64,000 nt of DNA from an uncultured Pseudomonadota bacterium (GTDB lineage: Bacteria > Pseudomonadota > Gammaproteobacteria > Ga0077536). Of this stretch, positions 1-64,000 are shown piece by piece (the first letter of the stretch is position 1; each line of letters starts with the position of its first letter). The position numbers and the translations under genes were made by a program. The DNA is taken from contig CAIKBL010000089.1 of NCBI GenBank assembly GCA_903825645.1, positions 1 through 64,000 on the forward strand. The letters run 5' to 3'. The notes beneath the pieces are model-generated. The model was not told the origin of the DNA, ran no database searches, and saw nothing but the letters and a program-made list of their open reading frames with translations.

Positions 1-4
1 CACC

Positions 5-60
5 AAAAAAAAGGGCTGCCGAAGCAGCCCCAATACGCTGGTGACAGGCCGAAGCCTGTC
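5..60 (-). terminator. Tandem UUCG-loop hairpins, double terminator
   Basis: Read on the minus strand there are two hairpins in a row. The first has a 7-bp stem (GACAGGC/GCCTGTC, 43-60). The second has a 7-bp stem (GGGCTGC/GCAGCCC, 13-30) and runs straight into a run of eight T. Both have TTCG loops, the very stable tetraloop. The second has the full form of a Rho-independent terminator and lies just downstream of the small minus-strand gene ending at 82. Confidence 0.8.
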
Positions 61-81
61 TTACTCACCCACGGAGATCGA

Positions 82-267
82 TCAATGCCCGGTCCGCGCC
101 AATAAGGCGCGTCCCTTGCGTGTCACAAAACCTTCTTCGCTGACAAAGCCGCGCCGGATCGCAACATGGAGAAGGGCTCGCGCCTCTTTCTGCACCAGAT
201 ACAAGGTTGACTCCCCGTATCGGTTCGCAATCAGGCCGGCGACCCGAGTTTCCAATTCCTGCGTCAA
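82..267 (-). CDS. Small protein of unknown function (61 aa)
   Basis: I do not recognise this protein. It is 61 residues, charged and probably helical, with no membrane segment or signal peptide. The start is TTG at 267, chosen because a GAGGGAG Shine-Dalgarno lies 8 bases upstream. Support for it being real is contextual: a TTGACA promoter candidate lies about 100 bases upstream, a good ribosome binding site precedes the start, and a double hairpin terminator follows the stop. Together these make a complete single-gene transcription unit. The basic C-terminal half could bind nucleic acid, but that is only an impression. Confidence 0.5.
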   Translation of the reverse strand: MTQELETRVAGLIANRYGESTLYLVQKEARALLHVAIRRGFVSEEGFVTRKGRALLARTGH

Positions 268-343
268 GCTTGGCGCTCCCTCAGCGGTTGTGCCTGCCGG
301 GAACTTAGCCCCGGCATCAAAATAATGTCGTCACTTGGATGTT

Positions 344-371
344 AGATTAACAAAGTGATTTTAAATGTCAA
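344..371 (-). promoter_or_regulatory. Candidate sigma-70 promoter for the 61-aa gene
   Basis: On the minus strand a consensus -35 box TTGACA (371-366) is followed after 16 bases by a weak -10 box TAATCT (349-344). It lies in an AT-rich intergenic patch (330-420) and points at the small gene starting at 267, leaving a leader of about 70 bases. Confidence 0.45.
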
Positions 372-380
372 GATAATCTC

Positions 381-1511
381 TTAAATATTTGTTTTATATA
401 ACTTAGATCCCTTATTTAAGTGAGGCTTTGCCAAGTATTCCTGCGTTTGCATTTCAACTAGTCGGCTAGCGGTGCGTCGAAATGGCGCGACCAACCGACT
501 GCCTTGGTAAAGGACGCTCGGCGGCGCCACGGCGGTCATCAGCAGATTGACACCGCGGTCGTACAACTCATCAACAAGATTGATGAATCGTCGCGCCGCA
601 TCGTTGTGCTCCTCGGTAAAAATGGGCACACCGGAAATCAGTACCGTATGGAAGCAGCAACCAATTTCAATATAATCATTAGGGCTCCGTGGCCCTTCGC
701 AGAGGGACTCGAAAGTAAACCACACGACGCCATCGGCACGGCCACACACCGGAATTTCCCGACCCTCGATGCGCAACGAACAAGCGCTATCGTTGCAAGC
801 ATCCACATGCGTCAGCGCACTAAAACAACGTGCAAGCGACGCCTCGGCCGTGTCGTCCTGCGGTGAATAGTAGGTCGCTGCCTGTGTCAGTGTGCGCCAC
901 CGATAGTCCGTATTTCCTGCAAATTCGATCACTTCAAGATGCTGTTTGATAAGCGCTATCGCCGGCATAAAACGTTCGCGCTGCAGTCCCTCCCGGTAAA
1001 GGTTATCCGGGGCCTCGTTCGAAGTCGTTACGAGCGTGACACCATGCGAGAACAATGCGGTCAATAACTGGCCGATCAGCATGGCGTCCGTGATATCCAC
1101 CACATGGAATTCATCGAGGCAAAGGACGCGGAATTCGCGCGCCCAATGCGCCGCTATCTGCTGCAGCGGATCCTGCACGCCCCGCAACTGCTTGAGCTCT
1201 GCGTGCACATCTCGCATGAAGCCGTGGAAATGCACGCGATGCCGCAGCACGGAGGGGACACAAGCGCAGAAAGTATCGAGGACAAACGTCTTGCCGCGGC
1301 CTACGCCACCCCAGAAGTAGAAACCTTTACGGTAAGGGCGCTTGCTGGTCAGACGCGCCAAGACGCCCCGCCACCCGTGCGAGGCTTGTGACGAATCCGC
1401 GCATAGTTGATGGTATAGGGTGTTTAATTTGGCTATCGCCGCGGCTTGATCTCGATCGGGAAGGAAATCTGGGCGGAGCCGTTCTTGTTCATACCGCTCA
1501 AGCGGAGTCAT
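381..1511 (-). CDS. zapE: Cell division protein ZapE (AFG1-like ATPase)
   Basis: ZapE is a P-loop ATPase of the AFG1 family that associates with the FtsZ ring and modulates its constriction in proteobacteria. At 376 residues it has the usual length. The Walker A motif GGVGRGKT lies at about 68-75, directly after the family's FYFWGG lead-in, and Walker B LCLDEF lies at about 130-135. The start is ATG at 1511; no good ribosome binding site is visible before it, so translation initiation may be weak or the true start may differ. It is transcribed alone, divergently from the phosphatase gene that begins at 1684. Family assignment is firm; the division role is inferred from the family. Confidence 0.93.
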   Translation of the reverse strand: MTPLERYEQERLRPDFLPDRDQAAAIAKLNTLYHQLCADSSQASHGWRGVLARLTSKRPYRKGFYFWGGVGRGKTFVLDTFCACVPSVLRHRVHFHGFMRDVHAELKQLRGVQDPLQQIAAHWAREFRVLCLDEFHVVDITDAMLIGQLLTALFSHGVTLVTTSNEAPDNLYREGLQRERFMPAIALIKQHLEVIEFAGNTDYRWRTLTQAATYYSPQDDTAEASLARCFSALTHVDACNDSACSLRIEGREIPVCGRADGVVWFTFESLCEGPRSPNDYIEIGCCFHTVLISGVPIFTEEHNDAARRFINLVDELYDRGVNLLMTAVAPPSVLYQGSRLVAPFRRTASRLVEMQTQEYLAKPHLNKGSKLYKTNI

Positions 1512-1683
1512 AAGGAAAAACTCGGTTGGCCTATACTAAGGCCCGGCATCCTAGCAGGCGACCGGACCAACGGGATATCAGTCTTCCGAAAGCATCGGAT
1601 GGTTCGCGATGACTCAGCGCCCCGAGCAATGACGCGGTATACTCGCACCTCCCACCGTTCGCAGACAACCCTGGATAATTCAA

Positions 1684-3852
1684 GTGCGGATCCCAATTCG
1701 ATGGAAGCTGATCCTCCTGCTTGGCACCTTGACGCTTGTTCCCCTCCTGCTGCTCGCGTGGATTGAGATAGGAACCCTGGGGAGACTCGGCTCGAAGCTC
1801 GCGTCAGAGACGGGGCAAGCGTTATCGGATCAGGTCCGCACGAGTTTGGAGCGCCAGGCAGACGACTTCGCGGCGCGCACTGCAGTTGAACGCCGATCTA
1901 TTGAAATGGTCGTGCATCTCCAGGCTCGCGAGATCACCCGGGTATTGCGCGAGCCGGCGTTGCCAAACTCAGCGGTGTTCTGGACCGACGAGGCGACCCC
2001 AATAGAAGGGGTGCCTGATGCTAAAAAATTACCAACGCAATATTTTCAGCAGAGCACGGCCGACAGGCGCGTACCGCTACCGGTAACTTTTTCTCGCCTC
2101 TCTTTATACCAATCACCCGGGACACGTCACGAATTATTGGTCCTGACGGGCCAAAAACTGGGCGAATCGATCTTATTTTTCAAGACCCTGCGCCCGTATT
2201 ATCACAAGCTTGTCTACTGGCATTTCAGTGCCCTCGAAAACGGTCTCTTTGCGAGCTACCCGGGCCATGCAGGATATCCAATCCGCTTCGAACCCCGCGA
2301 TCAAGGATGGTATGTCACTCAGCGTGAACGGTCCGGGCTCACATGGTCAAGGCCCCGGGTGGACGTCACTTCACGTCTAACCGTAGTCTCTGCGACGCTC
2401 CCGCTGCACGACGCTAAAGGAGCATTCATCGGGGTGACCGGCGTTGATGTCCCGATTAGCCAGATTTTGCGCAAGGTGCGTCTGCCCGATTATCTCGCAT
2501 CTGCTGGCAAGGTGCTGTTAACAACGCTCTCGCCGCTTAGCGACGCGTCATCGAGGATAGAAATAATCACCCACCAGAATTCCCCGCGTCGCGCAGGGGA
2601 CTGGCAGGAGAACAACCGTGTCGAAAACTTCAGCGCCGACTCGCCCTCAGACACCGCAAAGATTCTCGCAGACATGCAGGCAGGTCAGAATGGCTCGCGT
2701 CGAATAAATTTCGGTGGGCTAGATACGTTTTGCGTTTACCGCCGATTCGATGCGCTCTCAGCCTACTTAGTCGTTCTTGTGCCGACCGCAATGGCCTCCC
2801 AAACCGCCGCCAATGGCGCGCGCTACGCACTCCAAGTCACCCATCGGCAGATCGACGCGCTCGTACCTCTGACGCTTATTGTTGCCAGCATTGCCGTCCT
2901 AGCGGCATTAGTTGGGGCACGCGCGGTCACGGGACCGATACAAAAATTGATGGTCGCTGTCCGCGCTGTCGCGCGAGGCGATTTCAGCGTTCGTGTCCAT
3001 ATTCACAGTGGCGACGAGTTAGAGCAGCTCGGCCGGTATTTCAATCAGATGGTCCCCACTATTGCAGCGCATGCCCAGATGAGGCAGGCCTTGGCGGTAG
3101 CCCGCGAGATACAGCAACATCTGCTCCCAGCGTCGCCACCGCTCACCACAGGTCTCGATATACATGCTATTTGCTGCTATGCCGAAGAAACCGGGGGCGA
3201 TTACTTCGACTATCTTGGTGACATCACCACGCCCGATGCCGTCGGCAGTTCAGGCAGAGTCGGGATCGCTATCGGTGACGTGAGCGGACATGGCGTCGGC
3301 TCAGCGCTACTGATGAGTACTGCGCGAGCTTTCCTTCATGCGCACGATTTTGAAACGGGCGACTTAACCAGTGAACTCAGAAAATTGAACGAAAATCTGG
3401 TCGGCGATGTGCACGCAGGTCGCTTCATGACGCTATATCTGATGGTTTTTGACGTTACGAACTCGACGGTAGAATGGGTAGCGGCGGGACATGATGCCGC
3501 CTTGTATTTCGAGCATTCGACACAAAATTTTATCGAACTCGCCGGAAATGATATTCCACTAGGGATAGACCGCCATTGGGCGTTCAATCGCCCGGGCCAG
3601 CGGTTTTATGCCAAAGACGATGTTTTCGTACTGGCCACGGATGGCATATGGGAGGCGCGCGCTACGGATGGCAGTCGCTTTGGGAAGACCCGTCTGCGCG
3701 CCTGCATCACGGCGCACGCCACGGCGAACGCCGCAACTATCTCATCGGCGATTATGGATGCCGTGACTCAGTTTCGCGGGGACCAGGCCGCCCAGGATGA
3801 TATGACCGTAGTCACCATCAAGATAACGTCGCCGGAATCGGCGACTTCATAG
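1684..3852 (+). CDS. Membrane sensor PP2C/SpoIIE-type serine phosphatase
   Basis: This is a 722-residue signalling protein of the RsbU/SpoIIE class. An N-terminal membrane segment (about 8-28) is followed by a large periplasmic sensor with a Cache-like pattern, a second membrane segment (about 390-412), a HAMP linker (about 415-465) and a C-terminal PP2C-type phosphatase. The metal-binding motifs are intact: GGDYFD near 504, IGDVSGHG near 530 and DDMT near 704. The start is GTG at 1684. Such enzymes usually dephosphorylate an anti-anti-sigma (STAS) protein, but no STAS or anti-sigma kinase gene lies beside it, so its partner must be encoded elsewhere. The ligand is unknown. Confidence 0.9.
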   Translation: MRIPIRWKLILLLGTLTLVPLLLLAWIEIGTLGRLGSKLASETGQALSDQVRTSLERQADDFAARTAVERRSIEMVVHLQAREITRVLREPALPNSAVFWTDEATPIEGVPDAKKLPTQYFQQSTADRRVPLPVTFSRLSLYQSPGTRHELLVLTGQKLGESILFFKTLRPYYHKLVYWHFSALENGLFASYPGHAGYPIRFEPRDQGWYVTQRERSGLTWSRPRVDVTSRLTVVSATLPLHDAKGAFIGVTGVDVPISQILRKVRLPDYLASAGKVLLTTLSPLSDASSRIEIITHQNSPRRAGDWQENNRVENFSADSPSDTAKILADMQAGQNGSRRINFGGLDTFCVYRRFDALSAYLVVLVPTAMASQTAANGARYALQVTHRQIDALVPLTLIVASIAVLAALVGARAVTGPIQKLMVAVRAVARGDFSVRVHIHSGDELEQLGRYFNQMVPTIAAHAQMRQALAVAREIQQHLLPASPPLTTGLDIHAICCYAEETGGDYFDYLGDITTPDAVGSSGRVGIAIGDVSGHGVGSALLMSTARAFLHAHDFETGDLTSELRKLNENLVGDVHAGRFMTLYLMVFDVTNSTVEWVAAGHDAALYFEHSTQNFIELAGNDIPLGIDRHWAFNRPGQRFYAKDDVFVLATDGIWEARATDGSRFGKTRLRACITAHATANAATISSAIMDAVTQFRGDQAAQDDMTVVTIKITSPESATS

Positions 3853-4014
3853 CGCTAGGGAAAAGCGACTAAAACAACGATAGCTGCCCCACATCGCGTG
3901 TAGGGGGAGTGAACTTGTCCAAGACTAATACAGGCCCCGTGTGCCCTAGACTAATTTTTCGACAGGTCTGGACGTATCGCCGCGCGATCAGTTGGGCAAA
4001 AGGCCCGCTGCCCG

Positions 4015-4908
4015 TCATCCGCCGAGAAAATCACTCTCGTAAGCTTTGTCACCACGCTGCGCCCGGACAAGCGACATAATTTTAGCGGCCTTCAAGCGGT
4101 AGTGCTGTTCGAGCCAGGCCTTGAACATCGGACCGTGCTCCCGCGGTAATCTCAGCAACACATAGCCGGCAAAGGTCGCCCCTGCAGCGACGGCCGCGGC
4201 CGCGACCGCCACCGCCTCAAGTTCATGTTGATTTAGTCCCGCAATCACAGGCGCGACTATCACGCCAGCCGGAATCCCGGCTTCGTGCAGACGCCGAATA
4301 GTTTTGAGACGGCGCCGAGGCGCGGTTGCCCGGGGCTCCATCCGGCGAGCGAGGTCATGGTCCAATATGGTAATCAGAACCAGGACGGACGCGAGCGACT
4401 TAGTAGCCATTCCCGCAAGCAGATCGATGTCACGCGCGATGAGCATGGCTTTGGTCACGATCGTATAAGGATGTTGGGTATCCGCGCGGATCCCAAGAAG
4501 TGCTCGCGTAATTTTCAGCTTGCGCTCGATCGGTTGATACGCATCCATATTCGCGCTTAGAGCGATCGACGCACAACGGTAGCCAGGCTTACTTAATTCG
4601 TGGTGTAGCAGCGACGCCGCATTGACCTTGGCGAACAACCGACTCTCAAAGTCGAGCCCGGGGGATAGATCGAGGTACGCGTGCGCGGGACGCGCATAGC
4701 AGTACACGCAACCGTGCTCGCACCGGCGGTATGGATTAATAGACCGGTCAAAAGGAATGTCCGGAGATTGATTACGGCTGATGATGATCTTGGCGTGCTC
4801 TTCGGTGACCGTGGTGACTAAGCGGGGAAGGTCTGAATCGAGCGGTTCCCATCCATCGTCGAAATCGTCGCGGGTCACTTCCCGATATCGAGCCGGTGGC
4901 GTGAGCAC
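4015..4908 (-). CDS. PA0069-family radical SAM protein
   Basis: This 297-residue protein belongs to the SplB-like radical SAM group typified by PA0069. The iron-sulfur motif C-x3-C-x2-C is visible as CEHGCVYC at 63-70, with the preceding NPYRRCEHG context characteristic of this family. The rest fits a TIM-barrel core. The family's reaction is not established; a relation to spore photoproduct lyase does not prove DNA repair. It stands alone, convergent with the phosphatase gene and divergent from rmuC. Confidence 0.88.
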   Translation of the reverse strand: MLTPPARYREVTRDDFDDGWEPLDSDLPRLVTTVTEEHAKIIISRNQSPDIPFDRSINPYRRCEHGCVYCYARPAHAYLDLSPGLDFESRLFAKVNAASLLHHELSKPGYRCASIALSANMDAYQPIERKLKITRALLGIRADTQHPYTIVTKAMLIARDIDLLAGMATKSLASVLVLITILDHDLARRMEPRATAPRRRLKTIRRLHEAGIPAGVIVAPVIAGLNQHELEAVAVAAAAVAAGATFAGYVLLRLPREHGPMFKAWLEQHYRLKAAKIMSLVRAQRGDKAYESDFLGG

Positions 4909-5146
4909 GGCACCCCTGCATGGACCTTGCGGCCCGACAAGCGCGGCGATTTAAAATCCTCGGTCGACATCCTCTTAACCTTTTTGCCGGGCAGTCCCGG
5001 TTACACCGGGATCGACGGGTCTGCGGGGGCTCGTTATGATGGTTACCCAACAGACAACGCTCAGGAGCGCCTCGTTTGTCGACAAGTACGATAGCCGCAA
5101 CGAACCCTTTCCACGGGCCCCCATGCCCTGAACCCATTCGTGCCCA

Positions 5147-6565
5147 GTGCCCGATTTCTCAGCCCGCATGATGACGGGAGACCCTGGCTTCTTCATCCTG
5201 ACCATCAGCGTCTTGATCGGTGGCTTTTTGGCGATCATGGTGACGCGCCTTTGGGCTTCCCGCCGGGGCGAGTCAGCAGAACCGTCTGCGAGCGTACTCG
5301 CCCTGCACGCGATTCGCACGACGCTGGAATCTCTCGACACGAGAACCCGAGAGATTCGGCAACAAAATGCCGAAGATGCCGGTCGACTTCGCGAGCAATT
5401 ACTCCAACGTAGCGATGGCGCACAGCTCTCGATGGTGCGTGATTTTTCGACACAGCGTCTCGAAATAGCGGAGTATCTCGGCGTGATGCGCGGGGAGATC
5501 AGTGAAGCCATGCGGCAACACCAGACAGCTTTCGAGGCGCGACAAACCGCTGTTTCACAGGCGATGCATGAATCCCTACATCAGGGTTTTCAGTCGCTCC
5601 ACCTGCAACTTGGAGACACGCTGCAGCGCAATGCCGGTGAGTTGGGCTTACGAGTTGACGCGCTGACGCGCGCAACGGACGAGCGGTTAAAAGAAATCAG
5701 TGGTCAGGTAGACCGACGGCTAGCCGAGGGCTTCGAGAAGACAACGGCAACTTTTACGGATGTCCTGCAACGACTCGCGTTAATTGATGAGGCGCAGAAA
5801 AAAATTACGGCGCTGTCCAGTGACGTCATCAGCTTGCAGGCGATCCTCGCGGACAAGCGTTCACGTGGCGCCTTTGGTGAAGTGCAGCTTGCCGGGCTAG
5901 TACGCAACGTCATGCCTGAGGCCGCCTTCAGTCTGCAGCATACGCTCCCGAACGGCAGAATTGCCGATTGCCTGCTGTTCCTTCCGGCGCCAACCGGCGC
6001 GATCGCCATCGACTCCAAGTTCCCGCTGGAATCTTATCGTCGGATGACCGACTACGCCTCGTCGGAAAGCGACCGAAAACAAGCGGAGCGGCAATTCAAA
6101 CAAGATGTCAGAAAACATATCCGCGATATTGCTGAGCGCTACATCCTGCCGAATGTCACCGCGGATGGCGCGGTGATGTTTATTCCGGCCGAAGCCGTCT
6201 TCGCCGAAATCCAAGCGCATCATCCCGAAGTAGTGGAAGAAGCGCACGTCGCGCACGTTTGGCTAGTCTCTCCGACCACACTTTGGGCAGTCCTGAATAC
6301 GGCCCGCGCGGTACTCAAAGACGCGGCTACCCGCGAGCAGGTTGATATCATCCGCGAACATCTGGGTCTGTTGGCCAAAGATTTTCAGCGATTCAGAGAA
6401 CGTATGGATCAATTAGCCCGACATATTGAACAAGCGCACGATGACGTGCAAAAAGTAAATGTCTCGGCGCGACGGATCACCGATCGATTTGAAAGAATTG
6501 AACGCGTTGAGGTCAAACCCTCGACGGATAGCGGCGCGGCGCCAGAGCTTGCGCCACGCGACTGA
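5147..6565 (+). CDS. rmuC: DNA recombination protein RmuC homologue
   Basis: RmuC family proteins limit DNA inversions and rearrangements and are thought to be nuclease-like. This 472-residue protein shows the usual order: an N-terminal membrane segment (about 14-33), a long coiled coil (about 45-215) and the conserved RmuC domain. The latter includes the stretch DKRSRGAFGEVQL and a later AIDSKFPLE block. The start is GTG at 5147; in-frame ATGs at 5168 and 5171 are reasonable alternatives and would still keep the membrane segment. It is a single gene, divergent from the radical SAM gene. Confidence 0.92.
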   Translation: MPDFSARMMTGDPGFFILTISVLIGGFLAIMVTRLWASRRGESAEPSASVLALHAIRTTLESLDTRTREIRQQNAEDAGRLREQLLQRSDGAQLSMVRDFSTQRLEIAEYLGVMRGEISEAMRQHQTAFEARQTAVSQAMHESLHQGFQSLHLQLGDTLQRNAGELGLRVDALTRATDERLKEISGQVDRRLAEGFEKTTATFTDVLQRLALIDEAQKKITALSSDVISLQAILADKRSRGAFGEVQLAGLVRNVMPEAAFSLQHTLPNGRIADCLLFLPAPTGAIAIDSKFPLESYRRMTDYASSESDRKQAERQFKQDVRKHIRDIAERYILPNVTADGAVMFIPAEAVFAEIQAHHPEVVEEAHVAHVWLVSPTTLWAVLNTARAVLKDAATREQVDIIREHLGLLAKDFQRFRERMDQLARHIEQAHDDVQKVNVSARRITDRFERIERVEVKPSTDSGAAPELAPRD

Positions 6566-6777
6566 TCGCCGTGCCAAGCGCCTAATCTTGCCTAGCCAAC
6601 ACCATTTTGCGGGAGACTGTTGTCCGCACGGGTTTCACTGATCCCGCACGCCCGGTGCGCGTGGTCCGAGGCAAGCCTCGCCGCGAGTGCTTTAGGGACT
6701 TCCGCTATTTCGAGAAAAGGCGGGTCGGAAGCACAGTCTGTCGATGTCGTCAGCTCAATGCCTAGACGCCCACGCGG

Positions 6778-8160
6778 TTACTTGATGACTAAAAAAGCCG
6801 CCTGATTACCGCGTTGAACCCGCAGAAGTAGCTGACCCTGAAATTGTGTCACCGCCGCGATAAATTCATCTACGCTGGCGACCGGCTCTCGGTTGACCCC
6901 GGTGATGATGTCATGTTGCCGCAGACCTGCGGCGAATGCTTTCGCGCGTTTAGAAATTTCGTAAACCATGACGCCGTCCAACCGTCCATAGGCGGGAGAA
7001 TCCTCAGGAATTTCGCCAATCGAGACGCCCGCTAGGCGTGGATTTTTAATACCGCCGGTGCTGCTGGTGGCGACTCGCGTCCCCACTTCGGCCCCAACGG
7101 TTATCCGCTTGCCGTCACGCAGCACCTCGAGTTTCAGCGGATCACCGACCCTCATCAGGGCAACCTGATTCCGCAGATCGGCCGCATCGCGAACCACCTT
7201 GTGATTGACCGTCGTGACCACATCCCCGGCCTTCAAGCCCGCTTGTTCGGCCGGAGATTCCGGCAGGATATTGACGAGGACAGCGCCGTGCGCAGTTGAT
7301 AGCCCGAAGGCCGTCGCCAAATCAGGCGTGAGATTCTGCATCTCAGCCCCCAAAAAGCCACGGCTTACTTCGCCGAATTTAACCAACTGCTCCATCACCT
7401 GACTTGCCATGTTGATGGGAATAGCGAAGCCGATGCCAATGTTCCCACCATTCTGCGAATAAATGGCCGTGTTGATGCCAATCAACTCCCCCCGCAAGTT
7501 AACCAGCGCGCCGCCTGAATTGCCCGGATTGATCGAAGCATCCGTTTGGATCAAATCTTCGTAACCAGTGATGCCGAGTCCACTCCGAGCCAGTGCGCTT
7601 ACAATCCCTGCCGTCACCGTCTGACCGAGACCGAACGGGTTACCGATCGCGACAACATAGTCCCCGACCCGCAGGCGCTCCGAGTTCGCGAGGCGCAAGG
7701 CTGTGAGGCCCGTTCCCTTAATTTGCACAACGGCAACGTCCGTTTCGGGATCTGCGCCAATCAGTTTTGCTTCAAATTCTCGCTCATCCGTCAGACGTAC
7801 CGTGATCTGATCTGCATTGGCGATGACATGGTTATTGGTCAGAACCAGTCCCCGCACGGCATCCACGATGACCCCCGATCCGAGACTCTGCGTTTTGCGT
7901 TCCTGCGGGGTGTTCGGCATGTTGAAATATCGACGGAAGAACGGGTCGTTGAACAGGGGGTTCGTCTGCAGCTGAACGTGTCCCTGCGTTGAAATGTTCA
8001 CCACCGCCGGTGTAATTTTCTCCAGCATGGGGGCAAGCGAAGGCATCGGTTGCGGTTCACTTGTCGCGGCGGTGTCGCTATAACCGGTTGTACTGGCGAG
8101 TAAGGTGGCGAAAAACAGTAGATGGCTAGCTAAGCTGCGAACGGACATAGGCTTTCTCAT
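6778..8160 (-). CDS. degQ: Periplasmic HtrA/DegQ-type serine protease
   Basis: This 460-residue protein has an N-terminal Sec signal peptide (about 1-27), a trypsin-like domain and two PDZ domains (about 255-345 and 365-455). The catalytic triad is complete: His111 in TNNHV, Asp141 in ETDVAV and Ser215 in NPGNSGG. HtrA proteases degrade or refold damaged envelope proteins. The gene lies 24 bases downstream of coq7 on the same strand and is probably cotranscribed with it. It is distinct from the second HtrA gene at 40120-41571, which is linked to a two-component system. Confidence 0.93.
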   Translation of the reverse strand: MRKPMSVRSLASHLLFFATLLASTTGYSDTAATSEPQPMPSLAPMLEKITPAVVNISTQGHVQLQTNPLFNDPFFRRYFNMPNTPQERKTQSLGSGVIVDAVRGLVLTNNHVIANADQITVRLTDEREFEAKLIGADPETDVAVVQIKGTGLTALRLANSERLRVGDYVVAIGNPFGLGQTVTAGIVSALARSGLGITGYEDLIQTDASINPGNSGGALVNLRGELIGINTAIYSQNGGNIGIGFAIPINMASQVMEQLVKFGEVSRGFLGAEMQNLTPDLATAFGLSTAHGAVLVNILPESPAEQAGLKAGDVVTTVNHKVVRDAADLRNQVALMRVGDPLKLEVLRDGKRITVGAEVGTRVATSSTGGIKNPRLAGVSIGEIPEDSPAYGRLDGVMVYEISKRAKAFAAGLRQHDIITGVNREPVASVDEFIAAVTQFQGQLLLRVQRGNQAAFLVIK

Positions 8161-8184
8161 GGCAATCCGGCAAAAATAAAAAGA

Positions 8185-8823
8185 CTAAAAACGCGCGGCA
8201 ATGGTGGTCATGACCCGCGCCTGCAGCCTCATCAACCAACGAATCGTTATCGGTAAGGTCCGCGCACCGTGACGTTGAGCACTCGCCGCATGGCGTGCTT
8301 CATCTTGTCTCATTTGGATCAAAATCTGGCGGCTGACGACGTCTTCCGGTGGCAGCATCGAGAGGTGGGTGTCGAGATGCGCTACTACTTGATGCTCGGT
8401 TTCGGCTAGAAACCCCATGCTCGCGGCCGTGCCGGCGCATCCAGCCAGCGCCCCCAACGAAAACGCGCCCAGAAACCAAACAGGGTCAAGTCGACTGGGT
8501 CGCGCCTCGAGTTCTCGCAATCTAGTTGCGCACCAAACCAAATGGTCCCCCTCTTCCTGTGCGGCCGCCTCCAAAGCCTCGCGCTCGGCAGCAGTCTGGG
8601 CAGTCAGTGCCTGCCCAAAATAAAGGGCCTGCGCGCAAATCTCTCCGGCGTGATTGACCCGCATCAGACGAGACGCCTTCAGCCGATCAGCAGCGTTCAA
8701 GGGCGAAAAACGCCCGCTATTCGCCCCGGGATAAGGGCGTCGGGCAGGCTGTCCGCGGCCCCCGCCAAATGTCTTAAGCATTTGATCGAAGGTGCTAATT
8801 GCTCTGTCGAGAGGTGAAAGCAA
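8185..8823 (-). CDS. coq7: Demethoxyubiquinone hydroxylase Coq7
   Basis: Coq7 is a di-iron monooxygenase that performs the penultimate, oxygen-dependent step of ubiquinone synthesis, hydroxylating the demethoxyubiquinone ring. At 212 residues it has the standard length. The carboxylate-histidine pattern is present: RVNHAGEICAQ, EGDHLVWC, ETEHQVVAHL and RQDEARHA. The last three carry the paired Glu and His ligands. The bacterium therefore makes ubiquinone aerobically. The gene is divergent from rplM and is followed by the HtrA gene. Confidence 0.94.
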   Translation of the reverse strand: MLSPLDRAISTFDQMLKTFGGGRGQPARRPYPGANSGRFSPLNAADRLKASRLMRVNHAGEICAQALYFGQALTAQTAAEREALEAAAQEEGDHLVWCATRLRELEARPSRLDPVWFLGAFSLGALAGCAGTAASMGFLAETEHQVVAHLDTHLSMLPPEDVVSRQILIQMRQDEARHAASAQRHGARTLPITIRWLMRLQARVMTTIAARF

Positions 8824-8914
8824 GGGTCGCTCCGTCGGTTTTTAAGTGCAACAACGCCGTCCGAGTTGATTCGTGAAAATACCATGAAAACAGGTGGATA
8901 CCGAGTGCATCAGA

Positions 8915-8943
8915 TTGACAAGCCAGGGCATGTTCTATTACAT
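8915..8943 (+). promoter_or_regulatory. Candidate promoter of rplM-rpsI
   Basis: A perfect -35 box TTGACA (8915-8920) is followed by an extended AT patch with possible -10 boxes at 8936-8941 (TATTAC) or 8938-8943 (TTACAT). The start of rplM lies about 30 bases further, with an AGGG ribosome binding site in between. Confidence 0.5.
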
Positions 8944-8971
8944 TGCGCGTCCTTTTCGCAGGGCGTTTTCC

Positions 8972-9400
8972 ATGAAGACCTATACCGCTACTCCATCGAC
9001 CGTCAAACGTGACTGGTACGTGGTCGATGCGACCGACAAGGTGCTAGGACGCCTAGCCTCCGAGCTCGCGCGCCGCCTCCGTGGCAAGCACAAACCCGAG
9101 TTTACGCCCTCGTTCGATACGGGCGATTACATTATCGTGCTCAATGCCGGAAAAGTTCGGGTGACGGGCGCAAAAGAACAGGACAAGTTCTATCATGACC
9201 ACTCGGGCTATCCCGGCGGTATGAAGTCTGTGAGCTTTGGAAAGCTAAACCAAAAAGCACCGGGACAGGCGCTTGAGCGCGCAGTCAAAGGCATGCTGCC
9301 CAAAGGACCGTTGGGTCGGGCCATGTTCAGAAAGCTGAAACTTTACACCGGTTCCGAACATCACCACGCCGCGCAACAACCGCAACCGCTGGAATTATAA
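8972..9400 (+). CDS. rplM: 50S ribosomal protein L13
   Basis: L13 binds 23S rRNA early in assembly of the large subunit. The 142-residue length from ATG 8972 matches the bacterial standard exactly, and the protein starts with the typical MKTYTA block. An open frame extends upstream to 8894, but that extension has no family similarity, and the AGGG site before 8972 decides the start. Family blocks such as VLGRLAS and the GMLPKGPLG region near the C-terminus are visible. It is followed after one base by rpsI, the conserved pair in bacteria. Confidence 0.97.
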
Positions 9401-9401
9401 G

Positions 9402-9794
9402 ATGGCGACTGAAACCTACTACAGCACTGGCCGACGCAAGAGCTCCTCTGCCCGCGTATTTCTTGGGCGGGGCACGGGTAACATCAAGATAAACGGCCGC
9501 ACGCTGGAAGAATACTTCGGTCGCGAAACGGCCCAGATGATGGTCCGACAGCCGCTAGAGACAACCGAACTGCTGCACAGCTTCGACGTCAATGCCACGG
9601 TTAGTGGCGGTGGAATCACCGGTCAGGCAGGCGCGCTGCGCTTGGGGATTACCCGCGCCCTGATTTGCTACGACGAAGCGCTTCGCCGCCCCTTGCGGAC
9701 AGCTGGCTTCGTCACACGCGACGCCCGTGAGGTTGAACGTAAGAAGGTCGGTCTGCACAAAGCGCGTAAACGCCCGCAATACAGCAAGCGCTAA
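9402..9794 (+). CDS. rpsI: 30S ribosomal protein S9
   Basis: S9 is a small-subunit protein whose C-terminal tail reaches into the P-site and contacts tRNA. This copy has 130 residues and ends in the standard basic tail KRPQYSKR. The [14 protein letters not shown] start and the GRTLEEYF block are diagnostic. It is cotranscribed with rplM and translationally close to it (one base between stop and start). Confidence 0.97.
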
Positions 9795-9825
9795 CCGTCG
9801 ATGAGCCACGCACTGTTGGCTTGAG

Positions 9826-9863
9826 TTGGACGCAGCGCGATGCGTTAGACGGACTGCGTCCAA
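9826..9863 (+). terminator. Hairpin after rpsI
   Basis: A perfect 10-bp inverted repeat (TTGGACGCAG/CTGCGTCCAA) with an 18-base loop lies 32 bases after the rpsI stop. No T-run follows, so it may be a Rho-assisted end, a 3'-end stabiliser or only a processing site before the tRNA. Confidence 0.45.
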
Positions 9864-9949
9864 TAAAGCACTCAATGATCGTGGCGGTACGCACCCCTGC
9901 ACGGCGCGGGTTTTCGGTTACCCTTGTACGTATGGCCGGCGAATCGAAT

Positions 9950-10023
9950 TGGGGGATCGTCTAACGGTAGGACAGCGGACTCTGACTCCGCCAGTCTAGG
10001 TTCGAATCCTAGTCCCCCAGCCA
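9950..10023 (+). tRNA. tRNA-Gln (anticodon CTG)
   Basis: All arms fold. The acceptor stem is TGGGGGA with TCCCCCA. The D-arm includes the AACGGTAGGACA loop. A 5-bp anticodon stem GCGGA/TCCGC encloses the loop CTCTGAC, giving anticodon CTG for CAG codons. The T-arm is GGTTCGAATCC, followed by discriminator G and an encoded CCA. It resembles E. coli tRNA-Gln closely. A P4-type integrase gene begins about 195 bases downstream, so the 3' part of this tRNA is the likely attachment site for the element. Confidence 0.96.
10000..10023 (+). other. Presumed integrase attachment site (tRNA-Gln 3' end)
   Basis: P4-type integrases usually recombine within the 3' part of a tRNA gene and leave it intact. 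The integrase at 10219 reads away from this end, the usual arrangement. I could not find the matching direct repeat elsewhere in the window by eye, so the far boundary of the element is unknown. Confidence 0.4.
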
Positions 10024-10060
10024 TTTATAGATCCAGAAGCTCCCAAGGCCTTCCAAATTC

Positions 10061-10093
10061 AAACCCAAGATCTTGAAATATTGGGTTTTTTTT
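10061..10093 (+). terminator. Rho-independent terminator after tRNA-Gln
   Basis: An 8-bp stem AAACCCAA (10061-10068) pairs with TTGGGTTT (10081-10088), followed by a run of T to 10093. It lies 38 bases after the tRNA CCA end and would end the tRNA transcript before the integrase gene. Confidence 0.75.
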
Positions 10094-10218
10094 CGCCTAT
10101 ACGTTCCAAAGGCTTCCTAGCAAAGCCAGCCCACCAGTTGTAGCAAACGTTGTAGTAGTTTTGTTTCACGGGTCGATTTACTACATAATTTTCGTAGTTG
10201 TCCAAAGGATTACTACGC

Positions 10219-11424
10219 ATGGCGTCGAAACTTACTGATCTGCAAATAAAAAATGCCGCGCCCAAAACAACCAAATACACCCTGTCGGCTGGCCATGGGC
10301 TCACGCTAATCGTGATGCCGGATGGCGCCAAGTACTGGCGCCTGCGCTACCGGTTTGCCGGCAAGGACCACATGATTTCGGTAGGCCGCCCCTACCCATT
10401 TACTACACTCAAGCAAGCCTTGGCCGAGGCAGCCGAACTCCGAGCCTTGGTCGCAGCGGGTACAAACCCGGCCGACCAGCGCCGGGTCGAGAAGCTCGCC
10501 GAGCAGCAGCGGGTAGCCAACACCTTTGGCGAGGCAGCAGAAGCCTGGCACGCCTTCAGGAGCAAGGCCTGGAACGCCAAGACCAGCCAGCAGGCCCGCA
10601 TCTACCTCGACAAGGACCTACTCCCCAAACTCCGTAGCCGCCCGCTGGACAGCATCACCCCGCCAGAGCTCGGGGCTCTGGTTGCTGACATTGAGGCCCG
10701 GGGAGCTTTCGACGTCGCCAAGAAGATCCGCCAGTGGCTGAAGGCCATCTATGCCTATGCCCGGGCGAACGGCTGGACCTCCGCAGATCCCGCCAAGGAC
10801 CTCGCTGCCCTTGCCAACAAGGGCCCCGAGGCCAAGCGCTTCGCCCACCTTGAGCTGGACGAGTTGCCCGGCTTCATCCGCGCTCTGGAGGCTTATGACG
10901 GGTCTCCGTTGGTCAAAGCTTGCGCCAAGCTCGCCCTGTGGACCGCAAACCGTCCTGGTATCACCCGCACCCTGCGCTGGTCGGAACTCGACCTGGACGC
11001 GGGGATCTGGACGGTAAAGAAGGGCCGTGAGGGCATGAAGCGCGGATACTTCCACGTCACGCCGCTGCCGACCCAGGCCATCGCAATGCTCAAGGAGCTG
11101 AAACCCATCACGGGAAACTTCGAGCATGTGTTCATTGGCCGGAATGACCCGCGCGTGCCGCTGAGCGACGGGGCGGTCGCAGGGATGTTCAAGCGTATCG
11201 ACTACCACAAGCGCCAGACCATGCATGGCTTCCGGCATCTGATCAGCACTGCGTTGAACGAGAAGGGCTACGAGGCGGACTGGGTGGAGCGCCAGTTGGC
11301 ACACGGCGACCCGAACAAGATTCGGGGGATCTACAACGAGGCTGCCTATGTGGAGCCTCGGCGAAAAATGACGCAGGACTGGGCGGATTACCTCGAAAAT
11401 CTCATACAGGGGAGTGGGCGCTAA
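10219..11424 (+). CDS. P4-type tyrosine recombinase (integrase)
   Basis: This 401-residue integrase has the N-terminal DUF4102 arm-binding domain (start MASKLTDLQIKNA), a SAM-like core-binding domain (about 95-180) and a C-terminal catalytic domain. The active-site residues are visible: Arg near 244 (ANRPG), the HGFR box near 336, LAHGDP near 360 and the nucleophile Tyr near 372 in GIYNEA. The start at 10219 is preferred over upstream 10198 because AAAGGA precedes it by about 10 bases. It follows tRNA-Gln and marks the left edge of an accessory region. No excisionase (AlpA) gene is seen after it. The protein looks intact. Confidence 0.92.
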   Translation: MASKLTDLQIKNAAPKTTKYTLSAGHGLTLIVMPDGAKYWRLRYRFAGKDHMISVGRPYPFTTLKQALAEAAELRALVAAGTNPADQRRVEKLAEQQRVANTFGEAAEAWHAFRSKAWNAKTSQQARIYLDKDLLPKLRSRPLDSITPPELGALVADIEARGAFDVAKKIRQWLKAIYAYARANGWTSADPAKDLAALANKGPEAKRFAHLELDELPGFIRALEAYDGSPLVKACAKLALWTANRPGITRTLRWSELDLDAGIWTVKKGREGMKRGYFHVTPLPTQAIAMLKELKPITGNFEHVFIGRNDPRVPLSDGAVAGMFKRIDYHKRQTMHGFRHLISTALNEKGYEADWVERQLAHGDPNKIRGIYNEAAYVEPRRKMTQDWADYLENLIQGSGR

Positions 11425-11628
11425 AGCGTCGTTCTATACGAACGCGCATGGAAGCCGCCACCGCATCAGGGTATGAGTGCGCGTCCCAGTATCTTGAAGA
11501 CATCATGGACACCGTGACTACCGAACAGATCGTCAAAGTGATAGAACTCGTCCGCTCATTTGCTAACTTGAGCAATAGGTTGCATTGAAGACGGCTTATT
11601 CGTCACACCCTTAGAGAAAAAGACGCCG

Positions 11629-11925
11629 ATGGCCAAAGAGAAAGTCGATCAAAGTTTATTTGCCCAATTAGCACATGACGTTCCATTGGACGATGTTCCT
11701 GATTACGACCGCGGGCCGAGACTCGTAAAACTCATATGCATTGAGACCCTTAAAATCGGTCTGTTGCTGGGCTTGGTATTTTGCATCTCGCTGTGGTGCG
11801 TCCTATTACACATACCAAGTCGTGGAGGGTGGTTGACTTGGTATTTTTGGGCGACCGTCACGCTATCTGCGCTAGTGCCAATTATCCTAGTCTTGCTTCT
11901 CCTCCATGATCTAAATGCAGTTTAA
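11629..11925 (+). CDS. Small membrane protein, unknown function
   Basis: This 98-residue protein is not recognised. A charged cytoplasmic N-terminus (about 1-35) with a VDQSLFAQLAHDVPLDDVPDYD stretch of mixed charge is followed by two membrane segments, about 38-60 and 70-92, separated by a short loop containing PSRGGW. It lies in the accessory region between the integrase and an IS remnant and is not in an obvious operon. It could be a small cargo gene of the integrated element. No function can be proposed. Confidence 0.5.
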   Translation: MAKEKVDQSLFAQLAHDVPLDDVPDYDRGPRLVKLICIETLKIGLLLGLVFCISLWCVLLHIPSRGGWLTWYFWATVTLSALVPIILVLLLLHDLNAV

Positions 11926-12203
11926 AACTGTCTAAATGACTCATTGCCAACTTTTGAACCAAAGATGTCTCTAACCGGGGGCCTCTCGGTGCTGTCCTTA
12001 AGTTGGCTAATAATGGCCCGCTATTGGTTCATTTTTGAGCTCGGTTTATGGGGAACTTTCTGGTTTTTTTATAGATTATGAATCTTAAACGTATAGCCAA
12101 AAAGCCCTTGCGGGACGCCATCGACGTTATCCCCGATTTTCGTAGCCATTTAAGACTCGAGTATGGCGCTTCCTGCATCCTCGCACGGCAAGGAGAGGAC
12201 GAG

Positions 12204-12317
12204 ATGACGAAGTCGAAGTTCACCGAGGAGCCGATCCTGTTTACCCTGAAGCAGGGAAAGGATGGTCAGGCGAGTTCGGACGTCTGCCGGCAGATAGAGA
12301 TGAGCCAGGCGACTGCG
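12204..12317 (+). pseudogene. IS3-family transposase OrfA remnant
   Basis: The frame starting ATG at 12204 encodes the typical OrfA start: KSKFTEEPILFTLKQG, then a DVCRQIEMSQAT block. This matches the helix-turn-helix N-terminus of IS3-family OrfA (family pattern: FTEEQI, A.RQ, VCR..G.SEATFY). Similarity stops at about 12317, before the W-K core that should follow, and no OrfB is present. It is a truncated, non-functional fragment left by an old insertion or a rearrangement in the accessory region. Confidence 0.75.
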
Positions 12318-12607
12318 CGGCGCACACAGGTATCATCCGTCGGCGATCGTGCAGCGTCGACGCTGGACAAGGCCCCGCTGGAGCGGACGCTCACTGCCTG
12401 ATTGGCTCCAAAGTGCCGACTCAGGTCATAGGTTCTAGCAAAGGCGCATCTCTCCAGTTCGGGAATGAATGCGCGCAACCACTCGCGAGCGATGGTCAGT
12501 ACGTCAGCAATAGTCGTCAGTTTTAGGCATGACGCAATCCAGAACTATGAAAGGGCCTACCCTGCCACTGCCTAGGATGACCTCCGCAACAAAGGGTTCT
12601 AGGCGGA

Positions 12608-13912
12608 TTAGCGCTTTGCAAATGCCAATCGATGAGTTCGTTGAATCTGCTCACGCCAGACATCAGAAAGTCCAGCCGCTCCCGCAAACTCCGGCCACCG
12701 TCGCACCGCTGCCAAAACCTCCTCCAGAATCTTCCCCGCACGACCGCGCTTCATCAGCGCAACCTTAGCGCAGGCTTCGAAATCCGCAACTGTGAAGCCA
12801 TCCCGCTTGCCGTTCATACTCATCTGATGCACGGCGGTCCAGGCGCCAGACGGGTTGTAGCTGTAGGTCACATCGAACGCTGGCGCTAGGAGCCACACTC
12901 CCTGCTTGTCCATCAGAAACGCAATATTCTTCACGTGGTCGTCCTGGTTGCGCGCGACCATGTTGAACACCATTCGTCGGAACTGCTCTTCGACGGCCGC
13001 CATTGGCAGGTTCATCTGGCGAATCGTCAGCAGCGCCTGCTCATAGGTGTAGGCGCCGGCCTGATTGAAATCAAAGTGAGCCAGCGCGCAGAGCGACTGC
13101 ATGTGCAGTTTCTCCCCGCCGGGCATCCGGTCGAAGCGACGGGTCATGAAGTGTCGTCGTCCGCTCTCCTCCAAAAGCCGGCAGTCGCTCATCGTGATGC
13201 CAGCCGCCCTGGCCATCAGGTGGTAGGCGTACTCGATGGCGCCGTAGCCTTTCGGGTCTTCGAGTTCCTTGTCCTTGTTGCCAGAGACCCCGTCGAACTT
13301 GAGCAGCCAGTATTCGAAGCCCTCGCCCGCTGCCACCTGCCCGGAGCGCACTTCGAGGGTCTGAGGATTCCAGGCGATGACCGCCTTGGCGCGAGCGCCG
13401 CCGGCCGAGGTGCCGACGAGCAAGATGTCGTTCAGCGCCTTCTGCCGGGCCGCGCCCTTGAAGCTCGCCTGCAGTTGATGGCGATGCGTCAGGACGTCGG
13501 AGGCCAGCTGCACCAGCGCATCGATTTTCACTTCCGAGGCCGGGCGGGATGTCGGCCCCAGCGCAGGCGCAAACTCCAACGCGCCCATGCCGCGAGTACC
13601 CGTGTAGCACAGGCGCTCCACGGCATTGAAGGATTCCGGTGTGCGCCCCTGCGTTGCCAGCCAGGCATCGATGAGCGCGTTGCCAAACTTGTCGGGCAGT
13701 GAATCTGCCAGCAGCCCCGGCAGGCCGTGAAACGTGACGGCGGGCAGCGCCGGGAAGGTGTACACACGGTCGCTCAGCGGCATGGTGATGGGCGACAGCT
13801 GGATACCGCTGCGCGCAAAGGCCGGGTCGTACTGGAAGGCTGCGGCGCGGTCGCCAGTCTCCATCGTCACGGCACCAATGGTGCGGCCCCAAAGCAGCAC
13901 CTCGGCGATCAC
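12608..13912 (-). CDS. hipA: HipA-like serine/threonine kinase toxin
   Basis: HipA toxins phosphorylate aminoacyl-tRNA synthetases or related targets and cause growth arrest or persistence. This 434-residue protein has both the HipA N1 domain (about 1-110) and the kinase core. A G-loop-like TSAGGARAK lies at about 168-176, the catalytic RNQDDHVKN at 321-329 (Asp324/Asp325) and the DFG-like FDVTYS near 346. All catalytic elements are intact, so it is probably active. The start is ATG at 13912, overlapping the end of hipB by four bases. The cellular target cannot be read from sequence. Confidence 0.93.
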   Translation of the reverse strand: MIAEVLLWGRTIGAVTMETGDRAAAFQYDPAFARSGIQLSPITMPLSDRVYTFPALPAVTFHGLPGLLADSLPDKFGNALIDAWLATQGRTPESFNAVERLCYTGTRGMGALEFAPALGPTSRPASEVKIDALVQLASDVLTHRHQLQASFKGAARQKALNDILLVGTSAGGARAKAVIAWNPQTLEVRSGQVAAGEGFEYWLLKFDGVSGNKDKELEDPKGYGAIEYAYHLMARAAGITMSDCRLLEESGRRHFMTRRFDRMPGGEKLHMQSLCALAHFDFNQAGAYTYEQALLTIRQMNLPMAAVEEQFRRMVFNMVARNQDDHVKNIAFLMDKQGVWLLAPAFDVTYSYNPSGAWTAVHQMSMNGKRDGFTVADFEACAKVALMKRGRAGKILEEVLAAVRRWPEFAGAAGLSDVWREQIQRTHRLAFAKR

Positions 13913-14262
13913 GTGGCGTCACCCCATGTCCATTTATTCTTGCTGACTTTGGCCGGAGAGGCCTTGGAAGCGCGTTTGCGCTGGTTACGCTCAAGCTTCA
14001 ATTGGGCGATGGGACTCGCGGCGGCCTCCGGCACCAATGTCTCGAGGCCTTCGATGAGATCCAGCGCCCGACACACTCGGAGGAACCCGGACAGCTGCGT
14101 TGCCACCGCGCCGGACTCCAGCCGTTCGACCGTACGCTTCGCCACCCCCGCTCGCTCGGCAAGCGCGGCCTGGGTGAGGTTCATGGCAAGGCGCGCCGTC
14201 GTAAGGCGATGGCCCAGCTCCTGGAGCAGGGCTTCATCGGGGAGCTGAGCGGTAATCTTCAT
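13909..14262 (-). CDS. hipB: HipB-like antitoxin (XRE repressor)
   Basis: This DNA-binding antitoxin of 117 residues begins at ATG 14262 (MKITAQLP). A Cro/C1-type helix-turn-helix lies at about 25-75, including LTQAALAERAGVAKRTVERLE. The basic Lys-rich C-terminal tail probably contacts HipA or DNA. A longer frame to 14292 exists, but it would run through the operator dyad at 14266-14281, so the shorter start is preferred. Stop and hipA start overlap, giving translational coupling with the antitoxin made first. Two TCGCC-N6-GGCGA sites upstream suggest autorepression. Confidence 0.9.
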   Translation of the reverse strand: MKITAQLPDEALLQELGHRLTTARLAMNLTQAALAERAGVAKRTVERLESGAVATQLSGFLRVCRALDLIEGLETLVPEAAASPIAQLKLERNQRKRASKASPAKVSKNKWTWGDAT

Positions 14263-14265
14263 GAT

Positions 14266-14281
14266 TCGCCTAATATGGCGA
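14266..14281. promoter_or_regulatory. hip operator 1, TCGCC-N6-GGCGA
   Basis: This inverted repeat with arms TCGCC (14266-14270) and GGCGA (14277-14281) lies immediately upstream of the hipB start. The same arms and spacing recur 41 bases away. Repeated dyads of this kind are the known layout of HipB operators, though the E. coli sequence differs. Confidence 0.65.
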
Positions 14282-14306
14282 TATGATGCCAATATATCAA
14301 TTCAAT

Positions 14307-14322
14307 TCGCCGTTTATGGCGA
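14307..14322. promoter_or_regulatory. hip operator 2, TCGCC-N6-GGCGA
   Basis: This is the second copy of the dyad, arms at 14307-14311 and 14318-14322, with the same 6-base spacer length and a centre-to-centre distance of 41 bases (about four helical turns) from operator 1. The AT-rich stretch between the two could hold the promoter. Confidence 0.65.
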
Positions 14323-14968
14323 CTTATTTATCCGCAGGACTCCTGCCTCGTCGATTGGTCGGGCGACGGCGGTCGTATGCTTACTCAGTGCAGCCCCCAT
14401 TCCGCGCTTGCCCTGCAGCTACGCGCTACCGCGGATTCGGGACGAGCCAAGACTTTCGCTCAGCGGCAATTAGATTAATGACCTGGCGATTCGTGTTCAG
14501 GAAAGCCTAATTCTAACAATATAATTTTTCATAATTATTAGGCACATTTTTTCTACCTGTGCACCCAGGTCTCCCTCTGGTCCTGTTTACTTGAAAACCG
14601 GAATAAAATTCCAGACCGAGAGCAATCAAATACTGCCACCTGTGGGGCCAAATGCACTGGCACCCATTCATTGCTGTGCTGGCGTGCTGCCGATCTCAAG
14701 TCGCTGGGATTCGTACCTACTACAGATTTGATCCGATGCACGATTTACCCGAAACGTCAGATGCAACCATTTCAGAATTCTTGTTGGGCATCGCGATATC
14801 GACCAATACTGTCTGCGACAGCAGTTAGCAAGGGCGCCGCCCTGCAGAATCCGCCCGAGCCTCAGACAATCCGCGCACGGGTCATATTCAGCACCATTGA
14901 AGGTCTGACACTGGTCAAACCAGATCTCTATAGTCATGCGGCCAGACGCGATAGCAGAAAAATTCGCC
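14323..14968. other. Gene-free stretch
   Basis: About 650 bases lie between the hip operators and the end of the MFS gene. A very AT-rich segment is present at about 14510-14555. The short open frames on both strands resemble nothing I recognise. It may contain decayed mobile DNA, but I see no terminal repeats. Confidence 0.5.
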
Positions 14969-16189
14969 TTACGGTTGCTTCGTTAGCGGGCCGAGATAGC
15001 GAGAAGGCGGAGCGATTCCCAGCAGCGCCGCAAAGGCCGTGAAACCCAGAAAGGCTGTCAACCAAATTGCCGACGCGCCAAATCGATCGAGCGCAAAGCC
15101 GAACACGAACGGCGCGAGCGCTTGCGTCACCCTAGCTGGCATTATGAGCCAACCCTGGCGTGCACCGTAGCCTTCGGGACCAAACATTAGCAACGGGAGA
15201 GTCCCCTTGGCGATGGTTAAGATGCCATTACCCGCACCGTGTAATATGGCGAATGCGGCCGCTCCGGGCGCACCCAGCATGACCAGTAGAACTGCGCCAA
15301 CAGGGTGTGCGAATGCGGCACAGCGCGCCGAGAGCAGCGGAGAAACGTGTCGCAGAAATCCGAATTCCAAGAGCCGGCCACCGACCTGCGCAGGCCCAAC
15401 CAGCGCACCAGCCCCAACCGCCACCGCAAGTGTCGCGCCGGTTGCTTCGAGTAATCTCGGCAGGTGGGACGCCATAGCGGTGCTGATGAACCAAGTCACC
15501 GCAAACACGTAGGCAAGCAGCACTGCGGCCAATCGGCCACTGCTCGGTGCAGGCGCTGAGCTGGACATCGATGACGCTGTCGGCGTTTTCGGAATGACAG
15601 CCTGTTCAACCTCCGCTCGCGGAATGAGAGCGTTCAGGGGCAGCGCGACAGTCATATGCAAGGCCGCCCATACGAAGCATGCTTGGCGCCAACCGAAATG
15701 GGTATCCAGAAGGGTCGTAAGCGGCCATGCTATCGTGCTGGCAAAGCCCGCGATCAGCGTCACGCCTGTGATTGAGTTCCGGGAGTCCTCACGATAAAGA
15801 CGTACCAAGCTCGCAAATGCCGCTTCGTACAGCCCACTGCCCATTGCAACGCCGATCAAGGCCCATGCGGCGAATAACTGCCATAGACTATCCGTGAGGC
15901 CTAGGCCGACAAGCCCGAGAGCGAACACCCCGTTAGTCACCATCAGTACCGTTCGTCCACCGCGTAGATCGATAGCCCGCCCCGATGCCGGGCCCACCAG
16001 CGCTGAGATCACCAAAGCGGTAGAGAAAGCGCCAAACACGGTTGGCGTCGAAACGTGAAGATCCCGCGCGATGGGTGTCGCAAGCATTGCCGGAAGGTAG
16101 TAAGACGAACCCCACGCCAAAGTCTGACCGGTACCGACGGCAATCACCGTCCTTGTCCGACTACCTCGCAATGACATGGCCTCACGCAC
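14969..16189 (-). CDS. MFS transporter linked to the ars operon
   Basis: This 406-residue major facilitator protein has twelve predicted membrane segments. The motif-A-like loop between helices 2 and 3 is visible as GRAIDLRGGR, and the central cytoplasmic loop (about 195-225) is Ser/Pro-rich. The start is GTG at 16189, supported by GAAGGG eight bases upstream. It is the last gene on the minus strand behind the ars operon and the rhodanese relic. It may export an arsenic or sulfur compound, but the substrate is not evident from sequence and it may simply be a neighbour. Confidence 0.85.
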   Translation of the reverse strand: MREAMSLRGSRTRTVIAVGTGQTLAWGSSYYLPAMLATPIARDLHVSTPTVFGAFSTALVISALVGPASGRAIDLRGGRTVLMVTNGVFALGLVGLGLTDSLWQLFAAWALIGVAMGSGLYEAAFASLVRLYREDSRNSITGVTLIAGFASTIAWPLTTLLDTHFGWRQACFVWAALHMTVALPLNALIPRAEVEQAVIPKTPTASSMSSSAPAPSSGRLAAVLLAYVFAVTWFISTAMASHLPRLLEATGATLAVAVGAGALVGPAQVGGRLLEFGFLRHVSPLLSARCAAFAHPVGAVLLVMLGAPGAAAFAILHGAGNGILTIAKGTLPLLMFGPEGYGARQGWLIMPARVTQALAPFVFGFALDRFGASAIWLTAFLGFTAFAALLGIAPPSRYLGPLTKQP

Positions 16190-16411
16190 TCGCTGAACCC
16201 TTCAGCCTGAGGTTCGAACCAATGGTTGCTCGAAAGGCAACCCGACACCTGTCCCTGGCGCAAAAAGGCTGCCCCGACCATTTCTCACTCCACCTCGCCC
16301 ACTCGATTGCGTCGTTACACACTTGTTCGGAGGTTCCTCTTGAAGCGCGGTCCCCATGGAAAGTCCTGTCAGCGAAGTCGGGGGAGCGAACTACACCCAA
16401 CCGCGCTCCGC

Positions 16412-17337
16412 CTATCCTGAGCGCCGGTAGCCAACCTCAGCCTTCGAGGTTTGCCGGAGACTAGGCGCCACCGGCGGGAAATCCCTGCGGCTCCATGCAC
16501 CCCATGACCCTTCGTAGTTACGCACTTTTTCATAGCTCGCGAGTTTCAGCGCCAGCACCGTGTGTGCAGCGCGGATACTGCCTTGGCAGTAGGTAACGAT
16601 CCCCTTGTTGGGCTGAGAGCCGAACGCATCAAACATACGACGCATAGTCTCTATTGACTTGAATCATTTGGAGTCCGGCTGAATGACGTCCGTCCATATC
16701 AGATGAACGGATCCCGGGATATGCCCCTGTGGATTTGTGCCCGAGTCCTCAACCTTTGTCCACTCATCGTTCCCGCGCACGTCGAGCATTATCCGATCCG
16801 AAGCGCTGATCGTCACCTGCACCTAGGCGGAATCAGGAATCGAGGCATCGTCCCGATGTGCTTCAAATCTCACTGCAAGCGGATCCATATTTACCATATT
16901 CATCGGTCGATGCTCCGCCAACCAAAGATCCCACCCGCCATCGAGAACCCTCACCCGCGGGTGACCAGAGTATTTGGGGCCCCACCACAACCGACCCGCG
17001 AATAGATTATTACCGTCGTCATAGGCAACGACAGTAGTCTCATTGCTAATGCTGAGCCGAGACATCGGCACCGCGAAACGTTAGGCCCCAACGACATCCC
17101 CGCCATTTCACAAAAAGGAGGGCCGTCACTGTCCACTGCGCCGGCAATATGCAATTACTTATAGAGATCGCCTTTCCTCGTGCCGAGAAGGCGAACCGCG
17201 TAATCATCCAGGTGACGCGACCCTGCCCATTCCATCACTTGTGCGACGAGCTCTCCTTGCCCGCTCGTGTGTTCGACCACGGCTACCGGAGCGACCCTGG
17301 GCTTGTAGAGCACCGACCCTGACACAACGGCCAGCAC
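16412..17337 (-). pseudogene. Decayed two-domain rhodanese (sulfurtransferase)
   Basis: Pieces of one SseA-type thiosulfate sulfurtransferase lie in order on the minus strand but in different frames. The N-terminal part (17337-17155) ends in a stop just before HIAGAV. Next comes the segment with VVAYDDGNN, GRLWWGPKYSGH and VLDGGWDLWLAE (about 17060-16900). Then MLDVRGNDEW with GHIPGSVH, ended by TGA near 16664. Last is the catalytic loop TYCQGSIRAAH with NYEGSWGAW (16630-16470). At least one frameshift and two in-frame stops separate them. The gene cannot give a full product. Its position behind arsC suggests it once belonged to the ars operon. Confidence 0.85.
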
Positions 17338-17480
17338 AAGCCAGACAACGACACTGCGAAGGGGTAGTCGTCACATGCAATTACGCTCAGTTCGCGAATT
17401 TTTATTCGGCGCACCCCCTAACTGGAACGCCGTGCGCACCGCTGTCCTGCGCCGCACCTTCGGCCCGACGCGCGCGATCG

Positions 17481-18344
17481 CTAAGGACCCGTGCCAGGAA
17501 CGAGAGACTCGGTGACCTCGTCGAGGGGTTTCAAGGCAAGCTCATCGGTGGTCAGGCGGGCATAGATTTCGACTAGATTGCCGTCCGGGTCGCGCAGCCA
17601 CAGCTCGTGCAACGGGGTGCCCTTCCAGGTTGTACGAGGCGGCTTCTCAATGGTTGCTGCAAAGCTCGCCGCCAGATGGTAGGCGTCGATTACCTCAGCC
17701 TTGTTCGCCACCTCGACTCCAAGGTGATAGAGCGTGTCCTGATGTAGCTCTTTGCCATCGGCGACCAGCAGCACAATATTCAATTTCAGGTCTGGTCGGA
17801 TGAACGTCGCATACCTGTGCGTCCATTCCTTCGGCCAGATATTGAGGAGCCACGCATAAAACCGCGCGCTGGCAGCCAAATCGCCGACCCGGATACTAGT
17901 GTGAAATGCTTGAGAAGCGGGTCTTTCCGGGAGATCGAGCAGCGCTCCCAAAATTTCTATCCGTGCTCGGATCTGATCGCGCGCTATGCGATATTTCTCA
18001 AGCACGTTTGCATGGGACATGTCCTTATCGTCTGTCGCCGGGTCAACAATCGGCCAGTGCAAGCGCTTGACCTCTCCCGACAGGACGGGACACACCTCTT
18101 CCGCACACAGCGTGATCACCATGTCGACCTGGGACGTGTCGATGGTATCGACTGACTTGGAGCTATGGCCCGCGAGGTTGATTCCGAGCTCCGCCATCGA
18201 TTCAATCGCGTAGCGACTGACAACAGATGGTCGTGTCCCGGCACTCACGACTTCGATACGGTCGCCGAGGAGCTGCCGCGCCAGCCCCTCAGCCATCTGG
18301 CTACGAGCCGAATTGGCGACACAAAGGAAGAGAATTCGCTTCAT
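17481..18344 (-). CDS. arsC: ArsC arsenate reductase fused to a VOC/glyoxalase domain
   Basis: The first 140 residues are a low-molecular-weight-phosphatase-type arsenate reductase, which reduces As(V) to As(III) using a cysteine relay. The P-loop C8-x5-R14 (CVANSARS), Cys80 and Cys85 (LCAEEVCPV) and the acid Asp101 (DPA) are all present. After a short linker, residues 146-265 form a VOC-fold domain with a metal-ligand pattern of His148 (FHTS), His207 (YHLG) and Glu259 (VEIYAR). That half contains no cysteine, so it lacks the thiol pair of ArsI. The activity of the VOC half is unknown. The gene lies 12 bases after acr3 and is the last intact gene of the leftward ars operon. Confidence 0.9.
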
Positions 18345-18356
18345 TGCAAGAAGCCG

Positions 18357-19433
18357 CTAAACAGCATCGGTGGCAGGTGTTAGCCGGGCGTCGAACCAAT
18401 GGTGCTTGAACCAAAACGCTAGCTTGACCAAGGAAATCAGAACCGGCACTTCAATCAGAGGGCCAATGACGGTCGCGAAGGCGATAGGCGAGGCTAGACC
18501 AAAAGTCGCGATGGCGACGGCGATCGAGAGCTCGAAGTTATTGCTTGCCGCCGTAAATCCAACAGCAGTCGCGCGCGGGTAATCAGCGCCAATCAATTTG
18601 CTTAGCCAGAAGCTAAAGACGAACATGACGATAAAATAAACAGTGAGAGGTATCGAAATTCGCACTACGTCGCCCGGCAGCTGCAGTACCATGGCGCCCT
18701 TGAGGCTGAACATCGCGGCAATCGTAAACAACAGCGCGGCGAGCGTGATGGGTCCGATGCGTGGCAAGAAGACACTCTCGTACCAGATTTTTCCCTTGCG
18801 GCTGATTAGTACGATGCGAGTGAGAAAGCCTGTGACGAACGGCGTACCAAGGTAGATCAGCACCGATTTCGCCACAGTCCAGAAATCAACATTGACCACT
18901 CGCCCTTCGAGCCCGATCAGGGGTGGCAGGATGGTTAGAAAGAACCACGCGTAGAGGCTGAAGAACGCGATTTGGAATATTGAATTAAACGCCGCGAGCG
19001 CAGCGACATATTGATTGTCGCCTTCTGCAAGTTGATTCCAAACCAAGACCATGGCAATGCAGGGCGCCAGCCCAATCAGAATCACCCCGGTCATGTACTC
19101 GGGATAGTCACGCAGAAAGAGGACCGCGAGACCGAACATCAGCAACGGCGCGACCAGCCAGTTCTGTAACAATGACAACGCCAGAAGCTTCTTATGTTTA
19201 AAAACTTCCGGCAGTTCTTCGTATCTCACCTTGGCAAGAGGCGGATACATCATCAAGATCAATCCGATAGCTATCGGGATATTGGTCGTGCCCACGGACA
19301 AGCTATCGATGAATTTCGGCACGCTATCGAAGGCATAGCCAAGACCGACACCCACCGCCATGGCGACGAAAATCCAGAGGGTGAGATTGCGGTCTAAAAA
19401 GGACATTTTTTTAGTTGGCATTGATTCGGTCAT
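18357..19433 (-). CDS. acr3: Arsenite efflux permease ACR3 (leftward operon)
   Basis: ACR3 carriers of the BART superfamily export arsenite from the cytoplasm. This 358-residue protein has ten predicted membrane segments. The functionally required cysteine lies in GLAPCIAMV (Cys125), and the conserved acidic residue lies in SNNFELSIA near 303. ATG 19433 overlaps the arsA stop by four bases, so it is translationally coupled to the ATPase. With arsA and arsD in the same operon, the pump may work as an ATP-driven complex; ArsA is best known with ArsB, and ArsA-ACR3 pairing is inferred from genome context. Confidence 0.94.
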
Positions 19434-21271
19434 AGTCGACTTCCTGATATCGATTCGGCGTGATTCTGGCTCGTTAGTCCAACAGCTAAATTCAGCCCGC
19501 GCGTAATCCCAACCGCTTGCGATAAAGCACGCAAGCCGTCGGCGCCGATCGGCTCTTGCGCCATCATCGGCACCACGGCAAAACGTTGGGCGAGACCGTG
19601 CTGGACTTTTTCGAGCTGCGTGGTCTCCGTATGGGCGCGACGGACCAGCAGCGGGTGTATGGTCTGCGCTGCGCTAAGACTTGCGTTCACAATCCACGCC
19701 CACGGCTCGATGTGGGCGCGGCGTAGATCGTCTTGCAGATGGGCAGCCTCCAGCACCGGAGTTGTCTCGGGCAAGGTGACGATGAGGATCTTGGTCTGCG
19801 CCGGGTCTTGAAGACGCATCATCGGCGTCACGACCCGCACAGCGGTGGTGCCTTGCGCATGCCGCACGATGTCGCGATGGTAGGCACTCGTTGCATCGAG
19901 CAGCAGTAGAGTATGACCGGTTGGCGCCGTATCCATGACCACGAAATGACGGCCGCTCTCGCGAATTACGCGTGAAAAAGCCTGGAATACCGCTATCTCC
20001 TCCGTGCAGGGGGAACGCAGATCTTCCTCCAGCATGGCACGCCCCTCACGGTCCAGATCACGGCCTTTGGTTTCCAGCACGTCAATGCGATACCGTGCGG
20101 TCTCCACCGTCGGATCAATGCGGCTGACCGTCAAATGGGGCACCACTTCGCCTAGCGTTTCGGTGAGATGGGCAGCCGGATCGGTGGTCGTCAGCAGTAC
20201 CTTGTGCCCACGATCCGCGAGGGCGGTCGCGATCGCAGCGGCGATCGTCGTTTTGCCAACGCCGCCTTTACCCATCAGCATGACGAGGCCCTTGCCGGAC
20301 CACTCAAGCTCATCGATCAACGCCGCCAGGGTGGGTAAGTTCATGGCGGAACGGTCCGCAGCTGCATCGGCGAGGGCATCGGCGCCTAACGACCCGTCGT
20401 ACAAAAAGCGACGCAAGGCGTCGATACCGACAAGGTTTTCGGGCTGCAGAGGGATATTCGTCCTTGGCAGTATCGCGATAATCGGCGGCATCGTTGCGAG
20501 CGCGTCTTCCTCGCGCCGCGCGAGGGCACTCGCGAGTCGGTCGCCATCGCTGTCCTTCGGCATGAGGCCATTGATCGCGATGTGCTGGTTTTTGATTCCG
20601 ATATCGGCAAGCTCGCGTGAGGTCCGCCCCGCCTCGGATAGCGCTGAGTGGCTCGGGCGAGCAACCAGGATGAGGCGGGTAGCCGTAGCGTCGGCAAGAC
20701 ATTCCACGGCGGCAGCATAGCGCTCGCGCTGTTTCTCGAGTCCAGCCAGCGGGCCGAGGCACGAAGCGTCCCCTCGACCTTCTTTTAGAAATTCACTCCA
20801 TGCACCCGGGAGCTGCAGCAGGCGGATGGTATGTCCGGAAGGGGCCGTGTCGAACACGACGTGCCTATAGCGTGCTGTCAGGTCGTGATCGGTCAACAGG
20901 CCCGTGAACTCATCAAAGGCCGCTATTTCAGTGGCACATGCGCCGGACAGTTGCTCTTCGATGTTCTTCAGGACTTTGTCGGGCAGCTTTCCGCGGATCG
21001 GGCCGACGATGCGCTCACGGTACTCCGCGGCTGCTTCCTCTGGGTTGATCTCAATCGCATCGAGCCCTGCGGCACCCTTGATAGGCGTGATGTGATTACC
21101 AATCTCAGTGCCAAAAACTTGTCCGACATTGGATGCGGGGTCGGTACTCACCAGAAGAATGCGCTTGCCCTCATCGGCCATACTGAGCGCCGTCGCGCAG
21201 GCTAAGGAGGTCTTGCCAACGCCGCCTTTGCCTGTAAAAAATATGAATTTTGGAAGATCGTTGAATATCAC
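19430..21271 (-). CDS. arsA: Arsenite pump ATPase ArsA
   Basis: ArsA energises arsenite export. The 613-residue protein has two homologous halves, each with a P-loop GKGGVGKT (14-21 and near 330), and the DTAPSGHT and DTAPTGHT switch motifs. The three metalloid-binding cysteines are in place: [21 protein letters not shown] and [10 protein letters not shown]. The start is GTG 21271 with AGGAG six bases upstream. An open frame continues to 21559 but overlaps arsD and has no similarity, so it is rejected. The gene starts 40 bases after the arsD stop and overlaps acr3 at its end. Confidence 0.95.
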
Positions 21272-21311
21272 ACTTGCAACTCCTGCCGCCCATTCGTTTG
21301 CCGGCGGCCGA

Positions 21312-21917
21312 TCAGCAGCAACTCTCGGCGTTGGCAACCGTAGCCTTGGCGGGGGCACAGCAGGATGAAGTCGCGGTTTTCGGCTCGTCACCTCCAAGCA
21401 TGCGCTCGGCCAGTCCAACGATATTCTTGGCCGACGCCTGCTTGACTGCTTCACCAATCTTGACGGCTTCGCGCATGGCCTCCACAGATAATCCGAGTTT
21501 GCGTGCCTTGTCATAGTGAAATTTGAAGCACGGCTCGCAGCTCGCGCCAATCGCGGCACCGAGCGCGACCAGTTCTCTGATGGCCTCGCTCATTTCAACT
21601 GATCCCGACGTCGCTCCCAGTCCGACCATTGCAGCAAGCTCATCGCGTCTTGGATAGCGTCCGCTGGTAGCGACCTTGTCACCTATGACGATAACCGGCA
21701 ATTCGTCGCCGCCTGAACGGTCAAGTATCTCCTTAACGCCAGCGTGGTCACAAAAGCTTTCCGGTTCTTGCGCGAGGTTGAAGCGTCGTACGGTGATACC
21801 TTGGGTCTTGAGCCACTCGAGGTCGCCCGCGAATTGAGCAAGCGCGGGGTCAATTTCAGGACCGCAGACGCCGGTCGAGCAACACATGGCGGGGTCGTAA
21901 ACCTGAACGGCTGTCAT
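21312..21917 (-). CDS. arsD: ArsD metallochaperone fused to an AhpD-like domain
   Basis: ArsD hands arsenite to ArsA. Residues 1-105 are a standard ArsD with the metalloid site Cys12-Cys13-Cys18 (MCCSTGVCGP). ArsD proteins normally end soon after; here residues 108-175 form a carboxymuconolactone decarboxylase/AhpD-like helical domain. It carries the redox motif Cys127-x2-Cys130 with His134 (SCEPCFKFH). The tail then carries two further vicinal pairs, Cys186-Cys187 and Cys200-Cys201. The start ATG 21917 has AAGGA upstream. The extra domain could reduce the chaperone's thiols or move As(III); that is inference. Confidence 0.9.
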   Translation of the reverse strand: MTAVQVYDPAMCCSTGVCGPEIDPALAQFAGDLEWLKTQGITVRRFNLAQEPESFCDHAGVKEILDRSGGDELPVIVIGDKVATSGRYPRRDELAAMVGLGATSGSVEMSEAIRELVALGAAIGASCEPCFKFHYDKARKLGLSVEAMREAVKIGEAVKQASAKNIVGLAERMLGGDEPKTATSSCCAPAKATVANAESCC

Positions 21918-21952
21918 ATCGATAATTCCTTTCGACGATTGGGTGCATCGTT

Positions 21953-22321
21953 TCAGCGAGCTCTGTTCGATGCGCCGCGTATGAGGGGAAGCGGTGCGTC
22001 CGCCGCACCATGGCCGAAGACCGCATTCAGCAAACTCGTCAATGGCAACAGGCTCGCGGGATTGAGCGAATAGCAAACGCGAGGACGCTCAATTTCACCC
22101 GTGATAATGCCTGCCGCTTTGAGGATGCGGAGATGCTCCGAAACGGTAGATTGCGCCAACTGGATCTCCTGCACGATGTCGCATCCGATGCAGGACTGCT
22201 TCTCAATGAGGAGACGTACGATGCCAATCCGGGCAGGATGACCGAGAGCCTTGGCTAACGCAGCTAGGTCATCATCGGTCTGGCCGATGCTTGGTACCCG
22301 AATCTTTGGCTGCTTTTTCAT
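21953..22321 (-). CDS. arsR: ArsR repressor of the leftward ars operon
   Basis: This 122-residue winged-helix repressor of the ArsR/SmtB family should release DNA on binding As(III). Candidate ligands are Cys44 and Cys47 (SCIGCDIV) with Cys83 (RVCYSLN). The first pair lies at the start of the DNA-binding region, as in the plasmid R773 class but with different spacing. The recognition helix contains LAQSTVSEHL. The gene leads the operon, with arsD 35 bases downstream. A dyad ATCGT-N6-ACGAT lies 22 bases upstream of the start and is a likely operator. Confidence 0.93.
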   Translation of the reverse strand: MKKQPKIRVPSIGQTDDDLAALAKALGHPARIGIVRLLIEKQSCIGCDIVQEIQLAQSTVSEHLRILKAAGIITGEIERPRVCYSLNPASLLPLTSLLNAVFGHGAADAPLPLIRGASNRAR

Positions 22322-22342
22322 GATCTCAATTTGCGTTTATTA

Positions 22343-22358
22343 ATCGTTTTTCGACGAT
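22343..22358. promoter_or_regulatory. Candidate ArsR operator, ATCGT-N6-ACGAT
   Basis: The inverted repeat has arms at 22343-22347 and 22354-22358 and is flanked by a longer AT-rich symmetric region bounded by ATTAAT on each side (22339-22373). It lies just upstream of the leftward arsR start, where an autoregulating ArsR would bind. Confidence 0.5.
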
Positions 22359-22530
22359 GTACGATACATTAATCTGAATGTACTCGCAGTGCAAACCCTT
22401 TTCTCGACCGGGAGTGCGTGCCCCGTATTACTTGGAGCGGACGGCGCGAACCGCGATGCAGCCATCTCCTGTCACTTTGACTTGGTGCCCGCTGCTTACC
22501 CCACGCTCTGGATCCAAAGTTACTCCGCCA

Positions 22531-22644
22531 TTATCCACCCGCGTCCTTTTGTGCGGCGGCGGCTGAGTGTTTGCGTTTCAACACGATGATGAGGGGGATC
22601 CCGGCACAACAGAACAACATCCCTACACTAATGAACCAGCCCAC
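22531..22644 (-). CDS. Possible 37-aa membrane peptide or transporter tail
   Basis: On the minus strand an open stretch from GTG 22644 encodes one strongly hydrophobic segment (VGWFISVGMLFCCAGIPLII) followed by a basic cytoplasmic end KRKH and a soft tail. This looks like the last membrane helix of a transporter or a single-pass small protein. No ribosome binding site is visible before the GTG, and an in-frame stop lies about 60 bases further upstream. It could be the leftover end of a lost transporter gene. It sits between the two divergent arsR genes. Confidence 0.25.
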   Translation of the reverse strand: MGWFISVGMLFCCAGIPLIIVLKRKHSAAAAQKDAGG

Positions 22645-22721
22645 GGTTAACTTACTCGAGCCTGCACAATAGAACGATGTCCCAGGCGCCTCCTACGTCA
22701 AGCGCCGACACAAGTGCCGCG

Positions 22722-22751
22722 TTGCTTTTTATTCAATACTTCAACTATTAT
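22722..22751 (+). promoter_or_regulatory. Candidate promoter of the rightward ars operon
   Basis: A -35-like TTGCTT (22722-22727) is followed by an 18-base spacer and a near-consensus -10 TATTAT (22746-22751). Transcription would start about 6-7 bases later, at or next to the ATG at 22758. The mRNA may therefore be leaderless. Confidence 0.5.
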
Positions 22752-22757
22752 CGATAT

Positions 22758-23084
22758 ATGGAAGAATACGAAGCCATCCGAGCACTGACTGCTATTGCCC
22801 ACCCGGCGCGGCTGCAAGTATTCCGTGCGTTGATAGTCGCTGGTCACGGGGGGCTGACGCCGAGCGCGCTTTCGAGCGCCCTCGGCGTGCCGCCAACATC
22901 GCTTTCTTTTCACTTAAAAGAGCTGGCAAACGCCTTCCTCGTCACCCAGGAGCGCGATGGTCGTCATCTGATCTACCGGGCGACCTACACGCGCATGAAT
23001 GCGTTGCTTGCGTACCTAACGGCCAACTGCTGCGCCGGCACCGAGTGCGTCGTCAATCCCGCCGTGGCCTGTGCCAATGGCTGA
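22758..23084 (+). CDS. arsR: Second ArsR, C-terminal cysteine-triad type
   Basis: This ArsR/SmtB repressor of 108 residues starts at ATG 22758. The putative As(III) site is at the C-terminus, Cys91-Cys92-x4-Cys97 (NCCAGTEC). It resembles the triad of Acidithiobacillus ferrooxidans ArsR rather than the helix-3 type of the other arsR here. The recognition region reads GVPPTSLSFHLKEL. A longer frame to 22677 exists but would cover the promoter-like elements. No Shine-Dalgarno is seen before 22758, consistent with leaderless translation. It heads the rightward operon arsR-arsI-arsC-acr3. Confidence 0.9.
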   Translation: MEEYEAIRALTAIAHPARLQVFRALIVAGHGGLTPSALSSALGVPPTSLSFHLKELANAFLVTQERDGRHLIYRATYTRMNALLAYLTANCCAGTECVVNPAVACANG

Positions 23085-23098
23085 ATGAGGAGTCAGTG

Positions 23099-23563
23099 AT
23101 GAAGCGTTTCCACATCCACTTATGTGTCGAGAATCTCGAAAAAAGTATCGCCTTCTATTCCAATCTTTTCGCCGCTGGTCCCACGCGTCAAGAAGCTGAT
23201 TATGCGAAATGGATGCTCGAAGATCCCCGTGTTAATTTCGCCATCTCGACACATGGCACCGCAGCGGGTATCGAACACCTGGGTTTTCAAACCGACGATG
23301 AAACTGAGCTTGCCGAGATGAAAGCACGGGCCAAGGTAGCTAACCTGTCATTGCATGATGAAGGGGACACGACCTGCTGCTATGCGCGCAGCGATAAATA
23401 TTGGATAACAGATCCGCAAGGGATCCCCTGGGAGCACTTCCGTACGCTGGGAAACGTGCCGATGTTCAGCGACATGCGGACCTCAGCCATTTGCCACACC
23501 GGCGAATCACCGGCCGCCCAGACTCTGGACACATCACTCAGCGCCAAATCCACCTGTTGCTAG
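23099..23563 (+). CDS. arsI: ArsI-type C-As lyase (VOC superfamily)
   Basis: ArsI is an Fe(II) dioxygenase that cleaves the carbon-arsenic bond of trivalent organoarsenicals such as methylarsenite. The 154-residue protein has the family start KRFHIHLCVENLEKSI and metal-ligand candidates His5/His7, His60 and Glu112. It also has the substrate-binding vicinal pair Cys93-Cys94 (DTTCCYARSDKYW), all typical of ArsI. A related family, CadI, is annotated similarly, but the ars context favours ArsI. The start is ATG 23099 with GAGGAG upstream. It ends in a Cys-Cys pair. Confidence 0.9.
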   Translation: MKRFHIHLCVENLEKSIAFYSNLFAAGPTRQEADYAKWMLEDPRVNFAISTHGTAAGIEHLGFQTDDETELAEMKARAKVANLSLHDEGDTTCCYARSDKYWITDPQGIPWEHFRTLGNVPMFSDMRTSAICHTGESPAAQTLDTSLSAKSTCC

Positions 23564-23572
23564 GTCGCACGC

Positions 23573-24082
23573 ATGGCAGGCAAAATTTATAACGTGCTCG
23601 TCCTGTGCACGGGTAATTCTGCGCGCTCGGTCATGACTGAAGTCCTCATCAACACGATGGGCCGTGGTCGATTTAGCGCCTATAGCGCTGGCAGCAAGCC
23701 GACCGGGTCGGTGCACCCCTTCGCGCTGGAACAGGTGCAACAGTTGGGCTATCCGATTGCTACGCTGCGCAGCAAAAGCTGGAATGAATTTACTCAGGCC
23801 GAGGCGCCCCTGATGGATTTTGTCATCACAGTCTGCAACAACGCGGCGGGCGAAGTCTGCCCTGTCTGGCCTGGACATCCGCTGACTACACATTGGGACA
23901 TCGATGATCCCGCCGCCATCCAAGGCGACGACGCGCAAAAACGCCGAGGCTTCGCCCGCGTTTTTTATTTTCTGAAGCGCCGTGTCCAACAACTCGTGGA
24001 TCTGCCCCTGAAAACGCCGGATCCGTTGGCGATGAAGCGTGAATTCGACAGCATCACCTCAGACAACATTGGAGAATTTTAG
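23573..24082 (+). CDS. arsC: Arsenate reductase ArsC (rightward operon)
   Basis: This is a second, stand-alone low-molecular-weight-phosphatase-type arsenate reductase of 169 residues. The catalytic P-loop is Cys12-x5-Arg18 (CTGNSARS), and Cys88 and Cys96 (VCNNAAGEVC) supply the relay thiols. The loop between them is longer than in the fused ArsC at 17481-18344, so the two enzymes are from different subgroups rather than recent duplicates. It starts 9 bases after arsI and its stop directly abuts the acr3 start. Confidence 0.93.
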   Translation: MAGKIYNVLVLCTGNSARSVMTEVLINTMGRGRFSAYSAGSKPTGSVHPFALEQVQQLGYPIATLRSKSWNEFTQAEAPLMDFVITVCNNAAGEVCPVWPGHPLTTHWDIDDPAAIQGDDAQKRRGFARVFYFLKRRVQQLVDLPLKTPDPLAMKREFDSITSDNIGEF

Positions 24083-25159
24083 ATGAGCGCGCCTGAGACC
24101 GCATTGGAAGCTGAGCCGAGGATGCCAGCAATGAATTTTTTTGAACGCTACCTGACGGTGTGGGTCGCACTCTGCATTATCACCGGCATTATTCTCGGAC
24201 AGCTTCTCCCGACACCGTTCCAGGCCATAGGACGATGGGAGATCGCTCAGGTCAATCTCCCGGTAGGGGTCCTGATTTGGGTGATGATCATCCCGATGCT
24301 GGTCAAGATTGACTTCGGTGCACTTGGCCAAGTGCGCCAGTATTGGCGTGGGATCGGCGTCACCCTCTTCGTAAACTGGGCGGTGAAACCATTTTCAATG
24401 GCGCTGCTGGGGTGGCTCTTTATCCGTCACCTATTCGCCTCGTCCTTGCCAGGCGACCAGCTGGACAGCTATATCGCTGGATTAATCCTGCTTGCGGCGG
24501 CGCCTTGCACGGCGATGGTATTCGTGTGGAGTCGTCTCACTGGCGGGGATCCCTATTTTACGTTGTCACAAGTCGCGCTCAACGACGCCGTGATGATTTT
24601 CGCTTTCGCCCCTATTGTCGGACTGCTGCTCGGCATTTCGTCAATCACCGTGCCGTGGGCGACGCTCCTCATGTCGGTCGGCCTCTACATCGTTATTCCC
24701 GTCATCCTCGCCCAGTGGTGGCGGCACGCCTTGCTGAGCCAAGGCAGGGAGGCTTTCGAGGCAACCATGATCAGAATAGGTCCCTGGTCGACCAGCGCGC
24801 TGCTGGCGACACTGGTCTTGCTCTTTGCCTTCCAAGGCGAGGCAATCTTTGAACAACCGCTCATCATCGCCATGTTGGCGGTGCCTATCTTGATACAAGT
24901 GTTCTTCAATGCCGGTCTCGCCTACTGGCTGAACCGCCTTGTGGGAGAAGAACACAAAATTGCCTGCCCATCGGCCCTCATTGGCGCCAGTAATTTTTTC
25001 GAGCTTGCCGTGGCCGCCGCCATCAGCCTCTTTGGTTTCAATTCTGGCGCCGCACTTGCCACTGTCGTCGGTGTCCTCATTGAGGTGCCCGCTATGTTAC
25101 TGGTGGTCCGTGCGGTAAATGGTTCTCGTGCGTGGTATGACGAGACGCCTGCGGCATAA
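24083..25159 (+). CDS. acr3: Arsenite efflux permease ACR3 (rightward operon)
   Basis: This is a second ACR3 carrier of 358 residues, ten membrane segments, with the essential cysteine in AAAPCTAMV (Cys142) and the acidic residue in ASNFFELAVA. It differs from the other ACR3 along its whole length, including the N-terminus and the loops, so it represents a separate subfamily. There is no gap between the arsC stop and its ATG; an alternative start at Met17 (NFFERY) would leave a small gap. No ATPase accompanies it, so it should act as a secondary carrier driven by the proton gradient. Confidence 0.94.
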   Translation: MSAPETALEAEPRMPAMNFFERYLTVWVALCIITGIILGQLLPTPFQAIGRWEIAQVNLPVGVLIWVMIIPMLVKIDFGALGQVRQYWRGIGVTLFVNWAVKPFSMALLGWLFIRHLFASSLPGDQLDSYIAGLILLAAAPCTAMVFVWSRLTGGDPYFTLSQVALNDAVMIFAFAPIVGLLLGISSITVPWATLLMSVGLYIVIPVILAQWWRHALLSQGREAFEATMIRIGPWSTSALLATLVLLFAFQGEAIFEQPLIIAMLAVPILIQVFFNAGLAYWLNRLVGEEHKIACPSALIGASNFFELAVAAAISLFGFNSGAALATVVGVLIEVPAMLLVVRAVNGSRAWYDETPAA

Positions 25160-25708
25160 CAGGAACACCTTGGCTGGCGTCGAACAAAACGACCGGGCAA
25201 GGATTGGGTTAGCGTGCAGCGATCTTTGGATCGCTTGTTCGTCTGGGTTGTCCGAAACGCCACAGAGATGAAGGGGGCCGATCGGGCTGCCGCACGGGAG
25301 TACCCCATTTTCGGGAAGTGATTGCCAGATAAACTTCCATAAAAACCGAAGCGCTCAGTCGCAAGCGATGCGGGAATTTTTTGACGAATTTCGAAAAGCG
25401 TCGGTCGACTTGTGGTTCCAGGCAAGTTTTACCTGCACGGGTCGTTGAAGACGACAGCACGACGGGGAAACTGACCCGTCAGTCAAATTCTCTCACGTAT
25501 TCCCAACCCTTGAGTTTGGCGACGCGCCTGATCGATGCCCGAATTAACGCCGCCCATGACAGGATTGAACACCACCGCCATCGCCCACAAATTACGCCGA
25601 CAAAGCGGCCTTCGACGCTTTGGAGAAAAGACTGCGCCGCTGACCCATGTCGATACGCACGGCGAGGACAACAGTCCCCGCACAACTCGTCGCCTTAAAA
25701 TTTGAGCG
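25160..25708. other. Gene-free stretch with a hairpin
   Basis: No recognisable gene lies between the rightward acr3 and the end of the BVMO gene. A 7-bp stem AGCGATC/GATCGCT with a TTTG loop (25218-25235) could end the ars transcript, but it is followed by only a weak T-rich stretch. Short frames on both strands match nothing I know. This gap probably marks the right edge of the arsenic block. Confidence 0.5.
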
Positions 25709-27328
25709 TCAATTAAATACACTTTCCGGATAAGCTTCGGCCGCTATTTTGTCACAGGCATAGCGATAGGTATTCGCCCCTCCTACGTAGGCAAGCAAGC
25801 GCCGCGGCTTACCCGCGACGTTGGTACCCATATACCAAGACTTCGTCTTGGGAACCAGAGTCGCGTTGGCTAACTCGTCATGATGCTCTCCCCAACGGGC
25901 TTCCGCTTCTGCGGTGGGTTCGATAGATCGATGACCTTGATCTCGCGTATAGGTGATGCAGTTACTGATCCAATCGACCTGCTGTTGGGAACACGTCGGG
26001 ACATTGCAGAAGGCGGCCGCTGGAGACAGTGGCGCCATGATCATGAACATATTCGGGAAGCCGTGGACCTGTAATCCCATCCAAGCGCGAATGCCGTCCT
26101 CGTTCCAAGCATCCCGCAGCAGCAGTTTCTTGCGGCCGCGGATATCTATCGCCGTAAGGGATCCCGTGCCCGCGTCAAAACCGGTCGCAAAAATAACCGC
26201 ATCCAGCGCATGTTCGCCCTTTTTCGTCTGCACACCACTGGCGGTGAAACGCTCGATCGGCTCCTCGTTAAGATCGACTAGATGCACGTTAGGTTGATTG
26301 AACACTTCGAAATAGCCGGTCTCAAGCGGAACGCGGCGCGTACCAAAACCATAGTCCTTCGGCAGTAACTTCTCCACGACGTCTGCATCTGTAACCCGTT
26401 CACGAATTCGGGCACGCACGAACTCTGAGACGTAGTCGTTAACACGTTGGTCGGCAAAAATTTCACCGAAGGCGCCGACCCAAAATTTGAGGGAGCCGTC
26501 ATTCCAATACGCCCACATCCGAGCATCGCGTTCTGCCGTGGTTAGATCTTCAAATTTGATGGTGCCGAAATCGTAATCATGTCCCGTAAAGGTATTGTGA
26601 ACTAACTCTTTTATTTCAGGATAATCACGGCGCAATTCCGCCACGCGAGTTGCGTCGTATCGCGGGTTGCGCATAGGGATCGCGTAGTTGGGCGTTCTCT
26701 GAAAGACGGTTAAGTGACCGACCTGCGATGCGATACTCTGAATGACTTGGATGCCGGTCGCCCCAGTGCCGATTATCCCAACGCGTTTGTGGGTAAAATC
26801 GACGGCTTCTTTAGGCCACCGACCTGTGTGAAAAGAGAGTCCCTGAAAATCCGCATGCCCCGCGATATCTGGCAAAGTCGGGGTTGAAAGGCCTCCCGTG
26901 GCCATCACCAGAAACTGCGCGGTGAATGTCTCTCCGGATGCCGTGGTGACCGTCCATCGATTATCAGTTTCGTCAAAATCTGCCGCGCTGACGCGGGTAT
27001 TGAATTGGATGTCGCGACGCAAATCGAACTTGTCGGCGACATAATTGAGATAACGCTCCGTCTCCGGTTGTGCCGGGAAACGTTCGCTCCAGGTCCATTC
27101 GTTCAGCAGATCTTCGGAAAACCAATATTGATAGCACTCAGCAGTCGAATCGCAACGTGCCCCCGGATATCGGTTCCAGTACCACGTGCCGGCCACGCCA
27201 CTGCCCACTTCCAACACGAGGACGCGCAGGCCCCGCTCGCGAAGCTGATAGAGCTGATAGAGTCCTGACAGACCGGCCCCGATGACCAATACATCAAGTG
27301 GCGCAACAGAAGACTTTGATGGACGCAT
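25709..27328 (-). CDS. Baeyer-Villiger-type flavin monooxygenase (539 aa)
   Basis: BVMOs insert oxygen next to a ketone, giving an ester or lactone, using FAD and NADPH. This 539-residue protein has the N-terminal FAD site VIGAGLSGLYQL, the class fingerprint F-x-G-x3-H-x3-W-P (FQGLSFHTGRWP) and the NADPH site GIIGTGATGIQ. The start ATG 27328 has AAAGAGATAG upstream; the open frame to 27376 has no similarity. The sequence is of the cyclohexanone/phenylacetone monooxygenase group. A second BVMO at 61799-63400 shares the same architecture. The substrate is unknown; nearby hydrolases and CoA-transferases suggest ketone catabolism. Confidence 0.92.
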   Translation of the reverse strand: MRPSKSSVAPLDVLVIGAGLSGLYQLYQLRERGLRVLVLEVGSGVAGTWYWNRYPGARCDSTAECYQYWFSEDLLNEWTWSERFPAQPETERYLNYVADKFDLRRDIQFNTRVSAADFDETDNRWTVTTASGETFTAQFLVMATGGLSTPTLPDIAGHADFQGLSFHTGRWPKEAVDFTHKRVGIIGTGATGIQVIQSIASQVGHLTVFQRTPNYAIPMRNPRYDATRVAELRRDYPEIKELVHNTFTGHDYDFGTIKFEDLTTAERDARMWAYWNDGSLKFWVGAFGEIFADQRVNDYVSEFVRARIRERVTDADVVEKLLPKDYGFGTRRVPLETGYFEVFNQPNVHLVDLNEEPIERFTASGVQTKKGEHALDAVIFATGFDAGTGSLTAIDIRGRKKLLLRDAWNEDGIRAWMGLQVHGFPNMFMIMAPLSPAAAFCNVPTCSQQQVDWISNCITYTRDQGHRSIEPTAEAEARWGEHHDELANATLVPKTKSWYMGTNVAGKPRRLLAYVGGANTYRYACDKIAAEAYPESVFN

Positions 27329-27473
27329 GACTATCTCTTTAAAATTTATGAAACGGGGAATTTTTGGCGCACACACTCGTTATCAAAAGGCATAGGGCGC
27401 GGCGCTACCCAACACCCTATCGGTCCGATCGACGGATGCTGGGTCTCGATGTATGCAGATTGGGACGTACTTC

Positions 27474-28766
27474 TCAATGTTCGGCAAGCTCAGCAGCGGT
27501 GCGCAAGGAAAGTGTGCTCATTGCACCAAGGAGAAGGAGAAACGCGAGAAATAGCAGCCCACTTTGGAAGCTACCCGTAAGCCCTTTCAAGTAACCCACC
27601 GCGTAGGGCCCGACGAAGCCACCCAGTGCGCCTAGGGTGTTAATCAGCGCAATCCCCGCAGCCGCGGCCTTGCCGGATAGGAATCGACCAGGTAGCGCCC
27701 AAAACGGACCACGGGAACCGTAATCGCCTACGGCGGCGACACTCAAGGCCACAAGTCCCGCCAGAGGTGAGCCTAGATAGGCACTCGCCACAAATCCGAG
27801 GGCGCCGACGGCGCTGCATATCGCGATGTGCAAAAAACGCTCCTGGCAGTGATCTGAGCTGATGCCGACCACCACCATCCCGACCGCAGCGGCGAAATAA
27901 GGGAGCGCTGACAACAGGCCCACCTGGACATCGCCCAGCCCTGACCACTCTTTAACTATCTGCGGGACCCAGAGCGTCAGTCCGTAACTGCCCGTCTGAC
28001 AAGCAAAGGCTATCAGGGCAAGCCGCCAGACGACAGGATGCCGCATCACTTGACCGAGCTGCACACCGTGCCTGGCAAGTGCCTGTGCTTGCTCTTCACG
28101 CATATGGCGACTAAGCGTCTCACGCTCCTCCTGTGTCAGCCAGCGTGCCTGGGCAGGGGTGTCCGTGAGATAGCCAAGCACGACAAAACCAAGCACGGTC
28201 GCCGGTAATCCCTCAAGGAGGAACATCCACTGCCACCCCTTAAGACCAAGCAGGCCGTTCATTTCCATCAGCATCCCGGATAACGGTCCGCCAATCACGA
28301 TGGAAAGCGGGATGGCCATCATGAACCACGAGACGGCGCGGGCACGTTCAGGTGCCGGAAACCACTGGCTCAGGTAGTACAAGATCCCCGGCAGAAACCC
28401 AGCTTCGGCAACGCCAAGCAGACAACGCATCACGTAAAACGCCATCTCGCTTTTTACAAACATCATCCCCGCAGAGAGCAACCCCCATGTCACCATGATG
28501 CGCGCAATCCATAAGCGGGGTCCGACGCGAACCATCACGAGATTGCTCGGAATTTCGAATAGGGCATACCCAATAAAGAAAATGCCGGCACCGAAGCCGT
28601 ACACCGCAGGCCCAAAGCCCAGACCGCGATTCATCTGCAACGCGGCGAAACTGACATTAGCGCGATCTAGCCAGGAAATGATGTAGAGGAGAAGAAGAAA
28701 CGGGAGGAGGCGACGCGTCACTTTGGTCATGGTGGCACGCTGAAGGGGCGTCTGAATCTGGTTCAC
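27474..28766 (-). CDS. MFS transporter, anion:cation symporter type
   Basis: This 430-residue carrier has twelve membrane segments and the features of the ACS family, which takes up organic anions such as phthalate, glucarate or tartrate. Examples are ISWLDRANVSFAALQMN in helix 1, GYALFEIPSN in helix 2 and GVAEAGFLPGILYY in helix 4. A start at Met13 (28730) is also possible. It is on the same strand as the BVMO gene and the EthD/GST genes, so it probably imports a substrate or intermediate of that pathway. Confidence 0.88.
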   Translation of the reverse strand: MNQIQTPLQRATMTKVTRRLLPFLLLLYIISWLDRANVSFAALQMNRGLGFGPAVYGFGAGIFFIGYALFEIPSNLVMVRVGPRLWIARIMVTWGLLSAGMMFVKSEMAFYVMRCLLGVAEAGFLPGILYYLSQWFPAPERARAVSWFMMAIPLSIVIGGPLSGMLMEMNGLLGLKGWQWMFLLEGLPATVLGFVVLGYLTDTPAQARWLTQEERETLSRHMREEQAQALARHGVQLGQVMRHPVVWRLALIAFACQTGSYGLTLWVPQIVKEWSGLGDVQVGLLSALPYFAAAVGMVVVGISSDHCQERFLHIAICSAVGALGFVASAYLGSPLAGLVALSVAAVGDYGSRGPFWALPGRFLSGKAAAAGIALINTLGALGGFVGPYAVGYLKGLTGSFQSGLLFLAFLLLLGAMSTLSLRTAAELAEH

Positions 28767-29186
28767 TGGTCGTTCCGATCACACATCGCTATGCCGCAGG
28801 GGGAGCATTGTGGCATGTTCAAGCTCAATTTGGTCGTGCAGATTATCCGTATCCGACCGCGCGGATTAAGGCAGGCTTGGTCGCAACCCAAGCACTGCCG
28901 GCGTGCAGATGTACCGGCTCAAGGCAGTGCCGTGGCCTGCTCCGCTGCTATTCTCACCACGAACGCAGGAATCAACTTTCTGGCCGACAAAGCAATCTGC
29001 GTTCGAATGATTACATTCGGAAGTCGGGTCTTTCCCACGCACCGCAATCGCAGCAGGGTACTTCAGCGTGTGAGACCGGCTCGCCTTGGCACCAGATTCG
29101 CTAATCGTGCGAATTTGAATCTATCGTTCTAATTTCGCATCAACGCTGATCAAGGCATAAGCGTCGCGCCTTTTACCTGATGCGAT
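28767..29186. other. Gene-free stretch
   Basis: About 420 bases lie between the MFS start and the EthD stop. Open frames here are short and show no family resemblance. No hairpin with a T-run and no repeats were seen. Confidence 0.5.
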
Positions 29187-29528
29187 TTAGATCATCGCCA
29201 CTTCTTCCGTAATGAGCGATACGCATTTCGGTAAATCCGCGAACTTGAGTTCATCAGGGCGGACAATCTCGAGATATCGGGGCTCGCTGAACGCGTTTTC
29301 CATTGCCTGCACGTTATCGAACCACAGCTCCGCGACGCCGTCGAAGATGTCACCTGCACCCAGCGGATTGCGGCCAAGGACTGGATGACATTGAACGTAT
29401 TTTCGGATGTGACGAGTGAATTCCGGCACACTTTTCACCAGCGGTCCATGCTGCTCACGCCAATAAATCGAAAATTCCTGATGCGTCATTTCGGGCTTGC
29501 GGACCACATTAATCATCAACTTAATCAT
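29187..29528 (-). CDS. EthD-domain protein
   Basis: This 113-residue dimeric alpha-beta barrel-type protein is of the EthD family. The typical pattern is visible: a MIKLM strand, PEMTHQEFSIYWREQHGPL, and later FDGVAELWFDN. EthD was first linked to ethyl tert-butyl ether degradation, and family members occur with many ring-cleaving or oxygenase pathways, some as cyclases or dehydratases. The gene lies in the BVMO/GST block. The exact role cannot be read from the sequence. Confidence 0.85.
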   Translation of the reverse strand: MIKLMINVVRKPEMTHQEFSIYWREQHGPLVKSVPEFTRHIRKYVQCHPVLGRNPLGAGDIFDGVAELWFDNVQAMENAFSEPRYLEIVRPDELKFADLPKCVSLITEEVAMI

Positions 29529-29589
29529 GTCGTTATCCTCGATTTAAGGGCCTTTGATTGATATGTTCTTCTCCGTTAGACCGCTATCG

Positions 29590-30534
29590 TCACCCCTTGT
29601 GTCCACTTGCTTTCCGTACGCGATATCCAAGACGTGGGAAGTGGACATGCAACCGTCCCGTCCGTGGATGTTCCGTTGCAATGACCAGCTGTTCGTCATC
29701 GATAGTCATCAGTTCACCCACGCTCGATGCCGACTGATCATCCAAGGGGGAGACACTTACGTAGTTGCCCGCCGTAACCCCTTCGGGCGCCACGTATACG
29801 CGGCGTGTCACTAGGGTCGGCTCTGAAGCAGCCGCTATTCGAAGGGCGTCTTCGGCTGAACAAAGCGCTGGTTTGCCGTGTCCAAGTGCGGCGACGCGCG
29901 CCATCCAATCTCGCGTCCGGGGCAACACATCCAACATCTGACTGGGACCCCCAATAAACTCTAGAAACCAAGGGACCATGTACAGTGACAGATCTGCCAG
30001 ACTCACGGACTCGCCCAGAACATACGGATTGGCCTCATCGAGTAACGCCTCGATCCAGGTAAGCTGCCCTCGCCACTGTGCAAGCCGGCTCTGCGCGGAG
30101 GCCTCCACTTTATCTAACGTCGGCAGCGGCTTCCCATGCAGTCGCGCGCGGTCTGCATGAAACGACAGCGGAAACCTTCGGGCATGAACGCCGGTGACAT
30201 AGAGCGCTAGGGGCCAAAATAGGCGATCCTCCGCCCATGCCGTGATCGCTTCCACCAGCACACGCGTCCTGGCGGGCGAGGATCCGGGATACACGGTTGG
30301 CTGCGGGATCCACCGTTCAAGGATCTCAACGATAAGACGGGTATCACAATAAACATCCGCGCCGCATTGCAAAGCTGGCGTTCGGCGATAGCCGCCCGTC
30401 AGGGGCGTATAATCTGGTTTCGGCTCAGTCGCCGGGATCTCGACGGATTTCCAACTGCACCCTTTGAGGCCGAGAACAAGGCGTATCTTTTCCGAGAAAT
30501 TTGAAAAATCGTAATGGTGAAGAATTAAATCCAT
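29590..30534 (-). CDS. Glutathione S-transferase-like protein with C-terminal extension
   Basis: The N-terminal 75 residues form a GST thioredoxin fold (LILHHYDFSNFSEKIRLVLG, later RRTPALQ with a cis-Pro position). Residues 90-235 form the helical GST domain. The protein continues for about 75 residues beyond a normal GST (from about 240), ending in a basic beta-rich segment (RLHVHFPRLGYRV). It could be a glutathione-dependent lyase or isomerase in the neighbouring catabolic pathway. It lies 5 bases from the broken SDR gene. Confidence 0.82.
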   Translation of the reverse strand: MDLILHHYDFSNFSEKIRLVLGLKGCSWKSVEIPATEPKPDYTPLTGGYRRTPALQCGADVYCDTRLIVEILERWIPQPTVYPGSSPARTRVLVEAITAWAEDRLFWPLALYVTGVHARRFPLSFHADRARLHGKPLPTLDKVEASAQSRLAQWRGQLTWIEALLDEANPYVLGESVSLADLSLYMVPWFLEFIGGPSQMLDVLPRTRDWMARVAALGHGKPALCSAEDALRIAAASEPTLVTRRVYVAPEGVTAGNYVSVSPLDDQSASSVGELMTIDDEQLVIATEHPRTGRLHVHFPRLGYRVRKASGHKG

Positions 30535-30539
30535 TTCGA

Positions 30540-31381
30540 TTAATCCCGCGGCAAGGGTGTGACGGCCGGTTTCCCTCCGTCGAGAATCGCCTCGAATCGG
30601 TTCTTGATCAGCGTATCCCAGAGCGGGTGCGTCTTGATATAAAAACGATCCGCCTGCACGGCCTCTAAGACGAGAGCGCCGACCGCTCTAGGATCCATGC
30701 CCTTGGAAACGACTGCGCGCAACCTTTCCCGGCGATCCGGATCCGCTAGCTCCGCACCCCCTTGATCGGGGTGATTGCGGTCTGAATACGCGATTCCGGT
30801 GGCGACCCAACCGGGACACAAGACGGACACCCCAAGACGGAGATCTCCTCGGGCGGCAAGCTCTTTGGACAGACATTCGGACAGCGCGACCACGGCGTGC
30901 TTACTCACGGTATAAGCCGCATTTGCGGACGTGGTCACCAAACCACCAATAGAGGCGGTATTCACAATGTGTCCGTAGTCGCCATGCGCAGCATCCAAGG
31001 GACGAACGCCCCCAACCCATGAACGACACCCATCAAATTAACACCGAGCACCCACTGCCAGTCGGCAGACGAACAAGCCCAACTCGGCTGATTGTTATCA
31101 ATCACCCCCGCATTGTTGCACAACAAGTGGACAGCGCCGTGGCGATCAAATGCGGATTCGGCTAATCGATTCACCGACATGGGATCTGACACATCCGTCA
31201 CTAAACCAACAACCTCTCCCCCGGCAGCTGAAATTTCGCCTACAACCCGTGAAAGGGCCTCCGGTTCTATATCGGCCAAAACTAATTTCATCTGGTAGCG
31301 AAGGCAGGCAAAAGCGATGCCCCGACCGATACCGCTCCCGGCGCCCGTGATCACCGCTACCCGCCCCCAAAGATGCTGCAT
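30540..31381 (-). pseudogene. Short-chain dehydrogenase with a frameshift
   Basis: Two overlapping frames encode the two halves of one SDR. The N-terminal half (from ATG 31381) has the NAD(P) site GAGSGIGRG and NNAGV. The C-terminal half (to 30540) has the catalytic Ser in NTASIGG and the YTVSK motif. The join is at about 30990: GAFVPWML in one frame continues as HGDYGHIVNTAS in the -1 frame, as if one base had been lost after the ML codons. All catalytic residues survive, so this is either a very recent mutation or an assembly error. If intact it would be an oxidoreductase of about 280 residues. Confidence 0.85.
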
Positions 31382-31577
31382 GTGTAGGCTCCCGCTGCTC
31401 GTCTTGCCAACACGATAGCGCCCTAGACTCCCGCCTGTCACGTTGTGCCGGCACGTTCGCGAGCGCTAGACATCCGCGCCTATCAAGGGCTAAAAGGCAA
31501 TGTCAATTGCCTAAGACAATCAACCCGCCCGATCGGACGGGCGCTGATCCCATTTGTTAAGCGAAAAGGAGAAAGTC

Positions 31578-31886
31578 ATGGTATCACTGGAATTCAGTAT
31601 GGCGCCGCTCGATAAGGGCGAAAGCGTGAGTACCCATGTCGGCCCTTGTCTCGACATCATCGATAAAAGTGGCTTGGGCTAGCGGCTAAATTCAATGGGC
31701 ACAGTGCTCGAAGGAGAATGGGACGAGGTCATTGACGTCGTTGGGCAGTGCTATGAGCGCTTGAAGCAGGACTGTAATCGGATTGGCTGTTCAATCAAAA
31801 TCGATTACCGCAAAGGGCATAACGGTCGATTGGAAAGCAAAACAGCAAAAACAGAAGCGACACTTGAGCGCGAAATCAGGCAGTGA
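31578..31886 (+). pseudogene. MTH1187-family thiamine-binding protein with amber codon
   Basis: The frame from ATG 31578 encodes SLEFSMAPLDKGESVS and then IIDKSGLG. A TAG follows at 31680-31682 (codon 35), after which the same frame continues RLNSMGTVLEGEWDEV and SIKIDYRKGHNGRLESK to 31886. This is a complete MTH1187/YkoF-like protein (102 codons, about the family length) with one stop, where family members usually have Tyr. AAGGAG precedes the ATG. A restart at ATG 31695 is possible but would lose the first strand. A single T-A-C to T-A-G change would explain it. Confidence 0.85.
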
Positions 31887-32012
31887 TCAGCTTTTCGTCA
31901 AGCCCTTGTCACCTGATTGTCTCCAGCACCGACGCGCCGTGCATGCCCGGTAAGTGCCACCGAGCGGGTAGAAGCCTTCCTCTACCCGCTCTGCTAGCCG
32001 ACCGGTGGTCGT

Positions 32013-32888
32013 TTATACCTTCAATTTGCGGCGGGCGCCGTTACTCACCACTCGGGCTGCGGTCGGATCATTGAAATGAGCCGCGAGCATCCAAATATCG
32101 TTGTCACATAGCTTGTTTAAGATTTTGTTGCGCGCAGCAGTCGACTGATCCTTATCCATGCAGAAGGCTGTGTACCATTCCGGGTGTGCGACCTGAATAG
32201 GATGATGAAAGGAGTCGCCCGTAAACAGCGCCTGACCTTTCGTCCCCTTGACGTTGATGCACACATGTCCAGGTGAATGCCCGCGACTCGGTTCCAACCA
32301 CACGTTATCATCCAGCGCGAAATCACTTGCCACCAAATCCGCACGGCCGGCGTCAACCACGGGCAGAATGCTGTCCGCATAGGCACCATCAAGCCCATGA
32401 TCGTCCTGCTTATTCGCCCACCCTTCGAACTCGACTTTGTCAAAGATGTAACGTGCATTCGGAAAAGTCGGTACCCATCGACCATTTTCGAGTTTCGTAT
32501 TCCAGCCGACATGGTCGTGATGTAGATGCGTACACATCACATGGGTCACATCCTGAGGACTCACGCCGGCGGCTGCCAGCTTTTCTATGTAGTCTGAATT
32601 GCGGCCGATCCAGTCCGGAATAACCGTCCGCTTCTTGTCATTGCCGACACAGGTATCGATGAGAATGACGCGACTACCCGTACGGACGATGAACGTATGG
32701 AGGCTCAGATGCAGCATCTCTTCCCGTAGACTCCCCTTGACGGGCAGGAAGTGCGGCTCTAGCCAGTCGCGGTTGGCATCCATTTCCGCCTGGTTATAGG
32801 TGGGATAAAAAGTAGTGAGTTCAAGTAAAGCACCGTACCAGTCCTGGATGCGATCAATGGTGACGTTGCCAAAATTTAGGGTCTTCAT
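32013..32888 (-). CDS. Metallo-beta-lactamase-fold hydrolase 1
   Basis: This 291-residue MBL-fold protein has the zinc signature H-x-H-x-D-H in CTHLHHDHVGW, a later metal His in SRGHSPGHV, the Asp in FTGDSFHHP and a final His in LAAHFNDP. The arrangement resembles AHL-lactonase-like and quinolone-resistance-type MBL hydrolases that open esters or lactones. The start ATG 32888 has GGGAGAAAATC upstream. It is followed on the same strand by no other gene and preceded (59 bases) by a second MBL gene, with which it may form an operon. Confidence 0.88.
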   Translation of the reverse strand: MKTLNFGNVTIDRIQDWYGALLELTTFYPTYNQAEMDANRDWLEPHFLPVKGSLREEMLHLSLHTFIVRTGSRVILIDTCVGNDKKRTVIPDWIGRNSDYIEKLAAAGVSPQDVTHVMCTHLHHDHVGWNTKLENGRWVPTFPNARYIFDKVEFEGWANKQDDHGLDGAYADSILPVVDAGRADLVASDFALDDNVWLEPSRGHSPGHVCINVKGTKGQALFTGDSFHHPIQVAHPEWYTAFCMDKDQSTAARNKILNKLCDNDIWMLAAHFNDPTAARVVSNGARRKLKV

Positions 32889-32947
32889 GTTCGATTTTCT
32901 CCCTCGATGTTTGAGAAGTTTTTTACGCTAACTGCAGATACTCGCGA

Positions 32948-33718
32948 TTACGCAACCGCCTCGGGCGCTTGCGGCACCGTCTTCCAGAATTCAGGATCAT
33001 GGCCATACATGATGCGCGCGCCGCGTTTCTGGAGCTCTTTCAGGCGCCCTAGGGAAAGCCGCATGGCATCTGGATCGGCCACGATGCCCGGCAGACGCAT
33101 TTCGTCCAGCGTCCTCCTGAGGTAACAGGCGTCCCCGCACAGCACCACTTCGCCGGTCGCCGTCTGCAAATGGAGAGATTGATGTCCCGGCGTATGTCCG
33201 TAAGTGGGGATACAGCGTACAGAGCCGTCCCCGAACACATCATGCTCGCCGTCCACTAGGAGCATGTCATGCCCATGGTCATAATCGCGGGGATCATAAT
33301 AATTTTTTTCCATCAATTCCGGGACGTGACCGGCCTCCCATTCGCGCTTCTGGACAATGACCCGCGCGTTCGGCACCAGTGCATTACCGCCCGCATGATC
33401 GAAATGAAGATGCGAATTGATGATGTAGTCCATTCGATCGGGATCGCGACCGATGCTTTGCAGACGCCCACTGATTTCTTCTCCCGGCTCGAAGTGCACC
33501 TGGAAATGGGGCTCCAGGGGGCCGAGCGCCCGATGCTTATCGCGTTGAACCAATAGCGACATGCCCGAATCAAAAAGTGCGACGCCTTTTTTGTGTTCCA
33601 TAAGGTAGGCCGGGATCGGTATCTTCAGCACCCCTTCGCCCCCTTCAATTAGAAGCGACACCGGCATCGTGAGGTATCCGCAAGTCATGGCGTAAAGTCG
33701 TACAGTCATCTTGATCAC
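32948..33718 (-). CDS. Metallo-beta-lactamase-fold hydrolase 2, AHL-lactonase-like
   Basis: This 256-residue protein has the dinuclear zinc motif SHLHFDHAGG, a downstream His in YGHTPGHQS, the bridging Asp in LCGDACYL and a final His in MYGHDPEF. The overall pattern is that of AttM/AiiA-type N-acyl homoserine lactonases, including the start strand RLYAMTCGYL. Next to BVMO genes a lactonase acting on BVMO-made lactones is as likely as quorum quenching. An alternative start at Met4 (33709) is possible. Confidence 0.86.
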   Translation of the reverse strand: MIKMTVRLYAMTCGYLTMPVSLLIEGGEGVLKIPIPAYLMEHKKGVALFDSGMSLLVQRDKHRALGPLEPHFQVHFEPGEEISGRLQSIGRDPDRMDYIINSHLHFDHAGGNALVPNARVIVQKREWEAGHVPELMEKNYYDPRDYDHGHDMLLVDGEHDVFGDGSVRCIPTYGHTPGHQSLHLQTATGEVVLCGDACYLRRTLDEMRLPGIVADPDAMRLSLGRLKELQKRGARIMYGHDPEFWKTVPQAPEAVA

Positions 33719-34086
33719 CTAGCTCCAATTTAGAGGATAACGCTAACCCACACGTCAACCAAAACCGCGCGTTACCCGGGGGTCTGCGCCAATAATAGCA
33801 AGTAAACTGCGTGCCGTTTTGACCCGTTTAGGGGGCAGCGGGTTGAGTGGGGATCTGGACACGTCTTATCCGGTGCTGCACCCGCTATTTCGCCGAATGA
33901 AGAAGTAGACGTGCGGTAACCCGTGCAACACGCCACTTACCGGCAATTGTTGCGTTGCATTAAATTTCGCGGACGGCCAGCATCGTGGCAGAATGCGCGC
34001 CATACTAAAAACACCTCCGTGGCCCTTTCAGGCGCCCGAAAAGCGGGGGCCTGAACACGGACAGCAGGCACGCGGAGAGAACTGAC
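33719..34086. other. Intergenic region with leader hairpin of egtB
   Basis: No gene is seen. A hairpin at 34027-34055 (7-bp outer stem TTCAGGC/GCCTGAA, one mismatch, 3-bp inner stem, purine-rich loop) lies 31 bases upstream of the egtB start and would be in its 5' leader. No T-run follows it. A clear promoter was not identified. Confidence 0.45.
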
Positions 34087-35373
34087 ATGAACCTGAGAAT
34101 GGATCAGGGTGTTGAGATGGCCGACCGAGCGATCCTTTTGGCGCAATTCGATGCGGCAAGGAAACATTCGGAGCGGCTTTCAGAGACCCTCTCTGCAGAG
34201 GATCACGGGATCCAGTCGATGCCGGACACCAGCCCGGCCAAATGGCACCTCGCGCATACCACGTGGTTTTTTGAAGCGTTGGTGCTTTGCCCCTATATGC
34301 CTGGCTACGCCCCATTCGACCCCCGCTTCTTCGAACTATTCAATTCCTACTATGAAGCGCTCGGACCGCGGCACCCACGCGCCCAACGAGGGCTACTCAG
34401 CAGACCCAGCTTGGACGTGGTGCGAACCTATCGCCGACATGTCGAGTCGCATCTCAGAACGTTTCTGGCAATCGCCACGGACATCGAATTTGCGGCCATT
34501 CAAGCGACCGTGATATTAGGCATTCATCATGAGCAGCAACATCAGGAGCTTTTGCTGACCGACATAAAGCATGGTTTTTCGTGCAATGCGCTGCTTCCGG
34601 CAGTCAACCCGAACCCCTTGACCTCGAACGCCAAGACCCGCCCTGCTGTTTGGGTAGCCTTCCCCGGCGGCCCCAAGCAAGTCGGGCACTCGGGAGAGGG
34701 CTTTGCGTTCGATAACGAGGGGCCTCGCCATACGGCGTGGTTGACGCCTTTTGTCCTAGCAAGCCGGCCGGTCACCTGTGGAGAGTACCGCACGTTCATG
34801 CAGGATGGAGGTTATCATCGTCCGGAGTTCTGGCTGAGTGATGGCTGGGCATGTCGACAATCCGAACAATGGGAAGCGCCGCTCTACTGGCGGGCAGCCG
34901 CAACCGGGGAATGGGAGGAATTCACCCTGCATGGACTTCATACCATTGATCGAGAGGCGCCGGTTTGCCATGTGAGCTACTACGAGGCGGCAGCTTACGC
35001 CGCGTGGGCCGAGGCACGTCTGCCGAGCGAGTTCGAGTGGGAGCATGCCGCTGCGCAGGCCGATCCCGTCCACCGCTTCGAGTGGACACATCTCCACCCT
35101 CGCTTGGTGGAAAAAGCCGATGCAGGTTTGCAGGCGCTCTTCGGCGAAGTGTGGGAGTGGACACAATCGGCTTATTTGCCTTATCCCGGGTTCCAACCCT
35201 GGGCGGGTCCCGCCGCTGAGTACAACGGCAAGTTCATGATCAATCAAATGGTGCTGCGCGGCGGAAGCTGCGTCACGCCCCCTGACCATCTGCGTCGAAC
35301 CTACCGAAACTTTTTCCCACCGGCTGCACGTTGGCAGTTTTCCGGGATACGCCTTGCGAAGGACTGCTCATGA
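34087..35373 (+). CDS. egtB: Ergothioneine sulfoxide synthase EgtB
   Basis: EgtB is a non-haem iron enzyme that joins trimethylhistidine (hercynine) to a thiol donor, the first sulfur step of ergothioneine synthesis. The 428-residue protein has an N-terminal DinB-like domain with iron-ligand histidines in WHLAHTTWFFE and HHEQQHQELLLTD, and a C-terminal formylglycine-generating-enzyme-like domain (about 190-428) ending in RGGSCVTPPDHLRRTYRNFF. The start ATG 34087 has GGAGAG upstream. It is the first gene of the egtB-egtD pair. Confidence 0.94.
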   Translation: MNLRMDQGVEMADRAILLAQFDAARKHSERLSETLSAEDHGIQSMPDTSPAKWHLAHTTWFFEALVLCPYMPGYAPFDPRFFELFNSYYEALGPRHPRAQRGLLSRPSLDVVRTYRRHVESHLRTFLAIATDIEFAAIQATVILGIHHEQQHQELLLTDIKHGFSCNALLPAVNPNPLTSNAKTRPAVWVAFPGGPKQVGHSGEGFAFDNEGPRHTAWLTPFVLASRPVTCGEYRTFMQDGGYHRPEFWLSDGWACRQSEQWEAPLYWRAAATGEWEEFTLHGLHTIDREAPVCHVSYYEAAAYAAWAEARLPSEFEWEHAAAQADPVHRFEWTHLHPRLVEKADAGLQALFGEVWEWTQSAYLPYPGFQPWAGPAAEYNGKFMINQMVLRGGSCVTPPDHLRRTYRNFFPPAARWQFSGIRLAKDCS

Positions 35374-36329
35374 CGAGACCTATTCGTGCTTTGGATTTAC
35401 CCATCGACGAAGATCAATTCGGGATTGCACTTGCCGCAGCGCTACGGAGCCACCCTCGACGGATTTCACCTAAATTTTTCTATGATGCGCCCGGCGCGGC
35501 GCTTTTTGACCAAATTTGTGATCTGCCAGAATATTATCCGACGCGCACCGAGTTGGACCTGCTGGCCCGGTATGCTGGGGAAATGGCCGCCGCCATCGGT
35601 CCTCACGCCGACTTGATCGAATTGGGTGCCGGCTCAATGCACAAAATTCGCTTGCTGCTCTCGGCCCTTGAAGATCCGGTGCGCTATCTCGCCGTCGATA
35701 TTTCCGCAGAGCACCTGCATTACCACGCGAGCCTCCTGCAGCGCGAATTCACAGGACTTGAGATTATTCCGCTGGCCGCGGACTTCACCCGCCGATTCAA
35801 GCTACCCGCCAGTGCGCGCGCCTCACGCAGCCGGGTAGGATTCTTCCCGGGCTCTTCGATTGGCAATTTTGCACCGGAAGAGGCCTGTCAATTCCTGGCG
35901 GCGACCGCCCGCATGTTACGCGGCGGCGGCCTGCTGGTCGGCGTCGATTTGATCAAAGCGCCCGAAGTTCTCCATGCGGCCTACAACGACCGTCAGGGCG
36001 TGACGGCGGCTTTCAACAAGAACTTGCTGGCGCGCGCGAACCGCGATCTGGGTGCTAACTTCGACCTCGATGCTTTCGACCATTACGCGTATTTCAATCC
36101 CTATGACACTCGCATCGAGATGCACCTCATCAGCAGGTGGCAACAGGAAGTCTGCTTTCGCGGCGAGTCGTTTTCGTTCGCTGCCGGAGAAACGTTGCAT
36201 ACCGAAAATTCTTACAAATACAGTATCAAGAGCTTCCAGGCACTCGCTCGCCAGGCGGGGTTTCAACCCCAGCAAGTCTGGTGTGATGCACAGCAATGGT
36301 TCAGTGTGCATTGGCTCACGATGGCCTAA
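35370..36329 (+). CDS. egtD: L-histidine N-alpha-methyltransferase EgtD
   Basis: EgtD trimethylates histidine to hercynine using SAM. The 319-residue protein shows PKFFYDAPGAALFDQIC, the ELGAGSMHKIRLLL SAM-binding region, FFPGSSIGNF and the ENSYKYS region, all family hallmarks. ATG 35370 overlaps the egtB stop by four bases, so the two are translationally coupled. No EgtA, EgtC or EgtE gene is nearby. EgtE-like lyase activity must come from elsewhere, and EgtB may use cysteine directly. Confidence 0.94.
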   Translation: MTRPIRALDLPIDEDQFGIALAAALRSHPRRISPKFFYDAPGAALFDQICDLPEYYPTRTELDLLARYAGEMAAAIGPHADLIELGAGSMHKIRLLLSALEDPVRYLAVDISAEHLHYHASLLQREFTGLEIIPLAADFTRRFKLPASARASRSRVGFFPGSSIGNFAPEEACQFLAATARMLRGGGLLVGVDLIKAPEVLHAAYNDRQGVTAAFNKNLLARANRDLGANFDLDAFDHYAYFNPYDTRIEMHLISRWQQEVCFRGESFSFAAGETLHTENSYKYSIKSFQALARQAGFQPQQVWCDAQQWFSVHWLTMA

Positions 36330-36385
36330 TGAGGGCGGCGTCGACTGTTTATTTTCGCATTGATTTCAAGCATTAGGAGTTTCTC

Positions 36386-37528
36386 ATGGGACCGCTAGCA
36401 GGCATCACTATTATTGAACTGGCCGGAATTGGCCCGGGTCCTTTCGCCGCCATGCTGTTGGCCGACATGGGAGCGACCATCATCCGCGTAGACCGCACGC
36501 AAAAGGCTGATCTGGGGGTTGATCTGCCCCCCCGCCTCAGTGTCATGAATCGCGGTCGACGTTCCATCGCCGTCGATCTGAAATCGCCAGCAGGCAAGGA
36601 AGTCGTGCTGCGTTTGGTTAATCAAGCCGATGGTTTCATCGAGGGCTTTCGGCCCGGCGTCACCGAGCGTCTTGGGTTAGGCCCGGACATCTGCCTGGCA
36701 CGCAATCCGAAGCTAGTCTACGGCCGCATGACCGGCTATGGCCAAGACGGTCCGATGGCAAGCGTCGCGGGCCACGACATCAACTATATCGCGCTCGCCG
36801 GTGTGTTGAACGCCATCGGTCCGACAGGCGGGAAGCCCGTGCATCCTCTCAATCTCGTCGGGGACTTCGGTGGCGGGGGCATGTTTCTCGCGTTCGGTCT
36901 GTTATGCGGCATCATCGAAGCCCGCACCTCAGGAAAGGGACAAGTCGTCGACGCCGCAATGACTGAGGGATCTGCGCTTCTGGCCAACATGTTTTTCAGT
37001 TTCCGGGCCCTCGACCAATGGACTGAGAAGCGAGGCGACAATGTGCTGGATGGTGGCTCGCATTTTTATGATACCTACGAGACTCAGGATGGCGGCTACC
37101 TCGCTGTTGGCGCCATTGAAAAAGTTTTTTATGTAAAATTGTTACGCTTGATGGGGCTTGATCCCGCGGAATTCGAGCCGCAGTTCGATAAATCACGCTG
37201 GCCCGCCTGGAAAGCGCGCTTAGCTCAAGTGTTTAAGACCCGCACCCGCGATGAATGGACCAGCCTCCTTGCCCACGAGGATGCTTGCGTGATGCCCGTC
37301 CTGACCACCCGCGAGGCCATTGAACATCCGCATAATCAGGCACGCCAAGCGTTTGTCGTCCACGAAGGGGTGGAGCAGGTTGCGCCTGCTCCGCGCTTCA
37401 GTCGGACGGCTCCGAAGCTTGATTTGCCGCCGCCGATCCCCGGCGAACACACGACTGACGTCTTGACCGAATTCGGCTTCGACGCTGCGGAAATCGACGC
37501 ACTACGAGCCTCTGGTGCCGTGACCTGA
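36386..37528 (+). CDS. Alpha-methylacyl-CoA racemase-like (CaiB/BaiF family)
   Basis: This 380-residue protein is in the class III CoA-transferase superfamily. The sequence favours the racemase branch. His130 (AGHDINYIALAG) and Asp160 (LVGDFGGGG) match the catalytic pair of bacterial alpha-methylacyl-CoA racemase, and AIEKVF later may supply the Glu. Such racemases convert (2R) to (2S) methyl-branched acyl-CoAs so that beta-oxidation can proceed. TTAGGAG precedes the ATG. It points to branched, terpenoid or steroid-like side chains as growth substrates, an inference from the family. Confidence 0.86.
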   Translation: MGPLAGITIIELAGIGPGPFAAMLLADMGATIIRVDRTQKADLGVDLPPRLSVMNRGRRSIAVDLKSPAGKEVVLRLVNQADGFIEGFRPGVTERLGLGPDICLARNPKLVYGRMTGYGQDGPMASVAGHDINYIALAGVLNAIGPTGGKPVHPLNLVGDFGGGGMFLAFGLLCGIIEARTSGKGQVVDAAMTEGSALLANMFFSFRALDQWTEKRGDNVLDGGSHFYDTYETQDGGYLAVGAIEKVFYVKLLRLMGLDPAEFEPQFDKSRWPAWKARLAQVFKTRTRDEWTSLLAHEDACVMPVLTTREAIEHPHNQARQAFVVHEGVEQVAPAPRFSRTAPKLDLPPPIPGEHTTDVLTEFGFDAAEIDALRASGAVT

Positions 37529-37533
37529 ATCCC

Positions 37534-39978
37534 TCAACCAGGAACCTTCGGCGCCGGACTCGCCGGACTCAAGTTATCTGTAAACAGGCTGAGATCGACG
37601 CCCTCACCCACCAGTAGATCACGGCGCTCGACGAATTTCGGCTTGATCAGCCAGACGAGGAGCGGGAGGACAACGAGCGCAAGCACCATATTGATGGCCA
37701 TGATGACAATCAACAGTAGCCCCATGTCTGCTACGAACTTCAGGCCCGATAAGAAATACCACGGCGCGATCCCGAGTGCCATGATGGTCGCCGTGAACAT
37801 GATGGCCTTGCCCGTCGTGCGCAGCGCGGCGGTGATAGCGGCGCCCCAGTCACCTTCAAGCGCGTGGTATTCCTCGCAGATGCGAGACAGCAGATAAATG
37901 CCGTAATCGATCCCGACCCCGACGCCAATCGCCGCGACTATCAGCGAATTGACATCCAGCCCGACGCCCAACAAATGCATGGCCGCGTTGAGTACCTGAT
38001 TCGCAAGGTTTACCGGGATGAGTAGCAATAACCCGGCGACCAAGGACCGATAGGCAAGGGACGCGGCAATCAAGATGAGCAGATTCAGGGATCCGATGCA
38101 CACCAAGTGATAGCGCTCAATCACATGATTGACCGCCTGCTGCAGAGCGATAGTGCCGGTCCCCAGTCGGACGATGAAATGTTCATGCTCAAGGCCCACA
38201 GCGGCGACTGCCGCGCGCGCGGCAGCCAGTGCGGCATCCACTGTTTCCTGTTTATTATCCCGATACCAAAGCGAGACCGTGCCATCGTGCCACTTGGGAT
38301 CAACGAGATGATTGAAATTCTTAGCGCTGGTACCCATGGTCACGGCGAAACCTGCGGCACTCATCGCGGGTTGGCTGTGATCCAAGGGGAGCCATTTCGG
38401 GTTTCCTCCGTTGAAGAGTCGGTTCCCCTCCCCCATATAGTCTGCAAAAGACAGCGTTGCACGGGGAGGCGCATCCCCCACTTCGAGCAGACGCTGCAAT
38501 TTCTGCATCGTCTCAATCGTCTCCACGCGCTGCACTTCAAGATCGGGGCTTCTTCTATCTTTTGCCTCGAGGACCAGTTCAAGCGTGTTCACGCCGGGGA
38601 AAAGTGCATTGATCTGACGTACGGCCGTATTGAACTCGGACTTATCCCATAACAAACCGCTGCCTTCGACCGGGTTTCCGATTTTGATCTGCATGGCGAT
38701 CGCGATTGCAATGGCTGAGCCTATGCCGACTAGGACTGTCGTCAGCCGCGCGCGTTTGCCAAAGGAAAGGCTAGCGATTTGTCCTAGAATTTTTTGGAAC
38801 CGGACATGAACACCCGACTTCTTGCCCTGACCGATCAGTTGGGCGACGTTCCTCGGCGCAGGCAAGGATGCCAACAGCAGCGAAATCAGGACAACGCCAG
38901 TCGGAATCAACCACACCGCCCACATCCCACAAAAAATCGCATGACGAACCATGGCGGGGATCGGCGCAAAGCCGACGATGAAGATGCCAAGAATATCCGT
39001 AATGATGCCTAGCACACTAGGCGCCATCATGACCCCCATGGTGATTTCGGCGGCCTTCACGCGATCATTAACTTGCGCATAAATTTCGTAAAAACGTTCA
39101 GTAAACTGCACGCAATGCGAAAAAGAACGTGCTGTCAGCAACAAGGGCACGACCATAAGCAAAGGTTCGATAGAAATATTCAACCAACCGACGAGGCCAA
39201 AAGCCCAAATCGCGGCCGTTAGACTGGTGACGATAGGGGTGATAACGCCGACTAAATTGCGCATATACAGCATGAGCGCGAGGATCAATGCCCCTAATGT
39301 GACCGCAAAAATACCGATCATCTCTCGCTCGTATTGATAGACCCATCCGATCAACACCGGCTGTCCTGCGAGATAGACGTCGTGCTTCGCGTCCCGCGCA
39401 CCATTCGTGAGTTTCTGCAGGTACGTAAACGCGGTCCCGTAATCAAGCTTGCGCTCAATGAAGCTTGCGGTAATCAGCGTGGCGGTGTCGTCGCGCGAGA
39501 TCAGGAATACCCGCACGTTAGGTGATTTATCAACAAGCTGGTGAAAGCGTGCGACCTCCTCGTGGGATTTCGGCGCACGATCTTCCATCAGGGGTCGCAT
39601 GTCGATACCGTTAGAGGTGGCCTCGCTATAACGGGCTTTAGTGCTCGCAATCGACAGAATCATGTCATGATCGATGCCGGGCGCCAGATCAATGTCACGC
39701 GTCAGTTGATAAACTTTCTGCAAGGTCTCTGCGTTATAGATATCTCCGTCCTTGCGCTTGATCATGATCGCGACGGAGAGCGGGTTCCCAAAATCCGGAT
39801 GGTCTTTAAAGACCTGAACGAACGGATCGTCTGTCGGAAGAAGATCGGAAAAAATCGTGGCCAAACGAACCCGGGGTAAGCCGGCGGCGAAAAATGCCGT
39901 GAGAAGCAGGAACGTTGCCCAGGCGAGCTTGCGGTGGCTGAGAACCCAGTGTGCGAGCCGATAACGAAACGAATACAT
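37534..39978 (-). CDS. MMPL/RND-family transporter (814 aa)
   Basis: This large membrane protein has two repeats of one helix, a periplasmic loop and five more helices: first helix about 17-33, loop to 215, helices to about 385, then the second half. Motifs include SDLLPTDDPFVQVF and GIDYGIYLLSRICEEY in the second bundle. It is of the HpnN/MMPL type that moves hydrophobic molecules rather than the AcrB type, and has no membrane fusion protein partner beside it. A GGGGAG site precedes the ATG. It converges with the racemase gene five bases apart. A lipid-like or hydrocarbon cargo is plausible. Confidence 0.87.
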   Translation of the reverse strand: MYSFRYRLAHWVLSHRKLAWATFLLLTAFFAAGLPRVRLATIFSDLLPTDDPFVQVFKDHPDFGNPLSVAIMIKRKDGDIYNAETLQKVYQLTRDIDLAPGIDHDMILSIASTKARYSEATSNGIDMRPLMEDRAPKSHEEVARFHQLVDKSPNVRVFLISRDDTATLITASFIERKLDYGTAFTYLQKLTNGARDAKHDVYLAGQPVLIGWVYQYEREMIGIFAVTLGALILALMLYMRNLVGVITPIVTSLTAAIWAFGLVGWLNISIEPLLMVVPLLLTARSFSHCVQFTERFYEIYAQVNDRVKAAEITMGVMMAPSVLGIITDILGIFIVGFAPIPAMVRHAIFCGMWAVWLIPTGVVLISLLLASLPAPRNVAQLIGQGKKSGVHVRFQKILGQIASLSFGKRARLTTVLVGIGSAIAIAIAMQIKIGNPVEGSGLLWDKSEFNTAVRQINALFPGVNTLELVLEAKDRRSPDLEVQRVETIETMQKLQRLLEVGDAPPRATLSFADYMGEGNRLFNGGNPKWLPLDHSQPAMSAAGFAVTMGTSAKNFNHLVDPKWHDGTVSLWYRDNKQETVDAALAAARAAVAAVGLEHEHFIVRLGTGTIALQQAVNHVIERYHLVCIGSLNLLILIAASLAYRSLVAGLLLLIPVNLANQVLNAAMHLLGVGLDVNSLIVAAIGVGVGIDYGIYLLSRICEEYHALEGDWGAAITAALRTTGKAIMFTATIMALGIAPWYFLSGLKFVADMGLLLIVIMAINMVLALVVLPLLVWLIKPKFVERRDLLVGEGVDLSLFTDNLSPASPAPKVPG

Positions 39979-40119
39979 AGAACTCCCCGGGAAAGCTTGT
40001 AGGAATAACGGTCGGGGAGGAAACTAACTCATTACCGCGCCAAAGGACAACCGAGGGCCCTCATCACAGATGCTGCAAAGCAACAGTCAACTGCGATGAA
40101 GGCAGACTCGCGATAACTG

Positions 40120-41571
40120 TCAGCCTAGTCGAACGGGAATGAAAATCTCTGCGTCGTCCCGGCGAACCAGCAAAGCAACATTGGCCGGCGCTTTCTCGAT
40201 CAACCGCTTAAGATCATGCGCATCATGTACGCTCGTCGAATTCACCGCGAGGATGATGTCACCCGGACGAAGCCCTGCGCGCGCAGCCGCACCCTCGGCG
40301 CGCTCCACCAGAACGCCGCGGGCAGCCCCGGACGGTTGGCCTGGTTGTGGTTCAATTTCTCTCACCACCACCCCAAGGCGCCCAGGCTTGCTCGCGCTGG
40401 TCGCAGGTCCATTCGTAGCCATCGCGGCGTCTCCGTCGGCCTCGCCAAGTGCGAGCTCGAGGTTCGTATGTTTCCCGTTCCGGATGATATCGAGCACGAC
40501 ATCATGACCCGGTTGCTGCTCGGCGATGATCCGCGAAAGCGTCGCCGAATCCTCGATGGCTTTGCCGTTCACCGACATAATCACGTCGCCCGGCTTAATG
40601 CCCGCCTTGTCGGCGACAAACCCAGGTTGTACCGCGCCCACCAACGCGCCAGCCGGCCGGGGCAGACCGAAGGAGTCGGCGAGCTCTTGATTAAGTGACT
40701 GCACCGTGACACCCAATCGACCTCGCGTCACCTTCCCGTGCGCAATCAGCTGATTCTGTACATTCATGGCCAGATCGATGGGAATGGCGAATGATAGCCC
40801 CATGTAACCTCCGCTTCGACTATAAATCTGCGAATTAATGCCCACGACTTCGCCGCGAAGGTTAAGCAGCGGCCCCCCCGAATTGCCCGGATTCACCGCC
40901 ACGTCGGTTTGAATGAAAGGTACGTAGCCGCTGTTCGGGAGCGAACGAGATTTGGCGCTCACGACGCCCGCGCTCACCGTATGGTCGAAGCCGAAGGGAG
41001 AGCCGATCGCAATCACCCACTCGCCCACCTTGAGCGCGTTCGTGTCCCCAATTTTGAGGGTGGGTAGATTTTTTTCGGGTAATTTCAAAACGGCCACATC
41101 CGTCGTTTCATCGGCGCCGATCACTTTGGCCTTGATCTCGCGTTTGTCGGAGAGCACCACAATCACCTCATCCGCACCCTGCACGACGTGGGCATTGGTC
41201 AGAACATATCCGTCTGCAGTGATTATGAAGCCCGAGCCCTCGCCCTGCTGGGGCACAGACTCCCCGCCGCCTGGCCGTCCCCCGAAACGGCGGAAGAATT
41301 CTGACCCGGGATCCCCTGGCTCCATACCTGGGGGGAGTCCTTGCCCCTCTCGACGACGGTCCGTCACCGCCCCCTTGGTCACACGGACACTCACGACCGC
41401 CGGAGAAGTCTGCGAGACGAGTTCGGAGAAATCGGGCAACCCATAGTTGCTTGTCAACGCCGGCGCCGCCTGCACTTGCGGGATTATCGCCACAGATCCG
41501 CCGAAAAGACTCGCGCCGATAATAAGTAGCGCGCCTGCTCCCGTAGCAGTCGGTGATTTATTCTTGGTCAT
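40120..41571 (-). CDS. Periplasmic Do-family protease (MucD/DegP-like)
   Basis: This 483-residue HtrA protease has a Sec signal peptide ending AQA/AP near 35-37. The protease domain has His128 (TNAHV), Asp158 (TTDVAV) and Ser231 (NPGNSGG), and there are two PDZ domains (about 290-370 and 390-480). A Gly/Arg-rich insert (about 72-110) forms the flexible loop typical of Do proteases. ATG 41571 is chosen for the AAGGAG seven bases upstream. It lies downstream of a kinase and regulator gene on the same strand, suggesting control by that system. Confidence 0.93.
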   Translation of the reverse strand: MTKNKSPTATGAGALLIIGASLFGGSVAIIPQVQAAPALTSNYGLPDFSELVSQTSPAVVSVRVTKGAVTDRRREGQGLPPGMEPGDPGSEFFRRFGGRPGGGESVPQQGEGSGFIITADGYVLTNAHVVQGADEVIVVLSDKREIKAKVIGADETTDVAVLKLPEKNLPTLKIGDTNALKVGEWVIAIGSPFGFDHTVSAGVVSAKSRSLPNSGYVPFIQTDVAVNPGNSGGPLLNLRGEVVGINSQIYSRSGGYMGLSFAIPIDLAMNVQNQLIAHGKVTRGRLGVTVQSLNQELADSFGLPRPAGALVGAVQPGFVADKAGIKPGDVIMSVNGKAIEDSATLSRIIAEQQPGHDVVLDIIRNGKHTNLELALGEADGDAAMATNGPATSASKPGRLGVVVREIEPQPGQPSGAARGVLVERAEGAAARAGLRPGDIILAVNSTSVHDAHDLKRLIEKAPANVALLVRRDDAEIFIPVRLG

Positions 41572-41642
41572 AGGGACTCCTTGAAGCAATAAGTGGTGGG
41601 CCTCGAGGCGTGTGACGTTAAACCGCGGGGCTTAACCAAACC

Positions 41643-43019
41643 TTAAAGGGACCGGACTTCTCCCGGGTACGTGCGTGGCGCTGGTCCGTGTGATTCCGAT
41701 GGCCCGGTGCGCAGCTTTCGTCGGCGCGGTAACCGCAAACAAAAACGGGTACCCGACCCACTCGGTGCGGCCTCGATCTTAATCTCACCGTCATGGTATT
41801 CAACGACGCGCTTGACGATGGCAAGCCCGAGTCCCGTTCCCCGGGCCTCAGTGCCGGGTATCCGGTAGAAACGGTCAAACACCCGTCGACGCTCTTCTGT
41901 GGCAATGCCGGGTCCGCTGTCGGTCACCTGGAGAAAAACATCCGTAGGATCCATCCAGAGATCAAGCGCGACATGACCCGATGCGGGGGTATAACGTAAA
42001 GCGTTATCCAGTAGATTCTCGAGCAGACTGCGCAAACCCTCTTGATTACCTTCCATCAGCACGGAAGGCGCGAGGGTAGCCCGCAAGTGGTGAGCATGGG
42101 CTGCGGCTAGCGCTTGGCAGTTCCCTACGACCTCTCGGGAGATTTCCGTAAGGTCGAGTTGTTCCCAACTGGAATCCTCATTTTCGGTGTCGAGCCGCGC
42201 GTAGGTCAGTAGTCGCTCGACGAGATGTGAAGAGCGTGAGACCCCGGCCTGCAGCTCGGTGATGGCTTCCTGCCGATCAAAGTCGGATTGCGCGCGCGCA
42301 AGGAGCTGTGTCTGGAGTTGCAGCGCGGTCAGCGGTGTCCGAAGTTCATGTGCAGCATCCGCCATGAACTCCCGTTGTCGGGCGAGCACCTGCTTTAATC
42401 GCGCGATGAGATCGTTAAGCGCCTCAACCATGAGGCGCGTCTCGCTAGGCAGGCCGGCGATCGGCAAGGCAGTCATGTGACCTACTTCGCGCGCCCCGAT
42501 AGTGCCGGCAAGCTCGCGTAATGGCGCGAGGACTTTCCCCACGAGCCACCAGATCAGCAGCACCAACGCAGGGAGTGCCCACAGCAGCGGATACAGAATC
42601 TTTTGTACGGCTTGTCGGGCGAGTTCTCGGCGCAATTGCATGGGCTGTGCAATCTGGATCAGATGGGCGCCCAGCGTATCGGCATAAACACGCCAATCAA
42701 CGCTATCCGCACGTATATCCGAATAACCGAGGGTATCACTGCGTGGCAGTAGGACGCCGCGATGCGACAAATAGACACGCTGACCGCGCCAATCCCATGC
42801 CTGGATCACGAAATCCTGCTCCGGATCCGGCTCCGTCACCACGATGGCACCAAGCACCGTCGCCTTGTCGCGCAGGGCGAGCGCCTGCTGCCGCAGCTGA
42901 TAATCAAGTAGCTGATCGATCTCATGACGTGCCCAGTAATAAGTGGCGCCGGTGGCAATGACGATAGTCAGTGTAATCGCCGAAAGCAGAACCAGCAGTA
43001 AACGGGAACGCAGAGACAT
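41643..43019 (-). CDS. Sensor histidine kinase, QseC/PmrB-like
   Basis: This 458-residue membrane kinase has two membrane segments (about 8-28 and 140-165) that enclose a periplasmic sensor of about 110 residues. A HAMP-type linker follows, then the H-box with AAHELRTPLTALQ, the N-box LLDNALRYTP, and the G-boxes DSGPGI and GTGLGLAIVKRVVEYH. The sensor resembles the 2CSK_N type that responds to ions or cationic peptides in relatives. It begins 39 bases after the response regulator stop and forms an operon with it, with the HtrA gene next in line. Confidence 0.92.
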   Translation of the reverse strand: MSLRSRLLLVLLSAITLTIVIATGATYYWARHEIDQLLDYQLRQQALALRDKATVLGAIVVTEPDPEQDFVIQAWDWRGQRVYLSHRGVLLPRSDTLGYSDIRADSVDWRVYADTLGAHLIQIAQPMQLRRELARQAVQKILYPLLWALPALVLLIWWLVGKVLAPLRELAGTIGAREVGHMTALPIAGLPSETRLMVEALNDLIARLKQVLARQREFMADAAHELRTPLTALQLQTQLLARAQSDFDRQEAITELQAGVSRSSHLVERLLTYARLDTENEDSSWEQLDLTEISREVVGNCQALAAAHAHHLRATLAPSVLMEGNQEGLRSLLENLLDNALRYTPASGHVALDLWMDPTDVFLQVTDSGPGIATEERRRVFDRFYRIPGTEARGTGLGLAIVKRVVEYHDGEIKIEAAPSGSGTRFCLRLPRRRKLRTGPSESHGPAPRTYPGEVRSL

Positions 43020-43058
43020 GGGGAGAAAGCTGTTCAGACCAGCTGGGATAACATGAGC

Positions 43059-43724
43059 TTAGGGTTGTCCCTCGCTCAGAGTATATCCCACCCCCCGCAC
43101 CGTGTGGATAAAACGCTCCCCCAGCTTGCGCCGCAAATGATGAATATGCACTTCAATCGCATTGCTCGCGACCTCCTCGTCCCAGCCATACAGGCGCTCT
43201 TCAAGCTGGTTGCGCGACAGTACCGCCCGCGGCCGTTCCATCAGCGCGAGAAGAATGGCAAATTCACGCGCCGAGAGCGTGACCGGGTTGCCATCCCGCG
43301 TCACCTCGTGCGTCGCAGGATCCACGCTAACCTCGCCGTATTCGACGCGCGATTGGGCGCGTCCAACATAACGGCGGGACACTGATCTAATCCGGGCAAG
43401 CAGCTCGTCCAAATCGAATGGTTTGACCAAGTAATCATCAGCGCCGAGATCGAGTCCACGCACCCGATCATCCAGCTGATCGCGGGCCGTTACGATGATG
43501 ACGGGAATCGCACGCGTTGATCTGCGGAGATCACGGAGCACCTGGAGACCATCCTTGCGGGGGATCCCCAAATCGAGGATCAGAAGCTCGTACGGGTTCG
43601 CGTTCAACGCCGCCTCGGCCGCGAGGCCATCCCGAACCCAATCAACGCTATGCCCTTCCAGTTGCAAGCCTTTACGGAGTGCGGTGCCGACCATGGGATC
43701 GTCTTCGGCCAGCAGAAGCCTCAT
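43059..43724 (-). CDS. OmpR-family response regulator
   Basis: This 221-residue regulator has a receiver domain with the phospho-acceptor Asp51 (LLILDLGIP), the acidic pair near Asp8-Asp9 and Lys near 101 (VKPFD). A C-terminal winged helix (about 125-218) contains RNQLEERLYG and IEVHIHHLRRKL. An open frame to 43814 exists, but MRLLLAEDDP is the standard start. It leads the operon with the kinase and the HtrA gene. The likely regulon includes envelope maintenance genes, by context only. Confidence 0.94.
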   Translation of the reverse strand: MRLLLAEDDPMVGTALRKGLQLEGHSVDWVRDGLAAEAALNANPYELLILDLGIPRKDGLQVLRDLRRSTRAIPVIIVTARDQLDDRVRGLDLGADDYLVKPFDLDELLARIRSVSRRYVGRAQSRVEYGEVSVDPATHEVTRDGNPVTLSAREFAILLALMERPRAVLSRNQLEERLYGWDEEVASNAIEVHIHHLRRKLGERFIHTVRGVGYTLSEGQP

Positions 43725-43992
43725 AACGCCGCCCACCGTGAACGCCCGTGACTGGGCCTGCGCGCGCCCGCACACCGGGTTCCATCGCGGTCCTCTTGCA
43801 TCGTACCTCCTCATTTGGTCCGTCTACGGGTGATCACGTCGCCCGCACCGGCCAGTGGTCCCCAGTCTAGCAAGCTTGGCACGCGCGCCGACATCTACCG
43901 CGCTACACACAGAGCCCCCGAAGCAAGGTAGGATCGTATCCTTATCACCACCGGTCAGCCGGATTGACCGCACGCCATCTGAGGAGCCTGTC

Positions 43993-45339
43993 ATGCAAGA
44001 CCCTATTGCGTCCAACCAGGATGCCGCGGCAAACCTGAACCTGGCGCCCCTGTGGATGCCGTTCACCCACAACCGGCTGTTCAAGCAACACCCCCGCATG
44101 GTGGTCCAAGCTGACGGGATGTATTACACCACCGCAGACGGCCGTCAGTTGCTCGACGGACTCTCAGGTCTTTGGTGCAGCAATGCCGGGCACCGTCACC
44201 CGAAGATCGTCGAAGCGGTCAAAGCCCAATTGGATCGCCTGGACTTTGCACCGCCTTTTCAAACCGGGCATGACAAGGGTTTCGAGCTCGCTGCGGCACT
44301 GACGTCGGCAACGGGTCACGGCTTTGAACACGTTTTTTTTACGAATTCCGGTTCAGAGGCGGTCGATACGGCGCTCAAAATTGCGCTCGCGTATCACAAA
44401 ACACGCGGCGACGCCGGACGATTCAGGTTCATTGGGCGTGCCCGCGGCTATCATGGGGTGGGCTTTGGTGGCATCTCCGTCGGCGGCATGGTCGCCAATC
44501 GCAAGGCATTCGCGAGCGCCCTTATCCCTGGTGTTGATCATCTTCCGCATACGCATGATCTGTCACAGATGGCGTTCTCTCGAGGACAACCGACCTGGGG
44601 GGGCCATCTCGCCGAAGAGCTCGAACGGCTCGTCCAGCTCCATGACGCGAGTACTATCGCGGCCGTGATCGTCGAGCCGATGCAGGGATCGGCCGGTGTG
44701 CTCGTGCCCCCACTCGGTTATCTCGAACGCTTGCGTGAAATCTGTACCCGACATGGCATTCTGCTCATTTTCGACGAAGTCATTACTGGATTCGGCCGCA
44801 TCGGGCCGATGTTTTCGGCCGACCGTTTTGGAGTCGTCCCAGACATCATTACCTTCGCCAAAGGCATCACAAGCGGCGTAATCCCGCTAGGTGGGGCGCT
44901 TGTGCAAAAGGGTATTTACGACACGTTCATGACCGGACCCGATCATCTCGTGGAATTCTTTCACGGTTATACTTATTCCGGCCACCCACTTGCCTGCGCA
45001 GCCGGCCTCGCGGCGCTTGAAGTTTACCGCAGCGAAGATCTCTTCGGGCGAAGTGCCGCGCTCGCACCCGTCCTCGAAGCGGCTATTCATTCGCTTCGAG
45101 GAGAGCCGCACGTCATCGATATTCGCAACTGCGGCATGGCAGCCGCAGTGGAGCTCGAGTCTCGTCCCGGGGCGGTCTCTCAGCGCGCAATGGATATTTT
45201 TCATTATTGCTTCGACCATGGCGCGATGGTGCGATATACCGGCGAGATCATCGTCCTTGGGCCGGCGCTGACCATTTCTGAAACGCAGATCACACAACTC
45301 GTCGAACTGCTCAGGCAAGCGCTAAAAGCGGTCCCCTGA
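43993..45339 (+). CDS. Class III omega-aminotransferase (beta-alanine:pyruvate type)
   Basis: This PLP enzyme of 448 residues transfers the amino group of an omega-amino acid to pyruvate. PLP binds through Lys290 (TFAKGITSG), with SGSEAVDTALKIA and the GYHGVGFGG aromatic loop visible. LAPLWMPFTHNR is the typical start of beta-alanine/omega-amino acid:pyruvate transaminases. GAGGAG precedes the ATG. The next gene encodes a semialdehyde dehydrogenase, so beta-alanine to malonate semialdehyde to acetyl-CoA is the probable route. Confidence 0.91.
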   Translation: MQDPIASNQDAAANLNLAPLWMPFTHNRLFKQHPRMVVQADGMYYTTADGRQLLDGLSGLWCSNAGHRHPKIVEAVKAQLDRLDFAPPFQTGHDKGFELAAALTSATGHGFEHVFFTNSGSEAVDTALKIALAYHKTRGDAGRFRFIGRARGYHGVGFGGISVGGMVANRKAFASALIPGVDHLPHTHDLSQMAFSRGQPTWGGHLAEELERLVQLHDASTIAAVIVEPMQGSAGVLVPPLGYLERLREICTRHGILLIFDEVITGFGRIGPMFSADRFGVVPDIITFAKGITSGVIPLGGALVQKGIYDTFMTGPDHLVEFFHGYTYSGHPLACAAGLAALEVYRSEDLFGRSAALAPVLEAAIHSLRGEPHVIDIRNCGMAAAVELESRPGAVSQRAMDIFHYCFDHGAMVRYTGEIIVLGPALTISETQITQLVELLRQALKAVP

Positions 45340-45381
45340 GACACCCCGCAACAGGCAATAACGTTACGGACAATCCTGCTC

Positions 45382-46875
45382 ATGATCGATATTCCGCATT
45401 ACATCAATGGCGCACGTACCTTGGGCGAAACCGATCGCTGGGGTGAAATCTATAACCCCGCGCTCGGGACTGTAGTCGCACGTGTGCCGATGGCTAGCCG
45501 CACTGACGTAGAACGTGCCGTGGAGGCGGCACGTAGCGCTTTTGGAACTTGGTCTCAGACGCCATTACCGGCGCGTACTCGTCTTCTGTTCCGATTCCGA
45601 GAAATGCTCGATCAACGACGGCACGAACTTGCAACTATCGTGACTCGGGAGCATGGAAAAGTATTGGCGGATGCTGGCGGCTCAATCCAACGAGGTCTCG
45701 AAAATGTCGAATACGCGTGCGGCCTTGGTGAGTTACTGAAAGGTGATTACAGCGCGCAAATCGGCCAGGGCATCGACAGCTTCTCCATGCGTCAACCACT
45801 GGGTGTTTGTGCCGGTATCACGCCATTTAATTTCCCGGTAATGGTCCCGCTGTGGATGTTCCCGTTGGCGATCGCCTGTGGTAACACTTTCGTGCTGAAA
45901 CCGTCAGAAAAAGCCCCTTCCGCAGCGCTCTTTCTGGCCGAACTACTAACTGCCGCTGGTGCGCCACCCGGGGTCCTCAATGTCATTCATGGCGACAAAA
46001 TAGCGGTCGATAGTTTATTGGTAGATCCGCGTGTCAGTGCGCTCAGTTTTGTCGGGTCGACCCCCGTGGCGGAATACGTCTACCAGACTGGAAGTCGCCA
46101 CAGCAAACGCGTCCAGGCGTTGGGAGGAGCGAAGAATCATCTCGTCGTCTTACCAGATGCCGACCTTGAACAGGCGGCTGATGCTCTCGTAAGCGCTGCC
46201 TATGGCTCTGCCGGGGAGCGCTGCATGGCCATTTCCGTGGGCGTGGTCGTCGGCGATATCGCGGACGAATTGGTGCACAGGCTGCGCGAAAAAATCTCGG
46301 CGCTCACCGTTGGTGACGGCACGGCCGATGGCACAGAAATGGGCCCCCTGATTTCACGAGAACATCAGAAAAAAGTGTTGGGCTACGTAGAACAAGGTTT
46401 GCGCGAGGGCGCCCATTTGGTGAGCGACGGGCGCATTGCATCCATCGCCGGGGACAATAATGGTTTCTTTGTTGGCCCCTGCTTGTTCGATCACGCGGCG
46501 CCTGAAATGCGGATCTACCGCGAAGAAATTTTTGGTCCCGTCCTGATCCTAATCCGGGTGGCGTCCTTTGCCGAGGCTGTCACCCTCGTCAACGGACACG
46601 AATTCGGCAACGGCTGCGCTTTGTTCACCCGGGACGGCGATGCGGCCCGCGAGTTTGTAAGGCGTGTCGAAGTCGGGATGGTCGGCATAAACGTGCCGCT
46701 ACCTGTGCCGATGGCTTTCCATAGTTTCGGTGGCTGGAAACGCTCGCTTTTCGGAGACACCGCTATGTATGGACCGGAAGGCGTACATTTCTACACGCGG
46801 CTCAAGACCGTTACCGCTCGTTGGCCGACCGGGATCCGTGCCGGCGTTGACCTGCAATTTCCAACCATGAAATAG
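45382..46875 (+). CDS. mmsA: CoA-acylating (methyl)malonate-semialdehyde dehydrogenase
   Basis: MmsA oxidises methylmalonate or malonate semialdehyde to propionyl- or acetyl-CoA with release of CO2, using NAD and CoA. The 497-residue protein has the MmsA pattern ITPFNFPVMVPLWMFP, SFVGSTPVAEYVY and the catalytic Cys281 in GERCMAISV. It does not have the Glu that hydrolytic aldehyde dehydrogenases use. It follows the aminotransferase by 42 bases and forms an operon with it, which links it to beta-alanine or to valine and thymine breakdown. Confidence 0.94.
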   Translation: MIDIPHYINGARTLGETDRWGEIYNPALGTVVARVPMASRTDVERAVEAARSAFGTWSQTPLPARTRLLFRFREMLDQRRHELATIVTREHGKVLADAGGSIQRGLENVEYACGLGELLKGDYSAQIGQGIDSFSMRQPLGVCAGITPFNFPVMVPLWMFPLAIACGNTFVLKPSEKAPSAALFLAELLTAAGAPPGVLNVIHGDKIAVDSLLVDPRVSALSFVGSTPVAEYVYQTGSRHSKRVQALGGAKNHLVVLPDADLEQAADALVSAAYGSAGERCMAISVGVVVGDIADELVHRLREKISALTVGDGTADGTEMGPLISREHQKKVLGYVEQGLREGAHLVSDGRIASIAGDNNGFFVGPCLFDHAAPEMRIYREEIFGPVLILIRVASFAEAVTLVNGHEFGNGCALFTRDGDAAREFVRRVEVGMVGINVPLPVPMAFHSFGGWKRSLFGDTAMYGPEGVHFYTRLKTVTARWPTGIRAGVDLQFPTMK

Positions 46876-46886
46876 AGGATCGAAAA

Positions 46887-47408
46887 ATGCGTTATTGTCC
46901 CCAGTGCGCACAACCGCTGCGCCGTATCGAAGTCGGCGGCCGCCCTCGCGATACCTGCATGGATAATCGCTGCGGCTTCGTGAACTGGAACAACCCAGTG
47001 CCCGTCGTAGGGGGGGTGGTGGAATGGAACGACCACGTCATTCTAGTCCGCAATGTCGGATGGCCAAGTACTTGGTACGGTTTGGTAACGGGCTTTCTGG
47101 AGGCCGGGGAGATGCCTGAAGAAGGCGTGCTCCGTGAAGTCAAAGAAGAAATCGGGCTGGATGCAAAACTTCAGTCATTTATCGGCATGTATGAGTTTCA
47201 CAGGAAGAATCAGCTCCTTATTTGCTACCACCTAACCGTCGATTCCGGTGACGTCGTATGCCCACCGGACGAGATCGCGGATCACAAATGGGTCCCGATG
47301 GACAAAATTCAACCGTGGAGCGCCGGCACCGGTCAGGCCTTGCGTGACTGGCTAAGAACCCGGGGTATCGAACGAGAGATGCACGAATTCGGAGAGTTAA
47401 ACCACTGA
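46887..47408 (+). CDS. Nudix hydrolase with N-terminal zinc ribbon
   Basis: This 173-residue hydrolase has an N-terminal zinc ribbon with Cys4, Cys7 and a second pair near 24-29 (DTCMDNRCGF). It also has an intact Nudix box G-x5-E-x7-REVKEEIGL at about 69-91. It acts on a nucleoside diphosphate linked to another group; NAD-type substrates are usual for zinc-ribbon members, but the exact one is not certain. It begins 11 bases after mmsA, so it is probably in the same transcript. Confidence 0.9.
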   Translation: MRYCPQCAQPLRRIEVGGRPRDTCMDNRCGFVNWNNPVPVVGGVVEWNDHVILVRNVGWPSTWYGLVTGFLEAGEMPEEGVLREVKEEIGLDAKLQSFIGMYEFHRKNQLLICYHLTVDSGDVVCPPDEIADHKWVPMDKIQPWSAGTGQALRDWLRTRGIEREMHEFGELNH

Positions 47409-47439
47409 ACTGGTCGCGGTCGCGTGGTGACCCGAAGGT

Positions 47440-47667
47440 TCAACGGGAGGATCGGGGGAACGGCACCGGGTCAATCCCCGAGGTCCCCCACGGATGGCAA
47501 CGAGCTAGGCGCTTGAGCGTCAACCAAATGCCCCTTCGGGCACCGTGGATCTCCAATGCCTCAAGACAGTATTCCGAGCAGGACGGAAAGTGTCGACAAC
47601 GCGGTGGCAGCCACGGCGATAACACCACCCGGTAGCCGTGCACTAGTATCTTGAGTAACCGCACCAC
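47440..47667 (-). CDS. yidD: Membrane protein insertion efficiency factor YidD
   Basis: YidD assists YidC-dependent insertion of inner membrane proteins. The family core is clear: [20 protein letters not shown], then [11 protein letters not shown] and [12 protein letters not shown]. The start is GTG at 47667 (or 47664), giving 75 residues, with AGG five bases upstream; the frame extends further but that overlaps the CHCC zinc finger gene. yidD is usually between rnpA and yidC, so its position here, away from them, is unusual. Confidence 0.88.
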
Positions 47668-47678
47668 GTTGGCCTGCC

Positions 47679-47870
47679 TCAGGTAGGTACCGTTGCCTCG
47701 TCGCCGACGTACGTCGGCTTTGCAAAGCGTCGGCTGCAATAATAACAATCGACACTGAGGTTGCCCTCAAAACGCAAATAGACCAGCGGGTGCCCCAGCG
47801 CCCCGCCCCCCCCGTCGCATCCGACGGTTTCGTCTGTAGCTTTGGCGCGAATAATTTCACTCGGTTTCAT
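47679..47870 (-). CDS. CHCC zinc finger protein
   Basis: This 63-residue protein has the CHCC pattern Cys18 ([13 protein letters not shown]), His27, Cys42 and Cys45 (DCYYCSRRF), the fold of bacterial relatives of mitochondrial complex I subunit NDUFS6. The bacterial members are uncharacterised small zinc proteins. ATG 47870 is preferred because GGGAG lies eight bases upstream; ATG 47876 is an alternative. It is 11 bases from the yidD start and probably in an operon with it. An opposite-strand frame overlaps it. Confidence 0.85.
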
Positions 47871-47981
47871 AGGCATATCTCCCGACTGCATGCCGACCAT
47901 GACCAGATTGTCGTTGTGGCCTATAGTAGCAGACAAGCCCATTGGCGTTGTTCGCCCAAACTTTACCGTGAGGATCGTCCC

Positions 47982-48395
47982 ATGACCAAAGTCAGCCTGC
48001 AATCAACCTTCAAAAGCTCCCCTGACCAAATATGGCAACTCATCGGGCAATTCAATGCCCTCCCGGACTGGCATCCCGCCGTCCAGAGTAGCAAGCTTGA
48101 AGACAACGGACGTCTGCGGCGGCTGAACCTGATGGGAGGTGGCGAAATTATTGAACGTCTGGAAATCATCGACGAAAAAGATCGCCTCTACCGTTACAGC
48201 ATTGTCAGCGGCCCGCTACCGGTCGCCAATTACACGGCCACGCTGCGTGTACGGGACGATGGTCACGGCAATGCCCTCGTCGATTGGTCGAGCGAATTCG
48301 AACCCGCCGGGGTCGCGGAGGTAGATGCTATCAAGTCGGTTCAGAGCGTCTATCAAGCGGGCTTTGATAGTCTCAAGAAAATGTTCGGGATATAG
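47982..48395 (+). CDS. SRPBCC/START-like lipid- or ligand-binding protein
   Basis: This 137-residue protein has the helix-grip fold of polyketide cyclase/Bet v1-like proteins (SRPBCC). The start TKVSLQSTFKSSPDQIWQLI and the NALPDWHPAV stretch match the MxaD/polyketide-cyclase-2 group. These proteins bind hydrophobic ligands; no catalytic role is evident. ATG 47982 has GAGGA upstream. It lies just ahead of gcvH on the same strand. Confidence 0.82.
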   Translation: MTKVSLQSTFKSSPDQIWQLIGQFNALPDWHPAVQSSKLEDNGRLRRLNLMGGGEIIERLEIIDEKDRLYRYSIVSGPLPVANYTATLRVRDDGHGNALVDWSSEFEPAGVAEVDAIKSVQSVYQAGFDSLKKMFGI

Positions 48396-48411
48396 GGACA
48401 GGTTGAACACG

Positions 48412-48792
48412 ATGAGCGACATACGATATACGGAAGAACATGTCTGGGTGGCGATTGACGATGATGGCGTGGCCACAATCGGCATTTCTGATTACGCACA
48501 GGAACAACTCGGGGACATCGTCTACGTTCAGCTTCCGGACATCGGACGGGACGTGGAAGAAGGGGAAGAAATGGTCATGATCGAGTCGGTCAAAACGACC
48601 GGAGAGATCAGATGTCCGGTCGCCGGACGGATCATCGAAGTCAACGATTTGCTGACCGATACACCGGAGCGCATCAACGAATCCGCACTGGACGAGGGCT
48701 GGCTATGTCGGCTCGAGCCAACCGACGAAATGCAAATTGAAGAGTTGATGAGTGCTGACGACTACGAAGACTTTTTAGGGACGCTGTCCTGA
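48412..48792 (+). CDS. gcvH: Glycine cleavage H-protein-like lipoyl carrier
   Basis: This 126-residue lipoyl protein carries the aminomethyl group in glycine cleavage. The lipoyl-lysine motif is visible as MIESVKTTGEI, and the rest (IRYTEEHVWV, DIVYVQLPDIG, DEGWLCRLE) matches GcvH. No GcvP, GcvT or lipoate ligase gene is in the window, though a dihydrolipoyl dehydrogenase follows two genes later. GcvH-like proteins also serve as lipoate-transfer carriers, so the partner is not settled. Its last 18 bases overlap the end of the opposite-strand peptidase gene. Confidence 0.9.
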   Translation: MSDIRYTEEHVWVAIDDDGVATIGISDYAQEQLGDIVYVQLPDIGRDVEEGEEMVMIESVKTTGEIRCPVAGRIIEVNDLLTDTPERINESALDEGWLCRLEPTDEMQIEELMSADDYEDFLGTLS

Positions 48793-50139
48793 CATCGTAA
48801 TTGGGGAAGGCTGCGGCTCAAATTGAGCTTCGAAACGCTTCAAAATAGGCCCTATACGCTCACCGACGTCCATCTGAGGGGCAGAAGGCTCTTTGCCTTC
48901 TTGGCGCTCACGGCGATCAACGCTGTCGCGCGCGCGTTCGAAAGCCGCCGTGAATGAATGCGTTTGCCTCAGGGCTTCTTTGAAATAAGCGTCCCCAAAA
49001 TAGGTCCACGCATTCTCGTGCGCACACCCAAATGATTTTTTGTCCTTGGCCGATGCTGTAATGACCAAGGTCTCGGGGCTCCGTAGCGCGTCAACGAACT
49101 GTCCTGAATAGCAAGCCGATAACACCACGATCCGCCAGCGGATCCCCGCGTTATCTAGCGCCTCTCGCAAGTCTTCCGGGCGCAAGCTGTGGAGCCCTAA
49201 GTCGCCTAATTCGACCGCGAATTGTCCATCCTTTGAACCGTGCGAGGTCATAAAAAGCAGCAAGATGTCATCTTCCCGCTTCATCTTTTTAGCGATACCA
49301 CGCAGCGCTCTGCGGAGATTGGTCTGATTAGCAAGGGGATATTGGTCGAGCGTCTCCGCGTTGTTGATTAGACGAAGGGTGCGATGCTCGGCGGCGAATA
49401 GGGCGCCGAGAATACGGGCGGCCTGCAACGCCTCTCGCTTGAAAACCGCTTCCCCACCGAAACCGGCAAACGTAAGGACAAAAAGATTGGTCTGCCCCGG
49501 GATGCCTGGCATAACTTCACGGACTGACCGGTGCAGAAGCGCCGCCTGACGGGTATAGATCTGCTCAATATCGAGGGGGTTCTGCTCCGCAGTCGCCCGA
49601 GTGTCGAACAGCGGGGTGTCCGGCAGCCACACGTGGCTCACCGCGAGGCCGCTGGCGTAAACCACAAGGCAGGCAACATTTCGCAGCCATTCGCAAGACG
49701 GCGCACGCTGCAGCGCGGGTCGTAGCATGGCGACCTGCCATGCCAACGTAAACTGCCAAAGGTGCGGCTGGATACTGTCAAAACTTGCCGGTGCGTAGCG
49801 TGACCAAGCGGGGACGATAGCAAGCCAAAGTCCCCACAACGAGACTTCCGCCGCGGCCAGCGCGACGGCGAGCGCCAAGAAAGTCACGCGCTCTCGCACT
49901 AGACTTGCAATTGCAAAAATGGCGATTAACCAGAGATAACCCCGTGCGGCCTCGGCCGCCACCCCCCAGAGCATCAGCTGTGCGCCGGGTGGGGCATCCA
50001 GCCAATCGACAAGCAGAGCACACCCCCAACCGATGAGCAGTAACGCCAGGAGCTGTCCAGCGTCTGCCCGTGGCTCGGGACTTCGTAGGGCGCACAAGCG
50101 TAATCCCTGCCAGAGATTTGCAAAAAGACGTCGATGCAT
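48775..50139 (-). CDS. Membrane-anchored C13 (caspase-like) peptidase
   Basis: This protein has an N-terminal membrane half with about five hydrophobic segments (about 25-195) and a C-terminal caspase/legumain-like domain (about 225-435). The dyad His-Cys is visible: TSHGS near 300 and SACYSGQF near 342. Members of the C13-type bacterial family are uncharacterised. ATG 50139 is used for the start; ATG 50175 is also possible, and neither has a clear Shine-Dalgarno. The gene end overlaps the gcvH end tail to tail. It may be a regulated cytoplasmic-facing protease with a membrane sensor. Confidence 0.85.
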   Translation of the reverse strand: MHRRLFANLWQGLRLCALRSPEPRADAGQLLALLLIGWGCALLVDWLDAPPGAQLMLWGVAAEAARGYLWLIAIFAIASLVRERVTFLALAVALAAAEVSLWGLWLAIVPAWSRYAPASFDSIQPHLWQFTLAWQVAMLRPALQRAPSCEWLRNVACLVVYASGLAVSHVWLPDTPLFDTRATAEQNPLDIEQIYTRQAALLHRSVREVMPGIPGQTNLFVLTFAGFGGEAVFKREALQAARILGALFAAEHRTLRLINNAETLDQYPLANQTNLRRALRGIAKKMKREDDILLLFMTSHGSKDGQFAVELGDLGLHSLRPEDLREALDNAGIRWRIVVLSACYSGQFVDALRSPETLVITASAKDKKSFGCAHENAWTYFGDAYFKEALRQTHSFTAAFERARDSVDRRERQEGKEPSAPQMDVGERIGPILKRFEAQFEPQPSPITMSGQRP

Positions 50140-50315
50140 TGCGGGAAAACCAGAATTGAGGCTCAATGGAATCATCGTCGCGCGGCCTGACCAAACCGTC
50201 GTTCGGGCCGAACCGTCGCGCTTAATCTTGGAGTGTAACGAGAGGTCCCCACAGATGACGAGCCTGCCGCGCAAACGACCCGCTATCCGAAAACCGATCT
50301 CATGCAAGGAAATGA

Positions 50316-50759
50316 ATGGATGATCAGCAGTCCGAACGTCGCGCGCTGCGCGCTAAAGCTCATGCGTTGAAACCGGTCGTGCTGCTGGGTCAGCATGGAG
50401 TCACCCCTGCCGTCGTCACCGCGATCGAAGAAGCGCTAGTTGCGCATGAACTGATTAAAGTCCGGCTGCGCGGAATCGAGCGAGAAGTCCGCGACGCGGT
50501 GATCACCGATCTCGCCGCGCGGCTTCAGGCTGAGATCGTCAATCTGATCGGCCATATCGTAACCCTTTACCGGGCCAATCCCGAGCCGCCCACCGTCGTA
50601 CCCGTAGCGGCCCGAAAGAAAACAGGCCTGCGCAAGAAGGCACCGTTACGGGCAGCGCCGTCACCCTATCAGCGTACGGACGCCCGTCCTAATGGCCCCC
50701 GGACACCACGGGGCGCCCCGGCGAAACGTCAACCTTCGACAAGCCGGAGACCCAAATGA
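50316..50759 (+). CDS. yhbY: YhbY-family RNA-binding protein
   Basis: YhbY proteins bind pre-50S ribosomal particles through a CRM domain. The 147-residue protein has the domain in its first 95 residues (RAKAHALKPVVLLGQHGVT, later ALVAHELIKVRL). It also has an unusually long basic tail (about 97-147), rich in Lys, Arg, Pro and Ser, likely disordered and RNA-binding. AAGGAAATGA precedes the ATG. The stop overlaps lpdA by four bases. Confidence 0.9.
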   Translation: MDDQQSERRALRAKAHALKPVVLLGQHGVTPAVVTAIEEALVAHELIKVRLRGIEREVRDAVITDLAARLQAEIVNLIGHIVTLYRANPEPPTVVPVAARKKTGLRKKAPLRAAPSPYQRTDARPNGPRTPRGAPAKRQPSTSRRPK

Positions 50760-52165
50760 ATGTTGATCTCGTCGTCGTAGGCGCGGGTCCGGGCGGTTAT
50801 ACCGCGGCTTTTCGGGCCGCAGATCTCGGCTTGTCTGTCGCACTGATAGAGCGCGATGCAACACTCGGCGGCGTATGTCTCAACGTCGGCTGTATCCCCT
50901 CAAAGGCGCTGCTCCATGCCGCCAAAGTCATCGGTGACGCGCGGGAAATGAGCAATCACGGGATCGTATTTGAGGCACCTCGCATCGAGGTGCCCGTCTT
51001 ACGCGCTTGGAAGGATAAAGTCATTAGTCAATTAACCGGCGGCCTTCAGACGCTTGCCCGCCAGCGCAAGGTGGACGTCGTCAAAGGGACAGCCGTCTTC
51101 GCTGATCCGACTCACCTGCGCGTCACCGGGTCCGAGCGCGTCACGGAAATAACCTTTAAGCAGGCAATCATCGCCGCCGGCTCAGAGCCGATCCAACTAC
51201 CCGGCATACCGACGGATCCTCGCATCATGGATTCGACGGGTGCACTTGCCCTCGAGGGTATTCCTGACCGATTGTTAGTGATTGGAGGAGGCATCATCGG
51301 TCTCGAAATGGCGATGGTGTATGCGGCGCTCGGCAGTACGGTTACGGTGGTGGAATTGACGCCCGGCCTTATCCCGGGTGCGGATCGTGATCTGGTCAGG
51401 CCACTCGAAAAACGCCTTAAGGGACTACTCGGCGCTATTTATACCGGTACACAGGTGACCAACGTGGTAGCACGGGAAACCAACCTGGAGGTTAGTTTCG
51501 AGGGGAAACAGGTTCCGGAGACTGCCTGCTTCGATCGCATTCTGGTCGCAGTCGGACGTCGCTCCAATGGCAGCCTCGTTAATCCGGGCGCCGCAGGTGT
51601 CCAGGTGGACGCGCGTGGCTTCATCCCGACGGACAAGGAAATGCGCACCAACGTGCCGCACATCTTTGCGATCGGAGATGTCACCGGTGGTCTGATGTTG
51701 GCGCACAAGGCCAGTCATCAAGGCAAGGTAGCGGCCGAAGTGGCTGCCGGTCGCAAGGCCGGGTTTGATGCCCGTGTGATCCCTTCTGTCGCCTACACCG
51801 ATCCCGAGATCGCCTGGGTGGGACTCACTGAAACCGACGCAAAAGCGCAGGGGGTCCTGTATGAAAAGGCAGTCTTCCCTTGGGCCGCCAGTGGCAGGGC
51901 ATTGAGCCTCGGCCGCAGCGAAGGCATGACCAAATTGCTGTTTGACCCCCAGGATCATCGCGTCCTAGGGGCGGGCATTGTCGGTACGAACGCCGGCGAT
52001 TTAATCGCCGAAGCCGCACTCGCGATCGAGATGAACTGCGATGCCGAAGATATTGCCCTGACGGTGCATCCGCATCCAACCCTGTCGGAGACTCTCGCGA
52101 TGGCAGCTGAAGCGTTTGAAGGAACCATCACCGATCTTTACATGCCGATCAAAACGCCCAAGTGA
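50756..52165 (+). CDS. lpdA: Dihydrolipoyl dehydrogenase
   Basis: This E3 enzyme reoxidises dihydrolipoyl groups using NAD and FAD. The 469-residue protein has VVGAGPGGYTAAFRA, the redox pair Cys41-x4-Cys46 (GVCLNVGC), the NAD site VIGGGIIGLEMA and the active base in HPHPTLSE near 438. It starts within the yhbY stop (ATGA) and its own stop overlaps the phaC start, so three genes are translationally chained. No E1 or E2 subunit is nearby. It could serve the GcvH protein encoded 2 kb upstream. Confidence 0.94.
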   Translation: MNVDLVVVGAGPGGYTAAFRAADLGLSVALIERDATLGGVCLNVGCIPSKALLHAAKVIGDAREMSNHGIVFEAPRIEVPVLRAWKDKVISQLTGGLQTLARQRKVDVVKGTAVFADPTHLRVTGSERVTEITFKQAIIAAGSEPIQLPGIPTDPRIMDSTGALALEGIPDRLLVIGGGIIGLEMAMVYAALGSTVTVVELTPGLIPGADRDLVRPLEKRLKGLLGAIYTGTQVTNVVARETNLEVSFEGKQVPETACFDRILVAVGRRSNGSLVNPGAAGVQVDARGFIPTDKEMRTNVPHIFAIGDVTGGLMLAHKASHQGKVAAEVAAGRKAGFDARVIPSVAYTDPEIAWVGLTETDAKAQGVLYEKAVFPWAASGRALSLGRSEGMTKLLFDPQDHRVLGAGIVGTNAGDLIAEAALAIEMNCDAEDIALTVHPHPTLSETLAMAAEAFEGTITDLYMPIKTPK

Positions 52166-53946
52166 CCGACTCGAACCATGCCTTGCCGATCGATCCCGCA
52201 GCCCTTTCGCTTGCGATGCGCGGTATTGCAAAGGAGTGCCAATACTTCCTGAGCACGTATTGGGCGGGACAATTAGCCCGGGCAGGGAAACCGGTCGATC
52301 CACTCGGCGTCATTTCGACCTTGCAGGCGCTTAGCGCTCAATGGCTTGCACATCCGACGGTCCTGATGCGCGCGCAAACCGACGTGTGGACCCAGTCATG
52401 GCAACTCTGGAGCCAATTCAATCAGCGACTCTGGGGGTTACCTGCCACCTCTCCGGTCGCCGCTATGGCGCCCGGAGACCGTCGTTTTCGGGACCCCCAC
52501 TGGCAAGACCATCCATTTTTCGATTTCGTGAAACAAACCTACCTCGTGGCGGCGAGTGCGCTGTTCAAACTGACCGCGGAAACACCGGGCCTCGACACCA
52601 AGACAGCCCAGAAAGCGGCTTTTTACGTTCGACAATTTGCGGACGCGCTGGCACCGTCGAATTTCATTGCGACCAATCCCGAAGTCCTGCGCGTTACCGT
52701 CGAGACGCAGGGTCAAAATCTAGTTAGGGGACTCCGCCATCTTATCGAGGACTTCGACCCTGCGGAGGGTCAACTACGGCCACGCATGGTCGCGGGAGAT
52801 GGCTTCGAAGTCGGTCGTAACCTTGCGACCGCTCCGGGAAAAGTCGTTTTCCAGAACGAACTGATCCAGTTGCTCCAATACGCACCAACCACGGCCGTCG
52901 TGAAGCGTCGTCCCTTGCTCATCGTGCCCCCTTGGATCAATAAGTTTTATATCCTAGATCTCCAGCCACGCAACTCATTCATCCGCTGGGCGGTGGCCGA
53001 AGGGCACACGGTGTTCGTAATCTCTTGGGTAAACCCCGGCGCTGAATTGCGGGATAAGGATTTTGAGGACTATGCCGTCGGTGGCCCTCTGGCGGCGCTC
53101 GACGCTATCCGCGCGATCACGAGCGAAGCCGAAGTCAATCTAATCGGTTATTGCATCGGCGGCACACTCCTGGGTGCGACGCTCGCGCATTTGCGCGCCC
53201 TTGGCGACAGCCGGGTCTCCAGCGCGACTTTTTTCACCACGTTGCTCGATTTCTCCGATGTCGGCGATCTGAGTGTTTTCATTGATGAGGCGCAAATTAC
53301 GCACCTCGAACAGGTAATGCAGGCGCAGGGTTTTCTCGAAGGTCGCGCCATGTCGAATGCATTTAATCTGATTCGCGCGAATGATCTGATCTGGTCATTC
53401 GTGGTCAATAACTATCTCCTTGGACGAGCGCCCGCGGCCTTTGATTTGCTGTATTGGAATGCCGATTCGACGCGCATGCCCGCGCGACTACACAGCACTT
53501 ATTTACGGCGGATGTACCTCGAGAACGCATTGCGTGAACCCGGCGGGATCACCCTGCTGGGTGAACCTGTCGACTTGGGTCGGATCGACGTACCCGCATG
53601 CTTTGTCTCAGCGCTCGACGATCACATCGCACCCTGGAAAACCATCTTCTCCGGTGCTGGATTGCTCGGCGGTGAAGTCAGTTTCCTGTTGGGCAAGGCT
53701 GGCCATGTGGCGGGCATTATCAATCCACCGGGACCCAAGGCCTATGACCATTATGTCGGCCCCGCCGTAGATACCCTCACCGCAGAAGAATGGTTGTCAA
53801 ACGCCACGCTACGCTCAGGTTCATGGTGGGAAAGTTGGAGTAAATGGATAGACCGGTTTTCCGGTGGCGAGGTGCCGGCGCGCACGCTTGGCGAAGGATT
53901 GGAGGAAGCGCCCGGCAGTTATGTCCGTCAACGGGACACCACTTAA
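52162..53946 (+). CDS. phaC: Class I poly(3-hydroxyalkanoate) synthase PhaC
   Basis: PhaC polymerises 3-hydroxyacyl-CoA into storage polyester. The 594-residue protein has the alpha/beta-hydrolase core with nucleophile Cys331 in the lipase-like box GYCIGG, the Asp in SALDDHIAPW and His in GKAGHVAG. Its length and the absence of a neighbouring PhaE indicate class I. The start is GTG 52162, overlapping lpdA. No phaA, phaB or phasin gene is adjacent. The catabolic genes around could supply hydroxyacyl-CoA. Confidence 0.95.
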   Translation: MTDSNHALPIDPAALSLAMRGIAKECQYFLSTYWAGQLARAGKPVDPLGVISTLQALSAQWLAHPTVLMRAQTDVWTQSWQLWSQFNQRLWGLPATSPVAAMAPGDRRFRDPHWQDHPFFDFVKQTYLVAASALFKLTAETPGLDTKTAQKAAFYVRQFADALAPSNFIATNPEVLRVTVETQGQNLVRGLRHLIEDFDPAEGQLRPRMVAGDGFEVGRNLATAPGKVVFQNELIQLLQYAPTTAVVKRRPLLIVPPWINKFYILDLQPRNSFIRWAVAEGHTVFVISWVNPGAELRDKDFEDYAVGGPLAALDAIRAITSEAEVNLIGYCIGGTLLGATLAHLRALGDSRVSSATFFTTLLDFSDVGDLSVFIDEAQITHLEQVMQAQGFLEGRAMSNAFNLIRANDLIWSFVVNNYLLGRAPAAFDLLYWNADSTRMPARLHSTYLRRMYLENALREPGGITLLGEPVDLGRIDVPACFVSALDDHIAPWKTIFSGAGLLGGEVSFLLGKAGHVAGIINPPGPKAYDHYVGPAVDTLTAEEWLSNATLRSGSWWESWSKWIDRFSGGEVPARTLGEGLEEAPGSYVRQRDTT

Positions 53947-53971
53947 ATGCGAAAAACAACCATTACTGACT

Positions 53972-54850
53972 TTATGCCGCGCTACGCCGGGGATCTTTCT
54001 TAAGGTCCGGTAAGAGGAGGCTCATCGCCTCCGCGACGGCTTGATCTGCCTCGCCCATGATTTCACCGATAGCCTGCTCGTCCAGGGCAAAAAGGTTCAC
54101 CGCGAGCGGATCGAACGGAGGCACAGGCTCGCATGCATCGGAACCCCACGCGGACGCTCGGCTGATCGCCGCCGCCAAGTGCAGTAGGGATACTTCTCGT
54201 GTCAGCGACTTCGCCACCTCTGCGACGGCCCCCGTATGGAGTGCGATGGGGGTATGGATCGCGGCCGGCAAGTTCCAACGCTTGAGCAACTCAGCACTTG
54301 CCATGGCGTAGTCGAAGCCCAATTGCGCGCGTTGTATGCTCGCGAGGGTAACCCCCCGCCGGATCGCAGCATCACGCATTTCGCTGTAAAGCGGTGGATC
54401 CTTAAAGGCGATCAAAAGATTCCCTATTTCGTGCAATAACCCACAGACGAACCAGCGCTCTGCATTCCCAAGGACAGCACGCCGAGCGAGCACACGGGCC
54501 ACCACTGCGCAGTAAATACTCCGTCGCCAAAAATCATAGAGGTCGAGTGCTCTCGACTGAATTTTAAAAAGAGTTCCCACTGCGGCATTCGCAAGCGCGA
54601 GATCGTGGACTTGATTGAGGCCCAGGATCTGCACCGCGCGGGAAATAGAATCGACTTTATCCGGCAAGCCCACATAGGCACTGTTCGCGATCCGTAAAAT
54701 GCGGCTCGACAGTCCAGCATCGTTCGTGACAATCCCAGTCAGATCATCAAGCGAGGCGGTCGGATCCTCGAGAAGTTCCTGTATCCGCAGGTAAGCCTTC
54801 GGTAATGGCGCGATATCCTTGACGTCTTGCAAGAGCATTTGAAGCTCCAT
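53972..54850 (-). CDS. HDOD-domain signalling protein
   Basis: This 292-residue protein has an HDOD domain over about 5-210 (LPKAYLRIQELLEDP, SSRILRIANSAYVG, WRRSIYCAVVARVLA, CGLLHEIGNLL). HDOD proteins lack the metal-dependent phosphodiesterase activity of HD-GYP and act as signalling scaffolds. ATG 54850 is chosen for GGGGAGAAGG just upstream; the open frame to 55387 has no similarity and overlaps a gene on the other strand. It converges with phaC. Confidence 0.85.
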   Translation of the reverse strand: MELQMLLQDVKDIAPLPKAYLRIQELLEDPTASLDDLTGIVTNDAGLSSRILRIANSAYVGLPDKVDSISRAVQILGLNQVHDLALANAAVGTLFKIQSRALDLYDFWRRSIYCAVVARVLARRAVLGNAERWFVCGLLHEIGNLLIAFKDPPLYSEMRDAAIRRGVTLASIQRAQLGFDYAMASAELLKRWNLPAAIHTPIALHTGAVAEVAKSLTREVSLLHLAAAISRASAWGSDACEPVPPFDPLAVNLFALDEQAIGEIMGEADQAVAEAMSLLLPDLKKDPRRSAA

Positions 54851-55094
54851 GGCCTTCTCCCCAAATTCGACGTATTGGTCGATTTCTGTCCGACAGTCTT
54901 CATGCCTAGCGGCCATCCAGTGTCCAACCTTGAGCGAGGCGACGTGCGCGTCGCTTAGTCTGACGAGGTAGTGTTGGCCGGCGCCAATAGCGCAATCGTC
55001 GATGTGCGGGATTACGGTCCAGAAAGACACGGCATGGATCCCGGGTCGCAACTGAAATACACTTGAATACAACCAACCCAAGAAGGAAGTCGAC

Positions 55095-55397
55095 ATGAGA
55101 AGCCAAAAATTCTTTGCCGTCGCCGCGGTTATGTCGGGAATAGGGCTCAGCGGATCGGTCCTTGCGCAAGAGCACACCATGATCGGTTGCCTCGTCCAGA
55201 ATCCCCTCACCCATGGGTTCATGCTGACCCATGTCGAGAGCGTGTCCAACGTCATCATCACCGAATCAACTGCAAATCTCGCTCCGCACGTCGGCCATAA
55301 GGTAGAAATCACAGGCTCTTCCGTCGCGGGGAAAGATCCCAAGGTGCACAGTATGCAAGTAAGTGCGATGAAACATCTCGGCGGCACGTGTCCGTGA
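55095..55397 (+). CDS. Small secreted protein, unknown function
   Basis: This 100-residue protein has a clear Sec signal peptide (about 1-24, cut after VLA) and a mature domain that looks like an OB-type beta barrel: TMIGCLVQ, NVIITESTANL, HVGHKVEITGS, and ends in Cys-Pro. It resembles periplasmic proteins of the DUF5818/OB type, but I cannot assign a function. ATG 55095 has AAGGAAG upstream. It is divergent from the HDOD gene. Confidence 0.65.
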   Translation: MRSQKFFAVAAVMSGIGLSGSVLAQEHTMIGCLVQNPLTHGFMLTHVESVSNVIITESTANLAPHVGHKVEITGSSVAGKDPKVHSMQVSAMKHLGGTCP

Positions 55398-55449
55398 CAT
55401 CGGTCAGCGGCACGACTTCACTTCTTTAGGATGCAATGAGACGCGGCGA

Positions 55450-56391
55450 ATGACCGTTATTACGACGACCGAATACACCCTCCCGAGTGGCCGTCCCTCG
55501 CTATTTTTGCGACTACGCAACAAACGTCGAGCGGGCAGCACAACATCGGTGCTATTCGTCCACGGGGCAACTTATCCGTCCACCGTCACCTTTGATTACG
55601 CGATCGAGGGATCTTCGTGGATGGACCATCTGGCCAATCGTGGCCTGGACACTTGGTGCATCGATCTCCTCGGTTATGGCATTTCCGATCGGCCGCCAGA
55701 AATGTCCCGTGCGGCCCTCGAAAACAATCCCCTGGTAGACACTGTCGAGGCGGTAAGCGATGTAAAGCGCGCCGTCGACTTCATTACCGCATTGCGTGGC
55801 GTTGAGGCGATCGGTCTTATCGGTTATTCGTGGGGAACAGCTATCTGTGGCCAGGTCGCCGGAGAAGCGCCTGCCAAAGTCAGTCGACTCGTGCTGGCTG
55901 GCGCCCTGTGGGTGAAGGCCGGCGACGTCCAGATTGCAATGGATGGCCCGCTAGGCGCTTATCGCCTCATCGATGCAGACGCCACGGTGAGACGGTGGAC
56001 AGTAGGCCTCGATACAGCCCAAATCGACGCCATTGCACCGCGCGAGCGGTTCTTACAATGGGCGCAGGCTGCGGTGGCGTCCGATCCCGAATCGTCCCGC
56101 CACACGCCCGCCTTGCTCCGTGCCCCAACCGGCGTAGTCAAAGACTTGGTCCATGCGTGGCTGAATGACACACCCACTTATGATCCCGCACTGATCACCT
56201 GCCCAGCGCTCGTGGTCGTCGGTGAGTGGGATCAGGAAACAACCCCCGAGCAGGGTCTCAACGTGTTCTCAAAACTGACGACGGCCGATTCTCGCCGCTT
56301 CATTTTAATCGGTGCTGCCACGCACCTGATGCTGCTCGAAGATCAACGCCATCAGCTCTATGCCGTGGTACAGGCATTTCTTACGGATTAA
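55450..56391 (+). CDS. Alpha/beta hydrolase
   Basis: This 313-residue serine hydrolase has the nucleophile elbow GYSWGT near 126, a likely oxyanion strand LFVHGATYPS, an acid in VVGEWDQET and a catalytic His in AATHLMLLE near 293. The fold fits lactone or ester hydrolases such as those following BVMOs, as well as haloalkane- or epoxide-acting relatives. It stands between the small secreted protein gene and the alcohol dehydrogenase gene, all on the same strand. Confidence 0.85.
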   Translation: MTVITTTEYTLPSGRPSLFLRLRNKRRAGSTTSVLFVHGATYPSTVTFDYAIEGSSWMDHLANRGLDTWCIDLLGYGISDRPPEMSRAALENNPLVDTVEAVSDVKRAVDFITALRGVEAIGLIGYSWGTAICGQVAGEAPAKVSRLVLAGALWVKAGDVQIAMDGPLGAYRLIDADATVRRWTVGLDTAQIDAIAPRERFLQWAQAAVASDPESSRHTPALLRAPTGVVKDLVHAWLNDTPTYDPALITCPALVVVGEWDQETTPEQGLNVFSKLTTADSRRFILIGAATHLMLLEDQRHQLYAVVQAFLTD

Positions 56392-56531
56392 ATCCTGACT
56401 TCCACTTCTTCGCGTTTTCGGTGGATTGCTCGTTCTTTGCCAGAATCTGACCTGAGTAGCGGTTTGCGCAACTCTGGATTATCCTCGGCGAAGCTATTGC
56501 CCCATGCGTTTAACAAAGAGGACTGCCAACG

Positions 56532-57608
56532 ATGCGCGCCGCCATCATGCGTAATCATCAATTACTCGTCGGCGACGTCGCGGTGCCTGAGCCCGGCCCC
56601 GGCGAAGTGCTGGTTAAAACACTGGCTTGCGGGATTTGCGGATCAGATCTACACGCGCTCAAGCACACTGAAGCGCTTATCGAAGGAGCGAGACGATCCG
56701 GCGGTCCTTTCGTAATGGACGCGGCACGGGATGTCGTCATGGGCCATGAATTTTGTGCAGAAATCATTGAGTTCGGTCCAGCAACCCAACGTCAGCTGCC
56801 AGTGGGCACACGGGTTTGCGCAATGCCCATCCTCGTTCGCGGGAATCAACTGCAGACAGTTGGTTACTCCAATGACCACCCGGGAGGCTATGGCGAATAC
56901 ATGCGTCTGGGAGAATCCTTTCTCCTGCCCGTTCCCAATGGCCTGCTCACGAATCACGCGGCGATGACCGAACCCCTCGCGGTCGGCATACACGCCGTCG
57001 CCAAGGCGCGTATGAGTCCCGACGACGTGCCGTTGGTGATCGGGTGTGGCCCAGTGGGTCTGGCCGTGATCGCAGCGCTCAAGCTGGCCGGGAGCGCCCC
57101 CATCGTCGCCGCGGATTTTTCCGCCCGACGTCGCGCGCTGGCGCTGACGATGGGGGCCGATATCGTCGTAGATCCGGCGGAAAGCGGTCCCTTCGCGGCA
57201 TGGCAGACCGCAGCACTCCGGCCGGACCCCGCCCCGTCGTTGCCCCCCTGGATGAACGGACCGGCGCGGCGGCCAGCCGTCATCTTTGAATGCGTCGGGG
57301 TACCGGGGATGATCGATCAGGTCATGGTGGGTGCTGCCCCGGGCGCAAGAATTATTGTGGTGGGTGTTTGCATGCATCGCGACCACATCGAGCCGATGTT
57401 CGGCATCAATAAGGAACTCAATATCCAATTCGTGTTGGGCTATACCGGGGAAGAATTTGCTGCAACCCTACGCCACATCGCGGAAGGATCGTTGCCTGTA
57501 GCACCGCTCATCACCGGCAAAGTAGGTGTCGAAGGCGTGGCATCCGCCTTTAATGAGCTCGCAACGCCCGAACAACACGCCAAAATCCTCGTCGAACCTT
57601 GGCGTTAA
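56532..57608 (+). CDS. Zinc-type alcohol dehydrogenase (MDR), lacking structural zinc
   Basis: This 358-residue medium-chain dehydrogenase has the catalytic zinc ligands Cys36 (GICGSD) and His72-Glu73 (GHEF) and the nucleotide site VIGCGPVGLAVI. The four-Cys structural zinc lobe usually found near 95-115 is absent (region VCAMPILVRGNQLQTVGYS has only one Cys). Enzymes of this subgroup oxidise secondary alcohols or hydroxy acids. It follows the hydrolase gene and probably acts in the same catabolic route. Confidence 0.86.
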   Translation: MRAAIMRNHQLLVGDVAVPEPGPGEVLVKTLACGICGSDLHALKHTEALIEGARRSGGPFVMDAARDVVMGHEFCAEIIEFGPATQRQLPVGTRVCAMPILVRGNQLQTVGYSNDHPGGYGEYMRLGESFLLPVPNGLLTNHAAMTEPLAVGIHAVAKARMSPDDVPLVIGCGPVGLAVIAALKLAGSAPIVAADFSARRRALALTMGADIVVDPAESGPFAAWQTAALRPDPAPSLPPWMNGPARRPAVIFECVGVPGMIDQVMVGAAPGARIIVVGVCMHRDHIEPMFGINKELNIQFVLGYTGEEFAATLRHIAEGSLPVAPLITGKVGVEGVASAFNELATPEQHAKILVEPWR

Positions 57609-57969
57609 AAATCTCGTAATCTAATAAAATTACCGCCGAGGCGATTGCGCGCAGGATTCTATTGATATCCACCACTTCGATCCGTTAGCAAACCTGCGTT
57701 CAACTACTTTTCTCGCGAACGCTTTCCATAAAAGCGTCCATTAGAACGATAGTGGCGAAGATTTTACCCATACCGAGTGCCTACTGGCGCGCTGCCTGAT
57801 CCGCAGGCTCAAGTTTTTGGTCAAGCTGGCATGACTTACGCGCGCATCGCGGGACATCTTCTGGCCGCTAAAACGTCGGGGTATCGAGAGGCCTATAGCG
57901 CCTCGTCCGCGAGCAGGTATACGACTTACGCCACAAGCCTATTGTCAGTAATTTGCGGGTGCTCCCTGA
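57609..57969. other. Gene-free stretch
   Basis: About 360 bases lie between the end of the alcohol dehydrogenase gene and the end of the convergent CoA-transferase gene. The short frames show no family resemblance, and I see no strong hairpin with a T-run. Confidence 0.5.
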
Positions 57970-59217
57970 TCATCTCTCGCGTGACCTTACCAAGGTCGGC
58001 GCCGGTGCCAACACGCCAATATCTCTCAGATGCGCGAGTTCGGCAGTGCTCAACCCAAGCTTTTGAAGCAGCACATCGGCATCTGCGCCAATCGCCGGTG
58101 GTGCCCCCGCGGGCGCACTCGGGGTACGGCTGAAGTCTACCGGTGTCGCGACACCATTGAATGCCGCGGGCGCGGCCTCGCCGATAGGAACCGGCACGTT
58201 TACAAAGGCACCGCAGGCGATCACTTGCGGATCGACCACGATGTCGTCAATCGAGTTAATCGGCGCCCACCAGACGTCATGTTGACGAAAAATGACCGCC
58301 CATTCATCCCGCGCGCGCTGTGTAACAAGGGCATCCATTGCGAGAACCAGCGCTTCGGCATTCCGGCGGCGTGCGCGCGGTGAGGTGAAACGTTCATCAC
58401 TCAACAGCGCAGGATCACCCAAGGCTTCGACAACACCCGGCCAATGCCGTTGCGACTCAGCCCCGACTAGCCAAAACCATTTGCCATCACCCGCGCGATA
58501 GGAATTCATCAACGGATTTTGCGGCTTCTGACGTGACGGCGGCGAAGCAGCGCGGCCGAGTCCCACGCGCGCAGCAACATCCATCCCGATGCTGTAGACT
58601 CCCGCACGCAGCAGTGAAGTGGAGACTAACTGGCCCTGTCCTGATCGTTCACGATGAAACAAGGCACCCATAATGCCGGAGACCATCGTGATAGCCGTCA
58701 CGTTGTCACCCAGTCCGCCCGGTAACACGGGGGGAGCCGCGCCCTTTGGCGTCGCCCGCTCAGCAAGGCCACTCCGTCCGGAATACGCCGCCATATCGTA
58801 ACCGGGCGCATCGCAGTCAGGCCCCTCCAGTCCATAAGCAGTCAGGCTGGCGTAGACCAATGTCGGATGTTTCTTCAATAGAGTCGCATGATCGAGCCCA
58901 ACCCGTTCAAGAAATTTCGGACGCATGTTGGTAACAAACACATCAGCAGTCGCGATCAATCGTCGCACTAACGCCGCGCCGTCCGCGTGATTGACGTCAA
59001 TGGCGATGCTCTTTTTCCCGCGGTTATAAAGATCGAAAGGCGGGCAGCGCTCCTCCTCTAGACCATAGACAGCTCCGAACAAGGTACGCATCGGATCGCC
59101 GCTAGGCATCTCGAGTTTGACCACTTCAGCACCCCAGTCTGCCAAGATACCTCCCGCCGCAGGACCGGCCACCCACATGCCCATTTCCACTACGCGTATA
59201 CCCTTGAGCAGACTCAT
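57970..59217 (-). CDS. CaiB/BaiF CoA-transferase 1
   Basis: This class III CoA-transferase of 415 residues moves CoA between carboxylic acids by way of an aspartyl-CoA intermediate. The GADWGAEVVKLE-type start (ILADWGAEVVKLEMP), NRGKKSIAIDV and GYDMAAYSG with the probable catalytic Asp are visible. ATG 59217 has AAGGA seven bases upstream and overlaps the stop of the enoyl-CoA hydratase gene; the frame to 59361 is not coding. It should activate a pathway acid to its CoA ester. Confidence 0.89.
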   Translation of the reverse strand: MSLLKGIRVVEMGMWVAGPAAGGILADWGAEVVKLEMPSGDPMRTLFGAVYGLEEERCPPFDLYNRGKKSIAIDVNHADGAALVRRLIATADVFVTNMRPKFLERVGLDHATLLKKHPTLVYASLTAYGLEGPDCDAPGYDMAAYSGRSGLAERATPKGAAPPVLPGGLGDNVTAITMVSGIMGALFHRERSGQGQLVSTSLLRAGVYSIGMDVAARVGLGRAASPPSRQKPQNPLMNSYRAGDGKWFWLVGAESQRHWPGVVEALGDPALLSDERFTSPRARRRNAEALVLAMDALVTQRARDEWAVIFRQHDVWWAPINSIDDIVVDPQVIACGAFVNVPVPIGEAAPAAFNGVATPVDFSRTPSAPAGAPPAIGADADVLLQKLGLSTAELAHLRDIGVLAPAPTLVRSRER

Positions 59218-60029
59218 TTTGACATCCTTCCCGTGAACACCGGCTTCCGTTTTTCCATGAAGGCCCGTGGCCCCTCCCGGGCGTCCTCCGTCATCGCGTT
59301 TTCCTTCGTGCAACGGGTTTCCACAGCGAACGCTTCCGCAAACGAAAGTCCGCTGGAACAAACCATCGCTTCCTTGGTCTTTTCCAGCGCGACTGGCGCA
59401 CCTAAACTGACTCGGCGCGCCAGATCGAGAGCGGTGGCCATCACCTGCCCGGGTGGAACGACCCGGTTGACGAGCCCCATGGTAAGGGCTTGCTGTGCGG
59501 TAACCGGCTCCCCTAGTAACATCAATTCCATTGCGTGTGCCCAGGCGACCTGTCGCGCCATGCGGACTAAGGAGCCTCCGCTCGCGATCAACCCACGTCG
59601 GACCTCGGTCACGGCAAGCGTGGCCTCGCTCGACATCACACGTAAATCGGTCGCCAGCACGAACTCAGCACCGCCGGCATGGGCATGGCCGTTAATCGCC
59701 GCAATCACCGGTTTGAAAAAAGTAGCGTTACGCAATAACGCCGCATGCAGTTGTTTCCGGTCGGCCGCAAAACGGATCTCCCATTCGTCCTGCGGTGGAC
59801 GAGTCTTCATCATGAGCGGAATCAGACTCCCCAAATCGCCGCCGGACGAAAAAGCCTGATCACCGGCGCCGGTCACCACGACCACGCGCACGGTAGGATC
59901 GGCCGCGATCTCGCGCCAGAACGTCGCCAGTCGAACCACCATCTCTGGTGACAAGGCGTTACGTTTCTCGGGGCGATTTAGCGTAACGACGGCGACGCCA
60001 TCGAATTGTTCCGTGAGAATGTGAGACAT
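59214..60029 (-). CDS. Enoyl-CoA hydratase/isomerase family protein
   Basis: This 271-residue crotonase-fold protein has TLNRPEKRNALSPEM, the oxyanion-hole block AINGHAHAGGAEFVLATDL and RRGLIASGG. The first glutamate of the classical catalytic pair is replaced in the AHAGGAEF region, whereas the second may be in TEVRRG, so hydratase rather than isomerase or hydrolase activity is likely but not certain. It is the first gene of the two-gene operon with the CoA-transferase (4-base overlap). Confidence 0.88.
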   Translation of the reverse strand: MSHILTEQFDGVAVVTLNRPEKRNALSPEMVVRLATFWREIAADPTVRVVVVTGAGDQAFSSGGDLGSLIPLMMKTRPPQDEWEIRFAADRKQLHAALLRNATFFKPVIAAINGHAHAGGAEFVLATDLRVMSSEATLAVTEVRRGLIASGGSLVRMARQVAWAHAMELMLLGEPVTAQQALTMGLVNRVVPPGQVMATALDLARRVSLGAPVALEKTKEAMVCSSGLSFAEAFAVETRCTKENAMTEDAREGPRAFMEKRKPVFTGRMSK

Positions 60030-60408
60030 GCGGCGGCTCGCTATAAATTAAATTGTGATCCGTTGGGCGGACTGATCCGATGCACCTAGGCCTTTAAGCC
60101 GGCAAATACCGCGCGCGGCATCTCCGTTCGAGGCTCGTCAGGGCTACCTTGATACTGTGACCGTCAGACGCGTTGGGTCGGTCAGAAAACCGCGCGGGTC
60201 CGACGCGCCCAGCCTTGCTTTATTGCAGCGGGGGACCGACTTACTGACCTATTTGCGCCTCTACACGCGGCCTAAATGTTAATATAAATGGCTTCCCGAT
60301 GGCATGTCGCGGACACCCCAATGCGAACGTCGGCGTAGTGACGTGTCAGAGGCCCAGTTAACCGCGTTTTGTGCGAATTAATTCGCAGCTGCAAGGGAAA
60401 CCAACAGC
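60030..60408. other. Divergent intergenic region
   Basis: About 380 bases separate the enoyl-CoA hydratase and the CoA-transferase genes, which diverge from here. This must hold both promoters. An AT-rich patch (about 60275-60295) could contain one -10 box. No clear operator dyad was found by eye. Confidence 0.5.
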
Positions 60409-61614
60409 ATGATGATCCTAAATGGCATCCGCGTACTAGATTTCACACAATACCTCGCGGGCCCAACCGTGACCCGACTGATGGCCGAAATGGGGGCGGA
60501 GATCATCAAGATAGAGATCGCGCCTAATGGCGATCCCTCGCGCGGGTTACCGCTCGCTGATCGTAATCGCAGCGGTTATTTCGTCCAGCAGAACCGCGGG
60601 AAGGAGAGTCTTTGCATCGACCTTAAAAAACCGGAAGCCCTCGCTATCCTGCGCGAACTCGTGAGCAAGGTTGATGTCGTGGTTGAAAATTTCGGACCGG
60701 GCGTCATGGAAAAGCGAGGGCTCACGTATAACGATCTTCGTGCGATCAAGCCTGACATCATCATGGCCTCAGTGTCTGCGTATGGCCGAGAGAGTACGCT
60801 GTCCCATAAAACGGGCTACGACTGGGCCGCACAAGCCTTTGCCGGCCTAATGCACATGACCGGAGATCCGGACGGTCCACCGACGCCGATGGGTTTCGCG
60901 ATAGGCGACATTGGCAGTGGGGTGCACGCATTCTCCGCAATAGGTTTCGCGCTTTTTCACCGGGGTCGTACCGGTCAGGGCCAATGGCTCGACCTCAGCA
61001 TGGTCGATGCCATGTTCCATATGCAGGATATCGCGCTTCAGGCGCATACCCTGAGCAAAGGGACTTTTATGCCCACGCGGATGGGCAATCATCATGCCGT
61101 TGTCTGCCCTTTCGGCGTGTTCAAAGGGCCGAGCGGCTACCTCGTCATCCTAGCTCTTCAACCACAGTGGAAAAATGTGTGCGCGGCACTGGGTCAACCT
61201 GATCTTGAACACGACCCTCGATTCGCACAAGCCGACCGCCGTGCGGCTAATCAAGTCGAATTGATTGGCCTTATTGAGACTTGGCTTACCCGCTTCCCGG
61301 ATAACGCTACGGTGTTAGAACATCTTGAAAAACACCGCGTCCCATCAGCCCCGGTGTTGAATCCGGTCGAAGCACTAGAACATCCCTATTTTCTCGAACG
61401 TGGCATGGTTCGACGAATTGAGGATCCGGTACTTGGTCCTCTCGCGGTCCCAGGCTTTCCCTTACGCTTTTCGGCCCAACCTGAGCGTCCCGATCTTGTT
61501 GCACCACTGCTCGGTCAGCATAATTTTGCGGTCCTCTCTCGCGTGCTCGATTATGCACCTGCGCGAATTGCAGCACTGGCCGCAGAAGGCGTTCTCATCT
61601 CTGGGAATCGATAA
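60409..61614 (+). CDS. CaiB/BaiF CoA-transferase 2
   Basis: This class III CoA-transferase of 401 residues begins with the family block GIRVLDFTQYLAGPTVTRLMAEMGAEIIKIE. NRGKESLCIDLK and KTGYDWAAQAFAG follow, the latter with the catalytic Asp. The start has GCAAGGGA upstream; ATG 60412 directly follows as an alternative. It belongs to a different branch from the CoA-transferase at 57970-59217. It probably activates another acid in the same catabolic region. Confidence 0.89.
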   Translation: MMILNGIRVLDFTQYLAGPTVTRLMAEMGAEIIKIEIAPNGDPSRGLPLADRNRSGYFVQQNRGKESLCIDLKKPEALAILRELVSKVDVVVENFGPGVMEKRGLTYNDLRAIKPDIIMASVSAYGRESTLSHKTGYDWAAQAFAGLMHMTGDPDGPPTPMGFAIGDIGSGVHAFSAIGFALFHRGRTGQGQWLDLSMVDAMFHMQDIALQAHTLSKGTFMPTRMGNHHAVVCPFGVFKGPSGYLVILALQPQWKNVCAALGQPDLEHDPRFAQADRRAANQVELIGLIETWLTRFPDNATVLEHLEKHRVPSAPVLNPVEALEHPYFLERGMVRRIEDPVLGPLAVPGFPLRFSAQPERPDLVAPLLGQHNFAVLSRVLDYAPARIAALAAEGVLISGNR

Positions 61615-61798
61615 AACACCGTCGGATCACCATTTCTGCGTCGACCCACGCAGCACCACCCTGCACTTCAGCGCAGCCTGTCCTGCTCTTTGGCTTGCTT
61701 GGGGTAAAGGAGATCGGCAAGTCTGCGCCTGCTTCAGGTACTCGCGAGCGATTCCTGAAGCAGGGGTCTCGTAATTGTCCAAATCAGGTTATCCGCAA

Positions 61799-63400
61799 CT
61801 AACTAAGCTCGAAGCCTTCGTATCCCTTCGCCGCGACATCAGCAAAGATTCTGCGGTATTCCGGCACGCCGCCTGCGAACAACAGAAAATGTCCACGGAT
61901 GCCATCTGGATTCGTGCTACCAAAAAACCACGAATCCCGCATTTCATCAATCAACAGACCTTTTGCCGACTCATAGCAGCGCTCTGTCCAGGCGTTCTCA
62001 GCTTCTGTGGTCGTTTTTATGCTCTTGAATCCGTGTTCCCGCATGTAGCGAATACAGCCAATGATCCAATCGACATTACTTTCTACACAGCGCGTAATGT
62101 TACAGAACAGGGCCGGATTGTGCGGGCCCATGATCGCGAAAAGATTGGGGAAACCGGCGAATTGAACACCGAGATTGGTTTTTGGTCCATCCGACCAATG
62201 CTGTTGTAAAGACGTTCCCTGCTCACCCCGGATATCGATCCGTAGAAGCTCACCCGTGACGCTGTGAAAGCCCGTCGCGTAGATGATGATATCGAGATCC
62301 TGCGTGCCGTTGACGGTTTCTATACCTGTCGGGGTAATCTTCGTAATAGGTGTTTCACGCAGATCGACCAACGTGACATTTTCACGATTGAAGGTCTCGT
62401 AGTAGTTCTTCTCTCCCGGACAGCGCTTAGTGCCGAATGTATGACTCTTCGGAATGAGTTTCTCTGCGAGCACGGGATCTTTTACGCGCGCACGAATTTT
62501 ATCGGCGAGGAACTCGGCCACTTCGTCGGCGATAATGCGGGACATGAACGAGTCGCTGTAATTGCCAAGCCATAGCGAGAATCCACCGCGCTCATATAAC
62601 GCCTGATAACGCGCCAGACGTTCCGCCTTCGGTACGTCAACGCCCGCACGGGGATCTGGCTCATGAATGAAACCCGCCCAGGTGCGCTTGCAGAGATCGA
62701 AAATCTCGTGCGCATTTTTCTTCAGCTCCTGCTGCTCGTCGGGCGTAATCGGCCGGTTACGCAAAGGCGTACACCAATTAGCCGTGCGCTGGAACACGGT
62801 CAGATGCGCACATTCCGGCGCGATCGATTGAATAATCTGAACGGCCGTTGGCCCGCTACCGATAATGCCGACGCGCTTACCCGTGAAGTCCACCGGCGTT
62901 TTTGGCCAACGGGCGCTGTGAAGCGAGACACCTTTGAAACTGTCAACGCCCGGGTAGTCCGGAAACTGATGCGCCGAAAGCAGCCCAGTTGCGCAAATCA
63001 CGAAACGCGCGCGGGCACGTAGACCGTCGGTCGTCTCTAGATCCCAACACTTTGCAGCATCATCGTATTTCACATTTGCGACGCGAGCGTTCAACTGCAC
63101 ATCGCGTTTCAAATCAAATTTGTCGGCGACGAAATGGAGATAGCGCTCAATCTCGGGCTGGGCGGAGAAGTGTTCGCTCCACTCCCATTCGTCTAATAAC
63201 TCCTGTGAAAATGAATACTGATAGGAATAGCTTTCCGAGTCGAAACGGGCACCCGGATAGCGATTCCAGTACCAAGTGCCGCCGATGTCAGTGCCTGCCT
63301 CGAACACACGTGCCGACAGACCAAGCTCCCGAAGCCGATAGAGCGAATAGAGGCCGGATACACCGGCACCGATGACGATGGCATCAAATTCCTGAGTCAT
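61799..63400 (-). CDS. Baeyer-Villiger-type flavin monooxygenase 2 (533 aa)
   Basis: This second BVMO-class enzyme has the FAD motif IGAGVSGLYSL, the fingerprint FKGVSLHSARWPK and the NADPH motif GIIGSGPTAVQ. It is collinear with the BVMO at 25709-27328, with shared blocks such as GTWYWNRYPGAR and EWEWSEHFSAQPE. The two are clearly related but diverged, not a recent duplication. It converges with the CoA-transferase gene, and its substrate is unknown. Confidence 0.92.
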   Translation of the reverse strand: MTQEFDAIVIGAGVSGLYSLYRLRELGLSARVFEAGTDIGGTWYWNRYPGARFDSESYSYQYSFSQELLDEWEWSEHFSAQPEIERYLHFVADKFDLKRDVQLNARVANVKYDDAAKCWDLETTDGLRARARFVICATGLLSAHQFPDYPGVDSFKGVSLHSARWPKTPVDFTGKRVGIIGSGPTAVQIIQSIAPECAHLTVFQRTANWCTPLRNRPITPDEQQELKKNAHEIFDLCKRTWAGFIHEPDPRAGVDVPKAERLARYQALYERGGFSLWLGNYSDSFMSRIIADEVAEFLADKIRARVKDPVLAEKLIPKSHTFGTKRCPGEKNYYETFNRENVTLVDLRETPITKITPTGIETVNGTQDLDIIIYATGFHSVTGELLRIDIRGEQGTSLQQHWSDGPKTNLGVQFAGFPNLFAIMGPHNPALFCNITRCVESNVDWIIGCIRYMREHGFKSIKTTTEAENAWTERCYESAKGLLIDEMRDSWFFGSTNPDGIRGHFLLFAGGVPEYRRIFADVAAKGYEGFELS

Positions 63401-63861
63401 GCGTGATTACCTTGAAAAATCATCCTAAAACCTTAGCACGGCCCGGGCTTCGGCGAAATAACCCCTTGTTAAGATAAGGGCTAGCGCATGCTCGACCTCG
63501 ACCTGCCCCGAGCACGAGTGCGTAGCGGAAGTCACCGTTCCAACTTGCGCGCCGGATTTTACTGGGGTTGCACTTGCCGGTCTGATTCTGTCGGCGGAGG
63601 TTGAGCGCTGTTTGCCGCAACACAGTGAGATCTCTGCGGGGTGTCGCCCGGATTTCCAGCAAGGCGAACAAGGTCGGTATCGCTAGATTTCATGTTGTTT
63701 TCCCGTAGTCATCACCTGACCTAACACGACCCCGTTGGCACATTCACCGCCGTCACCTGGACTGCCGCCCGCATCCACGTAATAAAGAAGTGATGCGGTC
63801 CAATGAGATGATATTGGTGATGGCATTGATCTAACGCCGAGAACATCGAACCAAAGACCTA
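63401..63861. other. Region with transposase relic
   Basis: No intact gene is seen between the BVMO start and the receiver-domain gene. The only recognisable content is the ISAs1-type transposase C-terminal relic (see separate entry). The remaining 190 bases up to 63861 match nothing I know. Confidence 0.5.
63510..63632 (-). pseudogene. ISAs1-family transposase C-terminal relic
   Basis: On the minus strand the frame encodes LTVLRQTALNLRRQ, then a Lys-containing link and RRASWNGDFRYALVL. This matches the C-terminus of ISAs1-family transposases (ALRRLALNLLKRDKTSKRG, KRLKAGWDNDYLLKLL). The upstream DDE catalytic part is not present in readable form. It is a decayed insertion sequence fragment and a sign of past mobile DNA at this spot. 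Confidence 0.75.
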
Positions 63862-64000
63862 TCATGCGTCCGTTCGCGCTGTCGCTTGCAGCAATGAAGC
63901 CACCAGCTGCTCTACCCGGATGGGCTTGGTCAGATAATCATCCATACCCGCCGCGAGGCATATATCCCGGTCGCCCTGCATTGCATTCGCCGTCATCGCC
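63862..64000 (-). CDS. Receiver-domain protein, C-terminal part
   Basis: The last 45 residues of a protein that continues beyond the window are encoded on the minus strand. [32 protein letters not shown] is the end of a CheY-like receiver domain, with the conserved switch Lys in TKPI and the Thr/Ala in AMTANA. The ending shortly after suggests a hybrid histidine kinase with a C-terminal receiver, or a two-domain regulator. More cannot be said from this fragment. Confidence 0.85.

Follow-up and report, generated by a model that had tools for sequence, protein, structure and literature searches.

What does a VOC domain do when it is joined to an arsenate reductase? The question is raised by a gene in the 64,000-nucleotide stretch of DNA analysed here (the window), which encodes ArsC and a VOC domain as a single protein. 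Stop codons are present on the plus strand of positions 17481-18344, and the open frame is that of the minus strand. The gene, its domains and the genes around it are the following:

17481..18344, minus strand: arsC-VOC fusion gene, 287 aa, ATG start
17940..18344, minus strand: ArsC domain (LMW-PTP fold, thioredoxin-type), residues 1-135 (Pfam LMWPc; Foldseek)
17550..17918, minus strand: VOC domain, residues 143-265 (Pfam Glyoxalase, 43.6 bits, cut-off 20.6)
18357..19433, minus strand: acr3, arsenite efflux pump of the fusion's operon (TIGR00832, 421 bits, cut-off 282.8)
19430..21559, minus strand: arsA ATPase (TIGR04291, 853 bits, residues 102-668)
21312..22076, minus strand: arsD fused to an AhpD/CMD domain (NF033727, 119.5 bits, and PF02627)
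21953..22321, minus strand: arsR repressor (NF033788), taken as the first gene of the operon
23045..23563, plus strand: arsI with a Cys pair, divergent second operon (NF041414, 132 bits, cut-off 116)
22677-23084, 23573-24082 and 24083-25159: arsR, arsC2 and acr3 of the second operon
16475..17304, minus strand: remnant of a sulfurtransferase (rhodanese/MST-like) gene, interrupted by in-frame stops and a change of frame, immediately downstream of the fusion gene
14969..16189, minus strand: MFS permease related to ArsK (NF033733, 255.5 bits, under the ArsK cut-off of 400)

The fusion gene and its ars operon

The start codon of the fusion lies 12 bp past the acr3 stop, and the fusion is the last gene of an arsR/arsD/arsA/acr3 operon in which acr3 and arsA overlap by 4 bp. 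Because the open frame of arsA begins about 100 codons ahead of its matched part, the true start is probably further in; that of arsD is probably about 53 codons into its open frame. The second operon, with the order arsR-arsI-arsC-acr3, is divergent from the first. The decayed sulfurtransferase is 50% identical over 214 residues (tblastn) to an intact copy in L092 (L numbers denote loci of the genome scan described below), and the MFS permease is the next recognised intact gene downstream of the fusion. A search of positions 14000-26000 of the window against Rfam gave no match at the gathering score.

Other genes of the window were noted in passing. At 10198-14292, a tyrosine integrase-like gene behind one resembling rpsI was recognised by eye, as was a HipA-like gene paired with a helix-turn-helix partner; the integrase-like and HipA-like genes suggest that the ars cluster lies within a genomic island. 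Two genes for Baeyer-Villiger-type flavin monooxygenases, distant kin of ArsO (25709-27376 and 61799-63400, both on the minus strand), code for proteins with 25% and 29% identity to the ArsO of L029, and similar genes are found near the VOC family in L007, L023, L094 and L095. A gene pair resembling egtB and egtD of ergothioneine synthesis was seen by eye at 34087-36329 (plus strand). Long ArsD matches of the same kind as the ArsD-AhpD/carboxymuconolactone decarboxylase fusion of the window are present in L027, L031 and L037; a lone AhpD protein is encoded near the fusion in L014 (Pfam), and a probable one in L092 and L093 (BLAST to the window protein and inspection by eye).

The ArsC half matched Pfam LMWPc with 64.4 bits (cut-off 23.2), and the top Foldseek matches were the ArsC proteins of B. 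subtilis and pI258. It has the LMW-PTP fold, the P-loop Cys8-Val-Ala-Asn-Ser-Ala-Arg-Ser, the two relay cysteines Cys80 and Cys85, and Asp101 of the DP motif; the catalytic roles of these residues we take from what is known of the ArsC family. Scores for the curated ArsC profiles were under their cut-offs (TIGR02691, 108 against 174; NF010053, 98 against 215; TIGR02689, 82 bits against 158). The protein shares fold, P-loop cysteine and relay cysteines with the thioredoxin-type ArsC (pI258, B. subtilis; TIGR02691) but has a Cys-X4-Cys spacing where the pI258/B. subtilis type has Cys-X6-Cys, and it carries an added C-terminal VOC domain. The preliminary description of this locus had listed every ArsC catalytic residue as present and had placed separate arsI and arsC genes in the other operon; residues and profile matches agree with both statements.

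Fusions of ArsC are known. ArsR-ArsC, ACR3-ArsC, AqpS-ArsC and ArsN-ArsC proteins have been reported (PMC6205960, PMC6514093), in which, as here, ArsC is joined to another arsenic-resistance function; no VOC or glyoxalase partner is named in the available parts of these papers. Burkholderiales ars clusters contain a glyoxalase/bleomycin-resistance gene, 'glo', in the order arsR-glo-arsC-acr3, which is a separate gene, in contrast to the fused VOC half of the window (PMC3954881). We found no description of an ArsC-VOC fusion in the portions searched of the open-licence full-text literature.

Family and residues of the VOC half

In a VOC tree of 84 rows, built from 148 columns, with long branches and an unsettled bootstrap, the VOC halves of the fusions, the lone VOC proteins and the fusions with a pseudo-ArsC formed one clade of 51 rows (support 90/92), with ArsI (13 rows) as its sister clade (99/94) and the pair set apart (99/93) from the rows of glyoxalase I, Fos-like and other VOC proteins. 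The separation from the last groups refers to rows that are themselves sub-threshold members, at most 117 bits against 165 for the GloA rows (NF050074) and at most 60 bits against 180 for the Fos-like rows; curated Fos sequences were absent from the tree. ArsI was likewise the nearest family by profile and by PDB sequence search. The ArsI/CadI profile NF041414 matched 19/19 members of the VOC family (best 3.1e-18), with scores of 44.4 bits for the whole window protein, 47 bits for its VOC half and 44.6-51.2 bits for four pseudo-ArsC relatives, against a cut-off of 116. By comparison, the window protein reached 14-17 bits on NF050074 (cut-off 165), and the GloA rows formed a separate clade. An extradiol dioxygenase of the HpaD type was rejected, as that profile matched 13/19 members with a best value of 1.4e-6, weaker than ArsI/CadI. 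A misread ArsI is ruled out by score, Cys pair and clade.

The residues tell ArsI and the VOC family apart. The metal ligands of ArsI are His5/Gln8, His62/His65 and Glu115/Glu117, and its substrate cysteines are Cys98/Cys99, according to a review (PMC12607644). The corresponding positions of the window protein are:

17901..17903, minus strand: His148, predicted metal ligand (equivalent of ArsI His5/Gln8), 51/51 rows
17724..17726, minus strand: His207, predicted metal ligand (equivalent of ArsI His62/His65), 51/51 rows
17568..17570, minus strand: Glu259, predicted metal ligand (equivalent of ArsI Glu115/Glu117), 51/51 rows
17622..17627, minus strand: Trp240-Lys241, at the positions of the arsenic-binding Cys98-Cys99 of ArsI (alignment of 51 VOC rows)

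The three ligands were also conserved in 42/42 rows of an alignment of the fusions. This alignment excludes L036 and L038 (broken frames) and L039, L041 and L056 (fragments) and includes L037, a duplicate of L027; the tree and the 51 VOC rows have the same omissions and the same duplicate. Position 240 was Trp in all 51 VOC rows and position 241 was Lys in 37, Arg in 11 and His in 3, at sites where 13/13 ArsI rows have Cys-Cys; a profile alignment put Trp-Lys and the ArsI Cys pair in the same register. Residue 247 was Glu in 51/51 VOC rows as opposed to Lys in 13/13 ArsI rows (Lys105 in the T. curvata structures). Besides the triad, 19 further residues were invariant among the 51 rows, and no Cys was found past residue 85 of the window protein. 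ArsI (NF041414; PDB 5c4p, 5hcw) and the VOC family are thus each other's nearest relatives in the tree, with the ligand set in the same places and a common occurrence in ars operons, but the latter is a separate clade, mostly fused to ArsC, that scores 44-47 bits against 116 and has exchanged both the Cys pair and the Lys. The preliminary description had taken the VOC half for a cysteine-free domain with a His/His/Glu set that is probably not a C-As lyase of the ArsI kind. This view stands: the ligands are kept among homologues, the Cys pair is replaced in all 51 rows, and the domain clusters inside no known enzyme family with a set substrate but beside ArsI, apart from the sampled glyoxalase I and Fos-like rows.

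Structure models, of good confidence in both halves, were obtained for the full-length protein (pLDDT 88.7, pTM 0.71) and for the VOC half alone (pLDDT 92.3, pTM 0.85). In these models, both halves matched ArsC or VOC proteins of the PDB, and the predicted VOC fold was recovered by Foldseek and VIA-align. ArsI crystal structures were placed on the VOC model by Foldseek with an rmsd of at least 10 Å, against 2.7 to 5.7 Å for most other VOC proteins listed, and ArsI was not among the best 50 VIA-align entries for the VOC model. The large rmsd would reflect another way of pairing the two half-modules, possibly an effect of modelling the monomer alone, and is given no weight here.

Distribution, neighbours and ArsC partners of the VOC family

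A pattern-based scan of 84,980 species genomes, which recovers close relatives only, gave 78 query-related loci. Beyond the window, 38 non-duplicate loci encode both halves in a single frame, with L016, L023 and L025 cut by contig ends; the fusion was broken into two frames in L036 and L038, and fragments were found in L039, L041 and L056. In L046 and L047 the VOC half follows another N-terminal part. The fusion is therefore not an artefact of sequencing or assembly. The recurrence in 38 other loci rules out a frameshift error that joined two genes, and together with the grouping with ArsI in the tree it also rules out a glyoxalase I joined by accident.

Recorded hosts include alpha-, beta- and gammaproteobacteria, Myxococcota, Bdellovibrionota and one Chloroflexi bin, which may be misbinned, as its only support is a 3.4 kb contig. 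In the sampled genomes the VOC family is uncommon: at least 5/369 of the class, at least 2/398 of the phylum and at least 5/36 of the family, with the genome of the window counted in each; these are minimum counts, with no more than 9 or 10 candidates scored per genome. On plasmids, the fusion occurs in Methylocella tundrae (two records) and the lone VOC in Sulfuriferula sp. AH1. Six plasmid records covered 80% of the query, namely two fusions, three with separate arsC and arsI, and H4 from Mycolicibacterium (31%). The plasmid copies are annotated as 'VOC family protein'.

Neighbourhoods were compared for 45 loci (the 38 one-frame, two broken and three fragmentary loci, L046 and L047, with L037 left out), which may amount to 44 genes, as L056 probably belongs to the L016 gene (same bin, overlapping ends). 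Of the 45, 32 have an ars gene within 6 kb and 30 have an efflux pump within 1.2 kb. Seven of the 13 loci with no ars gene within 6 kb are shortened by contig ends; the other six (L011, L021, L026, L035, L046, L047) have more than 4 kb on both sides. These six indicate that a role in arsenic resistance is not universal in the family, as does L095, a region of 12.9 kb around the pseudo-ArsC-VOC gene L084 that showed no ars gene.

For the wider set of 57 VOC-family loci, which contains two duplicate pairs (L011/L082 and L027/L037) and in which distances were taken between stop-to-stop frames, an OsmC-like gene was found within 6 kb in 16. In 13 of those 16 (11 without two duplicates) it immediately follows the VOC gene on the same strand, no more than 124 bp away, and this set includes L035 and Methylocella, both with no ars gene within 6 kb. 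A sulfurtransferase gene was present in 6/57 loci, one being the decayed copy of the window, relatives of which are found near the VOC family in L005 (a contig-end fragment), L009, L019, L028 and L092. Neither gene was found in 31 lone-ArsC control loci; also absent from the 31 were ArsH (8/57 VOC loci), CDF (7), ArsO-like (5) and DnaJ (3) genes. The control overstates the specificity of the OsmC-like and sulfurtransferase genes, as it is taxonomically different (9/31 are Photobacterium) and the search seeds were drawn from VOC loci. GAPDH and ArsJ occurred in both sets (5 and 6 of 57 VOC loci; 7 and 7 of 31 lone-ArsC loci, all seven Photobacterium) and are thus uninformative on the VOC half. 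OsmC-like, sulfurtransferase and AhpD genes are thiol-linked, and as a lead only, the first two point to thiol or sulfane-sulfur chemistry.

The two halves have not fared alike. Among 34 intact fusions (L016, L023, L025, L035, L037, L043, L046 and L047 being left out), mean pairwise identity was 0.71 for the VOC half and 0.61 for the ArsC half, and it was higher for VOC in 530/561 pairs. Of the two, the VOC half rather than the reductase seems to be under the tightest evolutionary constraint. In L043, L099 and L100, the same VOC family is joined to the other type of ArsC, with Cys-X6-Cys. An ArsC tree (without L023, L025, L035, L046 and L047) rejected a single clade of all fused ArsC halves (AU p = 8.5e-5), so that either fusion took place twice or the ArsC half was exchanged. 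Seven lone-ArsC rows branched within the main fusion clade; this suggests either that the VOC half, too, can be lost or that fusion was more frequent.

Lone VOC genes were found in L081, L097 and L098. The L081 cluster, on the Sulfuriferula plasmid, reads helix-turn-helix regulator-arsC-arsD-arsA-VOC-CBS-arsB and adjoins a Tn3-family transposase gene; the plasmid was typed as conjugative. Conversely, seven proteins (L035, L046, L047 and L083-L086) have an intact VOC half and lack the ArsC catalytic cysteines. That of L035 is clearly an ArsC (135 bits) with Cys8, Cys80 and Cys85 replaced and Cys14 alone kept. Similarity to ArsC is barely recognisable in L083 (17.8 bits) and L085 (13.0 bits) and not significant for the N-terminal parts of L084, L086, L046 and L047, whose reading as decayed ArsC rests on place, linker and kin. 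The N-terminal parts of L083 to L086 hold two or three cysteines, with one bare C-X5-R match in L083, and no Cys-X4-Cys pair or recognisable P-loop was found in the four. The best tree has three losses of the ArsC cysteines (L035; L046 with L047; L083 to L086), but a single clade of all seven is allowed (AU p = 0.14), as is one of L035 with L083-L086 (p = 0.18). Judged from these trees, repeated independent loss is likely.

Two of these genes lie in complete ars clusters with a further arsC, L083 in the region L092 and L086 in the region L093, and both regions have copies of the MFS permease, 58-60% identical, near the pseudo-ArsC-VOC gene. In L094 (of L085), GAPDH and ArsJ adjoin that gene. 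In L046 and L047, from Bacteriovoracaceae, the N-terminal part has about 100 aa. At 12527-14665 of L092, an ECF-type sigma factor-like frame and a divergent ArsM-like (arsenite methyltransferase) frame were seen by eye; they adjoin the AhpD, sulfurtransferase and pseudo-ArsC-VOC genes, and L093 has a similar sigma-like frame.

The lone VOC genes and the seven proteins without ArsC cysteines show that the VOC function needs no arsenate reduction in the same chain. They weaken the earlier suggestion that the substrate of the VOC half, a putative arsenic ester or aldehyde, is formed alongside arsenate reduction.

Candidate functions of the VOC half

We lean towards a bifunctional enzyme of the ars operon, in which the ArsC reductase is joined to an independent, metal-dependent VOC enzyme for an arsenical or arsenic-thiol species. 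The ArsC half would reduce arsenate through the Cys8/Cys80/Cys85 thiol relay, and the resulting arsenite would exit through ACR3/ArsA. The VOC half would hold a divalent metal by His148, His207 and Glu259 and would transform an arsenical or its thiol adduct, gripped by basic and polar residues in place of cysteines. The predicted pocket is probably lined by the basic residue 241 and the invariant Arg177, Arg237, Thr239, Trp240, His246 and Glu247, and residues of this kind would accommodate an oxyanion or a thiol conjugate more readily than a bare trivalent arsenical; an arsenical captured by cysteines as in ArsI is an unlikely substrate. Fusion would co-localise the two activities and give them a common promoter, with the VOC activity independent of the reductase.

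An enzyme so near to ArsI, with metal ligands at the equivalent places, could still be a C-As lyase, acting on methylarsenite or an aromatic arsenical that is presented by the ArsC cysteines or by a small thiol. We regard this as unlikely, given that the Cys pair is gone and the ArsI Lys is Glu247 in all 51 rows, and that the VOC half persists where the ArsC cysteines do not. A true arsI, moreover, is found close to the fusion in the window, L003, L012, L014, L018 and L019, which argues for a non-redundant job of the VOC half. Somewhat less doubtful, if still improbable, is a thiol-conjugate enzyme of the glyoxalase I or Fos kind, working on adducts of glutathione or another thiol, perhaps those of arsenic or of carbonyls that arise during arsenic stress. 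Such an enzyme would fit the OsmC-like, sulfurtransferase and AhpD neighbours, the weak profile matches to Fos_GSH (4/19 members) and glyoxalase I (7-8/19), and the VIA-align matches to FosA, FosB and FosX structures (Z 11.9 to 12.7); VOC folds of many kinds reach a similar Z, however, and the tree places the family with ArsI.

The best structural matches by VIA-align also include binding proteins that confer resistance to mitomycin and phenazine. Scaffolding is a common role of fused accessory modules, and the VOC half might be a non-catalytic module for binding or dimerisation, comparable to the mitomycin and bleomycin binding proteins, that sequesters an arsenical or stabilises the protein. 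Many binding-only VOC proteins lack the metal triad, whereas here it is invariant in 51/51 rows together with the 19 other residues, and we consider a binding module very unlikely; the invariant ligands could alternatively hold a structural metal. A bolder proposal would make the VOC protein the core of a new, sulfur-linked arsenic detoxification: together with the OsmC-like protein and the sulfurtransferase it would make or cleave arsenic-sulfur compounds (thioarsenicals, arsenic-persulfide adducts), ArsC having been recruited twice and sometimes discarded. We give it little credence, and the weakness of the lone-ArsC control lowers it slightly further. Returning to the metal-dependent enzyme for an arsenical or its thiol adduct, the sequence comparisons suggest that the VOC family is probably an unnamed arsenic-resistance enzyme, catalytic and independent of the attached reductase.

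What is newly set out here is a predicted family of VOC metalloenzymes of ars operons, sister to ArsI and with an active-site signature of its own. The ars operons are among the best-studied resistance systems, yet a conserved VOC family in them, which spans several bacterial phyla and the plasmids of two species, is labelled only 'VOC family protein'. Its lone VOC genes, two kinds of fusion and fusions without reductase cysteines are natural experiments that make the question of its function testable. Should the VOC half prove to transform some arsenical besides methylarsenite, current schemes of the bacterial arsenic cycle, and gene-based surveys with them, may lack one of its steps.
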